Source of the DNA: Hemileia vastatrix
Taxonomy: Eukaryota > Basidiomycota > Pucciniomycetes > Pucciniales > Zaghouaniaceae
Length of the DNA stretch: 64,000 bases
Assembly (NCBI GenBank): GCA_030280995.1
Contig: JASXTE010000015.1
Span: 27,274,501-27,338,500, forward strand
Direction: 5' to 3'
In this document: piece by piece, positions 1 to 64,000 of the stretch
Position numbering within the stretch: the first letter of the stretch is position 1
Layout: each line of letters opens with the position of its first letter
Notes under the pieces: generated by a model
The model's database searches: none
Told to the model about the DNA's origin: nothing
The model's input: the letters and a program-made list of their open reading frames with translations, nothing else
Translations under genes and position numbers: made by a program

Positions 1-2968
1 TTTAGATCAAAATTAACCACCAATATAAAATGATTTATTTCAATGAAGGAGGAATAACAATGATAATAGTAAGTTTTTCTCCTGTAAGAAATGTAACCAT
101 CATTGAAAATTTTCTTTATTCAAAGCATTTTGGTACCTTGGAGGAAAAATTTGTATCAATGCTTGAATAGAAGACTTTTTTGGATTAATTAAGATTGAAA
201 CCTAAATTATTTATGTTAGAATATTTCATAATTATTCCATAATTACCTGTAACAGTTCTTCATTCAGAATAACAATATATATGCCATGTATATGAATTGT
301 ATCATCTTCAGCCACATATGCTGGGTTGGAAGCATCATTTGATAAAGATAATTTAGAAAGCATATTCACATATGAGTGAACATTTCCAGTATTGTGAATA
401 ATTTTTCTTCAAACTTTGTATTTTTGAGCTGCTAATTTTGCTTAAACAAATGTCATTTTTGTGTTTTTAAGTTCTAGAGGGATTTTTACTGCATCATAGT
501 CAGTAACCAATTAAATTTATGGTCATCTAAATAATAATGAATTTTTCCAAATTCCATAAAACTGCTTAACACTATAATTGAGTTTCACCATATCTTAATT
601 AAATATATCTAAAGGTTTTTAAAATATAACAATTGAATATCAGACATTATGTTATACTGGTGAAAGTCAATTAATTCACTAAAAACTGTGATCAGTTTAG
701 AGTAATTAATTAATTAGTTAAAGTTTGGAAAATTTTATTTATTGCAGACATTCAAATTATTTATATTCTCAGTAGGAAAAATATTTATATATGGTAAGGA
801 TAAAATTTAATTTCATCTATAACCACTCCTAATATATGATTTCCATAGAATATAAACAATTGGAATATATATCATTAAATTAATTATTGACTCTTTCTAA
901 AATAAAGAAAGTCTTAAAAAATCAAACATAAATCATTACATTAATCAATGAATCATTTAAATTTGTGGCTACCATGATATTGAACCAGTTAATAAATAGT
1001 TATCAATAAAGTTGCAACAAGGTTTTCTGAGGAAATTTAATTTAATTTAATTTTTTCCATATAAACCTTGGTTAAAGAATTGGTTATAAGGGTCTATTTT
1101 ATACTGAAAATGATTGAAATATAAATTCCCATTATGTTCCAATAAACTAATTTATAATTCTAAATGATAAAAAAAATTTCATACAGCATAAACAAATGCA
1201 CCATTACAAAAATGTAGTGGATTTGTTATTTCCAAGTGGGTAAAATACAGATCAATAACTCTATGAATTTATAGAGGCTATTGGTGTCAGTTTCACATGA
1301 TAATTATTGCATACCAATTAATTTTTTGATAGATACAAAACAGCTTTAAATACTAGATTCAGAAAACAAATTTGTTGATTTTGACTGGTGGTTTCAAGGA
1401 AGAAATCATCATTGAAGTATATTAAAAATTCATGAAAATACAAATATCTACTGAAGATGAATCAATTTTTTATGAAAATTGTAAGTTTTATTCATATTTT
1501 GAACATTATGTTTTAACATGAAGATTTCACTTGTAGATTTATTTTCATAATAAATATATTTTGACAGTAACTTAAAGTAAAGTTAAGTTGAACTGGATCA
1601 AGATAAGACTCATTTAGTTGTTCAAGAAGATATACTCTTTCATCATAAATTGATATTTTTGCCAATGCTTATTATATTTGTAACAAGTATTTGCTGCATT
1701 CATTTTTATGAAACAGTGGCAAAGTGTTCCAGTTTTTTCTGCAATTTCTACATGAGAAATATTTCTCTCATATAAGGTCCTGGAGAGAAAATGCCTCATT
1801 TCATACTATTTTAAGAAAATATCCTGAGAAAATAATTTATAAAGGTATTAAGCTACTCCAAAAGGTCTTTATGGTTAACATTAAATCTGTTACAAATGTT
1901 GTTATTTGTAAAATTTATTATTTAATAATTTAAAGCACTTTTTTGGAATCATTTCTCTAAGAATTTTGAAAAATCTTTATTATAAACTTCATAGGTGTTC
2001 CAGATGAATGAGAGGCATATTATGCTTATTCATATAATCATAACTGATATAACCATGTAAGATGTTTTTTGGTAAATAAACATATTTGTCTCAAAATTCA
2101 CTCTTCATCAGGCCATTTTATAAGAACCATTTATATGATCAATATTCTAAATAAAATGTTTCCAATCTAATGAAGAATCACTCTCAAAATTAGGGCAATG
2201 GTCAAAATTTTTACTCATATTTTTTGAAGTATTTTGAACAAAACTATTCTTTGTAAATTGAATCAGAAAAATGATCTAGATGTGAGAAAACTTTATATTA
2301 TGAAATGAATATCTCAATTTTCGCAATTCTAATTCTTGTGAAATGGTCTCAATAAAATATCCACAGAAGCATTTTCGTTTACAAGTGGGAATAAAGAATT
2401 AAATTACTGAGAGTCTGACATTTCAAATCAAAGAGATTGATTAAAATATTAATATCACTCATCTTAAAGTATGCAGAAATTTTATTCAAAAACATAATAA
2501 ATTTCAGGATTTATCACCACACAATATGGGGGGCGGACTTGCTAGCAAGTCCGCAACCTTGGACCCAAACTCATCCCAGATTGAACACACATTGAGCTAT
2601 TGACAAAGGTACCATACAATCAGGGATGAACACCACTCAGCTGAAAAGTTTTAGGTGGGTGTTCAACTAGAGTTCAGTCTGAGTTCCATCTGAGTTCAGG
2701 TTGAGGACTTGCTAGCAAGTCCACCCCCTATATTGTGTAGTGTATGACTCATTCATTGCTTTAAAAGCAAGATTAAATAAAAGAAGTTGAAGTATAATTC
2801 AGATAACCATGAAATAAAATTATAATATTCAATTTAATCAACTTTTTAATTTGGCTTTATTTACATTGATTTTTATTTTCAGTCACCAGTGGTAATTACA
2901 ATACTTGTAGAGTCAGAAAAAGATCTTATAAAATAGCTCAAGTATCATGGCTTTAAGGAACATGAAAT
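1..2968 (-). pseudogene. A0 gag-pol remnant (RNase H, RT, protease, capsid order)
   Basis: Heavily decayed coding region read from right to left. Recognisable pieces are the pol stretch around 280-560, matching A2 40230-40520 (RNase H, shared phrases such as the complement of GTCAGTAACCA and GGTCATCTA), and the capsid stretch around 2130-2210, matching A2 43060-43150. The part between (about 900-2000) is expected to hold RT and protease by collinearity, but I could not recognise catalytic motifs there. Open frames in this stretch (for example at 1614-1933) are short and lie in unrelated frames. A MITE at 2515-2742 interrupts the gag part. Confidence 0.6.
2512..2745 (+). mobile_element. MITE copy 1 (228 bp, TAT target duplication)
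   Basis: Element 2515-2742 begins CACCACACAATATGG and ends with the near inverse complement CCTATATTGTGTAGTG. It is flanked by TAT at 2512-2514 and 2743-2745. Each end contains the 18-bp perfect palindrome GGACTTGCTAGCAAGTCC, extended to 22 bp at the left end. The interior (repeats of GAGTTCA-like words) has no coding capacity. A second copy lies at 19263-19512 in the opposite orientation. A TA duplication plus a conserved T cannot be excluded. Non-autonomous DNA transposon; the superfamily is not assigned. Confidence 0.85.
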
Positions 2969-3520
2969 TTACTTGTTCTTTCTCTTACCTCCTTTTTCAG
3001 GATTTTCAGGTTGATTTTCAAATTGAGGAGAATTTGAATTTTGAAATTGATATAAGTTGGTGATCAGACACTCACACCTCCATATGCAACCGTCAATATC
3101 TTCTTGAGGTTCAAACAGGCTTTGAGCATGTCCACATTGATGGAGCTGCTTTTGAGGTATGAAAATGTTCTGATTTAGAACCTGAAATTTGAATAAGATT
3201 TCTTGAATCTTGTCCTCCAGAAGTTCTAATTTAGAATTATATCTTAATTTTTCTTTATTCAATGCCAGTCATTGAGCTTATAGATCTGTGATTTGTTGAC
3301 TTAAATGAGTATTCTCCATTATCAAGTCAGCTGAAAGTTTATCATGATTGTTGTTGGGATCCACTTTAGTTTCTGTATCAATATTTATGTCCTTCAGGTC
3401 TAATATATTAAGAAGCAGAATATAAAGTATTGAATGCTGAGAGGAACTTACTGATTGTTCATCATAATTATTAATCTTCAGCTTCTCAGTGGCAGTCATG
3501 TTACCAATATTTGCAGACAT
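2969..3520 (-). pseudogene. A0 Gag ORF1 remnant
   Basis: Two in-register open segments (3520-3278 and 3262-2969) separated by stop codons. The N-terminus is acidic and serine-rich (YDEQSVSSSQ) and resembles the start of A2 Gag ORF1 (YDDATSVSSS). A predicted coiled-coil segment follows (KLELLEDKIQEILFKFQ) and then a proline/asparagine-rich end with a basic GGKRKNK tail, parallel to the GGRKGKN tail of A2. This is the amino-terminal part of a family A Gag polyprotein that would assemble cytoplasmic virus-like particles. It is non-functional as it stands. Confidence 0.6.
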
Positions 3521-3539
3521 TGTGCCTGAAAATTTAAAT

Positions 3540-4600
3540 AAACAAAATTTTAATCAGTTTTATTTCAAAAAAATTATTTTTATTTATTTTTTTATTTAAA
3601 AAATAAATAAATAAAAAATAAAATAAAATCTGAAAAAACTTTATTTTTTTAAAAAAAAATAAGCCAAAATATTATCTAATGGACTCAATTATTTTCAAAA
3701 AATAATAATAATAATAATAACAAATATTAATGACAAAATTAAATAAATAATTCATCAGAAATAAATTATATGTCAAAATTAGAATTTTTAATATACCCAG
3801 AGTCATTTATATTTCAAAATAATTTTATGATTATTATAATATTGGACAAAAGTTCTCAACAATATATATCTCAAAAATTTAATTTAATTAGTATGACAAT
3901 AAATTAATGTGTCAAAAATAAAAATACAATATACACACAAATTTTTTCTATTTCAAAATAATATTATGATTATTTATAATATTGGACATAAGGTGAACAA
4001 TATTTATATTCAAATTTTAATTATTTTATAAGGACTATAAATTAATATGTCAAAATGAAATTTTCAATATACATACAATTTTTCTTACAAAATAATTCTA
4101 TGATTAATTATAGTATTGGACTAAATGTCAACAATATTTATATTGAATTTTATTTTATTTCAATATTTATTTATGATTATTGTTTATATTTATTAAAACA
4201 ATAATCAAAAATAAAAATTTATTTTTGGGACTGAATACACTAAGTATTGTTATTGTCACCCAAATAAATAATACCAAATTTATGGCAATAATTGGGACTA
4301 AGTACAAAGTACTTTTATTGTAAACCAAAAATTTTAAATATCAATGAAAATATTAAATTAATAACTCATCAAAAATAAATAATATTTTAAGTTAATTAAT
4401 CAATATACACACAAGATCTTTATATTTCAAAATAGTTGTGTGATTAATTCTAATATTGGACAAAAATTGTCAACAATATTTATATTGAAAAATTTAGTTA
4501 TTTTTTATGACCATAAATTAATATGTCAAAAATAAAATTCATCTAGGACTAAGAGGGTTTCTCTATCATGGTCAACTAGGAGAAAAAATGATTTAGGAAG
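3540..4600 (-). repeat. A0 leader with reiterated motifs
   Basis: AT-rich untranslated leader between gag and the 5' LTR of A0. On the plus strand a block built on ATTGGAC...GTCAACAATAT recurs at about 3841, 3981, 4114 and 4454; the first three are spaced roughly 135 bp apart. At 4232, 4292 and 4552 the word GGACT is followed by short perfect hairpins with different sequences. A2's leader (44716-45548) has the same kind of arrangement, which suggests a leader RNA structure. No coding region is seen. Confidence 0.55.
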
Positions 4601-4771
4601 ACCAACTTACACTTAGTAATTCAGCAATTAAGCCAAAAACACTGGTATTGCAATAAAAAATTTCATATAGATTTGTTAAGTGCAAAGGCAAACTCACTAT
4701 AGTGATTAAAATATTACTCTAAAATATATATAGATTAAAAATATATAAGTCGTTATGTAAGAACCCCAGTT

Positions 4772-4797
4772 CAATTCACAGTCACAGCCAAAGTTCA
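4772..4797 (-). other. tRNA 3'-end-like motif, possible primer-binding site of A0
   Basis: On the minus strand this reads TGGCTGTGACTGTGAATTG followed by AAC. It begins with TGG, as expected for a sequence complementary to a tRNA ending in CCA. Related motifs occur in A2 (about 45387-45411) and A1 (about 6266-6293). In A1 and A2 the motif is not adjacent to the LTR end, so its role as primer-binding site is uncertain. Confidence 0.4.
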
Positions 4798-4933
4798 ACT
4801 TGTGTTGTGGTCTTCCAAAATTGGAAGAGGCCTTTGTTGGGCTGTTTGGCGCTGTTTTGGTATGTCTTAATTGACATTGGTTAAAAAATTGGGTGTTTTT
4901 CTGGTTTTATTCAGTGAATATTGGGACTATGGG

Positions 4934-6180
4934 TGTCAGCCAGGCTATCTCAGGAGCCCAGTAACTTATATAATAAATTACTGGAATCATTTAAGGGAAT
5001 AATGCTATACCTTTTATGTAGTTACAATAAAATATCTTATTGAATAAAATTATATAAATATTTTATAAGTAAAATAATTATTATATTAATTATTAAGAAA
5101 ATTTTTATTACACAATAAGATATTATATTCTATAACATCATGGTGCATTTTGCATGTATTTAATATTTCTAAATTAATAAATTAATTATTTAAAATTATA
5201 TTATAAGTGTAATAATAAATTTAACTTATAATGTAATTACAATTTAAATAAACTAAATACAACTTATCATATAATACTATCCATAAATATTGGACGCTTC
5301 CTTGACCCTTAAGTGTGTCACTAAAATTACTAAATTAATTAAAATACTTATTTAATATAATAAATTTAAATTCTTACTCTAAATAAGTTATTTTATTAAA
5401 TTAATTAATTGTTTCAAATAAATTAATAATTAAATTAATTGAAATAGTTAAAATAATTAATTTAATTTTCTTTATACTGAATTAAAATTTATTATATACA
5501 TTAAAGCGTGAAAATAATTCCTTGTGTATTAACTAAACCCTTTTCAGATATATGTACTACCTGTTTTAGATTTTCTTTCTCACAGTTCTCATGTTTCATA
5601 CTTATGTAGTTATTTATTATATTAAATATTTGTTTTGGGACTTTATGGTGGGAAAATTTGCTACTTATTCAAGGTTTTATTTTATTGGTTCATTTTTCCT
5701 CTTATTTTTGTATGTTTCAATTAAATTAAATTACTTGTTTGTTTCACATTACTATATTCTTGGTAAATACAATTGAGACGATTGAGATGGTCTTCTTTCC
5801 TATAAAAGGGCCTTGGAATCCTCTCAGGCAGTCATCACTTACATTATATACATTTTAAAAACTTACAATACATTATTTTTATCTTTATTAGCATTACCAT
5901 TCTAATATCAATACTCAATAATTAATCTAAGGTTGCTTTAAGTTTGTTAATAATAAAATCTGTTTGCCACGCAGAGAAGATATTTCTTACTTAATTAAAA
6001 CTTTATCAATTAAACTAAACCTCACTGTTGTGTTATTCCTCATAATCTGTTGTTGCATTTTCTCTCAATTGATTTACTTATTTTTTTTTTAGTTTTTATT
6101 ATCTTCATTTCTTTCTTTCTTCTATTACACTCTCACTAGTTCTTCTTTCTTTTCCTCTCCTTCTAGAAAACTGGCCAACA
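4934..6180 (+). repeat. A1 5' LTR
   Basis: Starts TGTCAGCCAGG and contains blocks shared with 12659 onward: TGGTGCATTTT, GACGCTTC..TTGACCC, CCTATAAAAGGGCCTTGG, AAGGTTGCTTTAAGT and TTTGCCRCGCAG. It ends near CTTCTAGA...CCAACA, which matches the A2 LTR end (CTTCTAGA...TTGACA). The exact right end is inferred. Confidence 0.75.
5801..5808 (+). promoter_or_regulatory. TATA box of A1 5' LTR
   Basis: TATAAAAG inside CCTATAAAAGGGCCTTGG. The same block recurs in the 3' LTR at 13420-13427 and, diverged, in A2's LTR (CTATATAAGG). It is the probable core promoter marking the U3/R border. Confidence 0.7.
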
Positions 6181-6488
6181 ATTGGAGTCTTTTTCTGAAC
6201 AACAACGACACTTTTTCGACAAATGACATAATGCACGACCACCTAGAGCCAAACAGAAAATTTTTGCCGCAACCATGTTTCGAACTTGGGTTTAATCTTT
6301 TTGGTTTATAATATATTAAAGTATATATATTTTAAAGTGATTTCTTGGTCACTATAGTAAGTAAAATTATGCACCTCTCAAATTTATTATTAAAGTTTTT
6401 TTGCAATAACAGTGTTTTTGGCTTAATTGCTGAATCACTGAGTGTAAGTGATCATATTTTTTTTTTTAAAAAAAAAATTTCCTAGCTG
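6181..6488 (+). other. A1 leader with tRNA-end-like motif
   Basis: Untranslated leader. At about 6266-6293 the motif TTGCCGCAACCATGTTTCG followed by AACTTGGG resembles a primer-binding site, but it lies about 85 bp inside the LTR end. The last 100 bp (TTGGCTTAATTGCTGAATCA, then GTGTAAGTGATC) are shared with A0's leader (complement of about 4600-4660). A GTAAGT and a CCTAG just before the gag ATG resemble splice sites, but the interval (about 37 bp) is very short. Confidence 0.5.
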
Positions 6489-7130
6489 ATGTCCAGTAGT
6501 TTGGCAAACAGCATTAATAATCTTCATGTAGATGAAACTGAAGTGGATGTTGATAATGAATCTGTAGGTTCTTCAAAATTTACTTACAAGAATTCTTCAG
6601 CTAACAAAAAACCTTCATACTCCTCAGGACATAGAGATGTCAAGAGAAGTGGCAAACCCCCCTCACCAAACTACTCTGACAGAAGTAAAGCCTCAGATCA
6701 ATCAGGAAAATCCTTTAAAGGTTATAAAATAAAAAAGATCCCTCTGACACAACAAATAAACAATCTTTCCAGCCATATAAAAGAACTGAAGGAAGAAAGC
6801 ATGAAGTACAAGGCAAGAGTAGGCACACTCTGGAAACAGATTCAGGAGCTCTTAAATCAAAAGCAGGTTCAACCTCCTCCTTTCCCAGCCTCTCAGCCTC
6901 AGCCCCATCAGGTACCCAGCTATTTCACTCAAAGTCAAAACAATCTACTAGTGGAACAGTGGAAATAGGACTACCTGATGAGCCATTACCAACAGAATGT
7001 TCAGCAGCCAGTAGCTCAACACCCTGGCCCATCCAGGACACAAACCTGCCATCAACCTCCTCAGGCCAATCTTTATCAGGGAGGCAGAAGAAAGAAGGCA
7101 CAGGGGAAATTTCCTCCCTTGCCATGGTAA
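6489..7130 (+). pseudogene. A1 Gag ORF1
   Basis: First Gag frame. It starts at ATG 6489 (MSSSLANSINNLHVDETEVD) just after the leader and has an acidic Ser-rich head, a basic middle, and a coiled-coil-like segment (QQINNLSSHIKELKEESMKY) parallel to A2's QQLKNLSTHIKELRTENL. An in-frame TAG at 6966-6968 breaks it. Beyond that stop the same frame continues to a basic GGRRKKAQGK tail ending Pro-Trp-stop (TGG TAA, 7125-7130). A2 and A3 also end this frame in Pro-Trp-TAA, so that is the natural terminus. A structural protein of the cytoplasmic particle is inferred. Confidence 0.7.
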
Positions 7131-8980
7131 GTAATCTGTTTGATAAACATGTTGGTATGTATAATAAAAAATCTTCTCCCACAGGTAAAATTTTGGATAA
7201 TGGTGAAAGAACAGTTAAACCTATAGAGAGACAGCTTCCTTTAATGCGTAGCCATAATGATGTAATTAGTAAATTATCATTTGATGAACCTTTACATTTA
7301 AATTCTACTTCTTTAATTAATCCTTCTCTTGAAATTAAAAATTATTCTGTTTCTTCTGAAGTATATACCTTGCTTAAAAAAACTTCTGAGGATATATTGA
7401 AAGATACACTTGATTTTAATGTTGTGAAAGACAAACATTTGAGAGATGTGTTAATCCATGAGAATGATAGATTAAATAATTTGCACTTGCAATGTAAAGT
7501 AAGTTCTTCTGTACAGGATACAGCTTATTTTAAAATCAAAGAAACCTTGAATATTGTTCTTAGCCAACAAAAACAAATAAGGAGTGACCATAGAGCTATC
7601 TCAGATAAAAATATCAATCTACATAAATCCTTGAGTGAATTGAAACCCCTTATTGAGGAAAATTATTCATTAAAAAGTGAAATAAAATCTCTAAGAAATG
7701 AGTTGAAAAATCTGAAAAATGATTTCCAAGGTCTGAGTACCAAATACACAGTTTTTGAGGACAGAAATGTTTTATCCCTTGCAAAAATAAATGAAGAGAT
7801 GTCTGAAATTTCAAGGATAAGAAGTTATTTTTCTGATCTACAGGAAAAATTCTCAGCCTTAACTGTCAAACATTATGGTGTAGATGAAAATGCTTACCAT
7901 AAGCTGCATAAGAATAAAGGAAAGAGGCCTGAAAAAAGCAGCTCTTTTCTTCCTTATAATTCAGCCATTAAAAAAACTGAAAATGAGTCTGTAAAATCTT
8001 TTGCTTCAAGCAAAAAATCTTTTAATGGTCATGAACCAGCTGTTTTTGTAAATAATGAAATTACTGAACACCTGGCTAAACTTGAAGAATTATTAATGAT
8101 TAATAATTAAAACCAAAAGATGGACCATCCCAGTAGCCAGAAAAATTGGCCCAAACTGGATTAATATAACACTTTTGATGGTGACTCTTCATCTGACTGG
8201 AAACACTTTGTTCAGAGAATTGATAATCTGAAAAACTCTTATAAATTGCCAGATGAAGAAATTGTCTCTAAATTAATTTCTTAATTTTCCAATGTAGCTT
8301 TAATATGGTATGAATCTGTTTTACTGGACATCAAACATTATATTTGGAAAGAGTGGAAAACCCTTGATTGAAAATCAATTTGGTAGTTCCAAATTCAGGC
8401 TTGCCCAGCAGAGATTATATGAGAATGCTAAATATGTGTCCTACTCTCCTGAAAAACCTATTTTTTTCCTTATGAAAATTACAAAAATTCTTAAAGACAT
8501 GGATCCTAAAATGGATTATGATATTTGGAGAGATAAAATTCTTTATAAATTGCCAAATTCTCTGAGAGATTTGATTGTGGAAAGGACTGAGCATGTGAGA
8601 GAGAATACTTCCTTTATTAATATCTGTAATGAAGTCCTACTAAATCATAGATTTGAACCAAGGAATTATCCTGTTAAATCTTATAGTGACCAACAAAAAG
8701 CCCTCCACAAAACTTCCAGACAAAACTGGTAGACCTTCTTCCCCAGTTGCACCAAAGAAATATGCAACTAACACTTTTTTAAATGTAAGAAACCATGGCA
8801 GAAAGGACATATTTGTGACAAGAAAATTCATCTTGTTGAACAAACTGAGGAATCTGAAAATACTCAAGCTGATCTTGATGATTCCTCAAGTGACTGTAAT
8901 AGCAATATCTCTTATGACCATGATTCTTCTCAAGAATTTCTAGTTTTAGAAAAGGATATTTAATATTTAGATAATTGGTC
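7124..8980 (+). pseudogene. A1 Gag ORF2 (coiled coil, capsid, zinc-knuckle remnant)
   Basis: Second Gag frame, -1 relative to ORF1, open to 8110. An ATG at 7124 overlaps the ORF1 terminus (CCATGGTAA). The N-terminal half is lysine-rich and predicted coiled coil (LKSEIKSLRNELKNLKNDF). From 8110 stops and frameshifts interrupt the capsid domain, whose pieces are recognisable: FDGDSSSDWKHFVQRIDNLK, then about 8310-8732 (FGSSKFRLAQQRLYE, LYKLPNSLRDLIVERTE), collinear with A2 43200-42707. Near 8770-8815 another frame gives a zinc knuckle-like CKKPWQKGHIC lacking its first cysteine and the histidine. Gag function is inferred from family architecture. Confidence 0.7.
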
Positions 8981-8989
8981 TGAAATATG

Positions 8990-9690
8990 AGATATTGACT
9001 TATCTTCTGTAGAAAATGCTGAAGTAATTAGAGATATTACTGACAGTTCCATTTTAATATCACCCTTGAGAGCACCAGTTATCAAAAATGGTAAAAATAT
9101 TGAGGTTATTCTTGACTCTGGTGCTTGAGGAAGTGTGGTGTCTGAGAAATCACTGGCTTCTGTGGATAAGGATTATCAATTCAAATTATTACCTATAACA
9201 TCTGAAAAATGGAAATGTTATGGTTCTGTTTTATTTCCCATTGGAAAATACAAGACCACTGTGTTTTTAAATATAATGGTGGTTTTGTCAGAGCTACTTG
9301 TGAATTTGTTGTTATGAAAAATGATAGTTTAAGCAATTGGTTTATCATGGGAAATGACATTTTAACCATGTTTGGCATCAAATTGGATCCTGAAAACAAT
9401 TTTTTTTACCTTGGGCATGAATGGGAAGAAAAAAATTTAAAATTTCTTCTTCTAAAAAACATTCTGCGCCCTTATTAAGATCTTGTCATTATTTGATCCA
9501 ATTTAAAGGCAGACAAACAGAGGAAATGGATGTTTTATTGCCTGAAATTGATACAGCTTCATTTGGTGATCAATTAACTGTTGATCAAGAAGATTCAATA
9601 GTAACATTAATTACATCTTTCCCAATGGCTTTTTCTCATGGTTCCCATGTGTAAGGATTGGTTAAAGATGAAATGAAAATTTCTTTATCC
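8990..9690 (+). pseudogene. A1 protease region
   Basis: Retropepsin-like aspartic protease that would cleave Gag-Pol. The active-site motif LDSGA is encoded at about 9113-9127 and is followed immediately by TGA. The fold continues with SLASVDKDYQFKLLPI, then in another frame the FKYNGGFVRATCEFVVM and FIMGNDILTMFGIKLDP strands. The same order is seen in A3 (ILDTGDAGS, 47673-48000). At least one stop and one frameshift make it non-functional. Confidence 0.7.
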
Positions 9691-9696
9691 TGAAAT

Positions 9697-11135
9697 TTGA
9701 ATGAAATACCTCCTAGCCTTAAGAAAAAACCTTATCCTGCTTCTTTCACAAAGAGAAAAGATATTGAAGATAATATCTCAACTTTATTAATTATGAATAT
9801 TATTGAAAAAGTGGATGTTACACCCAAATATTGTGTGGTCTCTCCAGTTTTGATCTCTTATGAGAAAGATAAAGCTAGATTTTGTGGAGTTTATAGAGCT
9901 TTAAATACTTATACTTTGGATGATATTTACCTTTTACCTAGAATTAGCTCTATACATGCTACCTTGCAAGGTGAAAAATTCATAAGCTGTCTAGATGGTA
10001 ATAAAGGTTATCATCAAGTTCCAGTTGAGAAAAATTCTCAAAATTTTTTGCTTATTGCTACTCATATGGGAATATATAAGTATGCTAGGATGCCATTTGG
10101 CCCTAAAAATGCTCCTTCAGTTTTCCAGAAAGTCATGGATAACACTTTCCATCAAGAAATTATTGAAGGTTGGCTCATGGTTTATATTGATGATATTATT
10201 GTTTTTTCTAAAACCTTTGATGAACATATGATTCACTTGAATAGAGTTTTCCAAAAAATGGATGAAATCAATATGACCTTATCTTTAAAAAAGTGTAAAT
10301 TTGGTTTTCAATCTTTGAAAGTCCTTGGCCATGTTGTGTCAGGCTTAAAAATTTGTGTAGACCAAAACAAAGTTGCTGCCATTCAAAATGTGAAAGCACC
10401 AACTTCTGTAAGAGAAATCCAAAGTTTTTTGGGGATGTGTGGCTATTATAGACAATATATTAAAAATTATCAGGTCATAGCCTTGCCTCTTACAAAACTG
10501 ACCAGAAAAGATGTTGCCTTTCTCTGGAATAATGACTGTCAAAAAGCTTTTGATACATTAAAAAGTTGCTTAATGACAGCCCCTATATTGGCTCTTCCAG
10601 ATTTTAACAAGCCATTTGTCCTGTATACAGATGCTAGCTTTATTGGTCTGGGTGCTGCCCTTCACCAGAAACAAATTATTAATGATAAATCCTCAGAGGT
10701 TGTAATTTGTTATATTTCAAGAACCTTAAGAAATAGTGAGTTGAGATATTGTGCCACTCAATTAGAGTGCTTAGCAGTTGTTTGGGCTCTTGAGAAACTT
10801 CATTACTATCTAGATGACCAAAAATTTGAATTAGTTACTTATTAAAGTGCTGTGAAATCCCTCTCAAACTTGAAAACACCTAACAGACATATGTTCAGAT
10901 GGCTGTTCGCTGTTCAGGAATACAGAGGGAGAATGAAAATTATTCATAGGGCTGGTATTGTTCATTCAAATGTAGATATTTTGTGTAGATTACCTCTTCC
11001 AATTGATGTATAAAATCCAGCTTATGTGCCTGAAGATGATGCAGTACATATACATAGTATATACATTGTTGATATGGAAGAGGAACTATTACAATTAATT
11101 CTAGATTCATATGATAAAGATTCTGATTAAAATAA
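9697..11135 (+). pseudogene. A1 reverse transcriptase and RNase H
   Basis: Open frame 9697-10845. RT block order: SPVLISYEKDKARFCGVYRALN, then GNKGYHQVPVE, MPFGPKNAPSVFQ, the catalytic YIDD motif (LMVYIDDIIVFSK), and LGHVVSGLKICVDQNKV. The connection domain follows (SFLGMCGYYRQYIKNY), then RNase H starting LYTDASFIGLGAALHQ and reaching WALEKLHYYLDDQKFELVTY. A TAA at 10843-10845 replaces the Asp-Cys expected from A2 (TDCSAVKSLLN); the frame then continues with two more stops to about 11135. It would copy element RNA into cDNA in the particle. The catalytic residues are present, but stops abolish full-length product. Confidence 0.85.
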
Positions 11136-11148
11136 ATTAGTTACAATC

Positions 11149-12624
11149 TTGAATGATCCAAAGAATGCTTCCATTCAAGCATTAATAAAAACTCTTCCTG
11201 CAAACTATCAAAATGCTTTGAGTAAAGGAAAGTTTTCTATTGAAGATGGTTATATATATTATAGAAGAAAGCTTACTAATGTAATTGTAATTCCTCCTTC
11301 TATGAAAGAAATTATCCTCAAACTTTGTCATGATGACATATTAGCAGGATATTTTGATCTTGAAAAAACATTGATTAGAATCAAAAGCACTGCATGGTGG
11401 GCTAATATGTCTGAAGACACAAATTTATATGTTGAATCTTGTGATTCCTGCCAAAAATCTAAAAGGTTAACAGGTAAGAGAGCAGGGTTATTACAACATA
11501 TTGAAGCACCTAATGCTCCCTGGCAAATCATTAATATGGATTTTGTCACTGGTCTTCCTGTTGCAGGTAAAGACAGCTTTAACTCTTGTTGGGTAATAGT
11601 AGATAGATTTACCAAAATGTGCAAATTTATTCTAACCCACAAAGACGTATCCACCAAAGAATTAGCTTCCTTATGGTGGTCTTGCATGTTTAATATTATT
11701 GGTTTTCCAAAAGCCATTATCTCTGATAGGGATCCTAAATTTACTTCTGAGTTTTGGACCTCTTTGATGGATATTTGTGGCTGTGAGTTGAAATTGTCTA
11801 CAGTTCACCATCCTCAGACTGATGGATTAGCTGAAGGAATGATTCAGACTCTAGAGGACATGATAAGAAGGTACTGTGCCTTTGGCCTTGAGTATAAAGA
11901 CAATGACAGATTCACTCATGATTGGGTTATCTTACTTCCTGGGTTGGAGTTTGCTTATAATAGTACTGTTCATTCTGTTACACAAAGAAAGCCTTTTGAG
12001 CTCTGGCTTGGATATGCTCCAAATACCCCTGCCCAAATTCTCAATAATAAAATACCTAAATTGGATATACATCCTGTTGTAAAATCTTTTCTTCAAATGC
12101 AACAACTATGCAGAAATCATGCTCAAAAATGTATTGAAAAATCATTTGAATATGAAAAGAAAAGATGGGATAAATCCCATAAAGAATACACATTTAACAA
12201 GGGTGATGAAGTGTTGATCTCTACTGTCCATTTCAATTTACAAGGTAACCACAAATTAAAAGATCCTTTTGTAGACCCATTTGTTGTTAAAAGAATGGTT
12301 GGTGATAATGCAGTGGAAGTTGTATTATATTCTCCATATGATAGGAAACATCCTGTTTTTCCCATTTCTTTGCTTAAACCTTATACTTCCAACAGTGACT
12401 TATTTCCAAAAAGAAGAGGAAGACCTAAGAAAAACCCTCAGGAAGTCACAGAAACAGCAGAAATTGATAAAATCCTCAATGATAGAATTATCACTTCTGA
12501 AAGAGGTACTGAATATTTATTGAGATATAAGAACAAATCATCTGAACATGATGCATGGATACCTGGCAAGGAAATTTCAAATCTGCCTGCTCTGTTGAAA
12601 AAATACAAAAAGAAAAAATCTTAG
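11149..12624 (+). CDS. A1 integrase with C-terminal chromodomain (open 491-codon segment of a dead pol)
   Basis: Not an independent gene but the 3' part of pol that is still open. The zinc-binding module has His61 and Cys98-x2-Cys101, but the second His is Tyr68 (A2 keeps His in AGHFD). The catalytic triad is visible: Asp131 (NMDFVTG), Asp193 (ISDRDPKF) and Glu229 (DGLAEGMIQTLE), with the canonical 35-residue Asp-Glu spacing. A GPY/F-like module follows (VVKRMVGDNAVEVVLYSPYD). The last ~55 residues are a chromodomain (IDKILNDR..EYLLRYKN..HDAWIPGKEI), which in chromoviruses targets integration to heterochromatin. The aromatic cage is altered (RYKN where WKG is usual). The first Met is only the start of the open stretch. 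Confidence 0.85.
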   Translation: MNDPKNASIQALIKTLPANYQNALSKGKFSIEDGYIYYRRKLTNVIVIPPSMKEIILKLCHDDILAGYFDLEKTLIRIKSTAWWANMSEDTNLYVESCDSCQKSKRLTGKRAGLLQHIEAPNAPWQIINMDFVTGLPVAGKDSFNSCWVIVDRFTKMCKFILTHKDVSTKELASLWWSCMFNIIGFPKAIISDRDPKFTSEFWTSLMDICGCELKLSTVHHPQTDGLAEGMIQTLEDMIRRYCAFGLEYKDNDRFTHDWVILLPGLEFAYNSTVHSVTQRKPFELWLGYAPNTPAQILNNKIPKLDIHPVVKSFLQMQQLCRNHAQKCIEKSFEYEKKRWDKSHKEYTFNKGDEVLISTVHFNLQGNHKLKDPFVDPFVVKRMVGDNAVEVVLYSPYDRKHPVFPISLLKPYTSNSDLFPKRRGRPKKNPQEVTETAEIDKILNDRIITSERGTEYLLRYKNKSSEHDAWIPGKEISNLPALLKKYKKKKS

Positions 12625-12646
12625 CATTTTTTTTATTGTTTTTTTT

Positions 12647-12658
12647 AGAGTGAGGGAG
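12647..12658 (+). other. A1 polypurine tract
   Basis: AGAGTGAGGGAG sits directly against the 3' LTR start TGTCAG at 12659. The identical tract precedes A2's 3' LTR (complement at 38649-38660). It primes plus-strand synthesis. Confidence 0.85.
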
Positions 12659-14050
12659 TGTCAGCCAGGCTATTCCAGGAGTCCAGTAAATGATATATAA
12701 CTTATAAAACGTTAAAGAGTGGGTAAGAATTGTATTTAATGAATATAACTTAATATTTTATTGCATAATGAAATTATATAAGTATTTTATTATATACAAG
12801 TGTTACATTAAATTTATTGGTTATATATATTTTTACATACAGTTAAATTGAACATAATATAATATATTCTACAAATAATGGTGCATTTTTATGTATTTAA
12901 TAATTATAAATTTATATTTAATTAATTGAAAAACATATATTATAATTATAAGTGTAAAATTGACTTATAATATATTTAAATTAATTACTTAAATTTATAT
13001 ATTAAATAATACCTCTCATATGATACTAAACAATAATTAATGACGCTTCTTTTGACCCTTAATTGTGTTAGAAAAAACAAATAAATTAATTTAGACTAAA
13101 TTGAGATTAATTACATGTTTTGTTGCGTCAAAGTATTTTTTGTTTCACTTAAAATATCCTTTAATCAGACTGTACCATCTGTTTGGAATTATTTTTCTCA
13201 TAGTTCCTATGTTCCAATCTTGTTTAGTTATTCACTATTTTCACTTACTGATTTGGGTATTAATGACGGGAAAATTTGATTCTTAATTGGGGTTTTAATT
13301 ATTTGTTTCATGTTTTTCTCTATATTGTTATGTTTCATTTACTCTTTTGATATATTTGTTTTATTCCATTCTAATCATTGTATTTACAAATATAGTAGCG
13401 CTTCAGAGGACCCATTGCCTATAAAAGGGCCTTGGATAATCCCCTGTAGCCTCATCACTTATTACACACTCAACAAATTAAATAACTATTTTATTACGTT
13501 TATATTTTTTTTATTAGTAATACAAATCTAATTAAAAGTCTATATAACAAATTAAAGGTTGCTTTAAGTCTGATAGTAATTAAAATTGTTTGCCGCGCAG
13601 AACCCTTCCATTTAAAAATATTATTGTTAATAAAATCTAAGTTTTTGTCACCTCTCAAAGTTGCTCACCGTTGTTTCCCTCTCAAATAAATTAAATATAT
13701 ATTATTTTGATTTATTTCTTTATTTTCCCTTGTCCTCCTCCTTCTCTCCTCCTTTTCTCCTATTTTCCTTACCTCTTCTAGACGACTGACCGACAGTTCT
13801 AATCTAAATTTTAAATAATACCAAGGTTGCCATAAGTCTATTAACAACAATAATTGATTGCCACACATTGAGATATAACTTATTAAATATATTAAATATC
13901 ATATAAATCTACTGTTGTGTCATTACTTATAAAGTGTCGTTATATTCCTCTCCATAAACTCAATTATATTTAATTTTTCATTTACTACTACAAACCTCTT
14001 CTTTTGTCTTTCTTTTCCTCCTTCTTCTAGACAACCTGCCGATAATACCT
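12659..14050 (+). repeat. A1 3' LTR with duplicated R/U5
   Basis: Starts TGTCAGCCAGGCTATTCCAG and is collinear with the 5' LTR up to the TATA box (13420-13427) and the AAGGTTGCTTTAAGT block. The R/U5 part then occurs at least twice: about 13553-13795, ending CTTCTAGACGACTGACCGACA, and about 13823-14045, ending CTTCTAGACAACCTGCCG. A third CTTCTAGA...TTGACA end is at 14233-14254. The true terminus cannot be fixed. Confidence 0.7.
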
Positions 14051-14254
14051 TTATTAAATATAAATATTTTTGGTTTTATTCTTCTTTGTGGCACTTTTTT
14101 TCCCCTTATAAGGTGAAGTATATCTAAACCTTTGATATAGAATATTATGTGAGTTAGTAAAAATAAGTGATCTGTACAGATAATACTTACCTCTTATTAG
14201 TTTCGTTGTAATAAAAGTTGCTTTCCAACATCTTCTAGATGACTCTCATTGACA

Positions 14255-14769
14255 CATTTGCTAACATCTTTTCTTTTTCTTATACTTATACTTATTCATA
14301 TTCTTTTTCTTTTGTTTTTCTTTATTTTTTTTTTGTTTTTTTTTTTGTTTTTTTTTTTCATTCCTTCATTACATCAATACATCATTCTTTCTCTCATTTT
14401 TTCATTTTTTCATTTTTTTTTTTTTTTCCAATTTTTTTCCAATTTTTTCATTCATGTTTCCCAATTTTTTTAAATTTTTTAAATTTTTTAAATTTTTTTT
14501 AAATTTTTTTTAAATTTTTTAAATTTTTTTTAAATTTTTTAAATTTTTTAAATTTTTTAAATTTTTTAAATTTTATTTATTTGTACATTGATTTGTCGTG
14601 CTCAATATACAAATTTCACTATATTCTTACTCCAACTTTTTACTTAATTATATTTTGATCGGAGTTTGTTGAAGAGATGTATGTATGTATAATCTAATGG
14701 GATCAAAAGTCTGCCAAATTTTATGGCCTTATCATGAATGAAGCGCATGGACAAAAAATAAAAATAAAA

Positions 14770-14807
<38 letters not shown>
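14255..14807. repeat. T-rich low-complexity block
   Basis: Pyrimidine-rich run (TTTCTT, TTTTTTTTGT) followed at 14466-14575 by tandem TTTTTTAAA units, then ordinary AT-rich sequence (14576-14750) and a 40-base A-rich tract (14757-14803). The 87-codon frame at 14239-14502 is nearly all Phe and is an artefact of the T tract. No gene is seen. Confidence 0.8.
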
Positions 14808-14880
14808 ACTAGACCTCGGGTTCCTTTCACATCCTGAGTTGATTGAATTCAGCTCATGTGAAAGGAACCCGAGGTCTAGT
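14808..14880. other. Perfect 25-bp inverted repeat (hairpin) after an A tract
   Basis: Left arm 14808-14832 starts ACTAGACCTCGGG and right arm 14856-14880 ends CCCGAGGTCTAGT. All 25 positions are complementary around a 23-base loop. It is GC-richer than its surroundings and preceded by about 40 A. It could fold as a small-RNA precursor or a replication/transcription barrier, or be the remnant of a foldback element. No sequence family recognised. Confidence 0.85.
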
Positions 14881-15807
14881 TACCATCTTTTTTTATATTT
14901 TCGAGTGTGATGAATATACAGTTAAATAGTTTTAGTCACCACAAAAAAAGGAAAAGAAAACATCTGGGACTTGCTCACTGGTGCCTATCCCTATATTCTC
15001 AGTTTTGATTTAAGAGTAAATTTGATTTGATGTTGCACAAGTTAGCGCGATCATTGTTCAGTGCGCAGTCGTCTTTCCAGAAAGATTACAGGTAGGCAGA
15101 AACTGAGTTAAGTGTCAAAGATAGGGATTGGCACCTGCCTATCAGGTGCCCCCATTTTTTTTTTTTTTTCTGGTGATTGTCACTTTATTTTCCCTGCTAA
15201 AAACGACATGGAGGGAGATCGGAGATGAGAAACCGGGAAGGATTTCAAGTTTTGCAGCTGTATTGAGAAGTTCAAGTTGATGTTGATACATTTTCCCATA
15301 AACTAATGGCCTCATCATACGGAAGGTTTACAATCATTCTAATCTGAAGTGAGACGAGATTTTTGAAGTGATGAATGATGAGACAAGTTCAAGATGGAAA
15401 AGAGGTAGATATGCCTCAAAGCTTGAAAAAGTTAGAAGAAAGTAGCATTATTTTAATATTGAGGAAGTTACAGGAACCGCATTGGGACCCAAGCAGACAC
15501 AGGACATGAACATGACAGTGAGATGAGAAAGCGCAAAAGGAACGTTTTAAGGAAGAGTGAACATAATATAGGTATGTACATACATACCACATACATTCAT
15601 TCATACAGTGGAGAAGAAAAGGAAAAGACAGAATGGAGCGGAGATTGATAGTTGTGATGTTGATGTTGATGTTGATGGTGATGTTGATGGTGATGTTGAT
15701 GTTGATGGTGATTGTTGGTTGTTGTTCTTCTTCTTCTTCTTTTTGAGTGTGGCGCTCTATCTTCTTGGCTGTCCCCTTCCTTGGCTGGAAGGACTGCTCT
15801 CTTGTCC
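14881..15807 (+). other. Gene-free upstream region of the membrane-protein gene, with a possible structured RNA
   Basis: Holds the presumed promoter and 5' untranslated region of the gene at 15808. At 14980-14994 and 15121-15135 there is a 15-bp inverted repeat with one mismatch (GGTGCC..ATCCCTAT). Inside it lies an 8-bp pair, CTCAGTTT (14998-15005) with AAACTGAG (15100-15107). At 15655-15715 there is a GATGTT/GATGGT microsatellite whose translation is a spurious Asp-Val repeat. No clear TATA box was picked out. Confidence 0.5.
15130..15168 (+). other. Hairpin followed by a T run (terminator-like)
   Basis: Perfect 8-bp stem GGCACCTG/CAGGTGCC (15130-15137 and 15143-15150) with loop CCTAT, followed by CCCA and about 15 T. 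It shares its 5' strand with the longer inverted repeat above, so the two folds exclude each other. It resembles the 3' end of an RNA polymerase III transcript. No box A or B was identified, so this is only suggestive. Confidence 0.35.
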
Positions 15808-18155
15808 ATGTCTTTCTCTAAAAGCTCCTCATTGGATGCTTCAAAGGCACTCATCACTATTCCTCTTTCTGGTCTGGCTTTCTTCTTTTTGTTTCTGGCT
15901 CGTCGTTTTAACCGCTTAGCATTGGCTTTGGCTCTCTCAACTGTCTTCTCTCTCCTCTCTTACATCTTCTTAATTCATTGGCCTATCCCTTTGCCCCCTC
16001 ATCATCTCTTCTTATCTGTCCTCGTACATGAAGTCGTCGTCTTAGCTGCTTCTTTATTAGCTCCTATCTTCCTCCTCTTCTTCATCCCTTCCAAGTTCTC
16101 TTGTCCCTTTTCTCTCCTCTTACTCACCCTTCAAGCCCCTCTTTGGATGGCTTTCTCCGTACAGCTCTTTTCTTATAATCTTACCATTTCCTCCATTCCT
16201 CTTGCTTGGTCTCTCATCTCTCTCTTCATCATCCTTTATCAAGCACCTCTTTTTCTTCCCTGTAATCTTGCTCTTTACTTTTCTTTCTCTTGCTCTTGTG
16301 TTGGCGCATTTCTACTTTGGCTCTTGGTCGATGTGGCTGTCAACTATCCCCTTGGATTCCATCAAGGACTCAAGTTCATGCTCCTTCATTCTCATCGCGT
16401 AAGTCTGTTTTTCTTTCTTTGCGCTTTCACACATCCTTTCTTTCTTTCTTTCTTTCCTTCTATTCACTCGCCCGTACTTGCATGCATTATTTCCATTTCA
16501 CAAATAAATATCCTTATCATTTCATTCAACAGCAACCCCTCCTCTATGATCCACCCACCTCATCCCGTGTCTTTGCTGCTCTCATTTGGCCCTCGATTCT
16601 AATCTCTTCACTCTACCAGTTCAAATCTTCTTCTGTTCCTTTCTATCTTCTTTTCCGCCCACCATCTCAAGAACTTTCATCTCAATCTCCTTTTGGTTCT
16701 ATCTCCGATCGCGTATTACCATCAAGCTCTGTTCAACAGTTTCATTCTTCAAAAGGATCTTTGGAACCTCCGGGTGGTTCCACTCCTCGCTTCAGCTCCG
16801 AAAAAGGTCTCTCCACCATCATCCATGCAAGTATTAGCCAGTGTGATTTATCTCCAGAAGATGAGAGAAGACGTTATACTATTGGCTCTGGAGACACCGG
16901 ACTGAGCGCCATCCCAGAACTTACCGAACGCAGTCGCTCCAGCTCAGGTGTCGGTCGTGGTGTTAATACTAGTTCGACCTCACGAAGCGGTACAGGAAGT
17001 GGAAGTCGTCTAGGACCTGGCTCCAATCGTCATCTCTCAAACTCCACTGACAACTCGGTTGTCTTTTCTGCTCATCCTTCCGCTCAATTCGACACAGAGT
17101 TGATGGCTCGTACTATTTCTCACTCACAACACTCTTTCTCTTCTCCCGCACTCTTGACACATCCTGGTCTTCCTTCCTTCACTCCCCATTCAGAGTTATC
17201 TCTTTTTCCAGAAGATTCTATCAGTCAAGCTAATGGTGGTGCTGGTGTCTGTCCTAATAGGAAAAGGAGTCGCTCTTATCATTTTCGGCCTGACAGAGAA
17301 TGTGGTAGTGTTAGTGAAGAAGAAGAAGAAGAAGAAGAAGAAGAAGAGGAGGAAAATATCTCCATCATGGGTGTTCATTCTCATTCAGATTCATCTTCGG
17401 CGCTTGGCGCGCCCCCAAATTATAATCTTCCATCTCTCCATCAAGCAGTCGATATTATATCTCATCAAAATGCTCAAGATCTATACACTTATAACAATCC
17501 ACCATTCTCTTCTACCCTCTCTTCCGCCCATCAAACTGCGCTTCATTGGTCCTTTCCGCCATTTCGTCATGCAAACATGGATACCACGACTCCCCCTAGC
17601 TCTTCCACTTCATCCAAACCTCGTTTATCTACTTCACCAGCAGAATTCACTCACTTGATGGCTGAACTTGGTCCTATTCCGCCTAATTTACTTTCAATGC
17701 ATCCTTTTGGAAAACGAAAGTTAAATCAAAGCCCGTCGCTTTCCCCTGCTTTAACAATCAATGAGCAACCACAGCACCGCCTTCGTTTTTCTGAAAGCCC
17801 TGTCAGTATCACTAATAATCCATCGGATTCATCTCATCACAGTCTAGTTCCTCCAAATAAAGGAGCGCACGGTATGACTGAAAATCATCCTCCTGTGGAA
17901 TTGGTTCAATCCCTTCAACAACAGAGTGGATGTAGAGTGACAAGATCATCTCCTCATTCAGATATTTCAATCAAAAATAATACACCTCTTTCTTTGGATG
18001 ATGATATTGAAGGCATTCGAGAGGATGCTCTTCGTTGGGTGGGTGAGAACCCTGAAGTGTTAGAATATTATGATAGTCATCAACTATTACCTTCTAATAG
18101 ATTTCCATCTGTTGAGGATTTACGTCATGATATTTACACCCGATATGAATCATAG
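15808..18155 (+). CDS. Multi-pass membrane protein with long Ser-rich acidic tail (two exons, 737 aa predicted)
   Basis: Exon 1 15808-16398, intron 16399-16532 (GTAAGT...AACAG, phase 0), exon 2 16533-18155. The frame is preserved across the splice and the hydrophobic pattern continues. Start chosen at ATG 15808 because the frame is closed by TGA at 15709 and this is the first in-frame ATG. About six hydrophobic helices lie in exon 1 (near residues 15-32, 36-58, 68-93, 100-122, 127-148, 150-176) and one more follows the splice (VFAALIWPSILISSLYQF), giving about seven. The remaining ~480 residues are hydrophilic and Ser/Pro-rich, with a run of about 15 Glu encoded by a GAA microsatellite, and end in a DDDIEGIREDALRWVGENPE-type acidic helix. 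I do not recognise the family. The topology recalls 7TM receptors with a long cytosolic tail, but no receptor motif is seen. Its 3' part is duplicated downstream as pseudogenes. Confidence 0.7.
16399..16532 (+). other. Intron of the membrane-protein gene
   Basis: 134 bp: donor GTAAGT directly after codon CGC, pyrimidine-rich interior (TTTCTTTCTTTC), acceptor TTCAACAG. It joins two open frames in phase 0. Confidence 0.75.
17317..17352 (+). repeat. GAA microsatellite in coding sequence
   Basis: Uninterrupted GAA/GAG repeat encoding poly-Glu. The pseudogene copies at about 25920 and 33968 carry an expanded and degenerated GAA/AAA version. It lies about 20 bp inside the boundary of the duplicated segment. 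Confidence 0.85.
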
Positions 18156-18594
18156 TTAAGTCACTATCATGATTTATTTATTTTACATTTTTTATTTATT
18201 TATATGCATATATAAATTCTGCAGTACCCCAAAGCAATACTTTATTTTATTTTTCCCTTGTTGTAATTTTTTTTTTTTTTCTTTTCAACAAAAAAAAAAA
18301 AAATCATAATGAGAAGAAAAAGAAAGAACAAAATTATATATATATATATGTCAATACATATATGCTCATGTTATATATAATGAATTAGGTTTTTATTTAT
18401 TTGCAATAAAGTTTACCTCTGACATTCTTACCCTAATATATCTTTATTTTTTATTTTCTATTGGTTGTTCACTCTTAATAGAAATGGTAGTAAGATTAGT
18501 TGTTGGGGTTAAGCATAATGATAATCATAGTAAGAGGAGGAAAAGGAAGACCTTTTGATGATGTTTATTATAATTATCTATTTTCAGTTTTGAG
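18156..18594 (+). other. 3' flank with possible poly(A) signal
   Basis: Gene-free. AATAAA at 18405-18410, about 250 bp after the stop, is a candidate polyadenylation signal. The stretch includes a T/A homopolymer pair (18266-18301) and a short TA repeat (18336-18350). It is repeated nearly identically at 26772-27200. Confidence 0.5.
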
Positions 18595-19135
18595 TTTTAA
18601 GTTTTTGGAGTGAGAGAGGTAAGGGAAAGGGTAGGGTGGGGGGTGAAGGAAGGGTGGGGGAGGGATATAGATGAGAGGGAGATGAAGAGAGTGGAAGAGG
18701 GTTAAGGGGGTGGGAGGGAGTGGGAGGGAGATGAGAGGGGGTGGAAGAGGGATTTGAGGGGGTGGGAGGGGATAGAAGAGGGAAGAGAGGGAATGTGAGG
18801 TGTGTGGAAGAGGGTTAAGGGGGTGGGAGGGGATAGAAGAGGGAAGAGAGGGGATGTGATGTGTGTGGAAGAGGGATTTGAGGGGGTGGGAGGGGGTGGG
18901 AGAGGATAGAAGAGGGAAGAGAGGGAGTGTGAGGTGTGTAGAAGAGGGTGAGAGGGGGTGGAAGAGGATAGAAGAGGGAAGAGAGGGAATGTGAGGTGTG
19001 TGGAAGAGGGTGAGAGGGGGTGGAAGAGGATAGAAGAGGGAAGAGAGGGAATGTGAGGTGTGTGGAAGAGGGTGAGAGGGGGTGGAAGAGGGGTAGGAGG
19101 GGCTTAGAGGGGTGGAAGAGGGTTTGTTAGGATTT
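18595..19135. repeat. G/A-rich minisatellite, 62-bp period in part
   Basis: Purine-rich plus strand built of GGAAGAGGG, GGATAGAAGAGGG and GTGAGGTGTGTGG words. AATGTGAGG recurs at 18988 and 19050, giving a 62-bp period. The antisense 240-codon frame (Pro/Ser/His-rich) is just the repeat translated and is not called as a gene. Unit 2 has a contracted version at 27213-27455. Confidence 0.9.
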
Positions 19136-19259
19136 GGTTGAGAGGTGAGAAGGAGGAGTGTTACAAGCACTATGCATTGTAAAGAGGCAGAAGAGTGGAT
19201 ATTACATGAGGGGGTTAGATGAGGCAAGTGATGTGGAGTGCTCCTCATTGGACAACTTA

Positions 19260-19515
19260 TATCACTACGCAATATAGGGGGTGGACTTGCTAGCAAGTCC
19301 TCAACCTGAACTCAGATGGAACTCAGACTGAACTCATACTGAACCCATACTGAACTCTACTTGAACACCCACCTAAAACTGTTCTGCTGAGTGGTGTTCA
19401 TCCCTGATTGTATGGTTCCTTTATCAATAGCTCAATGTGTGTTCAACCTGTGGTGAGTTTGGGTCCAAGGTTGCGGACTCGCTAGCAAGTCCGCCCCCCA
19501 TATTGTGTGGTGTAT
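19260..19515 (-). mobile_element. MITE copy 2 (250 bp) with empty site in unit 2
   Basis: Element 19263-19512 in inverted orientation relative to copy 1. Ends CACTACGCAATATAGG and CCATATTGTGTGGTG, flanked by TAT at 19260-19262 and 19513-19515. Each end carries GGACTTGCTAGCAAGTCC (one base changed at the right end). Unit 2 has the uninterrupted target with a single TAT at about 27579-27589, so insertion followed the segmental duplication or was confined to one unit. Confidence 0.92.
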
Positions 19516-19730
19516 AATAATCCAGTTACTTCTTAGTCTCACTGCTCTATCAACATAGTCATTTCAGTCCTGCCTCACTGTTGGTAACCCCAACATAGTC
19601 AGTCTAGTTAGTCTCACTGCTTAGTAGCATAGTCAGTCCCATCCTAAGCTAGTGTCAACACTAGTAGTAGTCTACTTTCTTAGGTTTTAACGTTTCATCC
19701 AATCTTAACTGGCACACTACTGAAGGACCA

Positions 19731-20470
19731 ATGAATCCCTCAGGTCAACCTTGATACAGCAAACTTTGATGCAATGTAAGAACAAATAGCACACTTGCAA
19801 GAACAAAACACTAGACTCATGGAATGTCTAGCTTGAGGAACAGTCCTCATACCACAAGTCCAACAGAAGCAGAACTGGACATTGCTAAAGCTAAGACACA
19901 GACACAGCTTACAACACCTGCACTGCTTGTTCAAAGCCCAAAATATGCTGTCCCAGTCATCTTTGAAAGAACGTGAAGCCCAAAAGTAGATCTGTACACA
20001 TCACAGGTAAACCTCTATGTCCTGCTCAACCAGGGAATCAGTTTCAAGATGAGCAAGCTAAAAATTGAGGTTGATAATATTGTACTTCTACAGATGAACC
20101 AGCTTACTGGACCTGGCCATACACCAAGGAGCTCCTTGAAATCAATCAGTGTCTGCAATAACCTTTCTGCCAGTTCATGGCAGTATTTGAGTTTGATTTC
20201 AGTAACCCTGACATGGCTGCAACCTCAGAGCATGTGTTAAACCAGTTATACCAAAAACCACATTCAGTGTCCAGGTATGTGTCAGAATTCTGGGGCCACT
20301 CCAGTTATGTCACAACATGGGGAGAAAGGGTACTCATGTCTTATTTCAGGAATGGGCACTCTGTTTCTGGACAGCTTAAACACAAGGTAAAAGGTGTTCC
20401 TGGGTAAGTGAGATTGGCAAAGATGATTGAAAACTACTTTGAAGCATTGAAAAAAAAACTTTGAGGGAGT
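19731..20470 (+). pseudogene. Ty3/Gypsy gag remnant, unit 1
   Basis: ATG at 19731 (MNPSGQP) starts a frame with many stops. The recognisable part is at 20177-20407: FEFDFSNPDMAATSEHVLNQ, then YVSEFWGHSSYVTTWGERVL and MSYFRNGHSVSGQLKHKV. This is the typical capsid pattern of Ty3/Gypsy Gag (retrotransposon gag domain), related to but distinct from family B Gag. Frame changes near 20060 and 20180. No zinc knuckle or pol follows, so it is truncated before the LTR-like sequence at about 20550. Confidence 0.7.
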
Positions 20471-20549
20471 CATTTGAAGATAAGTCAAAGATAAATCAAT
20501 ACTTCATCAAGATAAGTGCAAGGTGAATAATAATGTAATTGATTGTCAC

Positions 20550-20832
20550 ATTAAATGTTCAGCTTCATCTCAAAAAGGGTTGGAACTTAATAATCAAAAG
20601 GGATTTAGGAGTTTTAATAGGTTGATGAGAAATTGATGATTAAGAAAGGTAGGAAACCATAATAGTCTTATATAAATTTAAATACCATCACAACTATATT
20701 ATACTTAATTTCTAAATAATGTCAAACCAAATACACCCCGTTATATAGACAACCCCAATTTTCATTGGCCCCTTAAATAAAACACCCTTAATTTATCACT
20801 GACCATCCAATATAACCCACAGATCCTTTAAC
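20550..20832 (-). repeat. Diverged family B-like LTR, first part
   Basis: Resembles the minus-orientation B2 LTR (54240-54440): AAAGGGTTGGAACTTAATAATC..GGATTTAGGAG, then ATTATACTTAATTTCTAAATAATG..AACCAAATACACCCC. Continuation is at 23728-24185 after the inserted fragment. The last 135 bp (20698-20832) are repeated at 23728-23862. Confidence 0.6.
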
Positions 20833-20949
20833 CTTACTCAATACCTCGTGGAATGGGAAGGCTTCCTCAATGACTCAGACAAAAAATCATGGGAACCAGC
20901 CATCAATGTTTCTAACACCCCTGAACTCCTAAAATCAATTTCATCTTAA
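20833..20949 (+). pseudogene. Chromodomain fragment of B3 pol
   Basis: 38 codons to TAA: QYLVEWEGFLNDSDKKSWEP, then AINVSNTPELLKSISS. Nearly the same as B2's chromodomain end (QYLVEWEGFLDDSVKTSWEP). Conserved Tyr and Trp residues of the aromatic cage are present. The N-terminal part of pol is missing. The unit 2 copy (28899-29015) has TAG for the first Trp. Confidence 0.85.
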
Positions 20950-21862
20950 ATATCCTTTAAAACCAAAACCTTGAACCTCTCTTTTATTTTTCTCTTCCCT
21001 TCTCTTTTTTCTCTTCTCTTCTCTTTTTTCTTTTCTTTTCTTTTCTTAAAATTCTAAAACTTCTTCTCTTCTAAACATCCTTACTCTGTTTTCTCTTTTC
21101 TTCTTGCTTCTTTTCAAACTTCTTTAAAAATAAATAAATAAACTAACTAAATAAAATAAAATAAAATAAAATAAACTAAAATTAAAATTAAATTAAATTA
21201 AAAGGTTAAAATTAAAATTAAAATAAAATAAAATAATAAAAATAAAATCTTAAAATTCATGAAAATAAAAATCTTAAAAAATCAATAATTCCTTTAATTT
21301 TCTTTCTTTTCCCTTATTTCTTTTTATTCAAACTATCAAAATTTTTCATGAAATCAACAAAACAATCTTTCTCAAACTTCACTTCAACCTTTAAATCTCT
21401 CTTTTAAAATTCTTCAAACAAATTACTTCCTTTTTTTTAAATTCTTTTTTCAAAACTTTTTTTTTTTTCTTTCTTTTCAAATAACCCAAATTCCTCAAAA
21501 ACTTCAATAAATAAACTTTCACAAATAACCAATTTTTTCTCTCATTAAATTCTCATTTCAAAAGAAATTGTTTCAATCAACTATTTTTTTTTTATTTTTA
21601 TTTTTTTTCTTCTTCTTACTCAAATTTTTTCTTTTCAAAACTTAAAACTCAAATTTCCTCAGTTAAACATTCTTTCTTTTCTTCTTTCAAAATTTAAAAC
21701 AAAATTTTATTCAAATATTTTTTTCTTCCTTTTTCTTTTTCTTTTTCTTTTTCTTTTTCTTTTTCAAAATCTTATAAAATATATATCAAATCTTTAATTA
21801 AAACAACAAAATAAAATAAATACACAAATTGCTTTCTATTTTTTCTTTTTTCTCTTGCCATT
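20950..21862. other. AT-rich 3' untranslated block of B3
   Basis: Pyrimidine-rich plus strand (CTTTTCTTCT, TTCTTTTTC repeats) with AAAATAAAAT runs at 21130-21250. Complementary in character to 55956-56699 in B2, which is purine-rich on the plus strand. No coding region. Confidence 0.8.
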
Positions 21863-22821
21863 TCAAATTTTCTCCTGTATTTTCTCCTAAACCAATCTCT
21901 TCATTTTTTCCAATACCACCCTTATTTCCTTCCTGCATTTTTCAAATACCTCCTCCTCTCCTACCAGTACCACTTCTCCAATCTCCAGTAATTCTTCTGC
22001 CGCATCAAAGGAGGCGGCATCGACAATCTTGTCAATCTCATCACTTAAATTATTGATGAATTGAGTTTTTCATCCCTTCCAAGGTTTCTTTGACCATACC
22101 TGGTCAAGGGTTTCCTTGTTATCCTCCCTCAAATCAACCGCCAGTTGACTTGCCTCAATTGGCAGCGATGGCGCAGCTTCCACAATTGGAGCTTCTGCAA
22201 TGACATCTGAATTCTAAAAAACATACAGTCACCAGTAACAGAATATTGAAACAAGAAAAGGCAGACTTACTTCGAAAACCAGGTCAGGCTCTAAGAATAG
22301 CCTCAGGGTGACCTCTACTGTCACTTCCTTCTCCTCTTCATCATCTTTGATGATCATCCGCTGCTTCCTTGGAGTCTGGTTTGAGATGGGAACTTCATCC
22401 TCATCCTCTTCAACAAGCTCATCCACCTCCTCTTCCACCCCTTGTTTTCTACCTGTGGCCTGGGTTACCCAAGTTGCCACGGTATCCTCAACCTCTTCCT
22501 CAACTTCTTCTACCAAACAATTGTCCCCAACCAACACGTCCCAAATGTCTTTGACTACCTCTTTGGTCTTTAGGATTACCCAGTACTTAGTCTTGGTAAA
22601 TCTTTGCTCAATGTCCTCATTTTTTGAGAGAGCATCACATGTCACCTGTCTCCAGCGGCAAAACTCGCATTTCTGGAAAGGACCTCGTGTGGCTGTGCTT
22701 TTGATGCAAAAATACTCCAATAATTTTCAGGCCATGCATGCTTGGGAATATTGCCGTGTAACGATTCCTCCATCCACTTGGGGCGTGGAGGTGTGGGAGT
22801 TGGAGTAGGGCAGTTTGACAT
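21863..22821 (-). pseudogene. Antisense Cys-cluster gene relic in B3, unit 1
   Basis: Homologue of the intact gene at 54963-55955, in the same position (between pol and 3' LTR, antisense to pol). ATG at 22821 gives MSNCPTPTPTPP, then a 1-bp deletion near codon 15 and a TGA at the first CxxC, followed by EYFCIKSTATRGPFQKCEFC and the acidic body. The splice sites survive: donor at 22270 (GTAAGT), acceptor before 22213, intron 57 bp. Exon 2 carries a stop after WSKKPWKG and another near the end (TAG for Trp). Non-functional. Confidence 0.85.
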
Positions 22822-22916
22822 AATACAAGAAAAAAAAATAATTAATAAAAGAAGGAGTCAGAGAAAGTAGTATGTGTCTCATGCTCAATGGAGCTCGAGT
22901 TTTATACCCGGGCATC

Positions 22917-23727
22917 TGTCACGCGCCACATGACACTCAAGGCAAAAGCAGCTCATTAAATCAATTATACAGAGGTCTAAATCCATACTCAAAGCGCAGA
23001 AAATGATTCTACATAGCAACTGCAAATTTCCTTTGTGTACTCACTATTCAACTGCACTAATCTAAACTTTAAATCTAAATTAGTCAACCTCTCAATAGTG
23101 TGTTTAGTCTTTTCTTTGATAAGCGAGGCACAGCGCAATAGTTAATGCAATATTCTGCTAAAAGGTTTATTAAGTATCTGTGGATTATTAACAGGGATAG
23201 TGAGCATTGACGGGATGGTTAGTGGAGGATTAAAGGGTTAACGGATGTTAGTGAGGAGGGTCCAGGTGTAACAGGTGTATTTTTGATGGTCTGTGGTGTG
23301 CGGAATGATGGATGGATATGAGGTCAATGTGAGGAGGAGTAATGGATATAAAAGGGGTTGGATTTTGGGTTGATATTTCTTTAGAATTAAATTATAAAAA
23401 CGTATATAAAGTTAGTAGTGGTAAAGCTTCAGGTTAAATCATTATTATTGTACATTTCCTTATTTTTCTCAGTAATCATTTCTAAAACTTAAATCTTTGA
23501 TTATTGAGTTTTCCAACCCTTTGCGAGATCTTAAGAATATTAATATTACCTTTAAATTATATTAGAATTCTTATCAAACATATCTCAAAGCAGTATCTCT
23601 TCCTTCGAGTCATCTTCAAATCACTTCCTTGAACATTTCCTTTGTGCTTTGAAGAAGTTTCTAAACTACTCTCTCAATCTCACTTTCAGGAACACCCTTG
23701 ACCTTGTGCATAGGTCATCCGGTGACA
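22917..23727 (+). repeat. B3 3' LTR, unit 1
   Basis: 811 bp from TGTCACGCGCCAC to GGTGACA. Contains GGATATAAAAGGGGTTGG (TATA box). Matches the B1 5' LTR (51743-52555) along its length. Confidence 0.9.
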
Positions 23728-24185
23728 ATTATACTTAATTTATAAATAACGTCAAACCAAATACACCCCATTATATAGAAAACTCCAATTTTCTTTGGCC
23801 CCTTGAATAAACCACCCTTAATTTATCACTGACCATCCAATATAACCCACAGATCCTTTAACGTTAGTCCTATTCCTCCTCACATCCCTTTAATTAACCT
23901 CTGAAACACAATAAACCAACATTAAAAATATACTATTTATCCTAGCACTAACACATTGCCCATTTGCTTAAAGTTGAAAAGTATAAATAGATGATTGAAT
24001 AATTTAGATTTAAGATTTAGATAGAGCAGTTTCTAGTGTGTTTGAATCAAGACAACAAAAAAGAAAAATAAGTTACTAGGTAGATGTTGAATTCTGAGCT
24101 TTGAGTATGGATTTATGTAAAGATTGATGGTATAAAAGATTTAATTTCGCTTTTGAGTGTCATGTTTTGCATGATAGATTCCCAG
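23728..24185 (-). repeat. Diverged family B-like LTR, second part
   Basis: First 135 bp repeat 20698-20832. The rest resembles the minus-orientation B LTR: TTTGAGTATGGATTT..TTGAGTGTCATG, then a stretch similar to the DNA just beyond B2's left LTR (CCCAGGTATGAATCC..GTTGAGCATGAGA versus CCCGGGTGTAAGAACGC..GTTGAGCGTAAGA). Confidence 0.55.
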
Positions 24186-25782
24186 GTATGAATCCCAAGC
24201 TGTGTTGAGCATGAGAATTCTCCATTGACCTTATCTTCTTGTTTATTTATTAACTCTTGAAAATTATAATAGAGTCAAAAAATATATAATAATATTTTAA
24301 TATCATTTTATAATGCCTGAACATCATGATCTGACTCCAACTCCTCCTAAACCCCAAGCTGACAGCAGGATACCCACTTGCTAATTAAAAATAGCTTGCA
24401 TGTCTTGTGTAGCTATGGATTGGATCAAAAGAGTTAGAAAGTCAACCTTCACCATTTAACTTAATTTATTTCTTGATACCATAGAATTAAAAAATTTTGT
24501 CTATTCAATTGACATATTTATTAATATTAATATTAATCAAAATATGATCCCTTTAAAACTAGTTTTTTTATTTGTGTGTCTTTTTCACAAAATGAATACC
24601 ATGTAATAGATTTTTTCATGAGAAACTATTTTATTTATGAAAAGAATAACACTTTCACCTATTCAATTCAGTTCTTAAATAATAATAAAGTATAAAATTC
24701 AACCTGAACCACATATTTTATCATCAGAACACTTTTAAAAAATCTATTGTTCTTATTCCCATATCTACAGTGAAAGTATTCCACAGTGTAGCATTGAAGC
24801 CAATTTAAGCACTAAAATTAACGTTTAAAGAAATTCATACTACTTTTTTTTTTTTTTTTTATACTTCAATTTTTATATCTAGTTAGAATTTCAGTTTTTC
24901 ATATAATACAATTCAATAAGTAGTGATGAATTATTCCAACTCATGGGATTACTCTACCAACTTAAACTATTTCATGTAATTTTGATGAATTAAATCATGA
25001 AAAGCTCCATAATCTCACATATGTATTACATTAAATAAATCTATAGTGCAAAAAACTCTTAGTATTTGAAGAATAAGTAAAACCAAAAAAGAGAAAAAAT
25101 TAGTTTCCATTTAATTTTGATCAACTTCTTGCATTTAAAAATTTCAAAAACTGAATTGAAATTTACTATTATGAGAAAAATACCTCTTTACAGATATATC
25201 AACAAATAATTACTCAATTTTTTTATTTCTTAGTATAAAGAAGCTATGAGAGTACTTCTTTGAGTCAGAAATGATGAAAAAAAATTTGCTATCCTTTATT
25301 TGTTTTTTATGGGCCTTTTTACAGTAATCTAAAGTAAAATATTTAAGAATTTAGATGATTCAATATCAATTTAAGAAAAATTAATTAAATTAAAAATAAT
25401 TATATTTCATAATCAAAATTTTTAGAAAGACATCAAAAAAAGAAAGCAGGTCATATGGTATGAATTTAAAAAGTAAAGCATAGAATCCTGCGTTAAAAAG
25501 AATTTCCAATACCAAGAGCCACTGATTTTATTGTATAATCTCTCTATAAAAATTAATATAATCACTATACAGGTTAAAAGTGATGCTTTTGAAATAAATA
25601 ATACAATTTTATGTATTTTTACTTATCAATTGAAACTGATTATGAAAATTAAATTGTGTTTTATGAAAAATTACTGTGAATGGAACAAAATGTTTAACCT
25701 CCACCCTTTTTTTTTATTTCTATTGATTATTCATTAGACTCTCAAAATTATTTCAGCACAGAATCATCCATCTTTGGTTAAG
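24186..25782. other. Gene-free AT-rich block, unit 1
   Basis: About 1.6 kb without a credible coding frame or recognisable repeat termini. It could be the remains of a retroelement interior. Duplicated almost exactly at about 32240-33830. Confidence 0.7.
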
Positions 25783-25900
25783 AGTTCAAGATGAGTTCAA
25801 TGTAGAGTTCAATATCAGTTGATTATAACCTCAGTCTAAGTTTCATCTGACTTCAAGTTGAGGACTTGCTAGAAAGTCCCCCCCCCAAATATTGCATGGT
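25783..25900 (+). mobile_element. MITE relic (right half) at the unit 1/unit 2 boundary
   Basis: GAGTTCAA...TCATCTGACTTCAAGTTGAGG, then GGACTTGCTAGAAAGTCC (two palindrome positions lost) and CAAATATTGCATGGTG. It matches the right half of MITE copy 1 (2645-2742), diverged. The duplicated gene fragment starts directly after it. Confidence 0.75.
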
Positions 25901-26771
25901 GAATGTGGTAGTTTTAATGAAGAAGAAGAAAAAGAAGAAGAAGAAAAAGAAGAAGAAGAAAAAGAGGAAAATATCTTTATCATGGGTACTCATTCTCATT
26001 CAGATTCATCTTTGAGGATTTACATTACCAAACTATAATCTTCAATCTCTCCATCTAGAAGTTGACATTATATCTCATCAAAATGCTCAAGATCTATACA
26101 CTTATAACAATCCACCATTCTCTTCTACCCTCTCTTCTGCCAATCAAACTGTGCTTCATTGGTCCTTTATTCCATTTTGTCATGCAAAAATTGATACCAA
26201 AACTACTTAAAGCTCTTCCACTTCATCAAAACCTTGTTTATCTCCTTCACTAGCAGAATTCACTCACTTGATGGTGGAACTTGGGTCTTATTCTGCCTAA
26301 TTTACTTTCAATGAATCCTATAAGAAGATAAAAGTTTAGTCAAAGCCTTTTTCTTTTCCCTACTTTAAAAAGCAATAAGAAACCACAGAATCACCTTTGT
26401 TTTTCTCAAATCCTTGTCAGTACTACTAATAATTCATTGGATTCATCTCATCATGGTCTAGTTCCTCCAAATTAAGGAGTGCATGGTATTAACTGAAAAT
26501 CACCCTCTTGTAGAATTGGTTCAATCCCTTCAGCAACAGAGTCAATGTAGAGTGCCAATATCATCTCCTCATTCTGATATTTCAAGCAAAAATAATACAC
26601 CTCTTTTGTTTGGATGATGATATTGAAGGCATTTCAGAGGATGCTCTTTGTTGGGAGGGTGAGAACCCTGAAGTGTTAGAATATTATGATAGTCATCAAC
26701 TATTACCTTCTAATAGATTTCCATCTGTTGAGGATTTACGTCATGATATTTACACCCGATATGAATCATAG
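25901..26771 (+). pseudogene. Hybrid pseudogene copy of the membrane-protein gene tail
   Basis: Corresponds to 17299-18155. The 5' part (to about 26650) is roughly 10-15% diverged by eye, with frameshifts and stops (for example ACTTAAAGC for the ACTCCCCCTAGC of the gene). From GAGAACCCTGAAG onward it matches the functional gene through the stop codon and 3' flank. The older copy at 33949-34754 shares the 5' changes but has its own changes in the 3' part, so this copy looks like a recombination product. No start and no membrane domain. Confidence 0.9.
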
Positions 26772-27200
26772 TTAAGTCACTATCATGATTTATTTATTTT
26801 ACATTTTTTATTTATTTATATGCATATATAAATTCTGCAGTACCCCAAAGCAATACTTTATTTTATTTTTCCCTTGTTGTAATTTTTTTTTTCTTTTCAA
26901 CAAAAAAAAAAATCATAATGAGAAGAAAAAGAAAGAACAAAATTATATATATATATATGTCAATACATATATGCTCATGTTATATATAATGAATTAAGTT
27001 TTTATTTATTTGCAATAAAGTTTACCTCTGAAATTCTTACCTAATATATCTTTATTTTTTATTTTCTATTGGTTGTTCACTCTTAATAGAAATGGTAGTA
27101 AGAGTAGTTGTTGTGGTTAAGCATAATGATAATCATAGTAAGAGGAGGAAAAGGAAGACCTTTTGATGATGTTTATTATCATTATCTATTTTGAGTTTTG
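26772..27200 (+). other. 3' flank, unit 2
   Basis: Copy of 18156-18594 with a shorter T/A homopolymer pair. No gene. Confidence 0.7.
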
Positions 27201-27212
27201 AGTTTTAAGTTT

Positions 27213-27455
27213 TTGGAGTGAGAGAGGTAAGGGAAAGGGTAGGGTAGGGGGTGAAGGAAGGGTGGGGGAGGGGTATAGATGAGAGGGAGATGAAGAGAGT
27301 GGAAGAGGGTTAAGGGGGTGGGAGGGAGTGGGAGGGAGATGAGAGGGGGTGGAAGAGGGATTTGAGGGGGTGGGAGGGGATAGAAGAGGGAAGAGAGGGA
27401 ATGTGAGGTGTGTGGAAGAGGGTGAGAGGGGGTGGAAGAGGGTTTGTTAGGCTTT
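27213..27455. repeat. G/A-rich minisatellite, unit 2 (contracted)
   Basis: Same words as 18595-19135 but only about half the length. The antisense Pro-rich frame is correspondingly shorter, which argues against a conserved protein. Confidence 0.85.
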
Positions 27456-27797
27456 GGTTGAGAGGTGAGAAGGAGGAATGTTACAGGCACTATGCATTTT
27501 AAAGAGGCAGAAGAGTGGATATTACATAAGGGGGTTAGATGAGGCAAGTGATGTGGAGTGCTCCTCATTGGACAACTTATATAATAATCCAGTTACTTCT
27601 TAGTCTCACTGCTCTATCAACATAGTCATTTCAGTCCTGCCTCACTGTTGGTAACCCCAACATAGTCAGTCTAGTTAGTCTCACTGCTTAGTAGCATAGT
27701 CAGTCCCATCCTTAGCTAGTGTCAACACTAGTAGTAGTCTACTTTCTTAGGTTTTAACATTTCATCCAATCTTAACTGGCACACTACTGAAGGACCA

Positions 27798-28520
27798 ATG
27801 AATCCCTCAGGTTAACCTTGATACAGCAAACCTTGATGCAATGTAAGAACAAATAGCACACTTGCAAGAACAAAACACTAGACTCATGGAATGTCTAGCT
27901 TGAGGAACAGTCCTCATACCACAAGTCCAACAGAAGCAGAACTGGACATTGCTAAAGCTAAGACACAGACACAGCTTACAACACCTGCACTGCTTGTTCA
28001 AAGCCCAAAATATGCTGTCCCAGTCATCTTTGAAAGAACGTGAAGCCCAAAAGTAGATCTGTACACATCACAGGTAAACCTCTATGTCCTGCTCAACCAG
28101 GGAATCAGTTTCAAGATGAGCAAGCTAAAAATTGAGGTTGATAATATTGTACTTCTACAGATGAACCAGCTTACTGGACCTGGCCATACACCAAGGAGCT
28201 CCTTGAAATCAATCAGTGTCTGCAATAACCTTTCTGCCAGTTCATGGCAGTATTTGAGTTTGATTTCAGTAACCCTGACATGGCTGCAACCTCATAGCAT
28301 GTGTTAAACCAGTTATACCAAAAACCACATTCAGTGGCCAAGTATGTGTCAGAATTCTGGGGCCACTCCAGTTATGTCACAACATGGGGAGAAAGGGTAC
28401 TCATGTCTTATTTCAGGAATGGGCACTCTGTTGCTGGACAGCTTAAACACAAGGTAAAAGGTGTTCCTGGGTAAGTGAGATTGGCAAAGATGATTGAAAA
28501 CTACTTTGAAGCATAGAGAA
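27798..28520 (+). pseudogene. Ty3/Gypsy gag remnant, unit 2
   Basis: Copy of 19731-20470 with the same early stops and a few private changes, including a TAG within CTCATAGCATG (unit 1 has CAG). Capsid segment YVSEFWGHSSYVTTWGERVL is retained. Non-functional. Confidence 0.7.
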
Positions 28521-29918
28521 AAAACTTTGAGGGAGTCATTTGAAGATAAGTCAAAGATAAATCAATACTTCATCAAGATAAGTGCAAGGTGAATAATAAT
28601 GTAATTGATTGTCACATTAAATGTTCAGGTTCATCTCACAAAGGGTTGGAACTTAATAATCAAAAGGGATTTAGGAGTTTTAATAGGTTGATGAGAAATT
28701 GATGATTAAGAAAGGTAGGAAACCATAATAGTCTTATATAAATTTAAATACCATCACAACTATATTATACTTAATTTCTAAATAATGTCAAACCAAATAC
28801 ACCCCGTTATATAGACAACCCCAATTTTCATTGGCCCCTTAAATAAAACACCCTTAATTTATCACTGACCATCCAATATAACCCACAGATCCTTTAACCT
28901 TACTCAATACCTTGTGGAATAGGAAGGCTTCCTCAATGACTCAGACAAAAAATCATGGGAACCAGCCATCAATGTTTCTAACACCCCTGAACTCCTAAAA
29001 TCAATTTCATCTTAAATATCCTTTAAAACCAAAACCTTGAAACTCTCTTTTATTTTTCTCTTCTCTTCTCTTTTTTATTTTCTTTCTCTTTTTTATTTTC
29101 TTTTCTTTTCTTAAAATTCTAAAACTTCTTCTCTTCTAAACATCCTTACTCTGTTTTCTCTTTTCTTCTTGCTTTTTTTCAAACTTCTTTAAAAATAAAT
29201 AAAATAAAATAAAATAAACTAAAATTAAAATTAAATTAAATTAAAAGGTTAAAATTAAAAATAAAATAAAATAAAATAATAAAAATAAAATCTTAAAATT
29301 CATGAAAATAAAAATCTTAAAAAATCAATAATTCCTTTAATTTTCTTTCTTTTCTCCTCTCAAACTTTTCTTTCTTTCCCCTTATTTCTTTTTCTTCAAA
29401 CTATCAAATGTTTTCACAAACTCAATACAACAATCTTTCTCAAACTTCACTTCAGCCCTTTAAATCTCTCTTTTAAAATTCTTCAAACAAATTACTTCCT
29501 TTTTTTTAAATTCTTTTTTCAAAACTTTTTTTTTTCTTTCTTTTCAAATAACCCAAATTCCTCAAAAACTTCAATAAATAAAATTTCACAAATAACCAAT
29601 TTTTTCTCTCATTAAATTCTCATTTCAAAAGAAATTGTTTCCATCAACTATTTTTTTTTTTTTTTTCTTCTTACTCAAATTTTTTCTTTTCAAAACTTAA
29701 AACTCAAATTTCCTCAGTTAAACATTCTTTCTTTTCTTCTTTCAAAATTTAAAACAAAATTTTATTCAAATATTTTTTTTCTTCCTTTTTCTTTTTCTTT
29801 TTCTTTTTCTTTTTCTTTTTCAAAATCTTATAAAATATATATCAAATCTTTAATTAAAACAACAAAATAAAATAAATACACAAATTGCTTTCTATTTTTT
29901 CTTTTTTCTTTTTCCATT

Positions 29919-30877
29919 TCAAATTTTCTTCTGTATTTTCTCCTAAACCAATCTCTTCATTTTTTCCAATACCACCCTTATTTCCTTCCTGCATTTTTCA
30001 AATACCTCCTCCTCTCCTGCCGGTACCACTTCTCCAATCTCCAGTAATTCTTCTGCCACATCAAAGGAGGCGGCATAAACAATCTTGTCAATCTCATCAC
30101 TTAAATTATCGATGAATTGAGTTCATCAACCCTGCCAAGGTTTCTTTGACCATACCTGGTCTAGGGTTTCCTCGTTATCCTCCCTCAAATCAACTTCCAG
30201 ATGACTTGCCTCAATTGGCAGCAATGGCACAGCTTCCACAATCGGAGCTTCCGCGATGACATCTGAATTCTAAAAAACATACAGTCACCAGTAACAGAAT
30301 ATTGAAACAAGAAAAGGCAGACTTACTTCAAAAACCAGGTCAGGCTCTAAGAATAGCCTCAGGGTGACCTCTACTGTCACTTCCTTCTCCTCTTCATCAT
30401 CTTCAATGATCATCCGCTGCTTCCTTGGAGTCTGGTTTGAGATGGGAACTTCATCCTCATCCTCTTCAACCAGTTCATCCACCTCCTCTTCCACCCCTTG
30501 TTTTCTACCTGTGGCCTGGGTTACCCAAGTTGCCACGGTATCCTCAACCTCTTCCTCAACTTCTTCTACCAAACGATCGTCCCCGACCGAGACGTCCCAA
30601 ATGTCTTTGACCACCTCTTTGGTCTTCAGGATTACCCAGTACTTAGTCTTGGTAAATCTTTGCTCAATGTCCTCATTTTTTGAGAGAGCATCACATGTCA
30701 CCTGTCTCCAGCGGCAAAACTCGCATTTCTGGAAAGGACCTCGTGTGGCAGTGCTTTTGATGCAAAAATACTCCAATAATTTTCAGGCCATGCATGCTTG
30801 GGAATATTGCCGTGTAACGATTCCTCCATCCACTTGGGGTGTGGAGGTGTGGGAGTTGGAGTAGGGCAGTTTGACAT
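29919..30877 (-). pseudogene. Antisense Cys-cluster gene relic, unit 2
   Basis: Copy of 21863-22821 with the same frameshift near codon 15 and TGA at the first CxxC, so the gene was dead before the segmental duplication. Splice donor (GTAAGT) and acceptor remain. The acidic body is otherwise open for about 160 codons (30776-30285). Confidence 0.85.
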
Positions 30878-30971
30878 AATACAAGAAAAAAAATAATTAA
30901 TAAAAGAAGGAGTCAGAGAAAGTAGTATGTGTCTCATGCTCAATGGAGCTCGAGTTTTATACCCAGGCATC

Positions 30972-31781
30972 TGTCACGCGCCACATGACACTCAAGGCAA
31001 AAGCGGCTCATTAAATCAATTATACAGAGGTCTAAATCCATACTCAAAGAGCAGAAAATGATTCTACATAGCAACTGCAACTTTCCTTTGTGTACTCACT
31101 ATTCAACTGCACTAATATAAACTTTAAATCTAAATTAGTCAATCTCTCAATAGTGTGTTTAGTCTTTTCTTTGATAAGCGAGGCACAGCGCAATAGTTAA
31201 TGCAATATTCTGCTAAAAGGTTTAATAAGTATCTGTGGATTATTAACAGGGATAGTGAGCATGGACGGGATGGTTAGTGGAGGATTAAAGGGTTAACGGA
31301 TGTTAGTGAGGAAGGTCCAGGTGTAACAGGTGTATTTTTGATGGTCTGTGGTGTGCAGAATGATGGATGGATATGAGTTCAATGGGAGGAGGAGTAATGG
31401 ATATAAAAGGGGTTGGATTTTGGTTTGATATTTCTTTAGAATTAAATTATAAAACGTATATATAGTTAATAGTGGTAAAGCTTCAGGTTAAATCATTATT
31501 ATTGTACATTTCCTTTTTTTTCTCAGTAATCATTTCTAAAACTTAAATCTTTGATTATTGAGTTTTCCAACCCTTTGCGAGATCTTAAGAATATTAATAT
31601 TACCTTTAAATTATATTAGAATTCTTATCAAACATATCTCGAAGCAGTAGCTCTTCCTTCGAGTCATCTTCAAATCACTTTCTTAAACATTTCCTCTGTG
31701 CTTCGAAGAAGTTTCTAAACTACTCTCTCAATCTCACTTCCAGGAACACCCTTGACCTTGTGCGTAGGTCATCTGGTGACA
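30972..31781 (+). repeat. B3' 3' LTR, unit 2
   Basis: 810 bp, TGTCACGCGCCAC to GGTGACA, a near copy of 22917-23727. Confidence 0.9.
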
Positions 31782-32239
31782 ATTATACTTAATTTCTAAA
31801 TAACGTCAAACCAAATACACCCCATTATATAGACAACTCCAATTTTCTTTGGCCCCTTGAAAAAACCACCCTTAATTTATCACTGACCATCCAATATAAC
31901 CCACAGATCCTTTAACCTTAGTCCTACTCCTCCTCACAGCCCTTTAATTACCCTCAGACACACAATAACACAACATTAAAAATATACTATTGATCCTAGC
32001 ACTAACACATTGCCCATTTGCTTAAAGTTGAAAAGTATAAGTAGATGATTGAGTAATTTAGATTTAAGATTTAGATAGAGCAGTTTCTAGTTTGTTTGAG
32101 TCAAGACAACAAAAAAGAAAAATAAGTTACTAGGTAGATGTTGAATTCTGAGCTTTTAGTATGGATTTATGTAAAGATTGATGGTATAAAAGATTTAATT
32201 TCGCTTTTGAGTGTCATGTTTTGCATGATAGATTCCCAG

Positions 32240-33830
32240 GTATGAATCCCAAGCTGTGTTGAGCATGAGAATTCTCCATTGACATTATCTTCCTGTTTAT
32301 TTATTAACTCTTGAAAATTATAATAGAGTCAAAAAATATATAATAATATTTTAATATCATTTTATAATGCCTGAACATCATGATCTGACTCCAACTCCTC
32401 CTAAACCCCAAGCTGACAGCAGGATACCCACTTGCTAATTAAAGATAGCTTGCATGTCTTGTGTAGCTATGGATTGGATCAAAAGAGTTAAAAAGTGAAC
32501 CTTCACCATTTAACTTAATTTATTTCTTGATACCATAGAATTAAAAAATTTTGTCTATTCAATTGACATATTTATTAATATTAATATTAATCAAAATATG
32601 ATCCCTTTAAAACTAGTTTTTTATTTGTGTCTTTTTCACAAAATAAATACCATGTAATAGATTTTTTCATGAGAAACTATTTTATTTATGAAAAGAATAA
32701 CACTTTCACCTATTCAATTCAGTTCTTAAATAATAATAAAGTATAAAATTCAATCTGAACCACATATTTTATCATCAGAACACTTTTAAAAAATCTATTG
32801 TTCTTATTCCCATATCTACAGTGAAAGTATCCCACAGTGTAGCATTGAAGCCAATTTAAGCACTAAAATTAAAGTTTAAAGAAATTCATGCTACTTTTTT
32901 TTTTTTTTATACTTCAATTTTTATATCTAGTTAGAATTTCAGTTTTTCATATAATACAATTCAATAAGTAGTGATGAATTATTCCAACTCATGGGATTAC
33001 TCTACCAACTTAAACTATTTCATGTAATTTTGATGAATTAAATCATGAAAAGCTCCATAATCTCACATATGTATTACATTAAATAAATCTATAGTGCAAA
33101 AAACTCTTAGTATTTGAAGAATAAGTAAAACCAAAAAAGAGAAAAAATTAGTTTCCATTTAATTTTGATCAACTTCTTGCATTTAAAAATTTCAAAAACT
33201 GAATTGAAATTTACTATTATGAGAAAAATACCTCTTTACAGATATATCAACAAATAATAACTCAATTTTTTTATTTTTTAGTATAAAGAAGCTATGAGAG
33301 TACTTCTTTGAGACAGAAATGATGAAAAAAAATTTGCTATCCTTTATTTGTTTTTTATGGGCCTTTTTACAGTAATCTAAAGTAAAATATTTAAGAATTT
33401 AGATGATTCAATATCAATTTAAGAAAAATTAATTAAATTAAAAATAATTATATTTCATAATCAAAATTTTTAGAAAGACATCAAAAAAAGAAAGCAGGTC
33501 ATATGGTTTCAATTTAAAAAGTAAAGCATAGAATCCTGCGTTAAAAAGAATTTCCAATACCAAGAGCCACTGATTTTATTGTATAATCTCTCTATAAAAA
33601 TTAATATAATCACTATACAGGTTAAAAGTGATGCTTTTGAAATAAATAATACAATTTTATGTATTTTTACTTATCAATTGAAACTGATTATGAAAATTAA
33701 ATTGTGTTTGATGAAAAATTACTGTGAATGGAACAAAATGTTTAACCTCCCCCCTTTTTTTTATTTCTATTGATTATTCATTAGACTCTCAAACTTATTT
33801 CAGCACAGAATCATCCATCTTTGGTTAAGA
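32240..33830. other. Gene-free AT-rich block, unit 2
   Basis: Copy of 24186-25782. Nothing recognised. Confidence 0.7.
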
Positions 33831-33948
33831 GTTCAAGATGAGTTCAATGTAGAGTTCAATATCAGTTGATTATAACCTCAGTCTAAGTTTCATCTGACTT
33901 CAAGTTGAGGACTTGCTAGAAAGTCCCTCCCCCCAAATATTGCATGGT
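33831..33948 (+). mobile_element. MITE relic at the unit 2/unit 3 boundary
   Basis: Copy of 25783-25900, same degenerate right half ending TTGCATGGTG, immediately followed by the gene fragment. Confidence 0.75.
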
Positions 33949-34754
33949 GAATGTGGTAGTTTTAATGAAGAAGAAGAAAAAGAAGAAGAAGAAAAAGAGG
34001 AAAATATCTCTATCATGGGTGCTCATTCTCATTCAGATTCATCTTTGAAGATTTACATTACCAAATTATAATCTTCAATCTCTCCATCTAGAAGTTGACA
34101 TTATATCTTATCAAAATGCTCAAGACCTATACACTTATAACAATCCACCATTCTCTTCTACCCTCTCTTCTGCCAATCAAACTGCGCTTCATTGGTCCTT
34201 TATGCCATTTTGTCATGCAAAAGTTGATACCAAAACTACTTAAAGCTCTTCCACTTCATCAAAACCTTGTTTATCTCCTTCACTAGCAGAATTCACTCAC
34301 TTGATGTTGGAACTTGGGTCTTATTCTGCCTAATTTACTTTCAATGCATCCTATAAGAAGATAAAAGTTTAGTCAAAGACTTTTGCTTTCCCCTACTTTA
34401 AAAAGCAATAAGCAACCACAGATTCACATTTGTTTTTCTCAAAGCCTTGTCAGTATTACTAATAATCCATTGGATTCATCTCATCATGGTCTAGTTCCTC
34501 CAAATTAAGGAGTGCATGGTATTAACTGAAAATCACCCTCCTGTAGAATCGGTTCAATCCCTTCAGCAACAGAGTCAATGTAGAGTGCCAATATCATCTC
34601 CTCATTCTGATATTTCAAGCAAAAATAATACACCTCTTTTGTTTGGATGATGATATTGAAGGCATTTCAGAGGATGCTCTTTGTTGGGAGGGTGAGAACC
34701 CTTAAGTGTTAGAATATTATGATAGTCATCAACTATTAACTTCTAATAGATTTT
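33949..34754 (+). pseudogene. Older pseudogene copy of the membrane-protein gene tail (third copy)
   Basis: Collinear with 17299-18108. Shares the decayed 5' part with the hybrid copy and has private changes near its end (CCCTTAAGTG, CTATTAACTTC). Cut at CTAATAGATTT, where the A3 LTR (TGTCAG, 34755) begins. The remaining gene tail (CATCTGTTGAGG onward) is absent from the window and should lie beyond its right edge. Confidence 0.9.
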
Positions 34755-36100
34755 TGTCAGCCTTTATATCCCCAGGTCTGAGTAAAAAGTACTTAAAAAT
34801 TATTTTAAACACATGTACTATACATCGGAGCAATAGATAAAGGTACACAAATTGTATACATAAGTAAAATTTTTGATAAAATACAATATATGCCATTATA
34901 ACACCTTATATACATGCATATATCCACCTTTTATAAGTCTTATATACAGAGTATTAAGTTGGAATATTCTAGAGTAATTTTAAGAACATTAAAAATAAGA
35001 CTTCATAATTTTTAAGTAGACTAAAAGCTGTTTTTTCATTGTTTTTATGGAAACCAAGAAATGTGCTTTAAGTCATTTGAAAGTTGACTATATGCACTAA
35101 AAATTTAATAATATTAAAAATTCACTTAGATAGATCAATTTTTCTTAAATTGGACTATTGATTTGGCTACTCAAATGCATAAAAATAACACTTTTCAAAT
35201 TTGGTGTTTTTTATGCCAGAAATGGCTTCTGTGTACTGGCCACATACTGGCTGCATTTTTCCCATGTGAATGGCTTCAATTTTAGCAAATTTATCTTTTT
35301 CACACTTTAATTACCCCACATTCTATGCACACTGTGGGGAAACACACTAAAATAAGCAACAGGCACTTATTTAGTGTCCTAATATAATTATAGGTGCATT
35401 GACCTTATTATATGCACCAATTTGATTAATAGCCTCAATCTTGGCACCGTTAATTCACTACCACATTTAAATATGCCTAAATTAGTCAAGGATTCACCCT
35501 TTTAAGCATCTGTCAAGGAAGGCATGCAGTTACCCCACATCTCATGCCCTTTATTGGGTTTTAAAGTGGTTTCTCAGTCAATATTGGTTATTTTTGAATG
35601 GGGATTATCATAGTTTAATGTCATGATTAGCCCCATCATTTCTACTGTTAATCCCCCTTAATATTGAGTAATAATTAATCTTATTTTTCCCTTTTTAGTT
35701 TTTAATTTTAATGTATTACACACATACACACTCATTTTTGCTTATTCTTTATTTTTGATGGATTGTCCCTATAACTACAGGATTTTGGAAGGTGATATCA
35801 TTATCCTTATGTTGCCGGTCACAATTTATATTTTTCAACAGGTCTATTAGTTGGAATGACGCGTCATTAGCCATGTGTAGAGCTGGTAAATCAAGGGGTT
35901 CATTGCAGGAGTTATTGGGTATAAAAGGAGGGGGTTTTGGTCTTGTTTTATACCTTCTTTATCATTACAATCAATCATGTAACCAATAAATTTAAAATAC
36001 ATATCAATAGCACTTATAAAGTCTTTAAATAGCATCTTAATTATTACATCTCTTTTTCTACCAACTATAAGATTGTAACCCATTTATAATTAGTGAGATT
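34755..36100 (+). repeat. A3 5' LTR (right end unresolved)
   Basis: First ~400 bp match the truncated 3' LTR at 51341-51742 (TGTCAGYCT, CCCCAGG..TGAGTAAAAAGTACTT, GGTACACAAATTGTATACAT, AAGTTGACTATATGCACT). A TATA box is at 35920. No primer-binding site was recognised downstream, so the right end is arbitrary. 36100-36933 is leader with nothing recognised. Confidence 0.7.
35920..35927 (+). promoter_or_regulatory. TATA box of A3 5' LTR
   Basis: TATAAAAG in GGGTATAAAAGGAGGGGG, comparable in context to the A1 and B TATA boxes. Confidence 0.6.
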
Positions 36101-36933
36101 AAAATTACTGAGACCCTTATATTGAGTTATATTTTAATACTTATAAAATTTTTACTACAGTATTCATATAGGACCATTAAAATCTTTTAGACCAATGACC
36201 ATTCAAGCTAGTTCACATCTCTTTACTTGATCTCAGCCTGAAAATTGGGGACCTTTCCTCAAGGATTCTGTTGGTTATCTTCCAGTAAGTAAAAAATTCA
36301 AAAAGAGGCTACAGGTAAATAAAATTCCTATTAAATATTTGGATAATTAAAACAGGTTGGGGTGACTTATATAGTGATTTCAGAAAAAGAAGCCCTGTTA
36401 TATAATAAAATTGTGATATTGAATCAACATTTTTACCACTAATTTAATATTAAAATTGTTCTTAGTGGGAGTCTGTCAATAGACCAATTAATTTTGTGAT
36501 CATTGTAGATAATAAACCAGATAATATAAACTGATTAATTGTTTTCTTTTAAAAAGGACTCTTAATCCCTTTTTATTGGTTTGTTAAACTCATTTAATAT
36601 TCAGAAAGAATATTACTGACAAATTTTCTTTTTTAAATATAAAACACGGCTACATATTGTAGACCAGTTATATCAAGTGACCACATAAAAGCATATTTGA
36701 ATTTTGGCACTTATAAACTCACTTAATACCTAAAAGTAAGCAACTAAATTGTCTTCAGTAGTATTGATTAATACTGATAAAACTCATTTTTTGAAGTTTT
36801 AATATCTCAAATTTCAATTTTGGATTTAAATTCAACGTAAAAATTTGTGACAAAAATAATAATATTGTGAGTAATAAGTCAAAACCTTATAACTTGAGAC
36901 CTAGAGCTGAAAGGCCTGTTACTGGATGTTCAA

Positions 36934-37392
36934 ATGGAGGGCCAAGATTCTCCCACCAACAGTAACACTCCACAGATGTCTCTGGAGGAAAGGGAAAGAC
37001 TTTTAAAAAAAGTATCAATAAAGAAAACAAAAAATACTTTTCAAGAACAAATTCACTCCCTATCCACTCTTCTAAACACCCTAAAAATAAGAGTCAAAAA
37101 TATAGTAGACCAGATAAACAATCTGGAGAAAAGAGCTGCACAGGGTTTTGTAGAAGTCAACCAAGCTCTAGTGGAAATTAAAGCTCAACCAACAACTGTT
37201 GTACCCAACAATTCCACAGTGGAAACAGCAACAACTCCAGCCCAAGAGGAGGATCAAAAGATCACAATCAGCAAATCGAAGTGGGACTGGTATGCCCAAA
37301 ATTACAACAACCCTTTACAGCAGGAATCAAGCAGTCACCCTTATAGGTGAAAGGCAAGGAGAGGCAGGGGAAATAGAATAAGACCTTGGTAA
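36934..37392 (+). pseudogene. A3 Gag ORF1
   Basis: Starts ATG GAG GGC CAA and has a coiled-coil segment (STLLNTLKIRVKNIVDQINN). A TGA at 37348-37350 interrupts it. The same frame runs on through KARRGRGNRIRPW to TAA at 37390-37392, the Pro-Trp-stop terminus shared with A1 and A2. Confidence 0.65.
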
Positions 37393-37865
37393 GTCATCCA
37401 TCTTCTCATGATCAATTATATAACACTAAATATGAATTACTCATAGGTAATGAGATTGATAGAGTGTTACTGGATATAATTGATAAAGATTTAAATAATT
37501 ATTTATTTGAAAAAAAGATTTTAAACTTGTCTTTACATGATGACAATGTACATAGTTTTATTGATCACCAGGATAATACTAGCCATATTAAAATAGAACC
37601 AAATGAAGTAAATCTTGAGCATGATGATTATTCTTCTGAGTTGGACACAAAAAAAATTGAATATTATTTTAAACAAAAATCAAATGGAATCAAAAATCAT
37701 TAGCAAATTTTTATTAAGGATTGAAAAATTGGAAGAATTCTATAGAGAGTTAAACAATTATACAGAAAAGGTATTATTAAACCTCACACAATCATTGAGT
37801 ACCACAGCCAATAGATTAAAAATCATTAAAAATTCAAATAATAAATTAATCAATGACAATAAAAG
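37386..37865 (+). pseudogene. A3 Gag ORF2, 5' part (interrupted by A2)
   Basis: Frame -1 relative to ORF1 starting at the overlap (LVSHPSSHDQ), open to 37703, then a frameshift near 37690 into the frame of FLLRIEKLEEFYRELNNYTE, ending at the A2 insertion point after AAAAG. It resumes in frame at 46340. Confidence 0.7.
37861..37865. repeat. Target-site duplication of A2 (left)
   Basis: AAAAG, repeated at 46335-46339. Removing A2 and one copy restores the A3 gag frame. Confidence 0.9.
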
Positions 37866-38648
37866 TGTCAAGGGGTCTGTCAAGTCTAGAAGGTTTTTAA
37901 CGGGGGTCCAACAGCGGTGGCAAGGAAATTTTTGGATCTCAAGTTTGGGGTACATATTTCCTTATCTTTTTGATTATTATACTCAATATAAAGAGGTAAG
38001 AATATAAACTATTATTATAATTAATGGATTAGAATTACGTGAATGTAAATACTAAAGCAATAATAAATAGTGATGAATATTTTAGTAAAGTAAATAGTTT
38101 TGTAGTATGAGTAAGTAATGGAATGATGAAAAACAACAAAAGAGAGACCTTATATAGGCAAAGGAGAGACAAAGCACGGAAATAAAATTCTAAAAACAGT
38201 AGTATGAGAGAGAGAGAAAAAGAATATTCCAGAAGGAGTATTTTCAAATAATAAAGTTGTTCTAAAAAGAAGGTGTCAAAAAGGTGTATTTACTGTATAT
38301 GACAATAATAAATTAATGTATTAAAAATTTACTGTAAATGTCAATTTTAAATAAGTAATTTGAATTTTTTGTAGGTAGTTAATTTTATTTAAATTTTTAT
38401 TGTAATTTATTTTAATATTAATTTCTATTTCTTATAACCTGTCATTGAGCATGGTGTTAGAAAATAGAAATATAAGGGACATTTTAATATTAATTTTAAT
38501 TATTCACTAACTTTACCATTTTGTAATTAGTTAATTTTTTATAGGTAAATTTAATGTAAATAATTAATAAAATTAATATAATAAGGCGTGGCTTCCTCAA
38601 GTAAATAGTTACTTATTTTACTGTGTTAGTCTAGAAACCTGGCTGACA
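37866..38648 (-). repeat. A2 3' LTR
   Basis: 783 bp. In element sense TGTCAGCCAGG...CCCCTTGACA. Termini are perfect TGTCA/TGACA. Confidence 0.92.
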
Positions 38649-38689
38649 CTCCCTCACTCTAAAAAAACAATAAAAAAATGCTATGATTT

Positions 38690-38836
38690 TTTCTTTTTAT
38701 ATTTCTTTAGCAGAGTAGGAAGATTAGATATCTCCTTCCGAGGTATCCAAGAATCATATTCAGAAGATTTATTCTTGAATCTCAATAAGTATTCTGTACC
38801 TTTTCAGCAGTAAATATTTTTTCATTTAGAATCTTA
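38690..38836 (-). pseudogene. A2 chromodomain remnant
   Basis: Decayed equivalent of A1's chromodomain. On the minus strand the pieces LIKILNEKIF, TEYLLRFKNKSS and SWIP..EISN appear in different frames. Separated from the GPY/F module by a stop at 38837. Confidence 0.6.
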
Positions 38837-39640
38837 TCAATTATTATCTGTCTCAGTGATTTCCTTAGGGGTATTTTTTGGTCTTCCCCTCCTTTTGGGA
38901 AATAAATCACTATTGGATGTGTAAGGTTTCAAAAGAGATATTGGAAAAACAGGATGTTTTCTGTCATATGGAGAATACAAAATAACTTCAACTGCATTAT
39001 CAACAACCATTCTTTTGACAACAAATGGGCCAAAAAATGGGTCTTTCAATTTGTTATTACCTTGTAAATTGAAGTGGACTGTAGAAATCAACACTTCATC
39101 ACCCTTTTTAAAAGATTATTCTTTATGGGATTTTTCCCATCTCTTCTTCTCATATTCAAAGGATTTTTCAATACATTTTTGAGTGTGACTTCTGCAAAGT
39201 TGTTGCATTTGAAGAAAAGATTTTACACCAGGGTTTAAATCCAATTTAGGTATTTTATTATTGAGAATTTGGGCAGGAGTATTTGGAACATATCCAAGCC
39301 AGAGCTCAAAAGGCTTTCTTTGTGTAACAGAATGAACAGTGCTATTATAAGCAAATTCCAACCCAGGAAGTAAGGTAACCCAATCATGAATGAATCTGTC
39401 ATTGTCTTTATACTCAAGGCCAAAGACACAATACCTTTTTATCATTTCCTCTAAAGTCTGAATCATTCTTTCAGCTAATCCATCAGTCTGAGGGTGATGG
39501 ACAGTAGAAAGTTTCATATCACAACCAAAAACATCCATCAGAGACATCCAAAATTCAGAAGTAAATTTAGGTTCTCTGTCAGAGATTATGGATTTAGGAA
39601 GACCAGCAGTATTAAACATATGAGACCATCTTAAGAAAAC
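38837..39640 (-). pseudogene. A2 integrase, C-terminal two thirds
   Basis: Open 39619-39116: KSIISDREPKFTSEFW (second catalytic Asp) and HHPQTDGLAERMIQTLEEMI (catalytic Glu). A stop separates 39094-38837, the GPY/F-like module (VVKRMVVDNAVEVILYSPYD). It is cut off from the upstream frame by a stop after THKDVSTKE at 39641. Confidence 0.85.
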
Positions 39641-41893
39641 TTATTCTTTAGTGGAAACATCCTTGTGAGTAGGGATAAATTTACACATTTTTGTGAATCT
39701 GTCCACAATAACCCAAAAAGAGTTATAACTGTCTTTTCCAGCAATGGGTAATCCTGATACAAAATCCATGTTTACTATCTGCCATGGTGCATCAGGAAGT
39801 TCAATATGTTGCATTAATTCAGCTATTCTACCAGTCAATCTTTTTGATTTTTGGCAAGATTCACAAAATTCAACATATAATTTGGTGTCTTCAGACATAT
39901 TAACCGACCAAGCAGTGTTTTTAATTCTGATCATTGTTTTTTCAAGATCAAAATGTCCAGCTAATATGTCATCATGACAAATTTTCAAGATTATTTCTTT
40001 CATAGAAAGAGGAATAATAATGAAATTACTCAACTTTATTCTATAATATAGATATCCTCCATCAATTGAAAATTTACCTTTCTCCAAAGCTTTTTGGTAC
40101 TTTGGTGGAAGGGTTTTAATTAATGCTTTTATTGAAGCATTCTTTGGATCATTTAATATGGTGCATAACTTTTTCAAGTCATTGTCCTTATCATATGAAT
40201 CCAGAATAAGCTGTAATAGCCCTTCCTCCATATCAACCACATATATCCCATGAATATGAATAATTTCATCTGAACGATCATAAGAAGGATTAGAGTCATC
40301 ATTTGGTAAAGGTAACCTTGATAACATATCCACATTTGAGTTAAAACTACCAGCCCTATGAATAATTTTCATTATCCCTCTGTATTCCTGAACAGCTAAC
40401 TGCCATCTGAACATATGTCTGTTAGGTGTTTTCAAGTTTAAAAGGGATTTAACTGCACTGCAGTCAGTGACAAGTTTAAATTTCTGGTCATCTAGGTAAT
40501 AATTTAACTTTTCTAGAGCCCACACTAGGGCTAAACATTCAAGCTGAGTGGCACCATATTTCAATTCAATATTTCTCAAGGTTCTTGAAGTATAACAAAT
40601 TACTACTTCTGATACTTTATCATTCATCACTTGTTTTTGATGGAGGGCAGCACCCAGACCAATAAAACTGGAATCAGTATATAAAACAAATGGTTGATTA
40701 AAGTCAGGTAAAGCAAGAATAGGTGCTGACATCAAACAGTGTTTCATAGTGTCAAAGGCTCTTTGTCTTTCACTATTACAGACACAAGCAAAATCCTTTC
40801 TAGTTAATTTGGTAAGAGGTAAAGCTATGACTTGAAAATTTTTAATATACTGTCTATAGTATCCACACATTCCAAAAAAACTCTGTAGCTCTCTAACTGT
40901 ATTAGGAGCCTTCACCTGTTGTATGGCTGCCACTTTGTTTTGGTCAAAACATATCTGTAAGCCTGAAACAACATGACCAAGAACTTTGAAAGAATGGAAA
41001 CCAAATTTACATTTCTTCAAAGCAAGTGTCATATTTATCTCATCCATTTTTTGGAACACTTTACACAGGTGGCTGAGATGGTCCTCAAATGTTTTTGAGA
41101 ATATAATGATATCATCAATATAAACCATCAGCCATCCTTCAATTATCTCTTGATGGAATGTGTTATCCATAACTTTTTGAAAAACTGAAGGGGAATTTTT
41201 AGGGCCAAATGGCATCCTAACATACTTATAAGTACCCATATGAGTAGCAATTATCAGAAAATTCTGGGCATTCTTCTCAACAGGTACCTGGTGATATCCC
41301 TTGTTAACATCCAGACAGCTCATATATTTAGCACCTTGTAAGGTAGCATGTATAGAGCTAATTCTAGGTAAAGGATAGATATCATCAACAGTATAAGTAT
41401 TTAATTCTCTATAATCACCACATAAACTGGCTTTATCTTTCTCATAAGAAACTAGGACAGGTGAGATAACACAATATTTAGGTATTTCAACTACCTTTTC
41501 AATAATATTAATTTTCAAAAGGGTAGAGATATTATCCTCAATATCTTTTCTCTTTGTGGGAGAATCAGGATAAGGATTATTCTTTAAACTAGGTGGTATG
41601 TCAGTTAATGGACAAGATAGTGAAAGTTTCACTTCTTCTTTAACTAATCCTAGTTCATGTGACCCATGAGCAAAGGCCATAGGAAAAGTTTTTATCAATT
41701 TAATGATGGAATCTTTATCCTCACCAGAAAGTTGTTCTCCAAAAGAAGCATTGTCAATTTCAGAGATAAGGGCATGCATTTCTTTTGTAGATCTTCCTTT
41801 ATATTGAACCACAGAATTACGTGTGTTCAATTCTGGTTTTAATACTTTTTTGGGGGAGGAAATCTTAAATTTTCTCTTCCCATTCATCCCCAT
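39641..41893 (-). CDS. A2 RT-RNase H-integrase N-terminus (750-codon open segment)
   Basis: Largest open pol segment in the window. RT: SPVLVSYEKDKASLCGDYRE, NKGYHQVPVEKN, MPFGPKNSPSVFQ, catalytic YIDD near residue 257 (LMVYIDDIIIFSKTF). Connection domain FFGMCGYYRQYIKN. RNase H starts LYTDSSFIGLG near residue 402 and includes LECLALVWALEKLNYY and TDCSAVKSLL. The integrase zinc module is complete: CHDDILAGHFDLEKT with Cys-Glu-Ser-Cys, followed by the first catalytic Asp (VNMDFVSGLP). It would act in the particle to copy RNA and prepare integration. It is a fragment of a Gag-Pol polyprotein, ending at a stop inside the integrase core. The first Met is only the start of the open stretch. Confidence 0.88.
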   Translation of the reverse strand: MGMNGKRKFKISSPKKVLKPELNTRNSVVQYKGRSTKEMHALISEIDNASFGEQLSGEDKDSIIKLIKTFPMAFAHGSHELGLVKEEVKLSLSCPLTDIPPSLKNNPYPDSPTKRKDIEDNISTLLKINIIEKVVEIPKYCVISPVLVSYEKDKASLCGDYRELNTYTVDDIYPLPRISSIHATLQGAKYMSCLDVNKGYHQVPVEKNAQNFLIIATHMGTYKYVRMPFGPKNSPSVFQKVMDNTFHQEIIEGWLMVYIDDIIIFSKTFEDHLSHLCKVFQKMDEINMTLALKKCKFGFHSFKVLGHVVSGLQICFDQNKVAAIQQVKAPNTVRELQSFFGMCGYYRQYIKNFQVIALPLTKLTRKDFACVCNSERQRAFDTMKHCLMSAPILALPDFNQPFVLYTDSSFIGLGAALHQKQVMNDKVSEVVICYTSRTLRNIELKYGATQLECLALVWALEKLNYYLDDQKFKLVTDCSAVKSLLNLKTPNRHMFRWQLAVQEYRGIMKIIHRAGSFNSNVDMLSRLPLPNDDSNPSYDRSDEIIHIHGIYVVDMEEGLLQLILDSYDKDNDLKKLCTILNDPKNASIKALIKTLPPKYQKALEKGKFSIDGGYLYYRIKLSNFIIIPLSMKEIILKICHDDILAGHFDLEKTMIRIKNTAWSVNMSEDTKLYVEFCESCQKSKRLTGRIAELMQHIELPDAPWQIVNMDFVSGLPIAGKDSYNSFWVIVDRFTKMCKFIPTHKDVSTKE

Positions 41894-42358
41894 TGTGAAA
41901 AATTGGTTTCAAGGATCCAATTTTATGCCATATTTGGTTAAAATATCATTTCCTATAATAAACCAACAGCTTAACTTATCATTTTTCATGAAAACAAAAT
42001 CATAAATAGCTCTTACAAAACCAAGGTTAAATTTAAAAAACACTGTGGCTTTGTATTTACCAATAGGGGACAAAACAGAGCCATAACCTCTCTAATTTTC
42101 AGAAATGATAGGCATAAGTTTTGATTTATAGTCTTGATCCACTGAAGCAAGTGCTATTTCAGATTCTACACTTCCTCCAGCTCCAGAATCCAGAACAACT
42201 TCAATGCTGGTTCCATTGATCAAGACTGGTGCTTTGAAAGGGGAAATAACAATTGAGCTATCCTCAATGTTCCTGATGATCTCAGCATCCACAACTGTAG
42301 ATAAATCATTAATATCAATATTAATAGTATTTAAATAATGAATATCTTCTTCCAGCAT
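41894..42358 (-). pseudogene. A2 protease region
   Basis: Open 42358-42092 with the active-site motif VVLDSGAGGSVESEIALASV, preceded by the ISPFKAPVLINGTSIE strand. After a TAG (ISEN-stop) the frame resumes in LGFVRAIYDFVFM and WFIIGNDILTKYGIKLDP, then another stop before the RT frame. Retropepsin by motif; broken. Confidence 0.75.
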
Positions 42359-42439
42359 TAAGATTTCTTTTTGAGATTCATATGATATATTGCTGGAACA
42401 ATCACTTGACGTATCATCCAGTGCTATTGTGTCATCAGC

Positions 42440-44101
42440 ATGCTCCTCAGCTTGTTCTACAAGATTTATCTTCTTTTCACAAACATGGCCTCTCTGCTAA
42501 GGCTTGTTTCATTTGAAGCAAGTGTTTGTTGCATACTTTTTAGGTGCAACAGGGGCAGAAGGTTTACCAACCTTTTCCAGAGGTTTCTGTTGGTAAGTGG
42601 AAGGTTTCTCCAAAGGGGTTCTAGGAATGAATATTCTGTCATCATACTTGTTGTTAAGAAGTAACTCATTACAAGTATTAATGAAAGAAGAAGGTTCTCT
42701 GGAGAACTAAGTCCTAGCCACTATCAAGTCTCTCAAAGACATTGGTAATTTATAAAGGATCCTGTCCTTCCATAACTCAAACTTCATATTTGGGTCCATT
42801 GCCCTCAAGATTTTTACAAGTTTCATTAAGAAATCAATAGGTTTATCAGTAGAAGAGCTATATCTAGTTTCCTTATACTGCCTTTGTTGAGCCATCCTAA
42901 ACTTGGAGCCACCAAATTGTGCTTTAATTAGTTTCTTCCAATCTTCCCATGAGTAGTCATTCCTATCCAAGAGAACAGATTCACACCACATTAGGGCTAC
43001 ATTGGTAAATAAAGAAATTAACTTAGACACAATTTCCTCATCTGGGAGTTTGTAAGAATTTTTCAAGTTATCAATTCTGCAAATGAATTGCTTCCAATCA
43101 GAAGAAGAATCACCATCAAATGTTGGATACTGGTCAAGTTTTGGCCAATTCTTTTGATTTGAAGGAGTCTCCTTAGTATTAGCTTGTTTCTGAGTAAGAA
43201 GCAGCTGTAACTTCTCCAATTGTGCAGTAATCTCATTGTTTAATCCTTCTTTTGAAGATCCTGGTGCATCATCAATTTTCGATGGAAACTCACTGGTATC
43301 AACAGGAATTTCTGAATTTAATTTTACTTTAGATGAGCTAGCAATAGGTAACCTTTGAGCATCCTGTACCATATTTTCCTTCATAGAAATTTCAGAATAT
43401 TTTTGATCATTTAACAATAAGTTTAATTTCTCTTTAATGGATGTTAGTCTGGTTTTCACTCTTGGTAGACTAGATAAACTCTCATTGATTGTTGCAAAAG
43501 ATAACTGGTTTTTATTTTTAAAATATGAGTAATGATCACTCAATCTTTTCAGGTTTGTCTTATCTACCTCTAGCTCCTGGTAACAGGCAGACACAGCATC
43601 TTGTAGTTTAGACAAATCATTTTTGATATTTTTCCATAAAGCAACTTTCTTTTCATGAGTTACTTTGTAATGAAACAAATCATCAGAAACTCTCTGTAAC
43701 CCACTCCTCAATGCTTGATAATCCTGTTAAGTTAACAAACTATTATATTTCTGAGTTAATTGCATGTTGTTCATGATATTATTTTGTTTAGCAATAATAT
43801 CTCTCAAATATTCATCATTAATTTTTTCTACATCTGGAGTGTTCCTCAATAAAGAAACAGAGTAACTTTCCAAATTCTCATAAAACTCAGGCTCAAGTGT
43901 TTCATTAATAATAGCCATATCAGGATTTATCATTGAAGTAGCAATTAAAACTAAAGGATTAGATACATTAGAATATTGAGTGATTTTTCTACTCTTATCA
44001 GCCTCTACTGGTTTCACAGTTTCATCTCCTCTTCCAGAATTACCTGAAGGAACTGAATCAGCAACAAGAAATGGTACTTGAGATTAAATAGAGGGGCTTA
44101 C
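42440..44101 (-). pseudogene. A2 Gag ORF2 (coiled coil, capsid)
   Basis: Main open part 43711-42707 (334 codons): coiled-coil region, then the capsid domain LDQYPTFDGDSSSDWKQFIC, WCESVLLDRNDYSWEDWKKL, FGGSKFRMAQQRQYKETRYS and LYKLPMSLRDLIVART. Upstream 44017-43727 is the same protein in another frame. Downstream, near 42540-42480, the zinc knuckle is degenerate (CFK-stop). The pattern matches Ty3/Gypsy capsid. Confidence 0.8.
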
Positions 44102-44715
44102 CAAGGTTCAGGCAAGATATGAATATTGTTTTTTCCTTTTCTGCCTCCTTGATAAGGGTGAGGATGTGTGGGGTTAAATTGAATGGGTCTTGACAGACCT
44201 GCCTGGGGCATTTGAGGCTGCTGATGTTGAGACAAATAATCCCACTGGGTGTTTAACCAATCCCACCTCCACTTTGATACTTCCACCTTTTCTGGTTGCT
44301 GGGGAGCCAATTGTGGAAGATCACTGGGGGGAGGAGGTCTCCTCTTCTCTTGAAGAAAGGCATCTATTTTTATTACCTTTTCTTCTAGTGAGTCTGTTCT
44401 TGCTCTTAGTCTTAAGTTCTCTGTCCTCAGTTCCTTTATGTGGGTGGAGAGATTCTTTAATTGCTGAGGTAAAGGCATTTTTTTATTTTGAAGCCTTTGG
44501 GAAGTCCTTCTAGGGGGTTAATGGAAGACTTTTGTTCCTGAGAATTTGTCTCCACTAGTATTTCCACTTCCTCTATTTCCACATCCTGATTGGTCCAATA
44601 ATTGATTAATTTGAGCCATTTTTGTAGTCAAGGAAGAACTTACAGAAGTAGCATCATCATAATCAATCAGATCCAATTCCTCTTCACGGGTAGCAGAAAC
44701 ACCTTGATCAGTCAT
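44098..44715 (-). pseudogene. A2 Gag ORF1
   Basis: ATG 44715 (MTDQGVSATREEELDLIDYD) with an in-frame TAA at 44518-44520, then continuing MPLPQQLKNLSTHIKELRTE (coiled coil), Pro/Gln-rich stretch and basic GGRKGKN tail to Pro-Trp-TAA at 44098. Same architecture as A1 ORF1. Confidence 0.72.
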
Positions 44716-45548
44716 TTTTTAAATTTAACTTGAACTGAGGAAAGGAAATATTAAGATGTATTAGTTTTATTTTTGCTTTTAAAATAAAAATAAGAAAAAA
44801 AATTTAAAAATCTTCAGGACAAAAATCAACTGAAATAATAATCACAATTTTTATTAATTCAAAACAATTTTATAACCAGGATTAAATGAAATCAACTGAA
44901 GAAACAAAATTAATTTATTAATCAATAAATTAAATTTTGATAATTATCAGGATTGAAATCAACTGAAGGATATTTGATTACCATGACTTGATGTCAACTG
45001 AAATAATTTTAATATAATTTATTTTTATTAATATTAATATTTTATTGTCAGGACAATTTTTCAACTGGAACAACAATATTATTTTAATTTATCAGGACAA
45101 AGTCAACTGAAAAAAAATAATATAATATAATAATAATAAAATATTTTATATTACTTCTAGGACTAAGAACACTATAGTTCTATCTTTTTCAACTAGGAAA
45201 AAAAAATAATTCCAAATTACCAGACACCTCCCCCTGTAAAATGAGCAAATTAATGCCACTTACAGAGTGCTGAGTAAAAGGAAATACGTAGAGTATGAAG
45301 AGTGAAAAGTGACCCACAAATAGTAATCAATATAATTATCACAAATATACGGGACTATAGTCAATACATAAACTTAAGTTTTTGAGCGTGGTTCAATTCC
45401 CAGTTGCAGCAAAAAGTAAGTCACGTGGCTGATGACTTTTGTTGTCTTTGTCGTATACTTGTCCTATTGGCACCTCGTTGTCGATGGTCCCTCGACCGCC
45501 GGCTTCAAGATATCGATGCGCCGTCGACCATTCAGAAAGGGCCTCAGT
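44716..45548 (-). repeat. A2 leader with reiterated CAGGAC/TCAACTGA motif and tRNA-end-like motif
   Basis: On the plus strand CAGGA(C/T) followed by TCAACTG(A/G) occurs around 44815, 44878, 44948, 45051 and 45100, with a variant at 44990. At 45157-45200, GGACTAAGAACACTATAGTTC contains an AGAAC/GTTCT hairpin followed by TCAACTAGG. At 45387-45411, GTTCAATTCCCAGTTGCAGC (complement) resembles a primer-binding site but is about 137 bp from the LTR. Confidence 0.65.
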
Positions 45549-46334
45549 TTTCAAGGGGTCTTTCAAGTCTAGAAGGTTTTTAACAGCGGTCCAATGGCGG
45601 TGAAAAGGGGATTTTGGATCTCAAGTTTGGGGTACGTATTTCCTTATCTTTTTGATTATTATACTCAATATAAAGAGGTAAGAATATAAATTATTATTAT
45701 AATTAATGAATTAGAATTACATGAATGTAAATACTAAAGAAATAATAAATAGTAATGAATATTTTAGTAAAGTAAATAGTTTTGTAGTATGAGTAAGTAA
45801 TGGAATGATGAAAAACAACCAAAAGAGAGGCCTTATATAGGCAAAGGAGAGACAAAGCACGGCAATAAAATTCTAAAAACAGTAGTATGAGAGAGAGAGA
45901 GAAAAAAAAATATTCCATAAGGAGTATTTTCAAATAACAAAGTTGTTCTAAAAAGAAGGTTTCAGAAAGGTGTATTTACTGTATATAACAAAAATATATT
46001 AATGTATTTAAAATTTACTGTAAATGACAATTTTAAATAAGTAATTTGAATTTTTTGTAGGTAGTTAATTTTGTTTAAATTTTTATTGTAATTTATTTTA
46101 ATATTAATTTCTATTTCTTTTAACCTGTCATTGAGCATGGTGTTAGAAAAAAGATATATAAGGGAAATTTTAATATTGATTTTAATTATTCACTAACTTT
46201 ACCATTTTGTAATTAGTTAATTTTTTATAGGTAAATTTAATGTAAATAATTAATAAAATTAAAATAATAATGCGTGGCTTCATTCAGTAAATAATTAATT
46301 ATTTTACTGGGTAAGTCTAGCAGCCTGGCTGACA
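45549..46334 (-). repeat. A2 5' LTR
   Basis: 786 bp, aligned end to end with 37866-38648. The inner end reads TTTCAAGG on the plus strand where the other LTR has TGTCAAGG. TATA box (CTATATAAGG, complement) at 45831-45840. Confidence 0.92.
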
Positions 46335-47150
46335 AAAAGATTAAACTTTGAGATTAAGAATTTACAAGATAAATTAGAACATTCTCAGAATATTATGGCT
46401 ACCATAGAGGGATGTGTAAAATTGTCTTTTTCAAATGTGAATAACACTTTAACTCATGTACCTGTAATAAAAGATATGTTAAAAAGAGTGGAAATTGAAG
46501 TAGATAAAATTTTGAAAAAAACTGATAAAGTAAAGGACCACACCTCCTATGTGGAAAGAATACCAGTATATAGGAAACACTCATATGATAAACCAATTAT
46601 TGGACATGAAAATAGTGTCATGGGCTCTGAAAATATAAAATCAGTAAAGGAGGAAATAAATGATCACCTTTCCAAAGTAAGTGAATTACTTAATATTTCT
46701 CAGGTTAAGGAAGCAAAAAAAAACAAAAGAACTGGCCCAAGTTAGATCAGTACCCTTCTTTTGACAGGGATTCAATGTCTGATTGGAAACAATTCATTCA
46801 GAGAATTGATAACTTAAAATTTTTATAAAAATTACTTTATGAAGAAATTACATCAAATTTTATATCTTTATTTACAGATGTGGCCTTATTATGGTTTGAA
46901 TCCGTATTGAGTGAGGGAATTAACTACTCCTGGAATGAATGGAAGGCACTAATTGAAAGGAAATTCGGTGGCCCAAAATTTAGAATCACTCAACAAAGAT
47001 TGTATGAGAAAGCCAGATATAATCCAAGTGCTGGAGATAAACACATGATATCTTTAATGAATTTAAAAAAAATGAAAGCCATGGATCCCATTAGTGGAAG
47101 GAAAGAATAATATATTAATTATATATATCAGTAAGAGATATTATTGTAGC
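46335..47150 (+). pseudogene. A3 Gag ORF2, 3' part
   Basis: Continues the coiled coil after A2 (RLNFEIKNLQDKLEHSQN), open 46395-46745, then a frameshift into the capsid: about 46745-46870 and 46880-47110 (LLWFESVLSEGINYSWNEWK, FGGPKFRITQQRLYEKARYN). AAAAG at 46335-46339 is the right target duplication. A degenerate zinc knuckle is at about 47350-47395. Confidence 0.75.
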
Positions 47151-47559
47151 TAGAACTGAAACCATCTGAGAAACTTCTAGGTTTATTAATATATGCAAAT
47201 AAATATTATTGAGCCATAAATGTGAAGCCAGGTATAAAAATTACAAGTAAAATGTTGAGGTAGTAAAACCTACTAAAAATAAGTTACCAGTGGAGAAGAA
47301 AAAACCTTCAGCTCCACTTGTCCCTAAAAGACAAGAAAGTAACACTTGATACAAATGTAATGAACCTTGAGATAAAGGTCATACTTTTAAGAAAAGAAAT
47401 TTTTTTTTTGAAACTAACAAGATTCTGAACAAAGTAATCATGAAGATGAAAAGGAGGAATCTAGTGAGGATTGTAAAAGTAAAATTTCTTACAGTGATGA
47501 TGAAAATGAGATATATGTATTAGAATAGGATATAATGTTCCTGAATGATACAATACCTC

Positions 47560-48335
47560 ATACAGATACATCTTTAACTTCCATTGAAGAAGCTGAATTA
47601 ATTACAGATGTAACTCATGATACTTAAAAAATAACACCTATAAGAGCACCTGTTATTATATGTGGAAAAGAAATGAATGCCATTCTTGACACTGGGGATG
47701 CAGGTAGTGTAATATCTATTAACACATTAATGAAAATTGATAGTAAGTATAAAGAAAAACTGGAGCCTGTACAGACAAAGAGCTGGAGAGGTTTTGGTTC
47801 AGTATTACATCCAATTGGAAAATACAAAACTGCTGTATTTTTAAAATATAATAATGGATATGTAAACTCAGTGTGTGAATTTGTAGTAGTGGATAATAAT
47901 TATTGTAGTGATTCGTTTATCATTGGCAATGACTTATTGACCAGATTTGGAACCAAACTAGTTCCTGAAAGCAGTTGCTTCACTATAGGCATAAATAGGA
48001 AAAGAAAATTCAAGATTTTCTCTGAAAATTCAGTTTATTCCATTTCTCCTAAAGAAGAACAACTGCAAGGTGGAAGAACCACCTCTGAAGTGGTAGAATT
48101 GGAAAATGAAATCCAAAAAGCCTCTTTCAGTCCTCAAATCTCAAAAATTGAAGAAACCAATATTTTGAGATTGATAAAATCTTATCCTATGGCATTTGCT
48201 CATGGTTCAAATGAACTACGATTGGTCAAAGACAATGAGATTAAAATCTCTTTAAGTTGTGATTTGGATAATATTCCTGGAAGCTTGAAAAAGAAACCTT
48301 ACCCAGCTTCTCTTGAAAAAAAGGAAAGACATTGA
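47560..48335 (+). pseudogene. A3 protease
   Basis: Open 47673-48335 with active site ILDTGDAGSVISINTLMKID (DTG), then GSVLHPIGKYKTAVFLKYNN and FIIGNDLLTRFGTKLVPESS, and a linker (SFSPQISKIEETNILRLIKS). It overlaps the RT frame by a frameshift at about 48313. Retropepsin fold inferred. Confidence 0.8.
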
Positions 48336-49720
48336 AGACAACATTAAAATTTTGTTAGAAATGGGTATTGTTGAAAAAGTGGACACAACATCTAAGTATT
48401 GTGTTATTTCACCAGTTTTAATCTCTTATGAAAAAGATAAGTCAAGATTATGTGGTTATTACAGAGCTCTGAATACATTCACTGTGGATGATATTTACCC
48501 TCTACCAAGGATAGCTTCTATCCATTCTACCTTACAAGGAGAAAAATATATATTTTCTGCCTGGATGGAAACAAAGGGTACCACCAGATTCCTGTGGAAA
48601 ATAATTCTCAGGATTTCTTACTCATAACCACACCAATGGGGATATATAAATATGTGAGAATGCCTTTTGGCCCAAAGAATGCGCCTTCAGTCTTCCAACA
48701 ATTGATGGATAGTATTTTTCATCAGGAAGTGGTTGAAGGATGGCTTTTAGTTTATATTGATGACACCATAGTGTTTTCAAAAACATATGATGAACAACTA
48801 AATCACCTGAAAAGAGTATTTCAAAAGATGGATGAAATTAATATGACAATTCCATTAAAGAGATATAAGTTTGGGTTTCAATCCTTGAAAGTACTTGGAC
48901 ATGTTGTATCTGGATTACAAATTTGTGTTGACCAGTATAAAGTGGAAGCAAGAAAATGCATTAGTATACCTATGAATGTGAAAGATGTTCAAAGTTTTTT
49001 AGGCATTTGTGGATATTATAAGCAGAATATAAAAAATACCAATCCATTGCAGCCCCTTTAACAACATTAATCAGGAGAAATGAGGCTTTCATTTAGAATA
49101 ATGAAAGACAACATGCCTTTGATAAATTTAAGAATGTTTAATGTCAGCTCCAATATTGGGACTGACAGATTTTAACCTCCCTTTTATCTTGTATACTGAT
49201 TCAAGCTTCACAGGGTTAGGTGCTGCTTTACAGCAAAAATAGATAATAAATGGTAAATTATCTAAAGTAGTTATCTGTTATATATCCAGAGCCTTAAGAG
49301 AGACAGAATTAAGGTATGGTGCCACACAACTGGAATATTTAGCCATTTTGTGGGCCCTGGAGAAACTTCATTACTATCTGGAAGACCAGAAGTTTGAATT
49401 AATAACAGAATGCAGTGCAGTAAAATCATTACTAAACATGAAAAAACCTAATAGGCACATGTTTGGATGGGAAATAGCTGTACAAGAGTACAGAGAAAGA
49501 ATGACAATCACTCATAGAGCAGGAAAATTGCATTCTATTGTGGATTTATTATCCAGAAGCCCTTTGAAAAATGATACTGACAACCCAGCTTATGTACCTG
49601 AAAATGAGGTAATACATATATTTGAGATTTATATAGTGGATTTAGAGGAAGAATTTATGCAAACTATATTAGAAAATTATACATCTGATAAATATTTTTC
49701 TAAATATCTACCATTTTAAA
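48313..49720 (+). pseudogene. A3 RT and RNase H
   Basis: Frames 48313-48627 and 48594-49061 cover RT: SPVLISYEKDKSRLCGYYRA, MPFGPKNAPSVFQQLMDSIF, catalytic YIDD (LLVYIDDTIVFSKTY), LGHVVSGLQICVDQYKV. RNase H is in pieces to 49719 (LYTDSSFTGLGAALQQ region at about 49190, WALEKLHYYLEDQKFELITE at 49348). At least four frameshifts or stops. Confidence 0.8.
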
Positions 49721-51180
49721 TGATCCAACTAATGCCTCTATGAGTGCATTAATTAAAACTTTACCTCCAAAGTATAAAAATGCTTTTGAAAAAGGTAAAC
49801 TTTCAATTTAAGATGGATGGATATATTACAGAAAAAAGCTAAGTAAGTTAATAGCTATACCACCTTCTATTAAAGAGTTATTATAAGTACTTTTCATGAT
49901 GACATCTTAGATGGTCATTTTGATTTAACAAAACATTAACTAGAGTTAAAAGTACAGCCTGGTGGATAAGCATGAAAGAAGATGTACAAAACTACATAGA
50001 CACATGTGACTCTTGTCAGACATCTAAAAGATTGAATAGGAAGAGAGCTGGGTTGTTACAACAAATAGAGCAGCCAAAAGCTCCATGGAAAATTTTAAAC
50101 ATGGATTTTGTCTCTGTCTTGCCATTAGCAGGAAAAGAAAGTCTCAATTATTTCTGGGTAATCACGGATAGACTAACAAAAATGTGTAAATTTATCCCTA
50201 CCCATAAGGAGGTATCTGCAAAAGACTTGGCGTTGCTATGGTAGACTCAAATGATGAATACTTCTGGGTACCCCAAAGCCATAATCTCTGACAGAGACCC
50301 TAAATTTACTTCAGAGTTCTGTAAATCTTTGATGGAAGTATCAGGTTGTCAAATGAAATTATCTACAGCACATCATCCACAAACTGATGGGCTGGCTGAA
50401 AGAATGATACAGACACTGGAAAATATAATCAGAGATATTGTGCCTTTGGATTAGAATACAAAGACAATGATAAATTCACACATGACTGGGTAACATTAAC
50501 TCCTGGCCTTGAATTTGCTTATAATAGCACAACTCATTCTGTAACAGAAAAAAAACCATTTGAACTCTGGCTGGGATATGTCCAAATACCCTAGTGTATC
50601 ATTTAAATAAATTACCAAGGCTAGATCTACACCCTGGTACTAAATCCTTTATTAATATACAAAAATTGTGTAAAAAGCATGCAGAATAGTGCATTCAAAG
50701 AGCATTTTAATATGACAAGAAAAGGTGGGATAAATATCATGAAGAATTTGAATTCAAAAAAGGAGACAAAGTCATAATTTCAACACTACATTTTAACTTA
50801 CAAGGTAATTTTAAATTGAAGGATCCCTTTGTAGGACCTTTTTAGTCAACAAAATGGTTGGTAATAATGCTGTGGAAGTCATATTATATGCCCCATATGA
50901 TAGGAAACATCCAGTTTTCCCTATCTCATTATTAAAACCTTACCATGTAAATGATCCTGACTTATTTCCAAAAATAAGAGGAAGGCCTAAAAAGAAATCT
51001 GAAGAAATTGTGGAAAAAGCAGAGATTGAAAGGATACTCAAGAAAAAAAACCTTACTAAAGAGAAATGAAGTGAGTACTTATTAAGATTTAAGGGAAAAT
51101 CAAATGAATTTGATAAATGGATACCTGAAAAAGAAATCTAAAATCTATACTCCCTTCTTAAAAAAATTAAACAGAAATAA
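49721..51180 (+). pseudogene. A3 integrase and chromodomain remnant
   Basis: 49972-50244 holds the second half of the zinc module (CDSCQTSKRLNRKRAGLLQQ) and first catalytic Asp (NMDFVSVLP). 50251-50454 has AIISDRDPKFTSEFCKSLME and HHPQTDGLAERMIQTLENII. 50854-51069 is the GPY/F module (AVEVILYAPYDRKHPVFPIS). 51070-51180 retains a decayed chromodomain (LLRFKGKSNEFDKWIPEKEI). Confidence 0.8.
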
Positions 51181-51340
51181 ATTTCTGTTCAACCAGAACT
51201 CATAATATTTTATTATGTTTTATTTCTTTAAATAAATAATCTTTAATGCTACAGAATTTTCTGAATAACTGAACAATAAAACAAAATAAAAAAAAGTGTA
51301 TAACTTATCATTTTTTTACTGTTTTTTTAGGGTGGGAAAG

Positions 51341-51742
51341 TGTCAGTCTGTATCTCCCCAGGACTGAGTAAAAAGTACTTATAAGTTTTTAAATACATGG
51401 ACTATACATGGGAACAATAAATTAAAGTACACAAGTTGTATACATCAGGAAAAATTATGATAAAATACACTACATGCCATTATAACATCTTATATACATG
51501 CATATATCCACCTTTTATAAGTATTATGTACTTAATACTAAGTTGGAATATGTTAAGATAATCTCAAGACACTTAAATATAAGGCTACATAATTTTTAAG
51601 TAGACTTAAAGCTGTTGTTTTCATTGTTTTATGTCAAAAACCAAGAAATGCGCTTTAAATCACTTAAAAGTTGACTATATGCACTATAAATTTAATGATA
51701 TTAATATTCCCTTTGACATATAAATTTGTCTTAATAAGAACT
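51341..51742 (+). repeat. A3 3' LTR, truncated by B1 insertion
   Basis: Matches the start of 34755 onward for about 400 bp and stops where the B1 LTR starts (TGTCACG, 51743). The remainder should lie beyond the window on the far side of B1. Confidence 0.88.
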
Positions 51743-52555
51743 TGTCACGCGCCACGTGACATTTGAGGCAAAAGCAGCTCATTAAATCAATAATACAGAG
51801 GTCTAAATCCATACTCGAAGCGCAGAAAGCAATTCTACATAGCAACTGCGACTTTCCTTTGTGTACTCACTATTCAATTGCGCTAGTCTAAACTCTAAAT
51901 CCAAATTAGTCAATCTCTCAATAGTGTGTCTCAGTCTTTTCCTCAATAAGCGACACACAGTGCAATAGTCAATGTAATAGTCCACTAAAAGGTTTATTAA
52001 ATGTCTGTGAATTATTAAAAGGGGTAGTGAGCATGGACAGAATGGTTAATGGAGGATTAAAGGGTTAACGGATGTTAGTGAGGACAGTCCAGGTGTAATG
52101 GGTATATTTTTTTTAATGGTCTGTGGTGTGCGGAATAGTGGATGGGTATGAGTTCAATGCAAGGAGGAGTAAAGGATATAAAAGGGGTTGGGTTTTTGGT
52201 TCGACATTCTTTAGAATTAAATTATAAAACGTATATATACTTAATAGTGGTAAAGCTTTAGGTTAAATCATTATTATCGTATCTTTCCTTATTTTTTCAG
52301 TAATCATTTCTAAATCCTAAATCTTTTATTATTGAGTTTCCAACCCTTTGTGAGATCTTAAGAATTTTAGTATTACTTTTAAATTATATTAGACTTCTTC
52401 TCGAACATATCTCAAAGCAGTAGCTCTTCCTTTGAGTCATCTTCGAATCACTTCCTCAAACATTTCCTCTGTGCATCAAAGAAGTTTCTAAAATCCTCAC
52501 TCCATCTCACTTCCCAGGAACACCCTTGACCTTGTGCGTAGGTTGTCCGGTGACA
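51743..52555 (+). repeat. B1 5' LTR
   Basis: 813 bp, TGTCACGCGCCACGTGACA to GTCCGGTGACA. The first 19 bases are themselves an inverted repeat (TGTCAC/GTGACA). Aligns with both B2 LTRs and both B3 LTRs. The sequence after it (GTATAATTTAATTCTC) is shared with B2, but no tRNA complementarity was recognised. Confidence 0.92.
52177..52184 (+). promoter_or_regulatory. TATA box of B1 LTR
   Basis: TATAAAAG in GGATATAAAAGGGGTTGG, conserved in all family B LTRs here. Confidence 0.65.
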
Positions 52556-52630
52556 GTATAATTTAATTCTCTGTAGTTCTCATTCTTTGCACTACTACGT
52601 CCCTTTTCAGGTGTTTTCTAAATTCTTAAA

Positions 52631-53818
52631 ATGACACCTGTTCAACGCACTCCTCCTACGGGCACTACTACTAGAGCTTGAGCCAGAGGCAGGCCAACAG
52701 CTACACGGCCTGTTTCCCGCACTCCATCCTTGGAACCTCTTGACCTTATGGAATGGGGACATTCCGTCTAATCTGTGGAAGACATACCCCAGGATTTTGA
52801 TGATATTAGCGAGTAAGAAGAAGAAGAGGATACAATGCATGAGGCACCATCCGCCCCTTCTACTCACCCTTCTGGTCAACCTTCGGAACCTGGACCATCT
52901 AATTTGCTGGAGGACTTCATGAGACTTTTCATGAAAACCCTCTCCAACTCAACGTCTTTGGAGGGATCTAAATTCAAAACTCCCTCTATGAAATCTCCTG
53001 ATAAATTCGATGGAGAACATCCAGACAGATTGCGGCCCTTCTTGCAAACCTGCAAGCTCCTTTTCCATAATGACCCTCGAACCTTCAATAACAACCGATT
53101 AAAGGTTGTTTACGCTTCTTCATTCCTAGCCAGAAAAGCAGCAAGATGGTTCGAACCTTATCTTATCATGCTCTCTTCGACAGAAACCCACTTACTTATT
53201 AATAACTGGGAAAAATTTGAGGACCAACTCTTCACGTTGTTCAGTGACCCTTATGAAACTGAAAATGCAGAAATGGAACTTGATTTTCTTTGCATGAGTG
53301 ATAATGGTAAAACATCTGAATACATCTCGAACTTCAGAGCACTTCAAACTCGAGTAGGTTGGAATGATGCTGGCCTCAAGTATCATTTCAAAAAAGGACT
53401 TCCTTCGAGGATTCTGGATCAATTAAATCTTTACGGTCAGAAGATGACTACTTTAACGGATTTAATGGATCAAACCCTTGAACCTGACGGTGTTTACCAA
53501 GGACGACTTCAACATCGTCGATACGCCAACAAATCTCAAGGCCTAAATTTTAAATCAAGACCTTCTTCACACACACGGACAACTCAATCCTCCTTGACTC
53601 AATCCAAACCCAACAAGGGAAAGGACAAACCTCAACTGAAAATCTGGACCCCAGGTGATATCAGCAAAGTACTGGATCCTAAAGGGGAACTTAAAGAATC
53701 TGAAAGGAAGAGGCAAGCAGATAATGGGTTATGTATGTATTGTGAGGGTAAGCACAAGCTGGAAGATTGTGTAAAATTGAAGGAAAGAGAAGGTACTAGT
53801 TCGAAGTCAAAAAACTAG
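52631..53818 (+). pseudogene. B1 Gag (capsid and zinc knuckle), three stops near the N-terminus
   Basis: ATG 52631 (MTPVQRTPPTGTTTRA) matches B2's gag start. TGA, TAA and TAA at about 52679, 52769 and 52817 break the first ~65 codons. From 52835 the frame is open for 327 codons. Capsid: KTPSMKSPDKFDGEHPDRLR, FLARKAARWFEPYL, LFTLFSDPYETENAEMELDF, SEYISNFRALQTRVGWNDAG, GLPSRILDQLNLYGQ. Basic stretch, then a zinc knuckle CMYCEGKHKLEDC (one residue shorter than the usual CCHC). Ends KSKN-TAG on a -1 frameshift signal. It would form the virus-like particle and bind element RNA. Confidence 0.85.
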
Positions 53819-53852
53819 TAGATAGTTTACTTGTGTGCAAAGCAAACTATCT
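53809..53852 (+). promoter_or_regulatory. -1 ribosomal frameshift signal (A AAA AAC TAG plus hairpin) between gag and pol
   Basis: In the gag frame the codons read A AAA AAC TAG, the canonical X XXY YYZ heptamer immediately before the gag stop (53816-53818). After a 5-base spacer a stem GATAGTTT/AAACTATC (53821-53828 with 53844-53851) follows. Slipping back one base opens the protease frame (KLVDSLLVCKANYL). The same heptamer and hairpin occur in B2 (60304-60262, minus strand). Confidence 0.85.
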
Positions 53853-54046
53853 TATCTCTCCCAGTGCACAGAACCTCCATGTCTTAAGGACTGGAGTTGC
53901 TTTAAACCACTTGAGATTCATTCTTTTTAGGGAGGATACCCCCTTCAGTTGTCTTATAGACTCTGGAGCTTCAATTTCTTTTGTCAGTTTATCTTTTGCC
54001 GAGATGTTAAAGCTGACATTCACAGATATCGATTGAACTCCAATAT
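53818..54046 (+). pseudogene. B1 protease, N-terminal part (split by B2)
   Basis: Frame -1 relative to gag: VCKANYLISPSAQNLHVLRT, then the active site CLIDSGASISFVSLSFAEML. A TGA at about 54034-54036 follows FTDID; B2's copy has the same TGA. Interrupted at 54046 by B2, with AATAT duplicated at 54042-54046 and 62363-62367. Confidence 0.8.
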
Positions 54047-54849
54047 TGTCACCGGAAGACCTACGCACAAGGTCGAGGATGTTCCTGCAAGTGAGATGAA
54101 AGATTTAGATACTTCTTTGAAGCACAGAGGGATGGTTCGAGGAAGTGATTCAAAGATGACTGGAAGGAAGATCTACTGCTTCTAGATATGTTCAAGAAGA
54201 ATCCTAATATAGTTTGAAAGGTAATATTAAAATTCTTAAAATCTCACAAAGGGTTGGAAACTCAGCAATCAAGATTTAGGATTTAGAAGTGATTATTGAG
54301 AAATGAAAGAAAGATAAAATAATAATGATTTTTACTTTAGAGTTTTACCACTATTAACTATAAATACATTTTATAATTTAATTCTAAGGAATATCGAACC
54401 AAAAACCCAACCCTTTTTATATCCTTTACTCCTCCTTGCATTGACCTCATACTCATCCACTATTCCGCACACCACAAAGCATTTAAAATATATCCATTAC
54501 ACCTAGACCCTCCTCACTAACATCCGTTAACCCCTTAATCCTTCACTAACCACTCCGTTCATGCTCACTACCCCTTAATAAACCACAGACATTTCATAAA
54601 CCTTTTAATGTACTATTATATTGATTATTGCGCTGTGCGTCGCTTATTGAGAAAAATACTAAGACACACTATTGAGAAATTGACTAATTTTAATTTAGAG
54701 TTTAGACTAGCGCGGTTGAATAGTGAGTACACAAAGGAAAGTCGCAGTTGCTATGGAGAATTGCTTTCTGCGCTTCGAGTATGGATTTGAGCCCCTTATT
54801 ATTGCTTTAATGAGCTGCGTTTGCCTCGAGTGTCACGTGGTGCGTGACA
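54047..54849 (-). repeat. B2 3' LTR
   Basis: 803 bp. On the plus strand TGTCACCGG...GTGCGTGACA. Confidence 0.95.
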
Positions 54850-54962
54850 GATGCCCGGGTGTAAGAACGCGAGCTCCGTTGAGCGTAAGACATATTTCCC
54901 ACACTAATTTTCCTTCCTCTTTATTTAATTATTATTATTATTATATTTTTTTTTAACTCACT

Positions 54963-55955
54963 ATGACGGATTTCCCTACACCAACTCCCACGCCTCCACA
55001 CCCCAAAGCGGATGGGGGTGTTGTTACACGACAATTTTTGAAGACTTGCACTGCCTGCGAGTCGATGGAGTATTTTTGCGTGGAGAGCACTGCGACACAA
55101 GGGCCTCTCCAGAAGTGCGAGTTTTGCCAATGGAGAAGGGTGGCGTGTGACGCCTTAGCAAAGGATGCCGACATTGAGACTCGGTTTACTAAGACAAAAT
55201 ATTGGGTGATCCCCAAAACAAAGGAAGTAGTCGAGGACATTTGGGATCTGTCCATTGGGGACAATCAATCGGTGGGGGAGAATGAGGAGGAAGTTGAGGA
55301 TGATGTGACAACCTGGGTGACTAGGGATGCGAGCAAGAGGCGGGCCATCGAAGAGGATTTCAACAAATTGGTCGAGGAGAAAGAAGAAATTCCCATCTCA
55401 AGGAAAACCCCGAAAAAACGACAGGTGGTCATCGAAGATGACGAAGAGGAGAGGGAGGTGGCAGAGAAGGTCACTCCTAAATTATTCTTGGAGGCTGACC
55501 CAATCTTCGAAGTAAGTTCACTTTTTTATAATTCATAAATTTAATTACTGATGATCCTGTTTTAGAATTCAGACATCATCATTGAAGTCCCTATGGCGGA
55601 AGCTTCAAATATGGAAGCGACCCTTGTGGAACCCACTGCTGTGGAAGTGGCAGTGTCAGTGGAGGATAGGTTACTGACTTTTACCTCGAGGGAGGAAAAC
55701 GAAGAAACCCTCGATCAAGTATGGTCGAAGAAGCCTCGTCAGGTTCGACGAGCAAAATTTATTGAAGACTTGAGGGGCAAGATTGATAAAATTGTCGATG
55801 CCGCTTCCTTCGACGTAGCCAAGGAGCTACTTGAACTTGGGGAATTGATTCCGGTAGGAGAGGGGGAGAATTTTGAAAAATGTAGAAAGGAGATAAGGGA
55901 AATTTTGGAGAAGATGAAGGGATTGGTTTGGGAGAAGATAAAAGAGAAAATTTAA
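54963..55955 (+). CDS. Antisense accessory gene of B2: two-exon Cys-cluster acidic protein (312 aa)
   Basis: Lies between the B2 3' LTR and pol, opposite to pol. Exon 1 54963-55511 (183 codons), intron 55512-55565, exon 2 55566-55955; phase 0, frame preserved. The N-terminus MTDFPTPTPTPPHPK is Pro/Thr-rich. Cysteines 29, 32, 39, 52, 55 and 62 form C-x2-C-x6-C-x12-C-x2-C-x6-C (CTACESMEYFC and CEFCQWRRVAC), the spacing of fungal Zn2Cys6 clusters, though the usual basic residues between the first cysteines are missing. Then comes an acidic middle (ENEEEVEDDVTTWV), a basic patch (RKTPKKRQ), a second acidic run (EDDEEERE), and a helical C-terminus (FEKCRKEIREILEKMKGLVW). All exons are intact although gag and pol are broken. 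Decayed copies at 21863-22821 and 29919-30877 occupy the same place. A DNA- or chromatin-binding role is conceivable; function unknown. Promoter not seen. Confidence 0.8.
55512..55565 (+). other. Intron of the antisense gene
   Basis: 54 bp: GTAAGT donor after codon GAA, branch-like TTACTGATGAT, acceptor TGTTTTAG. The relic copies keep both sites with a 57-bp intron, supporting real splicing. Confidence 0.8.
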
Positions 55956-56699
55956 AATGAAAAGAGAAAAGAAGAAAAAGGAATGTAGAAACAATTTGTA
56001 TTTAGTTATTTTATTTTGTTATTTTATTTAGAATTTTAATATTTATTTTTATAAGATTTGAATGAGAGAAGAAAGAAGAAGAAGAAAAAAAAATAGTTGA
56101 TTGGAAAAAATTTGTTGTAAAGAAAATTTAATGAAAAGAAAAAAAATTGTTATTTAAGTTTTTTAACTGAAGATTTGAGGGATTTTAGTTATTTTAAAAA
56201 AGATCAGAAAGAAAAGGAAAATAAGAAATAAAAATTTTAAGAGGATTTTGAAAGAAAGAAGTAATTTGTTTTGAAGAATTTAAAAGAGTGATTTAGAAGT
56301 TAAAGTGAAGTTCAAGAAAGATGGTTGTGTAATGTTCGTGAAGAATTTTGATAGTTCGAGGAAAAGAAAATTTTAAAGAAAGAATGTATATAGAAAATTG
56401 AGAAGAATTTTTTTTTTTTTTATTTGTTTTATTTTATTTTATTTTAATTTGGTTTTATTTTATTCTTATTCTTATTTTATTTTATTTTAATTTAATTTAA
56501 TTTAATTTAATTTAATTTAATTTTAATTTAATTTAATTTATTTTTTTGAAGAAAGTTGAAAAATTTTGAAAAGAAAAAGAATAAAGAAGAAAACAAAAGA
56601 ATTTTTTTAGAAGTAAAGATGTTTTAGATTTTAAAAGAAAAAAAGAACAGAGAAAAAAGAAAGAAAAAAAAAGAAAGAAAGAAAAAGTAAAAGAGAGTT
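55956..56699. other. AT-rich untranslated block of B2
   Basis: Purine-rich plus strand (AGAAAAGAAGAAAAAGG) with ATTTTATTTTA and TTTAATTTAA runs at 56420-56545. It separates the 3' ends of pol and the antisense gene, which converge. No coding region. Confidence 0.8.
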
Positions 56700-57188
56700 T
56701 TAAGGTTTTGGTTTTAAAGGATATTTAAGATGAAAAGATTTTAGGAGTTCAGGGGCGTTAGAAACATTGATGGCTGGTTCCCAGGATGTTTTGACTGAGT
56801 CATCAAGGAAGCCTTCCCATTCCACGAGGTATTGAAGTTTTCCCTTGCGCATTCTTGAATCAAGGATGCGGATTACTTCCCACTCTAGATGGTCTTCTAC
56901 TTCGACCGGTTCTGGAGGAGGTTGGTTCTTGCCTGGGTATGTTTCTCGAGCCAGTTCCAGGAGAGATACGTGAAAAACAGGGTGAATAGCCTGCCATTTA
57001 GGAGGTAGATTGAGTCGAAATGCAGCTTTAGAGACTTCAGAGTCGATTTTGAATGGCCCCAAGCGTTTTTCAGCCAGTTTCTTTGATGGTCGAGTCGTTC
57101 CAATGTTTCATGCGTCGAGCCATACCTTGTCGCCTGGTTTAAAAGAAGTAGCAGTTTGTCAATGTTTGTCGGCCTGTTCCTTGTACCT
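56700..57188 (-). pseudogene. B2 integrase C-terminus and chromodomain
   Basis: 57062-56700 open. GPY/F-like region (GPFKIDSEVSKAAFRLNLPP, HPVFHVSLLELA), then chromodomain EWEVIRILDSRMRKGKLQYL, VEWEGFLDDSVKTSWEPAIN, VSNAPELLKSF. Expected cage aromatics (Trp/Tyr, Trp, Trp) are present. Joined to the upstream integrase only through stops and frameshifts in 57063-57188. Chromodomains direct chromovirus integration to methylated heterochromatin (family knowledge). Confidence 0.88.
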
Positions 57189-58541
57189 TCAAACCGCTAA
57201 TTCCAAATTTGATTTAAGTTCCTCTTGGAGTCGTGATATGGTTCGAAGATAATGTTCAGCAGGATGATTAGTTCCTACATGGATTGAATTGAATTGAGGA
57301 TGTCTTCCATAAACAGTTTCAAAAGGAGATTGTTGTGTCAAAGAATGAGTCGAGTTATTATAAGCAAATTCGGCCAATGGTAACCATGTGGTCCAATCGT
57401 CTTGTTGGTAACTGACATAAATTTGAAGGTATTGTTCGAGGATTTGGTTTGCCCTTTCTGTTTGCCCATTGGTTTCAGGATGATAGGCTGTGGAGAGGTT
57501 CCTCTTGACATTGAGTTGTTGAAACAGTTGAGTCCAGAATGTGGATACAATCAATGAGCCTCTATCTGAAATAATATCATTAGGTAAGCCGTGTTTGTAA
57601 AATACATATTCTAGAAACAATTTTGACAAATCTTCTGCTGTAGCAGCAGTAGTGGTTTTAATAAAAATAGACATTTTTGAAAATCTATCTACTATTACTA
57701 ATATAGCATCAAAATTATTAGAAAGAGGAAGTTGAGAAATAAAATCCATTGATAAAGATTCCCAAGGTTTAGAGGGAATAGGAAGTGGTTGAAGCAACCC
57801 ATACTTCCGGTGACGGGGAGCCTTATTCCTATTACATTTGTAACAAGCTTTTATATAGGCCTTGATTTCTCTGGTCATACCTGGCCAGAAGAAATCCCTC
57901 GCTATTAACTGGTAGGTTTTATCAACCCCAAAATGACCGGCTAATGGAGAATCATGTTGACTATTGAAAATCCATAATTTTATCTCATTTTTGTCGGGTA
58001 TGACTACTCTACCTTTGAAGACTAATAGACCTGATTCAATACTAAATCTTTTGGCCCCTTGCTTTGAGAGTATTTTGTCTTTTAACCCTAAACAATTATC
58101 GTCCTTTGACTGAGCTTCAAGGATGTTGGATAGTGGATTTTGAAACAATTGAATTGTCATCAAATTAAGTTGATGAGCTGTTAACATTGATTTGTTGAAG
58201 ATTGATTTCACATTTGCTGGGTTTTTGTCAGCAAATGCATCCCTCCGCTGTGGGTAAACGTTGTCCCAACGTGACAAGATATCTGGGACAATGCAGTTCT
58301 TACCTGGGTGATAGGAAATAGAAAAAGGAAATTCAGCCCACCTGGATTGACACCTGGTTAACACTTTGGAAGACATAAAGTATTTCAAAGCATTATGGTC
58401 TGTTAAAATTTGAAAAGGACTATCTAAGCTGAGAAGAAAAGAGCACCATTTTTTAAGACAATGAATAATAGCTAAAAGCTCTTTGTCATGAATTTCATAA
58501 TTTAATTCTGCTGCAATGAGTTTGTGTGACTCAAAAAGCAA
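57189..58541 (-). CDS. B2 RNase H end and integrase core (450-codon open segment)
   Basis: Starts inside RNase H (ELNYEIHDKELLAIIHCLKK, TDHNALKYFMSSKVLTRCQS). Integrase zinc module HDSPLAGHFGVDKTYQLIAR..CYKC has both His and both Cys. Catalytic residues: Asp in SMDFISQLP, Asp in DIISDRGSLIVSTFW, Glu in YHPETNGQTERANQILEQYL. Complete catalytic triad, but it is a fragment of a broken polyprotein; the first Met is only the beginning of the open stretch. Confidence 0.87.
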   Translation of the reverse strand: MLFESHKLIAAELNYEIHDKELLAIIHCLKKWCSFLLSLDSPFQILTDHNALKYFMSSKVLTRCQSRWAEFPFSISYHPGKNCIVPDILSRWDNVYPQRRDAFADKNPANVKSIFNKSMLTAHQLNLMTIQLFQNPLSNILEAQSKDDNCLGLKDKILSKQGAKRFSIESGLLVFKGRVVIPDKNEIKLWIFNSQHDSPLAGHFGVDKTYQLIARDFFWPGMTREIKAYIKACYKCNRNKAPRHRKYGLLQPLPIPSKPWESLSMDFISQLPLSNNFDAILVIVDRFSKMSIFIKTTTAATAEDLSKLFLEYVFYKHGLPNDIISDRGSLIVSTFWTQLFQQLNVKRNLSTAYHPETNGQTERANQILEQYLQIYVSYQQDDWTTWLPLAEFAYNNSTHSLTQQSPFETVYGRHPQFNSIHVGTNHPAEHYLRTISRLQEELKSNLELAV

Positions 58542-59660
58542 TATGATGAAACAGTTTTGTTTCTGGATTCAATTGAGAAATGGCCCCTGCGATAGCATAA
58601 TTGCTCCCATCCGTCTCAACTATTGTCATAGCAGAAGGATCAAAGTGTCGAAGAATTGGAGCTGTGGTGAACTCCGTCTTCAATGCTTCGAATTCCTTTT
58701 GTGCTGTAGAAGTAAAAATAAAAGGAATATCTTTTCTAAGAAGAGAAGTAAGATTGGAAATAGTTTTAGAGTAATCTTTAATAAATCTTCTATAGAAATT
58801 TGCAAAACCCAAAAATCCCTGGAGGGATTTAATGGATTTGGGCTCAGGCCATTCCAGGACCTTTTGAACTTTTTTGTTGTCCATGACTAAACCATCAGTG
58901 GATAATGTAAAACCCAAAAAATCAATAGATTTAAGATGGAATTCACATTTATTATGCTTGGCTTAGAGATTGTGATCTCGAAGTCAATTTAAAACCTGTC
59001 GAACATGATGAATATGTTCATCTAGTGTCTTCGAGAAAATTAAAATATCATCTAAATAGACAACAACAAATTGTTCAACAACATCTTGAAAGATGTCATT
59101 GACAAAATTTTGAAAAGTAGATGGTGCATTACACAATCCAAAAGGCATAACTAAATATTCAAAACTACCAAATCTAGTGCGCATTGCCGTCAGTGGTTCA
59201 TGACCTTCCGCAATGCGAATAAGATTGTAAGCGCCTCTAAGATCAATTTTAGAAAAGAAATTAGCACCATTAAAAAGGGTAAGAAGAAATGACATAGGAG
59301 GAACAGGATATGCATTCTTCTTAGTGACTGTGTTGAGCTTTCTATAGTCAACACACAACCTAAGACTACCATCCTTCTTTTTTACAAAGAGGACAGGGGA
59401 GCCGGTTGGAGATTTACTGGCTCTGATGAAACCTTTGGCTACATTCTCTGCAATGTAGTCTCGAAGAACTTGATATTCGTCCTTCGACAAGGAATAGACA
59501 GGACCTGCTGGAGGTACTGGACCTATTAACTCTATCTGATGGTCGTAGGGTTGATGAGGTGGTACATTATTGGCCTTGCGGATTGAAAAAACGTTGAGGA
59601 AATTATGATAGATTTCTAGTAGAGTCGATTTGGTCTTCCTCATCATCTTCGAGAGAATCT
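58531..59660 (-). pseudogene. B2 reverse transcriptase and RNase H start
   Basis: 59646-58984: SKDEYQVLRDYIAENVAKGF, SPVLFVKKKDGSLRLCVDYR, KIDLRGAYNLIRIAEGHE, MPFGLCNAPSTFQNFVND, catalytic YLDD (VVVYLDDILIFSKTLDEH). A TGA after VRQVLN and a TAA follow, then 58917-58531: GFTLSTDGLVMDNKKVQKVL, SLQGFLGFANFYRRFIKDYS and RNase H VETDGSNYAIAGAISQLN. A frameshift near 58535 leads into the next segment. Typical Ty3/Gypsy RT. Confidence 0.88.
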
Positions 59661-59662
59661 GT

Positions 59663-60297
59663 TTAGGGAAGACCAGAATTGAGAGAGCATAATTCGATTA
59701 CTTTGAGTGAAGTCATCAAGCTAGAAGGGTTAGCCAATTGCTCATTTAAAGAAAGATCAGATGCTTGCAAGTTATCTGGCAGAGATTTGTCCTCTAGCAG
59801 GACATTGTCAGGCGGGTTGTTTAATTCCCTATTGACATGCATTGAAGAATCAGAAATATACTTAGTCTGTGGGGTGATCAATCCCCGTTTCCAATCAAGT
59901 TCAGGATTCCAATGTGTTAAAAAGTCATGGCCAAGAATGGTATTGTCCATCCTTAAGGAATCCAAGACTGATAATTCCCACTCAAAAGGGGGGAAATTCG
60001 GAAAGTTGAAAACCCATAAAACTTTCTTCCTGACCCAATATCTGGGTTCCTCTGATTCGACCAAGTAAATTGGAGTTCAATCAATATCTGTAAATGTCAG
60101 CTGTAACTTCTTGGAAAAAGATAAACTGACAAAAGAAATTGAAGCTCCAGAGTCTATAAGACAAATGAAAGGGGTATCCTCCTTAAAAAGAATGAATCTC
60201 AAGCGATTTAAGGCAACTCCAGTCCTTAAGACATGGAGGTTCTGTGCACTGGGAGAGATAAGATAGTTTGCTTTGCACACAAGTAAACTATCCACTA
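59663..60297 (-). pseudogene. B2 protease and linker
   Basis: 60295-60077 in the -1 frame after gag: VCKANYLISPSAQNLHVLRT and active site CLIDSGASISFVSLSFSKKL, ending FTDID-TGA (same stop as B1). The same frame continues 60064-59663: YWVRKKVLWVFNFPNFPPFE, MDNTILGHDFLTHWNPELDW (second protease half), then an acidic linker. Retropepsin, interrupted. Confidence 0.82.
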
Positions 60298-60304
60298 GTT
60301 TTTT
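60262..60304 (-). promoter_or_regulatory. -1 ribosomal frameshift signal in B2
   Basis: Same heptamer, TAG, spacer and GATAGTTT/AAACTATC stem as B1 53809-53852. Conserved although the surrounding coding region has acquired stops. Confidence 0.85.
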
Positions 60305-61481
60305 GACTTCGAACTAGTACCTTCTCTTTCCTTCAATTTTACACAATCTTCCAGCTTGTGCTTACCCCCACAATACATACATAACCCATTATCTGCTCGC
60401 CTCTTCCTCTCAGCTTCTTTAAGTTCCCCTTTAGGATCCAGTACTTTGCTGATATCACCTGGGGTCGAGATTTTCAGTTGAGGTTTGTCCTTTCCCTTGT
60501 TGGGTTTGGATTGAGTCAAGGAGGATTGAGTTGTTTGTGGGTGAGAAGAAGGTCAAGACTTAAAATTTAGGCCTTGAGATTTGTTGGCGTATCGACGATG
60601 TTGCAGTTGTCCTTGGTAAACGCCGTCAAGTTCGAGGGTTCAATCAATTAAATCCGTTAAAGTAGTCATTTTCTGACCGTGAAGATTTAATTGATCCAGA
60701 ATCCTCGAAGGAAGTCCCTTTTTGAAATGATACTTGAGAGCAGCATCATTCCAACCTTCTTGATTTTGAAGCGCTCTGAAGTTCGAGATATATTCAGAGG
60801 CTTTACCATTATCACTCATGCGAAGAAAATCAAGTTCAATTTCTGCGTTGTCAGTTTCATTAGGGTCACCAAACAACGTGAAGAGTTGGTCTTTGAACTT
60901 TTCCCAATTATTAATATGTAAATGGGTTTCGGTCGAAGAGAGCATGAGAAGATAAGGTTCGAACCATCTTGCTGCTTTTCCGGCCAGAAATGAAAAAGCA
61001 TAAACAACCTTTGATCAGTTGTTATTGAAGGTTCGAGGGTCATTATGGAACAGGAGCTTGCAGGTTTGCAAGAAGGGCCGCAATCTGTCTGGATGTTCTC
61101 CATCGAATTTATCAGAAGATTTCATAGAGGAGTTTTGAATTTAGATCCCTCTGAAGATGTTGAAGTTGAAAGAGTCTTCATGAAAAGTCTCATGAAATCT
61201 TCCAGAGAATTAGATGGTCCAGGCTCTGAAGGGTGACCAGAAGGGTGGTTAGCAGGGGCGGATGGTGCCTTGTGCATTGTATCCTCTCCTTCTTCATCAT
61301 CACTAGAATCATCAAAATTTTGTGGGATGTCTTCTACAGATTAGACTGAATGTTGCCGTTCCCTAAGGTCGAGTGGATCCAAGGAGTGAGTGCAGGACAC
61401 ATGCCGTGTGGCTGTTGTCTTGCCTCTGGCGCGAGCTCTAGTAGTAGCGCCTGTAGGAGGAGTTTGTTGAACAAGTTCCAT
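60295..61481 (-). pseudogene. B2 Gag
   Basis: ATG at 61481 (MELVQQTPPTGATTRARARG). Several stops: TAA near codon 50 (HSV-stop), TGA in NNN-stop-SKVVYAF, TGA after LTDLID, TGA in FKS-stop-PSSH. Capsid preserved in 60945-60640 (LFTLFGDPNETDNAEIELDF, SEYISNFRALQNQEGWNDAA). Zinc knuckle CMYCGGKHKLEDC in 60519-60295, ending KSKN-TAG on the A AAA AAC heptamer (60304-60298). Confidence 0.85.
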
Positions 61482-61559
61482 TTAAAGGATTTAGAGAAAA
61501 CACACTGAAAAGGGACGTAGTAGTGCAAAGAATGAGAACTACGGAGAATTAAATTATAC

Positions 61560-62362
61560 TGTCACCGGACGACCTACACACAAGGTTGAGGATGTTCCTG
61601 CAAGTGAGATGAAAGGTTTAGATACTTCTTCAAAGCACAGAGGGATTGTTCGACGAAGTTATTCGAAGATGACTCAAAGGAAGATCTACTGCTTTGAGAT
61701 ATATTTGAGAAGAATCCTAATATAGTTTGAAAGGTAATATTAAAATTCTTACAATCTCACAAAGGGTTGCAAACACAACAATCAAGATTTAGGATTTAGA
61801 AGTGATTATTGAGAAATGAAAGAAAGATACAATAATAATGATTTTTACTTTAGAGTTTTACAACTATTAACTATAAATACGTTTTATAATTTAATTCTAA
61901 GGAATATCGAACCAAAAACCCAACCCTTTTTATATCCTTTACTCCTCCTCGCATTGACCTCATACCCATCCACTATTCCGCACACCACAAACCATTTAAA
62001 ATATATCCATTACACCTGGACCCTCCTCACTAACATCCGTTAACCCCTTAATCCTTCACTAACCATTCCGTCCATGCTCAATACCCCTTAATAACCCACA
62101 GACATTTCATAAACCTTTTAATGTACTATTATATTTATTATTGCGCTGTGCGTCGCTTATTGAGAAAAATACTAAGACACACTATTGAGAAATTGACTAA
62201 TTTAGATTTAGAGTTTAGACTAGCGCGGTTGAATAGCGAGTACACAAAGGAAATTCGCAGTTACTATGTAGAATTACTTTCTGCACTTCGAGTATGGATT
62301 TGAGCCCCTTATTATTGATTTAATGAGATGCTTTTGCCTCGAGTGTCACGTGGCGTGTAACA
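61560..62362 (-). repeat. B2 5' LTR
   Basis: 803 bp, matching 54047-54849. The outer end is TGTAACA on the plus strand where the other LTR has CGTGACA. TATA region ATATAAAAAGGG (complement) near 61924-61936. Confidence 0.95.
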
Positions 62363-62367
62363 AATAT

Positions 62368-64000
62368 ATTTGGTTGAATCAGAGGAACCCAAGTATTGGG
62401 TAAGTAAGAAAGTTTTATGGGTTTTCAACTTTCAGAACTTTCCCCCCTTTGAGTAAAATTATCAGTCTTGGACGCCCCAAGGATGGACGATACCATTCTT
62501 GGCCATGACTTTTTAACACATTGGAATCCTGAAATTGATTGGTCCCTGGGATTGATCACCCCACGCACTAAGTATATTTCTGATTCTTCAATGCAGGTCA
62601 ATAGGGAGTTAAACAACCCGCCTGAAAATGTCCTTCTAGAGGACAAATCTCTGCCAGATGACTTGCAAGCATCTGATCTTTCTCTAAATGAGAAATTGGC
62701 TAACCCTTCTAGCTCGATGACTTCACTCAAAGAGGATTTAAATTTCCTTGAAGTAATCAAATTATGCTCTCTCAATTCTGGTCTTTCCTCAACAGATTCT
62801 CTCAAAGATGATGAGGACAGCCAAATCAACGTTGAAGCCATTAAATCAGCTCTACCGGAAATATATCATTATTTCATTGATTTTTTCTCAATCCGCAAGG
62901 CGGATAAGTTACCACCTCATCAACCCTACAACCATCAAATAGAGTTAATAGGTCCTGTCTATTCTTTGTCAAAGGACAAATCTCAAGCTCTTTGAGACTG
63001 CATTGCAGAGAATGCAGCCAAAGGTTTCAGCAGAGCCAGTAAACCTCCAACCGGCTCCCCTGTTATTTTTGTAAAAAAAAAAGACAGTAGCCTTAGGATG
63101 TGTGTTGACTATAGAAAGCTCAACACAGTTACAAAGAAGAATGCATATCCAGTTCCTTCTATGTCATTGCTTCTTACCCTTTTTAATGGTGCTAATTTCT
63201 TTTCTAAAATTGATCTTAGAGGTGCTTATAATTTTATTCACATTACGGAAGGTCATGAACCACTGACTGAGATGTGCACTAGATTTGGTAGTTTTGAATA
63301 TTTAGTAAAGCCTTTTGGATTATGTCTTTTCAAACTTTTGTTAATGACATCTTTCAATATTTTGTCAAACAATTTGTGGTCATCTACTTAGACGATATTT
63401 TAATTTTCTCGAAGACACTGGATGAACATATTCATCATGTTTGACAGGTTCTAAATTGCTTTGAGATCAGGGTCTCTAGGCCAAGCACAATAAATGCGAA
63501 TTCCATCTTAAATAAATCAATTTTTTGAGTTTTACGTTATCCACTGATGGTTTAGTCATGGACGACAAAAAGGTCCAAAAAGTCCTGGAATGGCCTGAGC
63601 CTGAAACTGTTAAATCCCTCCAAGGATTTTTGGGTTTTGCAAATTTCTATAGAAGATTTATTAAAGATTACTCTAAAACTATTTCTAATCTTACTTCTCT
63701 TCTTAGAAAATATATTCCTTTTGTATTTACTTCTACAGCACAAAAGGAATTTGAAGAATTGAAGACTGCGTTCACCACAGCTCAAATTCTTTGACACTTT
63801 GATTCTACTTCTTCGACAATAGTCGAGACAGATGCAAGCGATAATGCTATTGCAGGGCTCATTTCTCAATTAAATCCTGAAACAAAATTATTTCATCCTG
63901 TTGCTTTTGAGTCACACAAACTCATTGCAGCAGAATTAAATTATGAAATTCATGACAAAGAGCTTTTAGCTAGTATTCATTGTCTTAAATAATGGTGCTC
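62368..64000 (+). pseudogene. B1 pol, continued (protease end, RT, RNase H start)
   Basis: Resumes at VESEEPKYWVSKKVLWVFNF. 62468-62995: MDDTILGHDFLTHWNPEIDW, acidic linker, PPHQPYNHQIELIGPVYSLS. RT: about 62996-63100 with a TGA, then MCVDYRKLNTVTKKNAYPVP, SKIDLRGAYNFIHITEGHEP, a deletion after KPFGLC, and STYLDDILIFSKTLDEHIHH near 63380-63440. 63525-63794: SFTLSTDGLVMDDKKVQKVL and GFLGFANFYRRFIKDYSKTI. RNase H begins about 63820 and runs off the window. Many stops. Its own antisense gene and 3' LTR should lie further right. Confidence 0.85.

What the first reader, a model, noticed from the sequence alone, without database searches (positions are those of the whole stretch)
54963..55955. Intron-containing antisense gene with Zn2Cys6-like cysteine spacing inside a chromovirus
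Seen: a spliced 312-codon frame between pol and the 3' LTR of B2, opposite to pol, with six cysteines spaced C-x2-C-x6-C-x12-C-x2-C-x6-C, acidic tracts and a basic patch. It is intact while gag and pol have many stops. Decayed homologues occur in the same antisense position in the truncated elements of both tandem units, with splice sites retained, so the gene is a stable component of this element family. Known: Zn2Cys6 clusters are fungal DNA-binding modules, and extra antisense ORFs are known in some plant Ty3 elements. Inferred: the protein could act on element or host transcription, or the element captured a host gene. An intron antisense to the genomic RNA is not removed when the element is copied, so the gene can be mobilised intact.
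Basis: partly seen in the sequence, partly recalled or inferred. Interest (0 to 1): 0.8.

Follow-up and report, generated by a model that had tools for sequence, protein, structure and literature searches.

The report
Antisense gene inside a fungal retrotransposon
A retrotransposon in a rust-like fungus carries, on the strand opposite to its own genes, an extra gene with a predicted intron that shows the marks of long-term selection for its protein, and that protein may help the element control itself.

Summary
On the + strand, opposite to pol of the chromodomain Ty3 element B2 (54047-62362), exons 54963-55511 and 55566-55955 join across a 54-nt GTAAGT...TTTTAG intron into 312 codons; six cysteines are spaced C-x2-C-x6-C-x12-C-x2-C-x6-C. 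It is a real gene family: against the decayed copies B3/B4, dN/dS is 0.12 (0.16-0.17 without CpG transitions), while a neutral simulation gives mean 0.73 and minimum 0.44 (200 runs). In B3/B4 the splice donor and acceptor and five of six cysteines persist.
Corrections: B3 and B4 are one insertion tandemly duplicated, so the window holds two long lineages plus a short fragment of a third; B2's intactness is weak evidence (30% chance if neutral); Zn2Cys6 membership is not met (Pfam far below cut-off, first-half basic residues missing, no usable fold). New: the gene block is anciently diverged between elements whose pol tail (92-93%) and LTRs (84%) are close, so block and flanks have different histories.
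Antisense genes between pol and the 3' LTR are known (Grande, RIRE2, Retand; Boty in fungi). Best reading: an accessory, probably nuclear regulator of the element; the regulatory role is inferred. No relatives were found outside the window; the host genome search did not complete.

The parts
54047..62362 (-). Element B2, chromodomain-containing Ty3 (chromovirus) insertion, nested inside a related element B1 on the + strand
   Evidence: Self-alignment, domains, LTR ends and 5-bp repeat AATAT on both sides
54047..54849 (-). 3' LTR of B2
   Evidence: 47/803 differences from the 5' LTR, no indels
61560..62362 (-). 5' LTR of B2
54963..55511 (+). Antisense gene, exon 1 (183 codons), with the six-cysteine region (residues 29-62)
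   Evidence: dN/dS 0.13 and 0.10 against B3 and B4
55512..55565 (+). Predicted 54-nt intron, GTAAGT...TTTTAG, phase 0, in-frame stops
   Evidence: donor and acceptor conserved in B3 and B4; splicing itself not shown
55566..55955 (+). Antisense gene, exon 2 (129 codons plus stop)
   Evidence: dN/dS 0.10 and 0.14 against B3 and B4
54850..54962 (+). Leader between the 3' LTR and the antisense ATG; place of a possible own promoter (TATAAAA in B3/B4 84-85 nt before the ATG; TGTAAGA at the matching place in B2)
   Evidence: promoter is inference
56700..57062 (-). pol of B2, C-terminal piece with SH3-like and chromodomain
   Evidence: Pfam
57189..58541 (-). pol of B2, RNase H and integrase piece
   Evidence: Pfam; 3 stops in the aligned frame from 58541 to 56703
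58984..59646 (-). pol of B2, reverse transcriptase piece
   Evidence: Pfam
60295..61278 (-). gag of B2 (broken; the counterpart in B1, 52835-53818 +, is an open frame); the B2 limits are read from the repeat coordinates
21866..22821 (-). Decayed antisense gene in truncated element B3 (element part about 20838-23740, + orientation)
29922..30877 (-). Decayed antisense gene in B4, the tandem duplicate of B3
23826..24440 (+). Fragment B5: partial LTR, leader and the start of the antisense gene (ATG at 24313; C-x2-C kept) of a third, more distant lineage; duplicated in the second unit (gene start matched at 32388-32477)

Best explanation
The frame is a true accessory gene of this chromovirus family, of the kind called antisense aORF between pol and the 3' LTR. 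Shown from sequence: the reading frame diverged under purifying selection, its splice donor and acceptor were kept, and it is far more diverged at synonymous sites than the pol tail and LTRs beside it. Inferred: it is transcribed from a promoter in or beside the 3' LTR, spliced, and makes an acidic nuclear protein whose cysteine cluster binds zinc; the protein regulates the element itself (LTR activity, or the choice between silence and copying), as HBZ does for HTLV-1. Because sense genomic RNA carries the gene in reverse, the intron is not spliced out during copying and the gene travels complete. The gene block appears to be exchanged between element lineages, most simply by template switching during reverse transcription (inferred).
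For: Coding: dN/dS 0.12 (bootstrap 0.07-0.19 and 0.07-0.18) for B2-B3 and B2-B4, differences by codon position 71/52/139 and 69/50/140, both exons separately 0.10-0.14, shifted frames 1.08-1.31; neutral simulation with the LTR mutation spectrum: mean 0.73, minimum 0.44, n=200; 0.16 and 0.17 after removing CpG transitions. Third-position GC 0.53 beside spacer windows of 0.07-0.28 GC. Splice donor, acceptor and phase conserved. Five of six Cys positions kept in B3/B4, the second being a stop codon there; Cys1 and Cys2 kept in B5. Different histories: pol tail 92-93%, exons 70-72%, LTR 83-84%; synonymous differences 128/189 against 2/32 in the pol tail, p 2e-11. [quoted passage not shown] spliced antisense HBZ from the HTLV-1 3' LTR (PMC3185765, passages).
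Against: No transcript, splicing, zinc or localisation data. No Pfam family passes its cut-off; no relative at E<=10 in the 5.8-billion-protein collection for the protein or the exon-1 profile (5635 and 5859 word-sharing candidates scored), though that collection holds rust pol proteins. The TATA-like motif of B3/B4 is not kept in B2. Only two long lineages were compared. Differences between the two dead copies B3 and B4 are also synonymous-rich (dN/dS 0.25, 17 of 33 synonymous, simulated P 0.002), which the neutral model does not predict.
Confidence: 0.5

Rival explanations
1. The gene is a maintained accessory gene, but its product serves the replication cycle rather than transcription: nuclear entry of the pre-integration complex, choice of integration site, or RNA packaging.
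For: Same sequence evidence for a selected protein; the aORF review discusses nuclear entry of the pre-integration complex and retroviral accessory proteins in this connection (PMC7264820); strongly charged protein.
Against: Antisense, separate expression is not needed for a structural or packaging role (inference); no Pfam domain passes its cut-off.
Confidence: 0.25
2. The element captured a host gene of the fungal Zn2Cys6 regulator family with its intron, and it works as an ordinary DNA-binding regulator of host or element genes.
For: Cysteine spacing agrees with Zn2Cys6; an intron suggests capture at the DNA level or later gain (inference); acidic stretches.
Against: Pfam Zn_clus E 0.61, 10.7 bits against cut-off 21, and only half the motif; basic residues of the first half absent (recalled pattern); no homologue found; AlphaFold pLDDT 34 and 42.
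Confidence: 0.1
3. What matters is antisense RNA (double-stranded RNA, silencing), and the open frame is incidental.
For: [quoted passage not shown]
Against: Codon-level selection in one frame of both exons with dN/dS 0.12 is not expected of an RNA-only function.
Confidence: 0.04
4. Chance open frame or pseudo-intron.
For: B2's own stop-free state has a 30% chance under neutrality since insertion.
Against: Simulated neutral divergence gives 18 stop-bearing codon pairs on average and a dN/dS of at least 0.44; splice sites conserved at about 70% nucleotide identity.
Confidence: 0.02

Closest known systems
Antisense aORFs (aORF-3R) of plant Ty3 elements: Grande gene23, RIRE2, Retand, PvRetro13 (review PMC7264820, parts 1 and 2 of 3 read)
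   Same: Between pol and 3' LTR, antisense, no clear similarity to other proteins, conserved in most copies of a family; Grande's product is nuclear and has its own promoter
   Different: Here a fungal chromovirus, with an intron predicted from sequence and a six-cysteine cluster; expression not tested
brtn of Boty in Botrytis cinerea (Zhao et al. 2011, not read; known from the review and from citing passages)
   Same: Additional antisense gene in a fungal element whose gag-pol has a chromodomain; the closest precedent seen
   Different: Sequence of brtn not compared; ascomycete host; whether brtn has an intron or cysteine cluster was not seen
HBZ of HTLV-1 (PMC3185765, passages)
   Same: Antisense gene near the 3' LTR, spliced, encodes a regulator of the provirus
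   Different: HBZ's first exon lies in the LTR and the protein is a bZIP; here both exons are internal, no bZIP match, and function is unknown
Fungal Zn2Cys6 regulators (Pfam PF00172)
   Same: Cysteine spacing
   Different: Score far below cut-off, basic residues in the first half absent, no other regulator domain found by Pfam
Additional ORFs drawn in fungal and moss-relative chromoviruses by Novikova et al. 2010 (PMC2864245, passages only)
   Same: Figure legend names an additional ORF of unknown function in the chromoviruses drawn
   Different: Which elements, strand, introns and sequence of those ORFs were not seen

Membership tests
Antisense aORF between pol and 3' LTR (aORF-3R) | Lies between pol and the 3' LTR, opposite to gag-pol | tested here: met
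   54963-55955 (+) between pol end 56700 and LTR edge 54849
Antisense aORF between pol and 3' LTR (aORF-3R) | Present in several copies, conserved as protein | tested here: met
   B2, B3/B4 (one event) and fragment B5; dN/dS 0.12. 'Most copies of the family' could not be tested
Antisense aORF between pol and 3' LTR (aORF-3R) | Antisense transcript | not testable with these tools
   No RNA data
Antisense aORF between pol and 3' LTR (aORF-3R) | Sequence homology to gene23, brtn or other named aORFs | not tested
   Those sequences were not at hand; general protein searches gave nothing
Fungal Zn2Cys6 (PF00172) | C-x2-C-x6-C-x5-12-C-x2-C-x6-8-C (spacing recalled) | tested here: met
Fungal Zn2Cys6 (PF00172) | Profile score above the curated cut-off | tested here: not met
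   10.7 bits against 21, residues 10-25 of the 79-aa piece only; no hit for exon 1 as a whole
Fungal Zn2Cys6 (PF00172) | Basic residues between Cys2 and Cys3 (PS00463-like pattern, recalled) | tested here: not met
Fungal Zn2Cys6 (PF00172) | Binuclear zinc-cluster fold | tested here: inconclusive
   Mean pLDDT 34.4 and 42.2 with three-row alignments
Chromovirus (Ty3 with chromodomain) | RT, RNase H, integrase, chromodomain, LTRs with target repeat | tested here: met
HBZ-like antisense regulator | bZIP domain | tested here: not met
   No such Pfam match for either exon
HBZ-like antisense regulator | Spliced transcript starting in the 3' LTR | not testable with these tools
   Splice sites only

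The most novel reading that the evidence does not exclude
The antisense gene block is an exchangeable control module: element lineages with near-identical pol ends and similar LTRs carry anciently diverged versions of the same selected regulator, swapped by recombination, so the versions may define which related elements silence or help one another, in the way that repressor modules define immunity groups in temperate phages.
Probability: 0.12. Interest if true: 0.8.

Novelty: new variant of a known kind. Interest (0 to 1): 0.52.

Why it matters
The functions of antisense accessory genes in LTR retrotransposons are not known (PMC7264820), and I saw only one fungal example in print, Boty. A family with an intron, a readable selection signal and a cysteine cluster gives a testable case: the intron makes antisense expression visible in RNA-seq, and exchange of the block between lineages lets its role be inferred by comparing elements. 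It would also show how an intron-bearing gene can ride a retrotransposon unharmed.

Tried and rejected
Homologue searches: full protein and exon-1 profile against the 5.8-billion collection, nothing at E<=10; exon-1 profile in viral contigs (27 pattern matches, 0 confirmed) and in prokaryote genome contigs (97 pattern matches, 0 confirmed); a pol piece in viral contigs (2 pattern matches, 0 confirmed); PDB by sequence and profile, best E 0.86 and 0.74. Structure prediction gave unusable models twice, probably for want of relatives, so no fold search was made. No tRNA in the window by ARAGORN. Another copy of the cysteine motif elsewhere in the window was sought by pattern: none. Considered and dropped: chance frame; RNA-only function; 'intact gene proves selection in B2' (P 0.30). 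CpG decay as the cause of the low dN/dS was tested and does not explain it. Literature: ten searches answered; in those listings (several were cut to the best rows) I saw no paper on an intron-containing or zinc-cluster antisense gene of a rust element; the library lacks most subscription papers, and Zhao 2011 on brtn was not read.

Full report
What is there. Element B2 occupies 54047-62362 on the - strand. Its LTRs (54047-54849 and 61560-62362) are 803 bp each, begin TG and end CA, differ at 47 positions without indels, and are flanked by the 5-bp repeat AATAT (flanks printed). Pol pieces match reverse transcriptase, RNase H, integrase and chromodomain models. B2 sits inside a related + strand element, B1 (about 51742-54043 and 62363 to the window end). 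The window is 33% G+C. The host is therefore probably a rust-like basidiomycete; the species was not identified.

The gene. On the + strand, 54963-55511 and 55566-55955 join across a 54-nt intron (GTAAGT...TTTTAG, phase 0, with in-frame stops) into 312 codons. The cysteine pattern did not arise in 1,000,000 random placements of seven cysteines. The gene lies tail to tail with pol, separated by an AT-rich spacer (55956-56699), and its ATG is 113 bp from the LTR edge.

Relatives in the window. Decayed copies lie at 21866-22821 (B3) and 29922-30877 (B4), 55% identical in protein. They are two copies within one tandem duplication, 96.6% identical over 7.2 kb, so they count once. A third, distant lineage is represented by fragment B5 (23826-24440, and again in the second unit), which has part of an LTR, the leader and about the first 37 codons, with Cys1 and Cys2. 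B1's 3' part is outside the window. After the pol-like parts of three other chromovirus-like stretches, no antisense ATG/GTG/TTG frame of the size asked for (110 codons) lies before the next LTR or element; shorter exons would be missed.

Is it coding? Between B2 and B3 the frame has 71, 52 and 139 differences at codon positions 1, 2 and 3 over 297 comparable codons. Sixteen codons with gaps were left out, and 4 codon pairs with a stop (5 for B4), the terminal one included, do not enter the ratio. dN/dS is 0.12 (bootstrap 0.07-0.19), and 0.12 for B4. Each exon alone gives 0.10-0.14; shifted frames give 1.08-1.31. Of six frames, tested against B3, the annotated frame gives the lowest value for both exons; one reverse-strand register gives 0.25 and 0.28 because it shares third positions. 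Because the mutation spectrum is strongly AT-biased (47 polarised LTR changes), I simulated neutral divergence with it: dN/dS mean 0.73, minimum 0.44 in 200 runs; third-position share at most 0.423 against 0.531 observed; 18 stop-bearing codon pairs on average. Removing CpG transitions (40 of 279 and 40 of 276 differences) leaves 0.16 and 0.17. Splice donor GTAAGT and a T-rich acceptor ending in AG are kept at 68% intron identity. So the frame was selected as protein for most of the time separating the two lineages. B3 and B4 now carry a frameshift near the start and internal stops (three and four), one at the second cysteine codon.

What does not follow. B2's own intactness is not proof of recent selection: with about 27 neutral changes since insertion, 30% of 20,000 simulated copies have no stop and keep the ATG. 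Gag has 3 stops and one frameshift, pol 5 stops in two frames over its aligned part, 59148-56703; together that is more than three times the length of the gene. B3-B4 differences, which arose after both were already broken by shared lesions, are still richer in synonymous changes than the model predicts (dN/dS 0.25, range 0.12-0.52; 17 of 33 synonymous, P 0.002); 17 of 35 differences there are CpG transitions, and without them the estimate is 0.21 with a range of 0.05-0.66. This is a caution on the null model and stays unexplained.

Different histories of block and flanks. Along the B2-B3 alignment the pol tail is 92-93% identical, the exons 70-72%, the AT-rich spacer 72-74%, and the LTR 84%. 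An earlier, longer alignment gave 60% for the chromodomain stretch because the truncated copies end inside it; only the part they have is used here. Synonymous differences are 128 of 189 sites in the gene against 2 of 32 (B3) in the pol tail, and 128 of 188 against 5 of 31 for B4 (p 2e-11 and 9e-8). Fourfold sites are identical at 34 of 62 against 671 of 803 LTR positions (p 4e-7). The pol tail compared is short (48 codons). A recombinational swap of the block, or of its flanks, is the simplest reading; strong DNA-level constraint on the LTR and pol end is a less likely alternative.

How it may work. Shown: the selected reading frame and conserved splice signals. From established knowledge: an intron antisense to the genomic RNA is invisible to splicing of that RNA and is copied intact. 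Inferred: expression from the LTR side. B3/B4 have TATAAAA 84-85 nt before the ATG, but B2 has TGTAAGA at the matching place, so this is a lead only. Inferred: zinc binding, nuclear location, regulation of the element. The nearest working model is HBZ of HTLV-1, a spliced antisense product from the 3' LTR that turns down Tax-driven viral expression (PMC3185765, passages); Grande's antisense product is nuclear with its own promoter (PMC7264820).

Known kinds. [quoted passage not shown] PMC8365987 and PMC4227169, passages; Zhao et al. 2011 seen only as a citation). Passages of two fungal surveys (PMC3248453; PMC2864245) and of a rotifer study of extra ORFs (PMC5408684) showed no antisense gene of this kind; those papers were not read whole. 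This gene meets the positional definition of the antisense aORFs. It does not meet Zn2Cys6 membership: 10.7 bits against 21, half of the motif, first-half basic residues absent, and no usable fold. No relative outside the window was found, and the search of the host genome did not complete. I rate it a new variant of a known kind: about 0.95 that it is a real antisense gene family, about 0.5 for the regulatory reading as a whole.

Noticed in passing
20838-23740 and 28904-31797: Differences between the tandem copies B3 and B4 are rich in CpG transitions (17 of 35 in the gene, 25 of 84 over 3 kb), and CpG observed/expected in the decayed gene is 0.36-0.42 against 0.76 in B2, which suggests cytosine methylation of dead elements in this fungus.
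   Followed up: partly
21866-22821 and 29922-30877: Differences between two already broken gene copies are still biased to synonymous sites (17 of 33; simulated P 0.002); CpG decay explains part only.
   Followed up: partly
17298-34753: Tandem duplication of about 8 kb with a partial third copy, which carries along truncated elements and part of a 621-codon open frame at 16290-18155 that has no Pfam match at E<=0.01.
   Followed up: no
51742-54043 and 62363-64000 (+): B1, the element into which B2 inserted, has a gag frame open over 327 codons (52835-53818); compared with B2's gag it gives dN/dS 0.22.
   Followed up: partly
54831-54849, with the matching end of the 5' LTR: The outer LTR end holds an imperfect inverted repeat around CACGTG, in promoter position for the antisense gene; CACGTG is present in both B2 LTRs, while B3/B4 read CATGTG there.
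   Followed up: no
8138-12669, 38638-43156, 46724-51180: A second chromovirus-like family (chromodomain matched in the first stretch), 69-78% identical between copies, with no antisense frame of 110 codons or more between pol and the next LTR or element.
   Followed up: no
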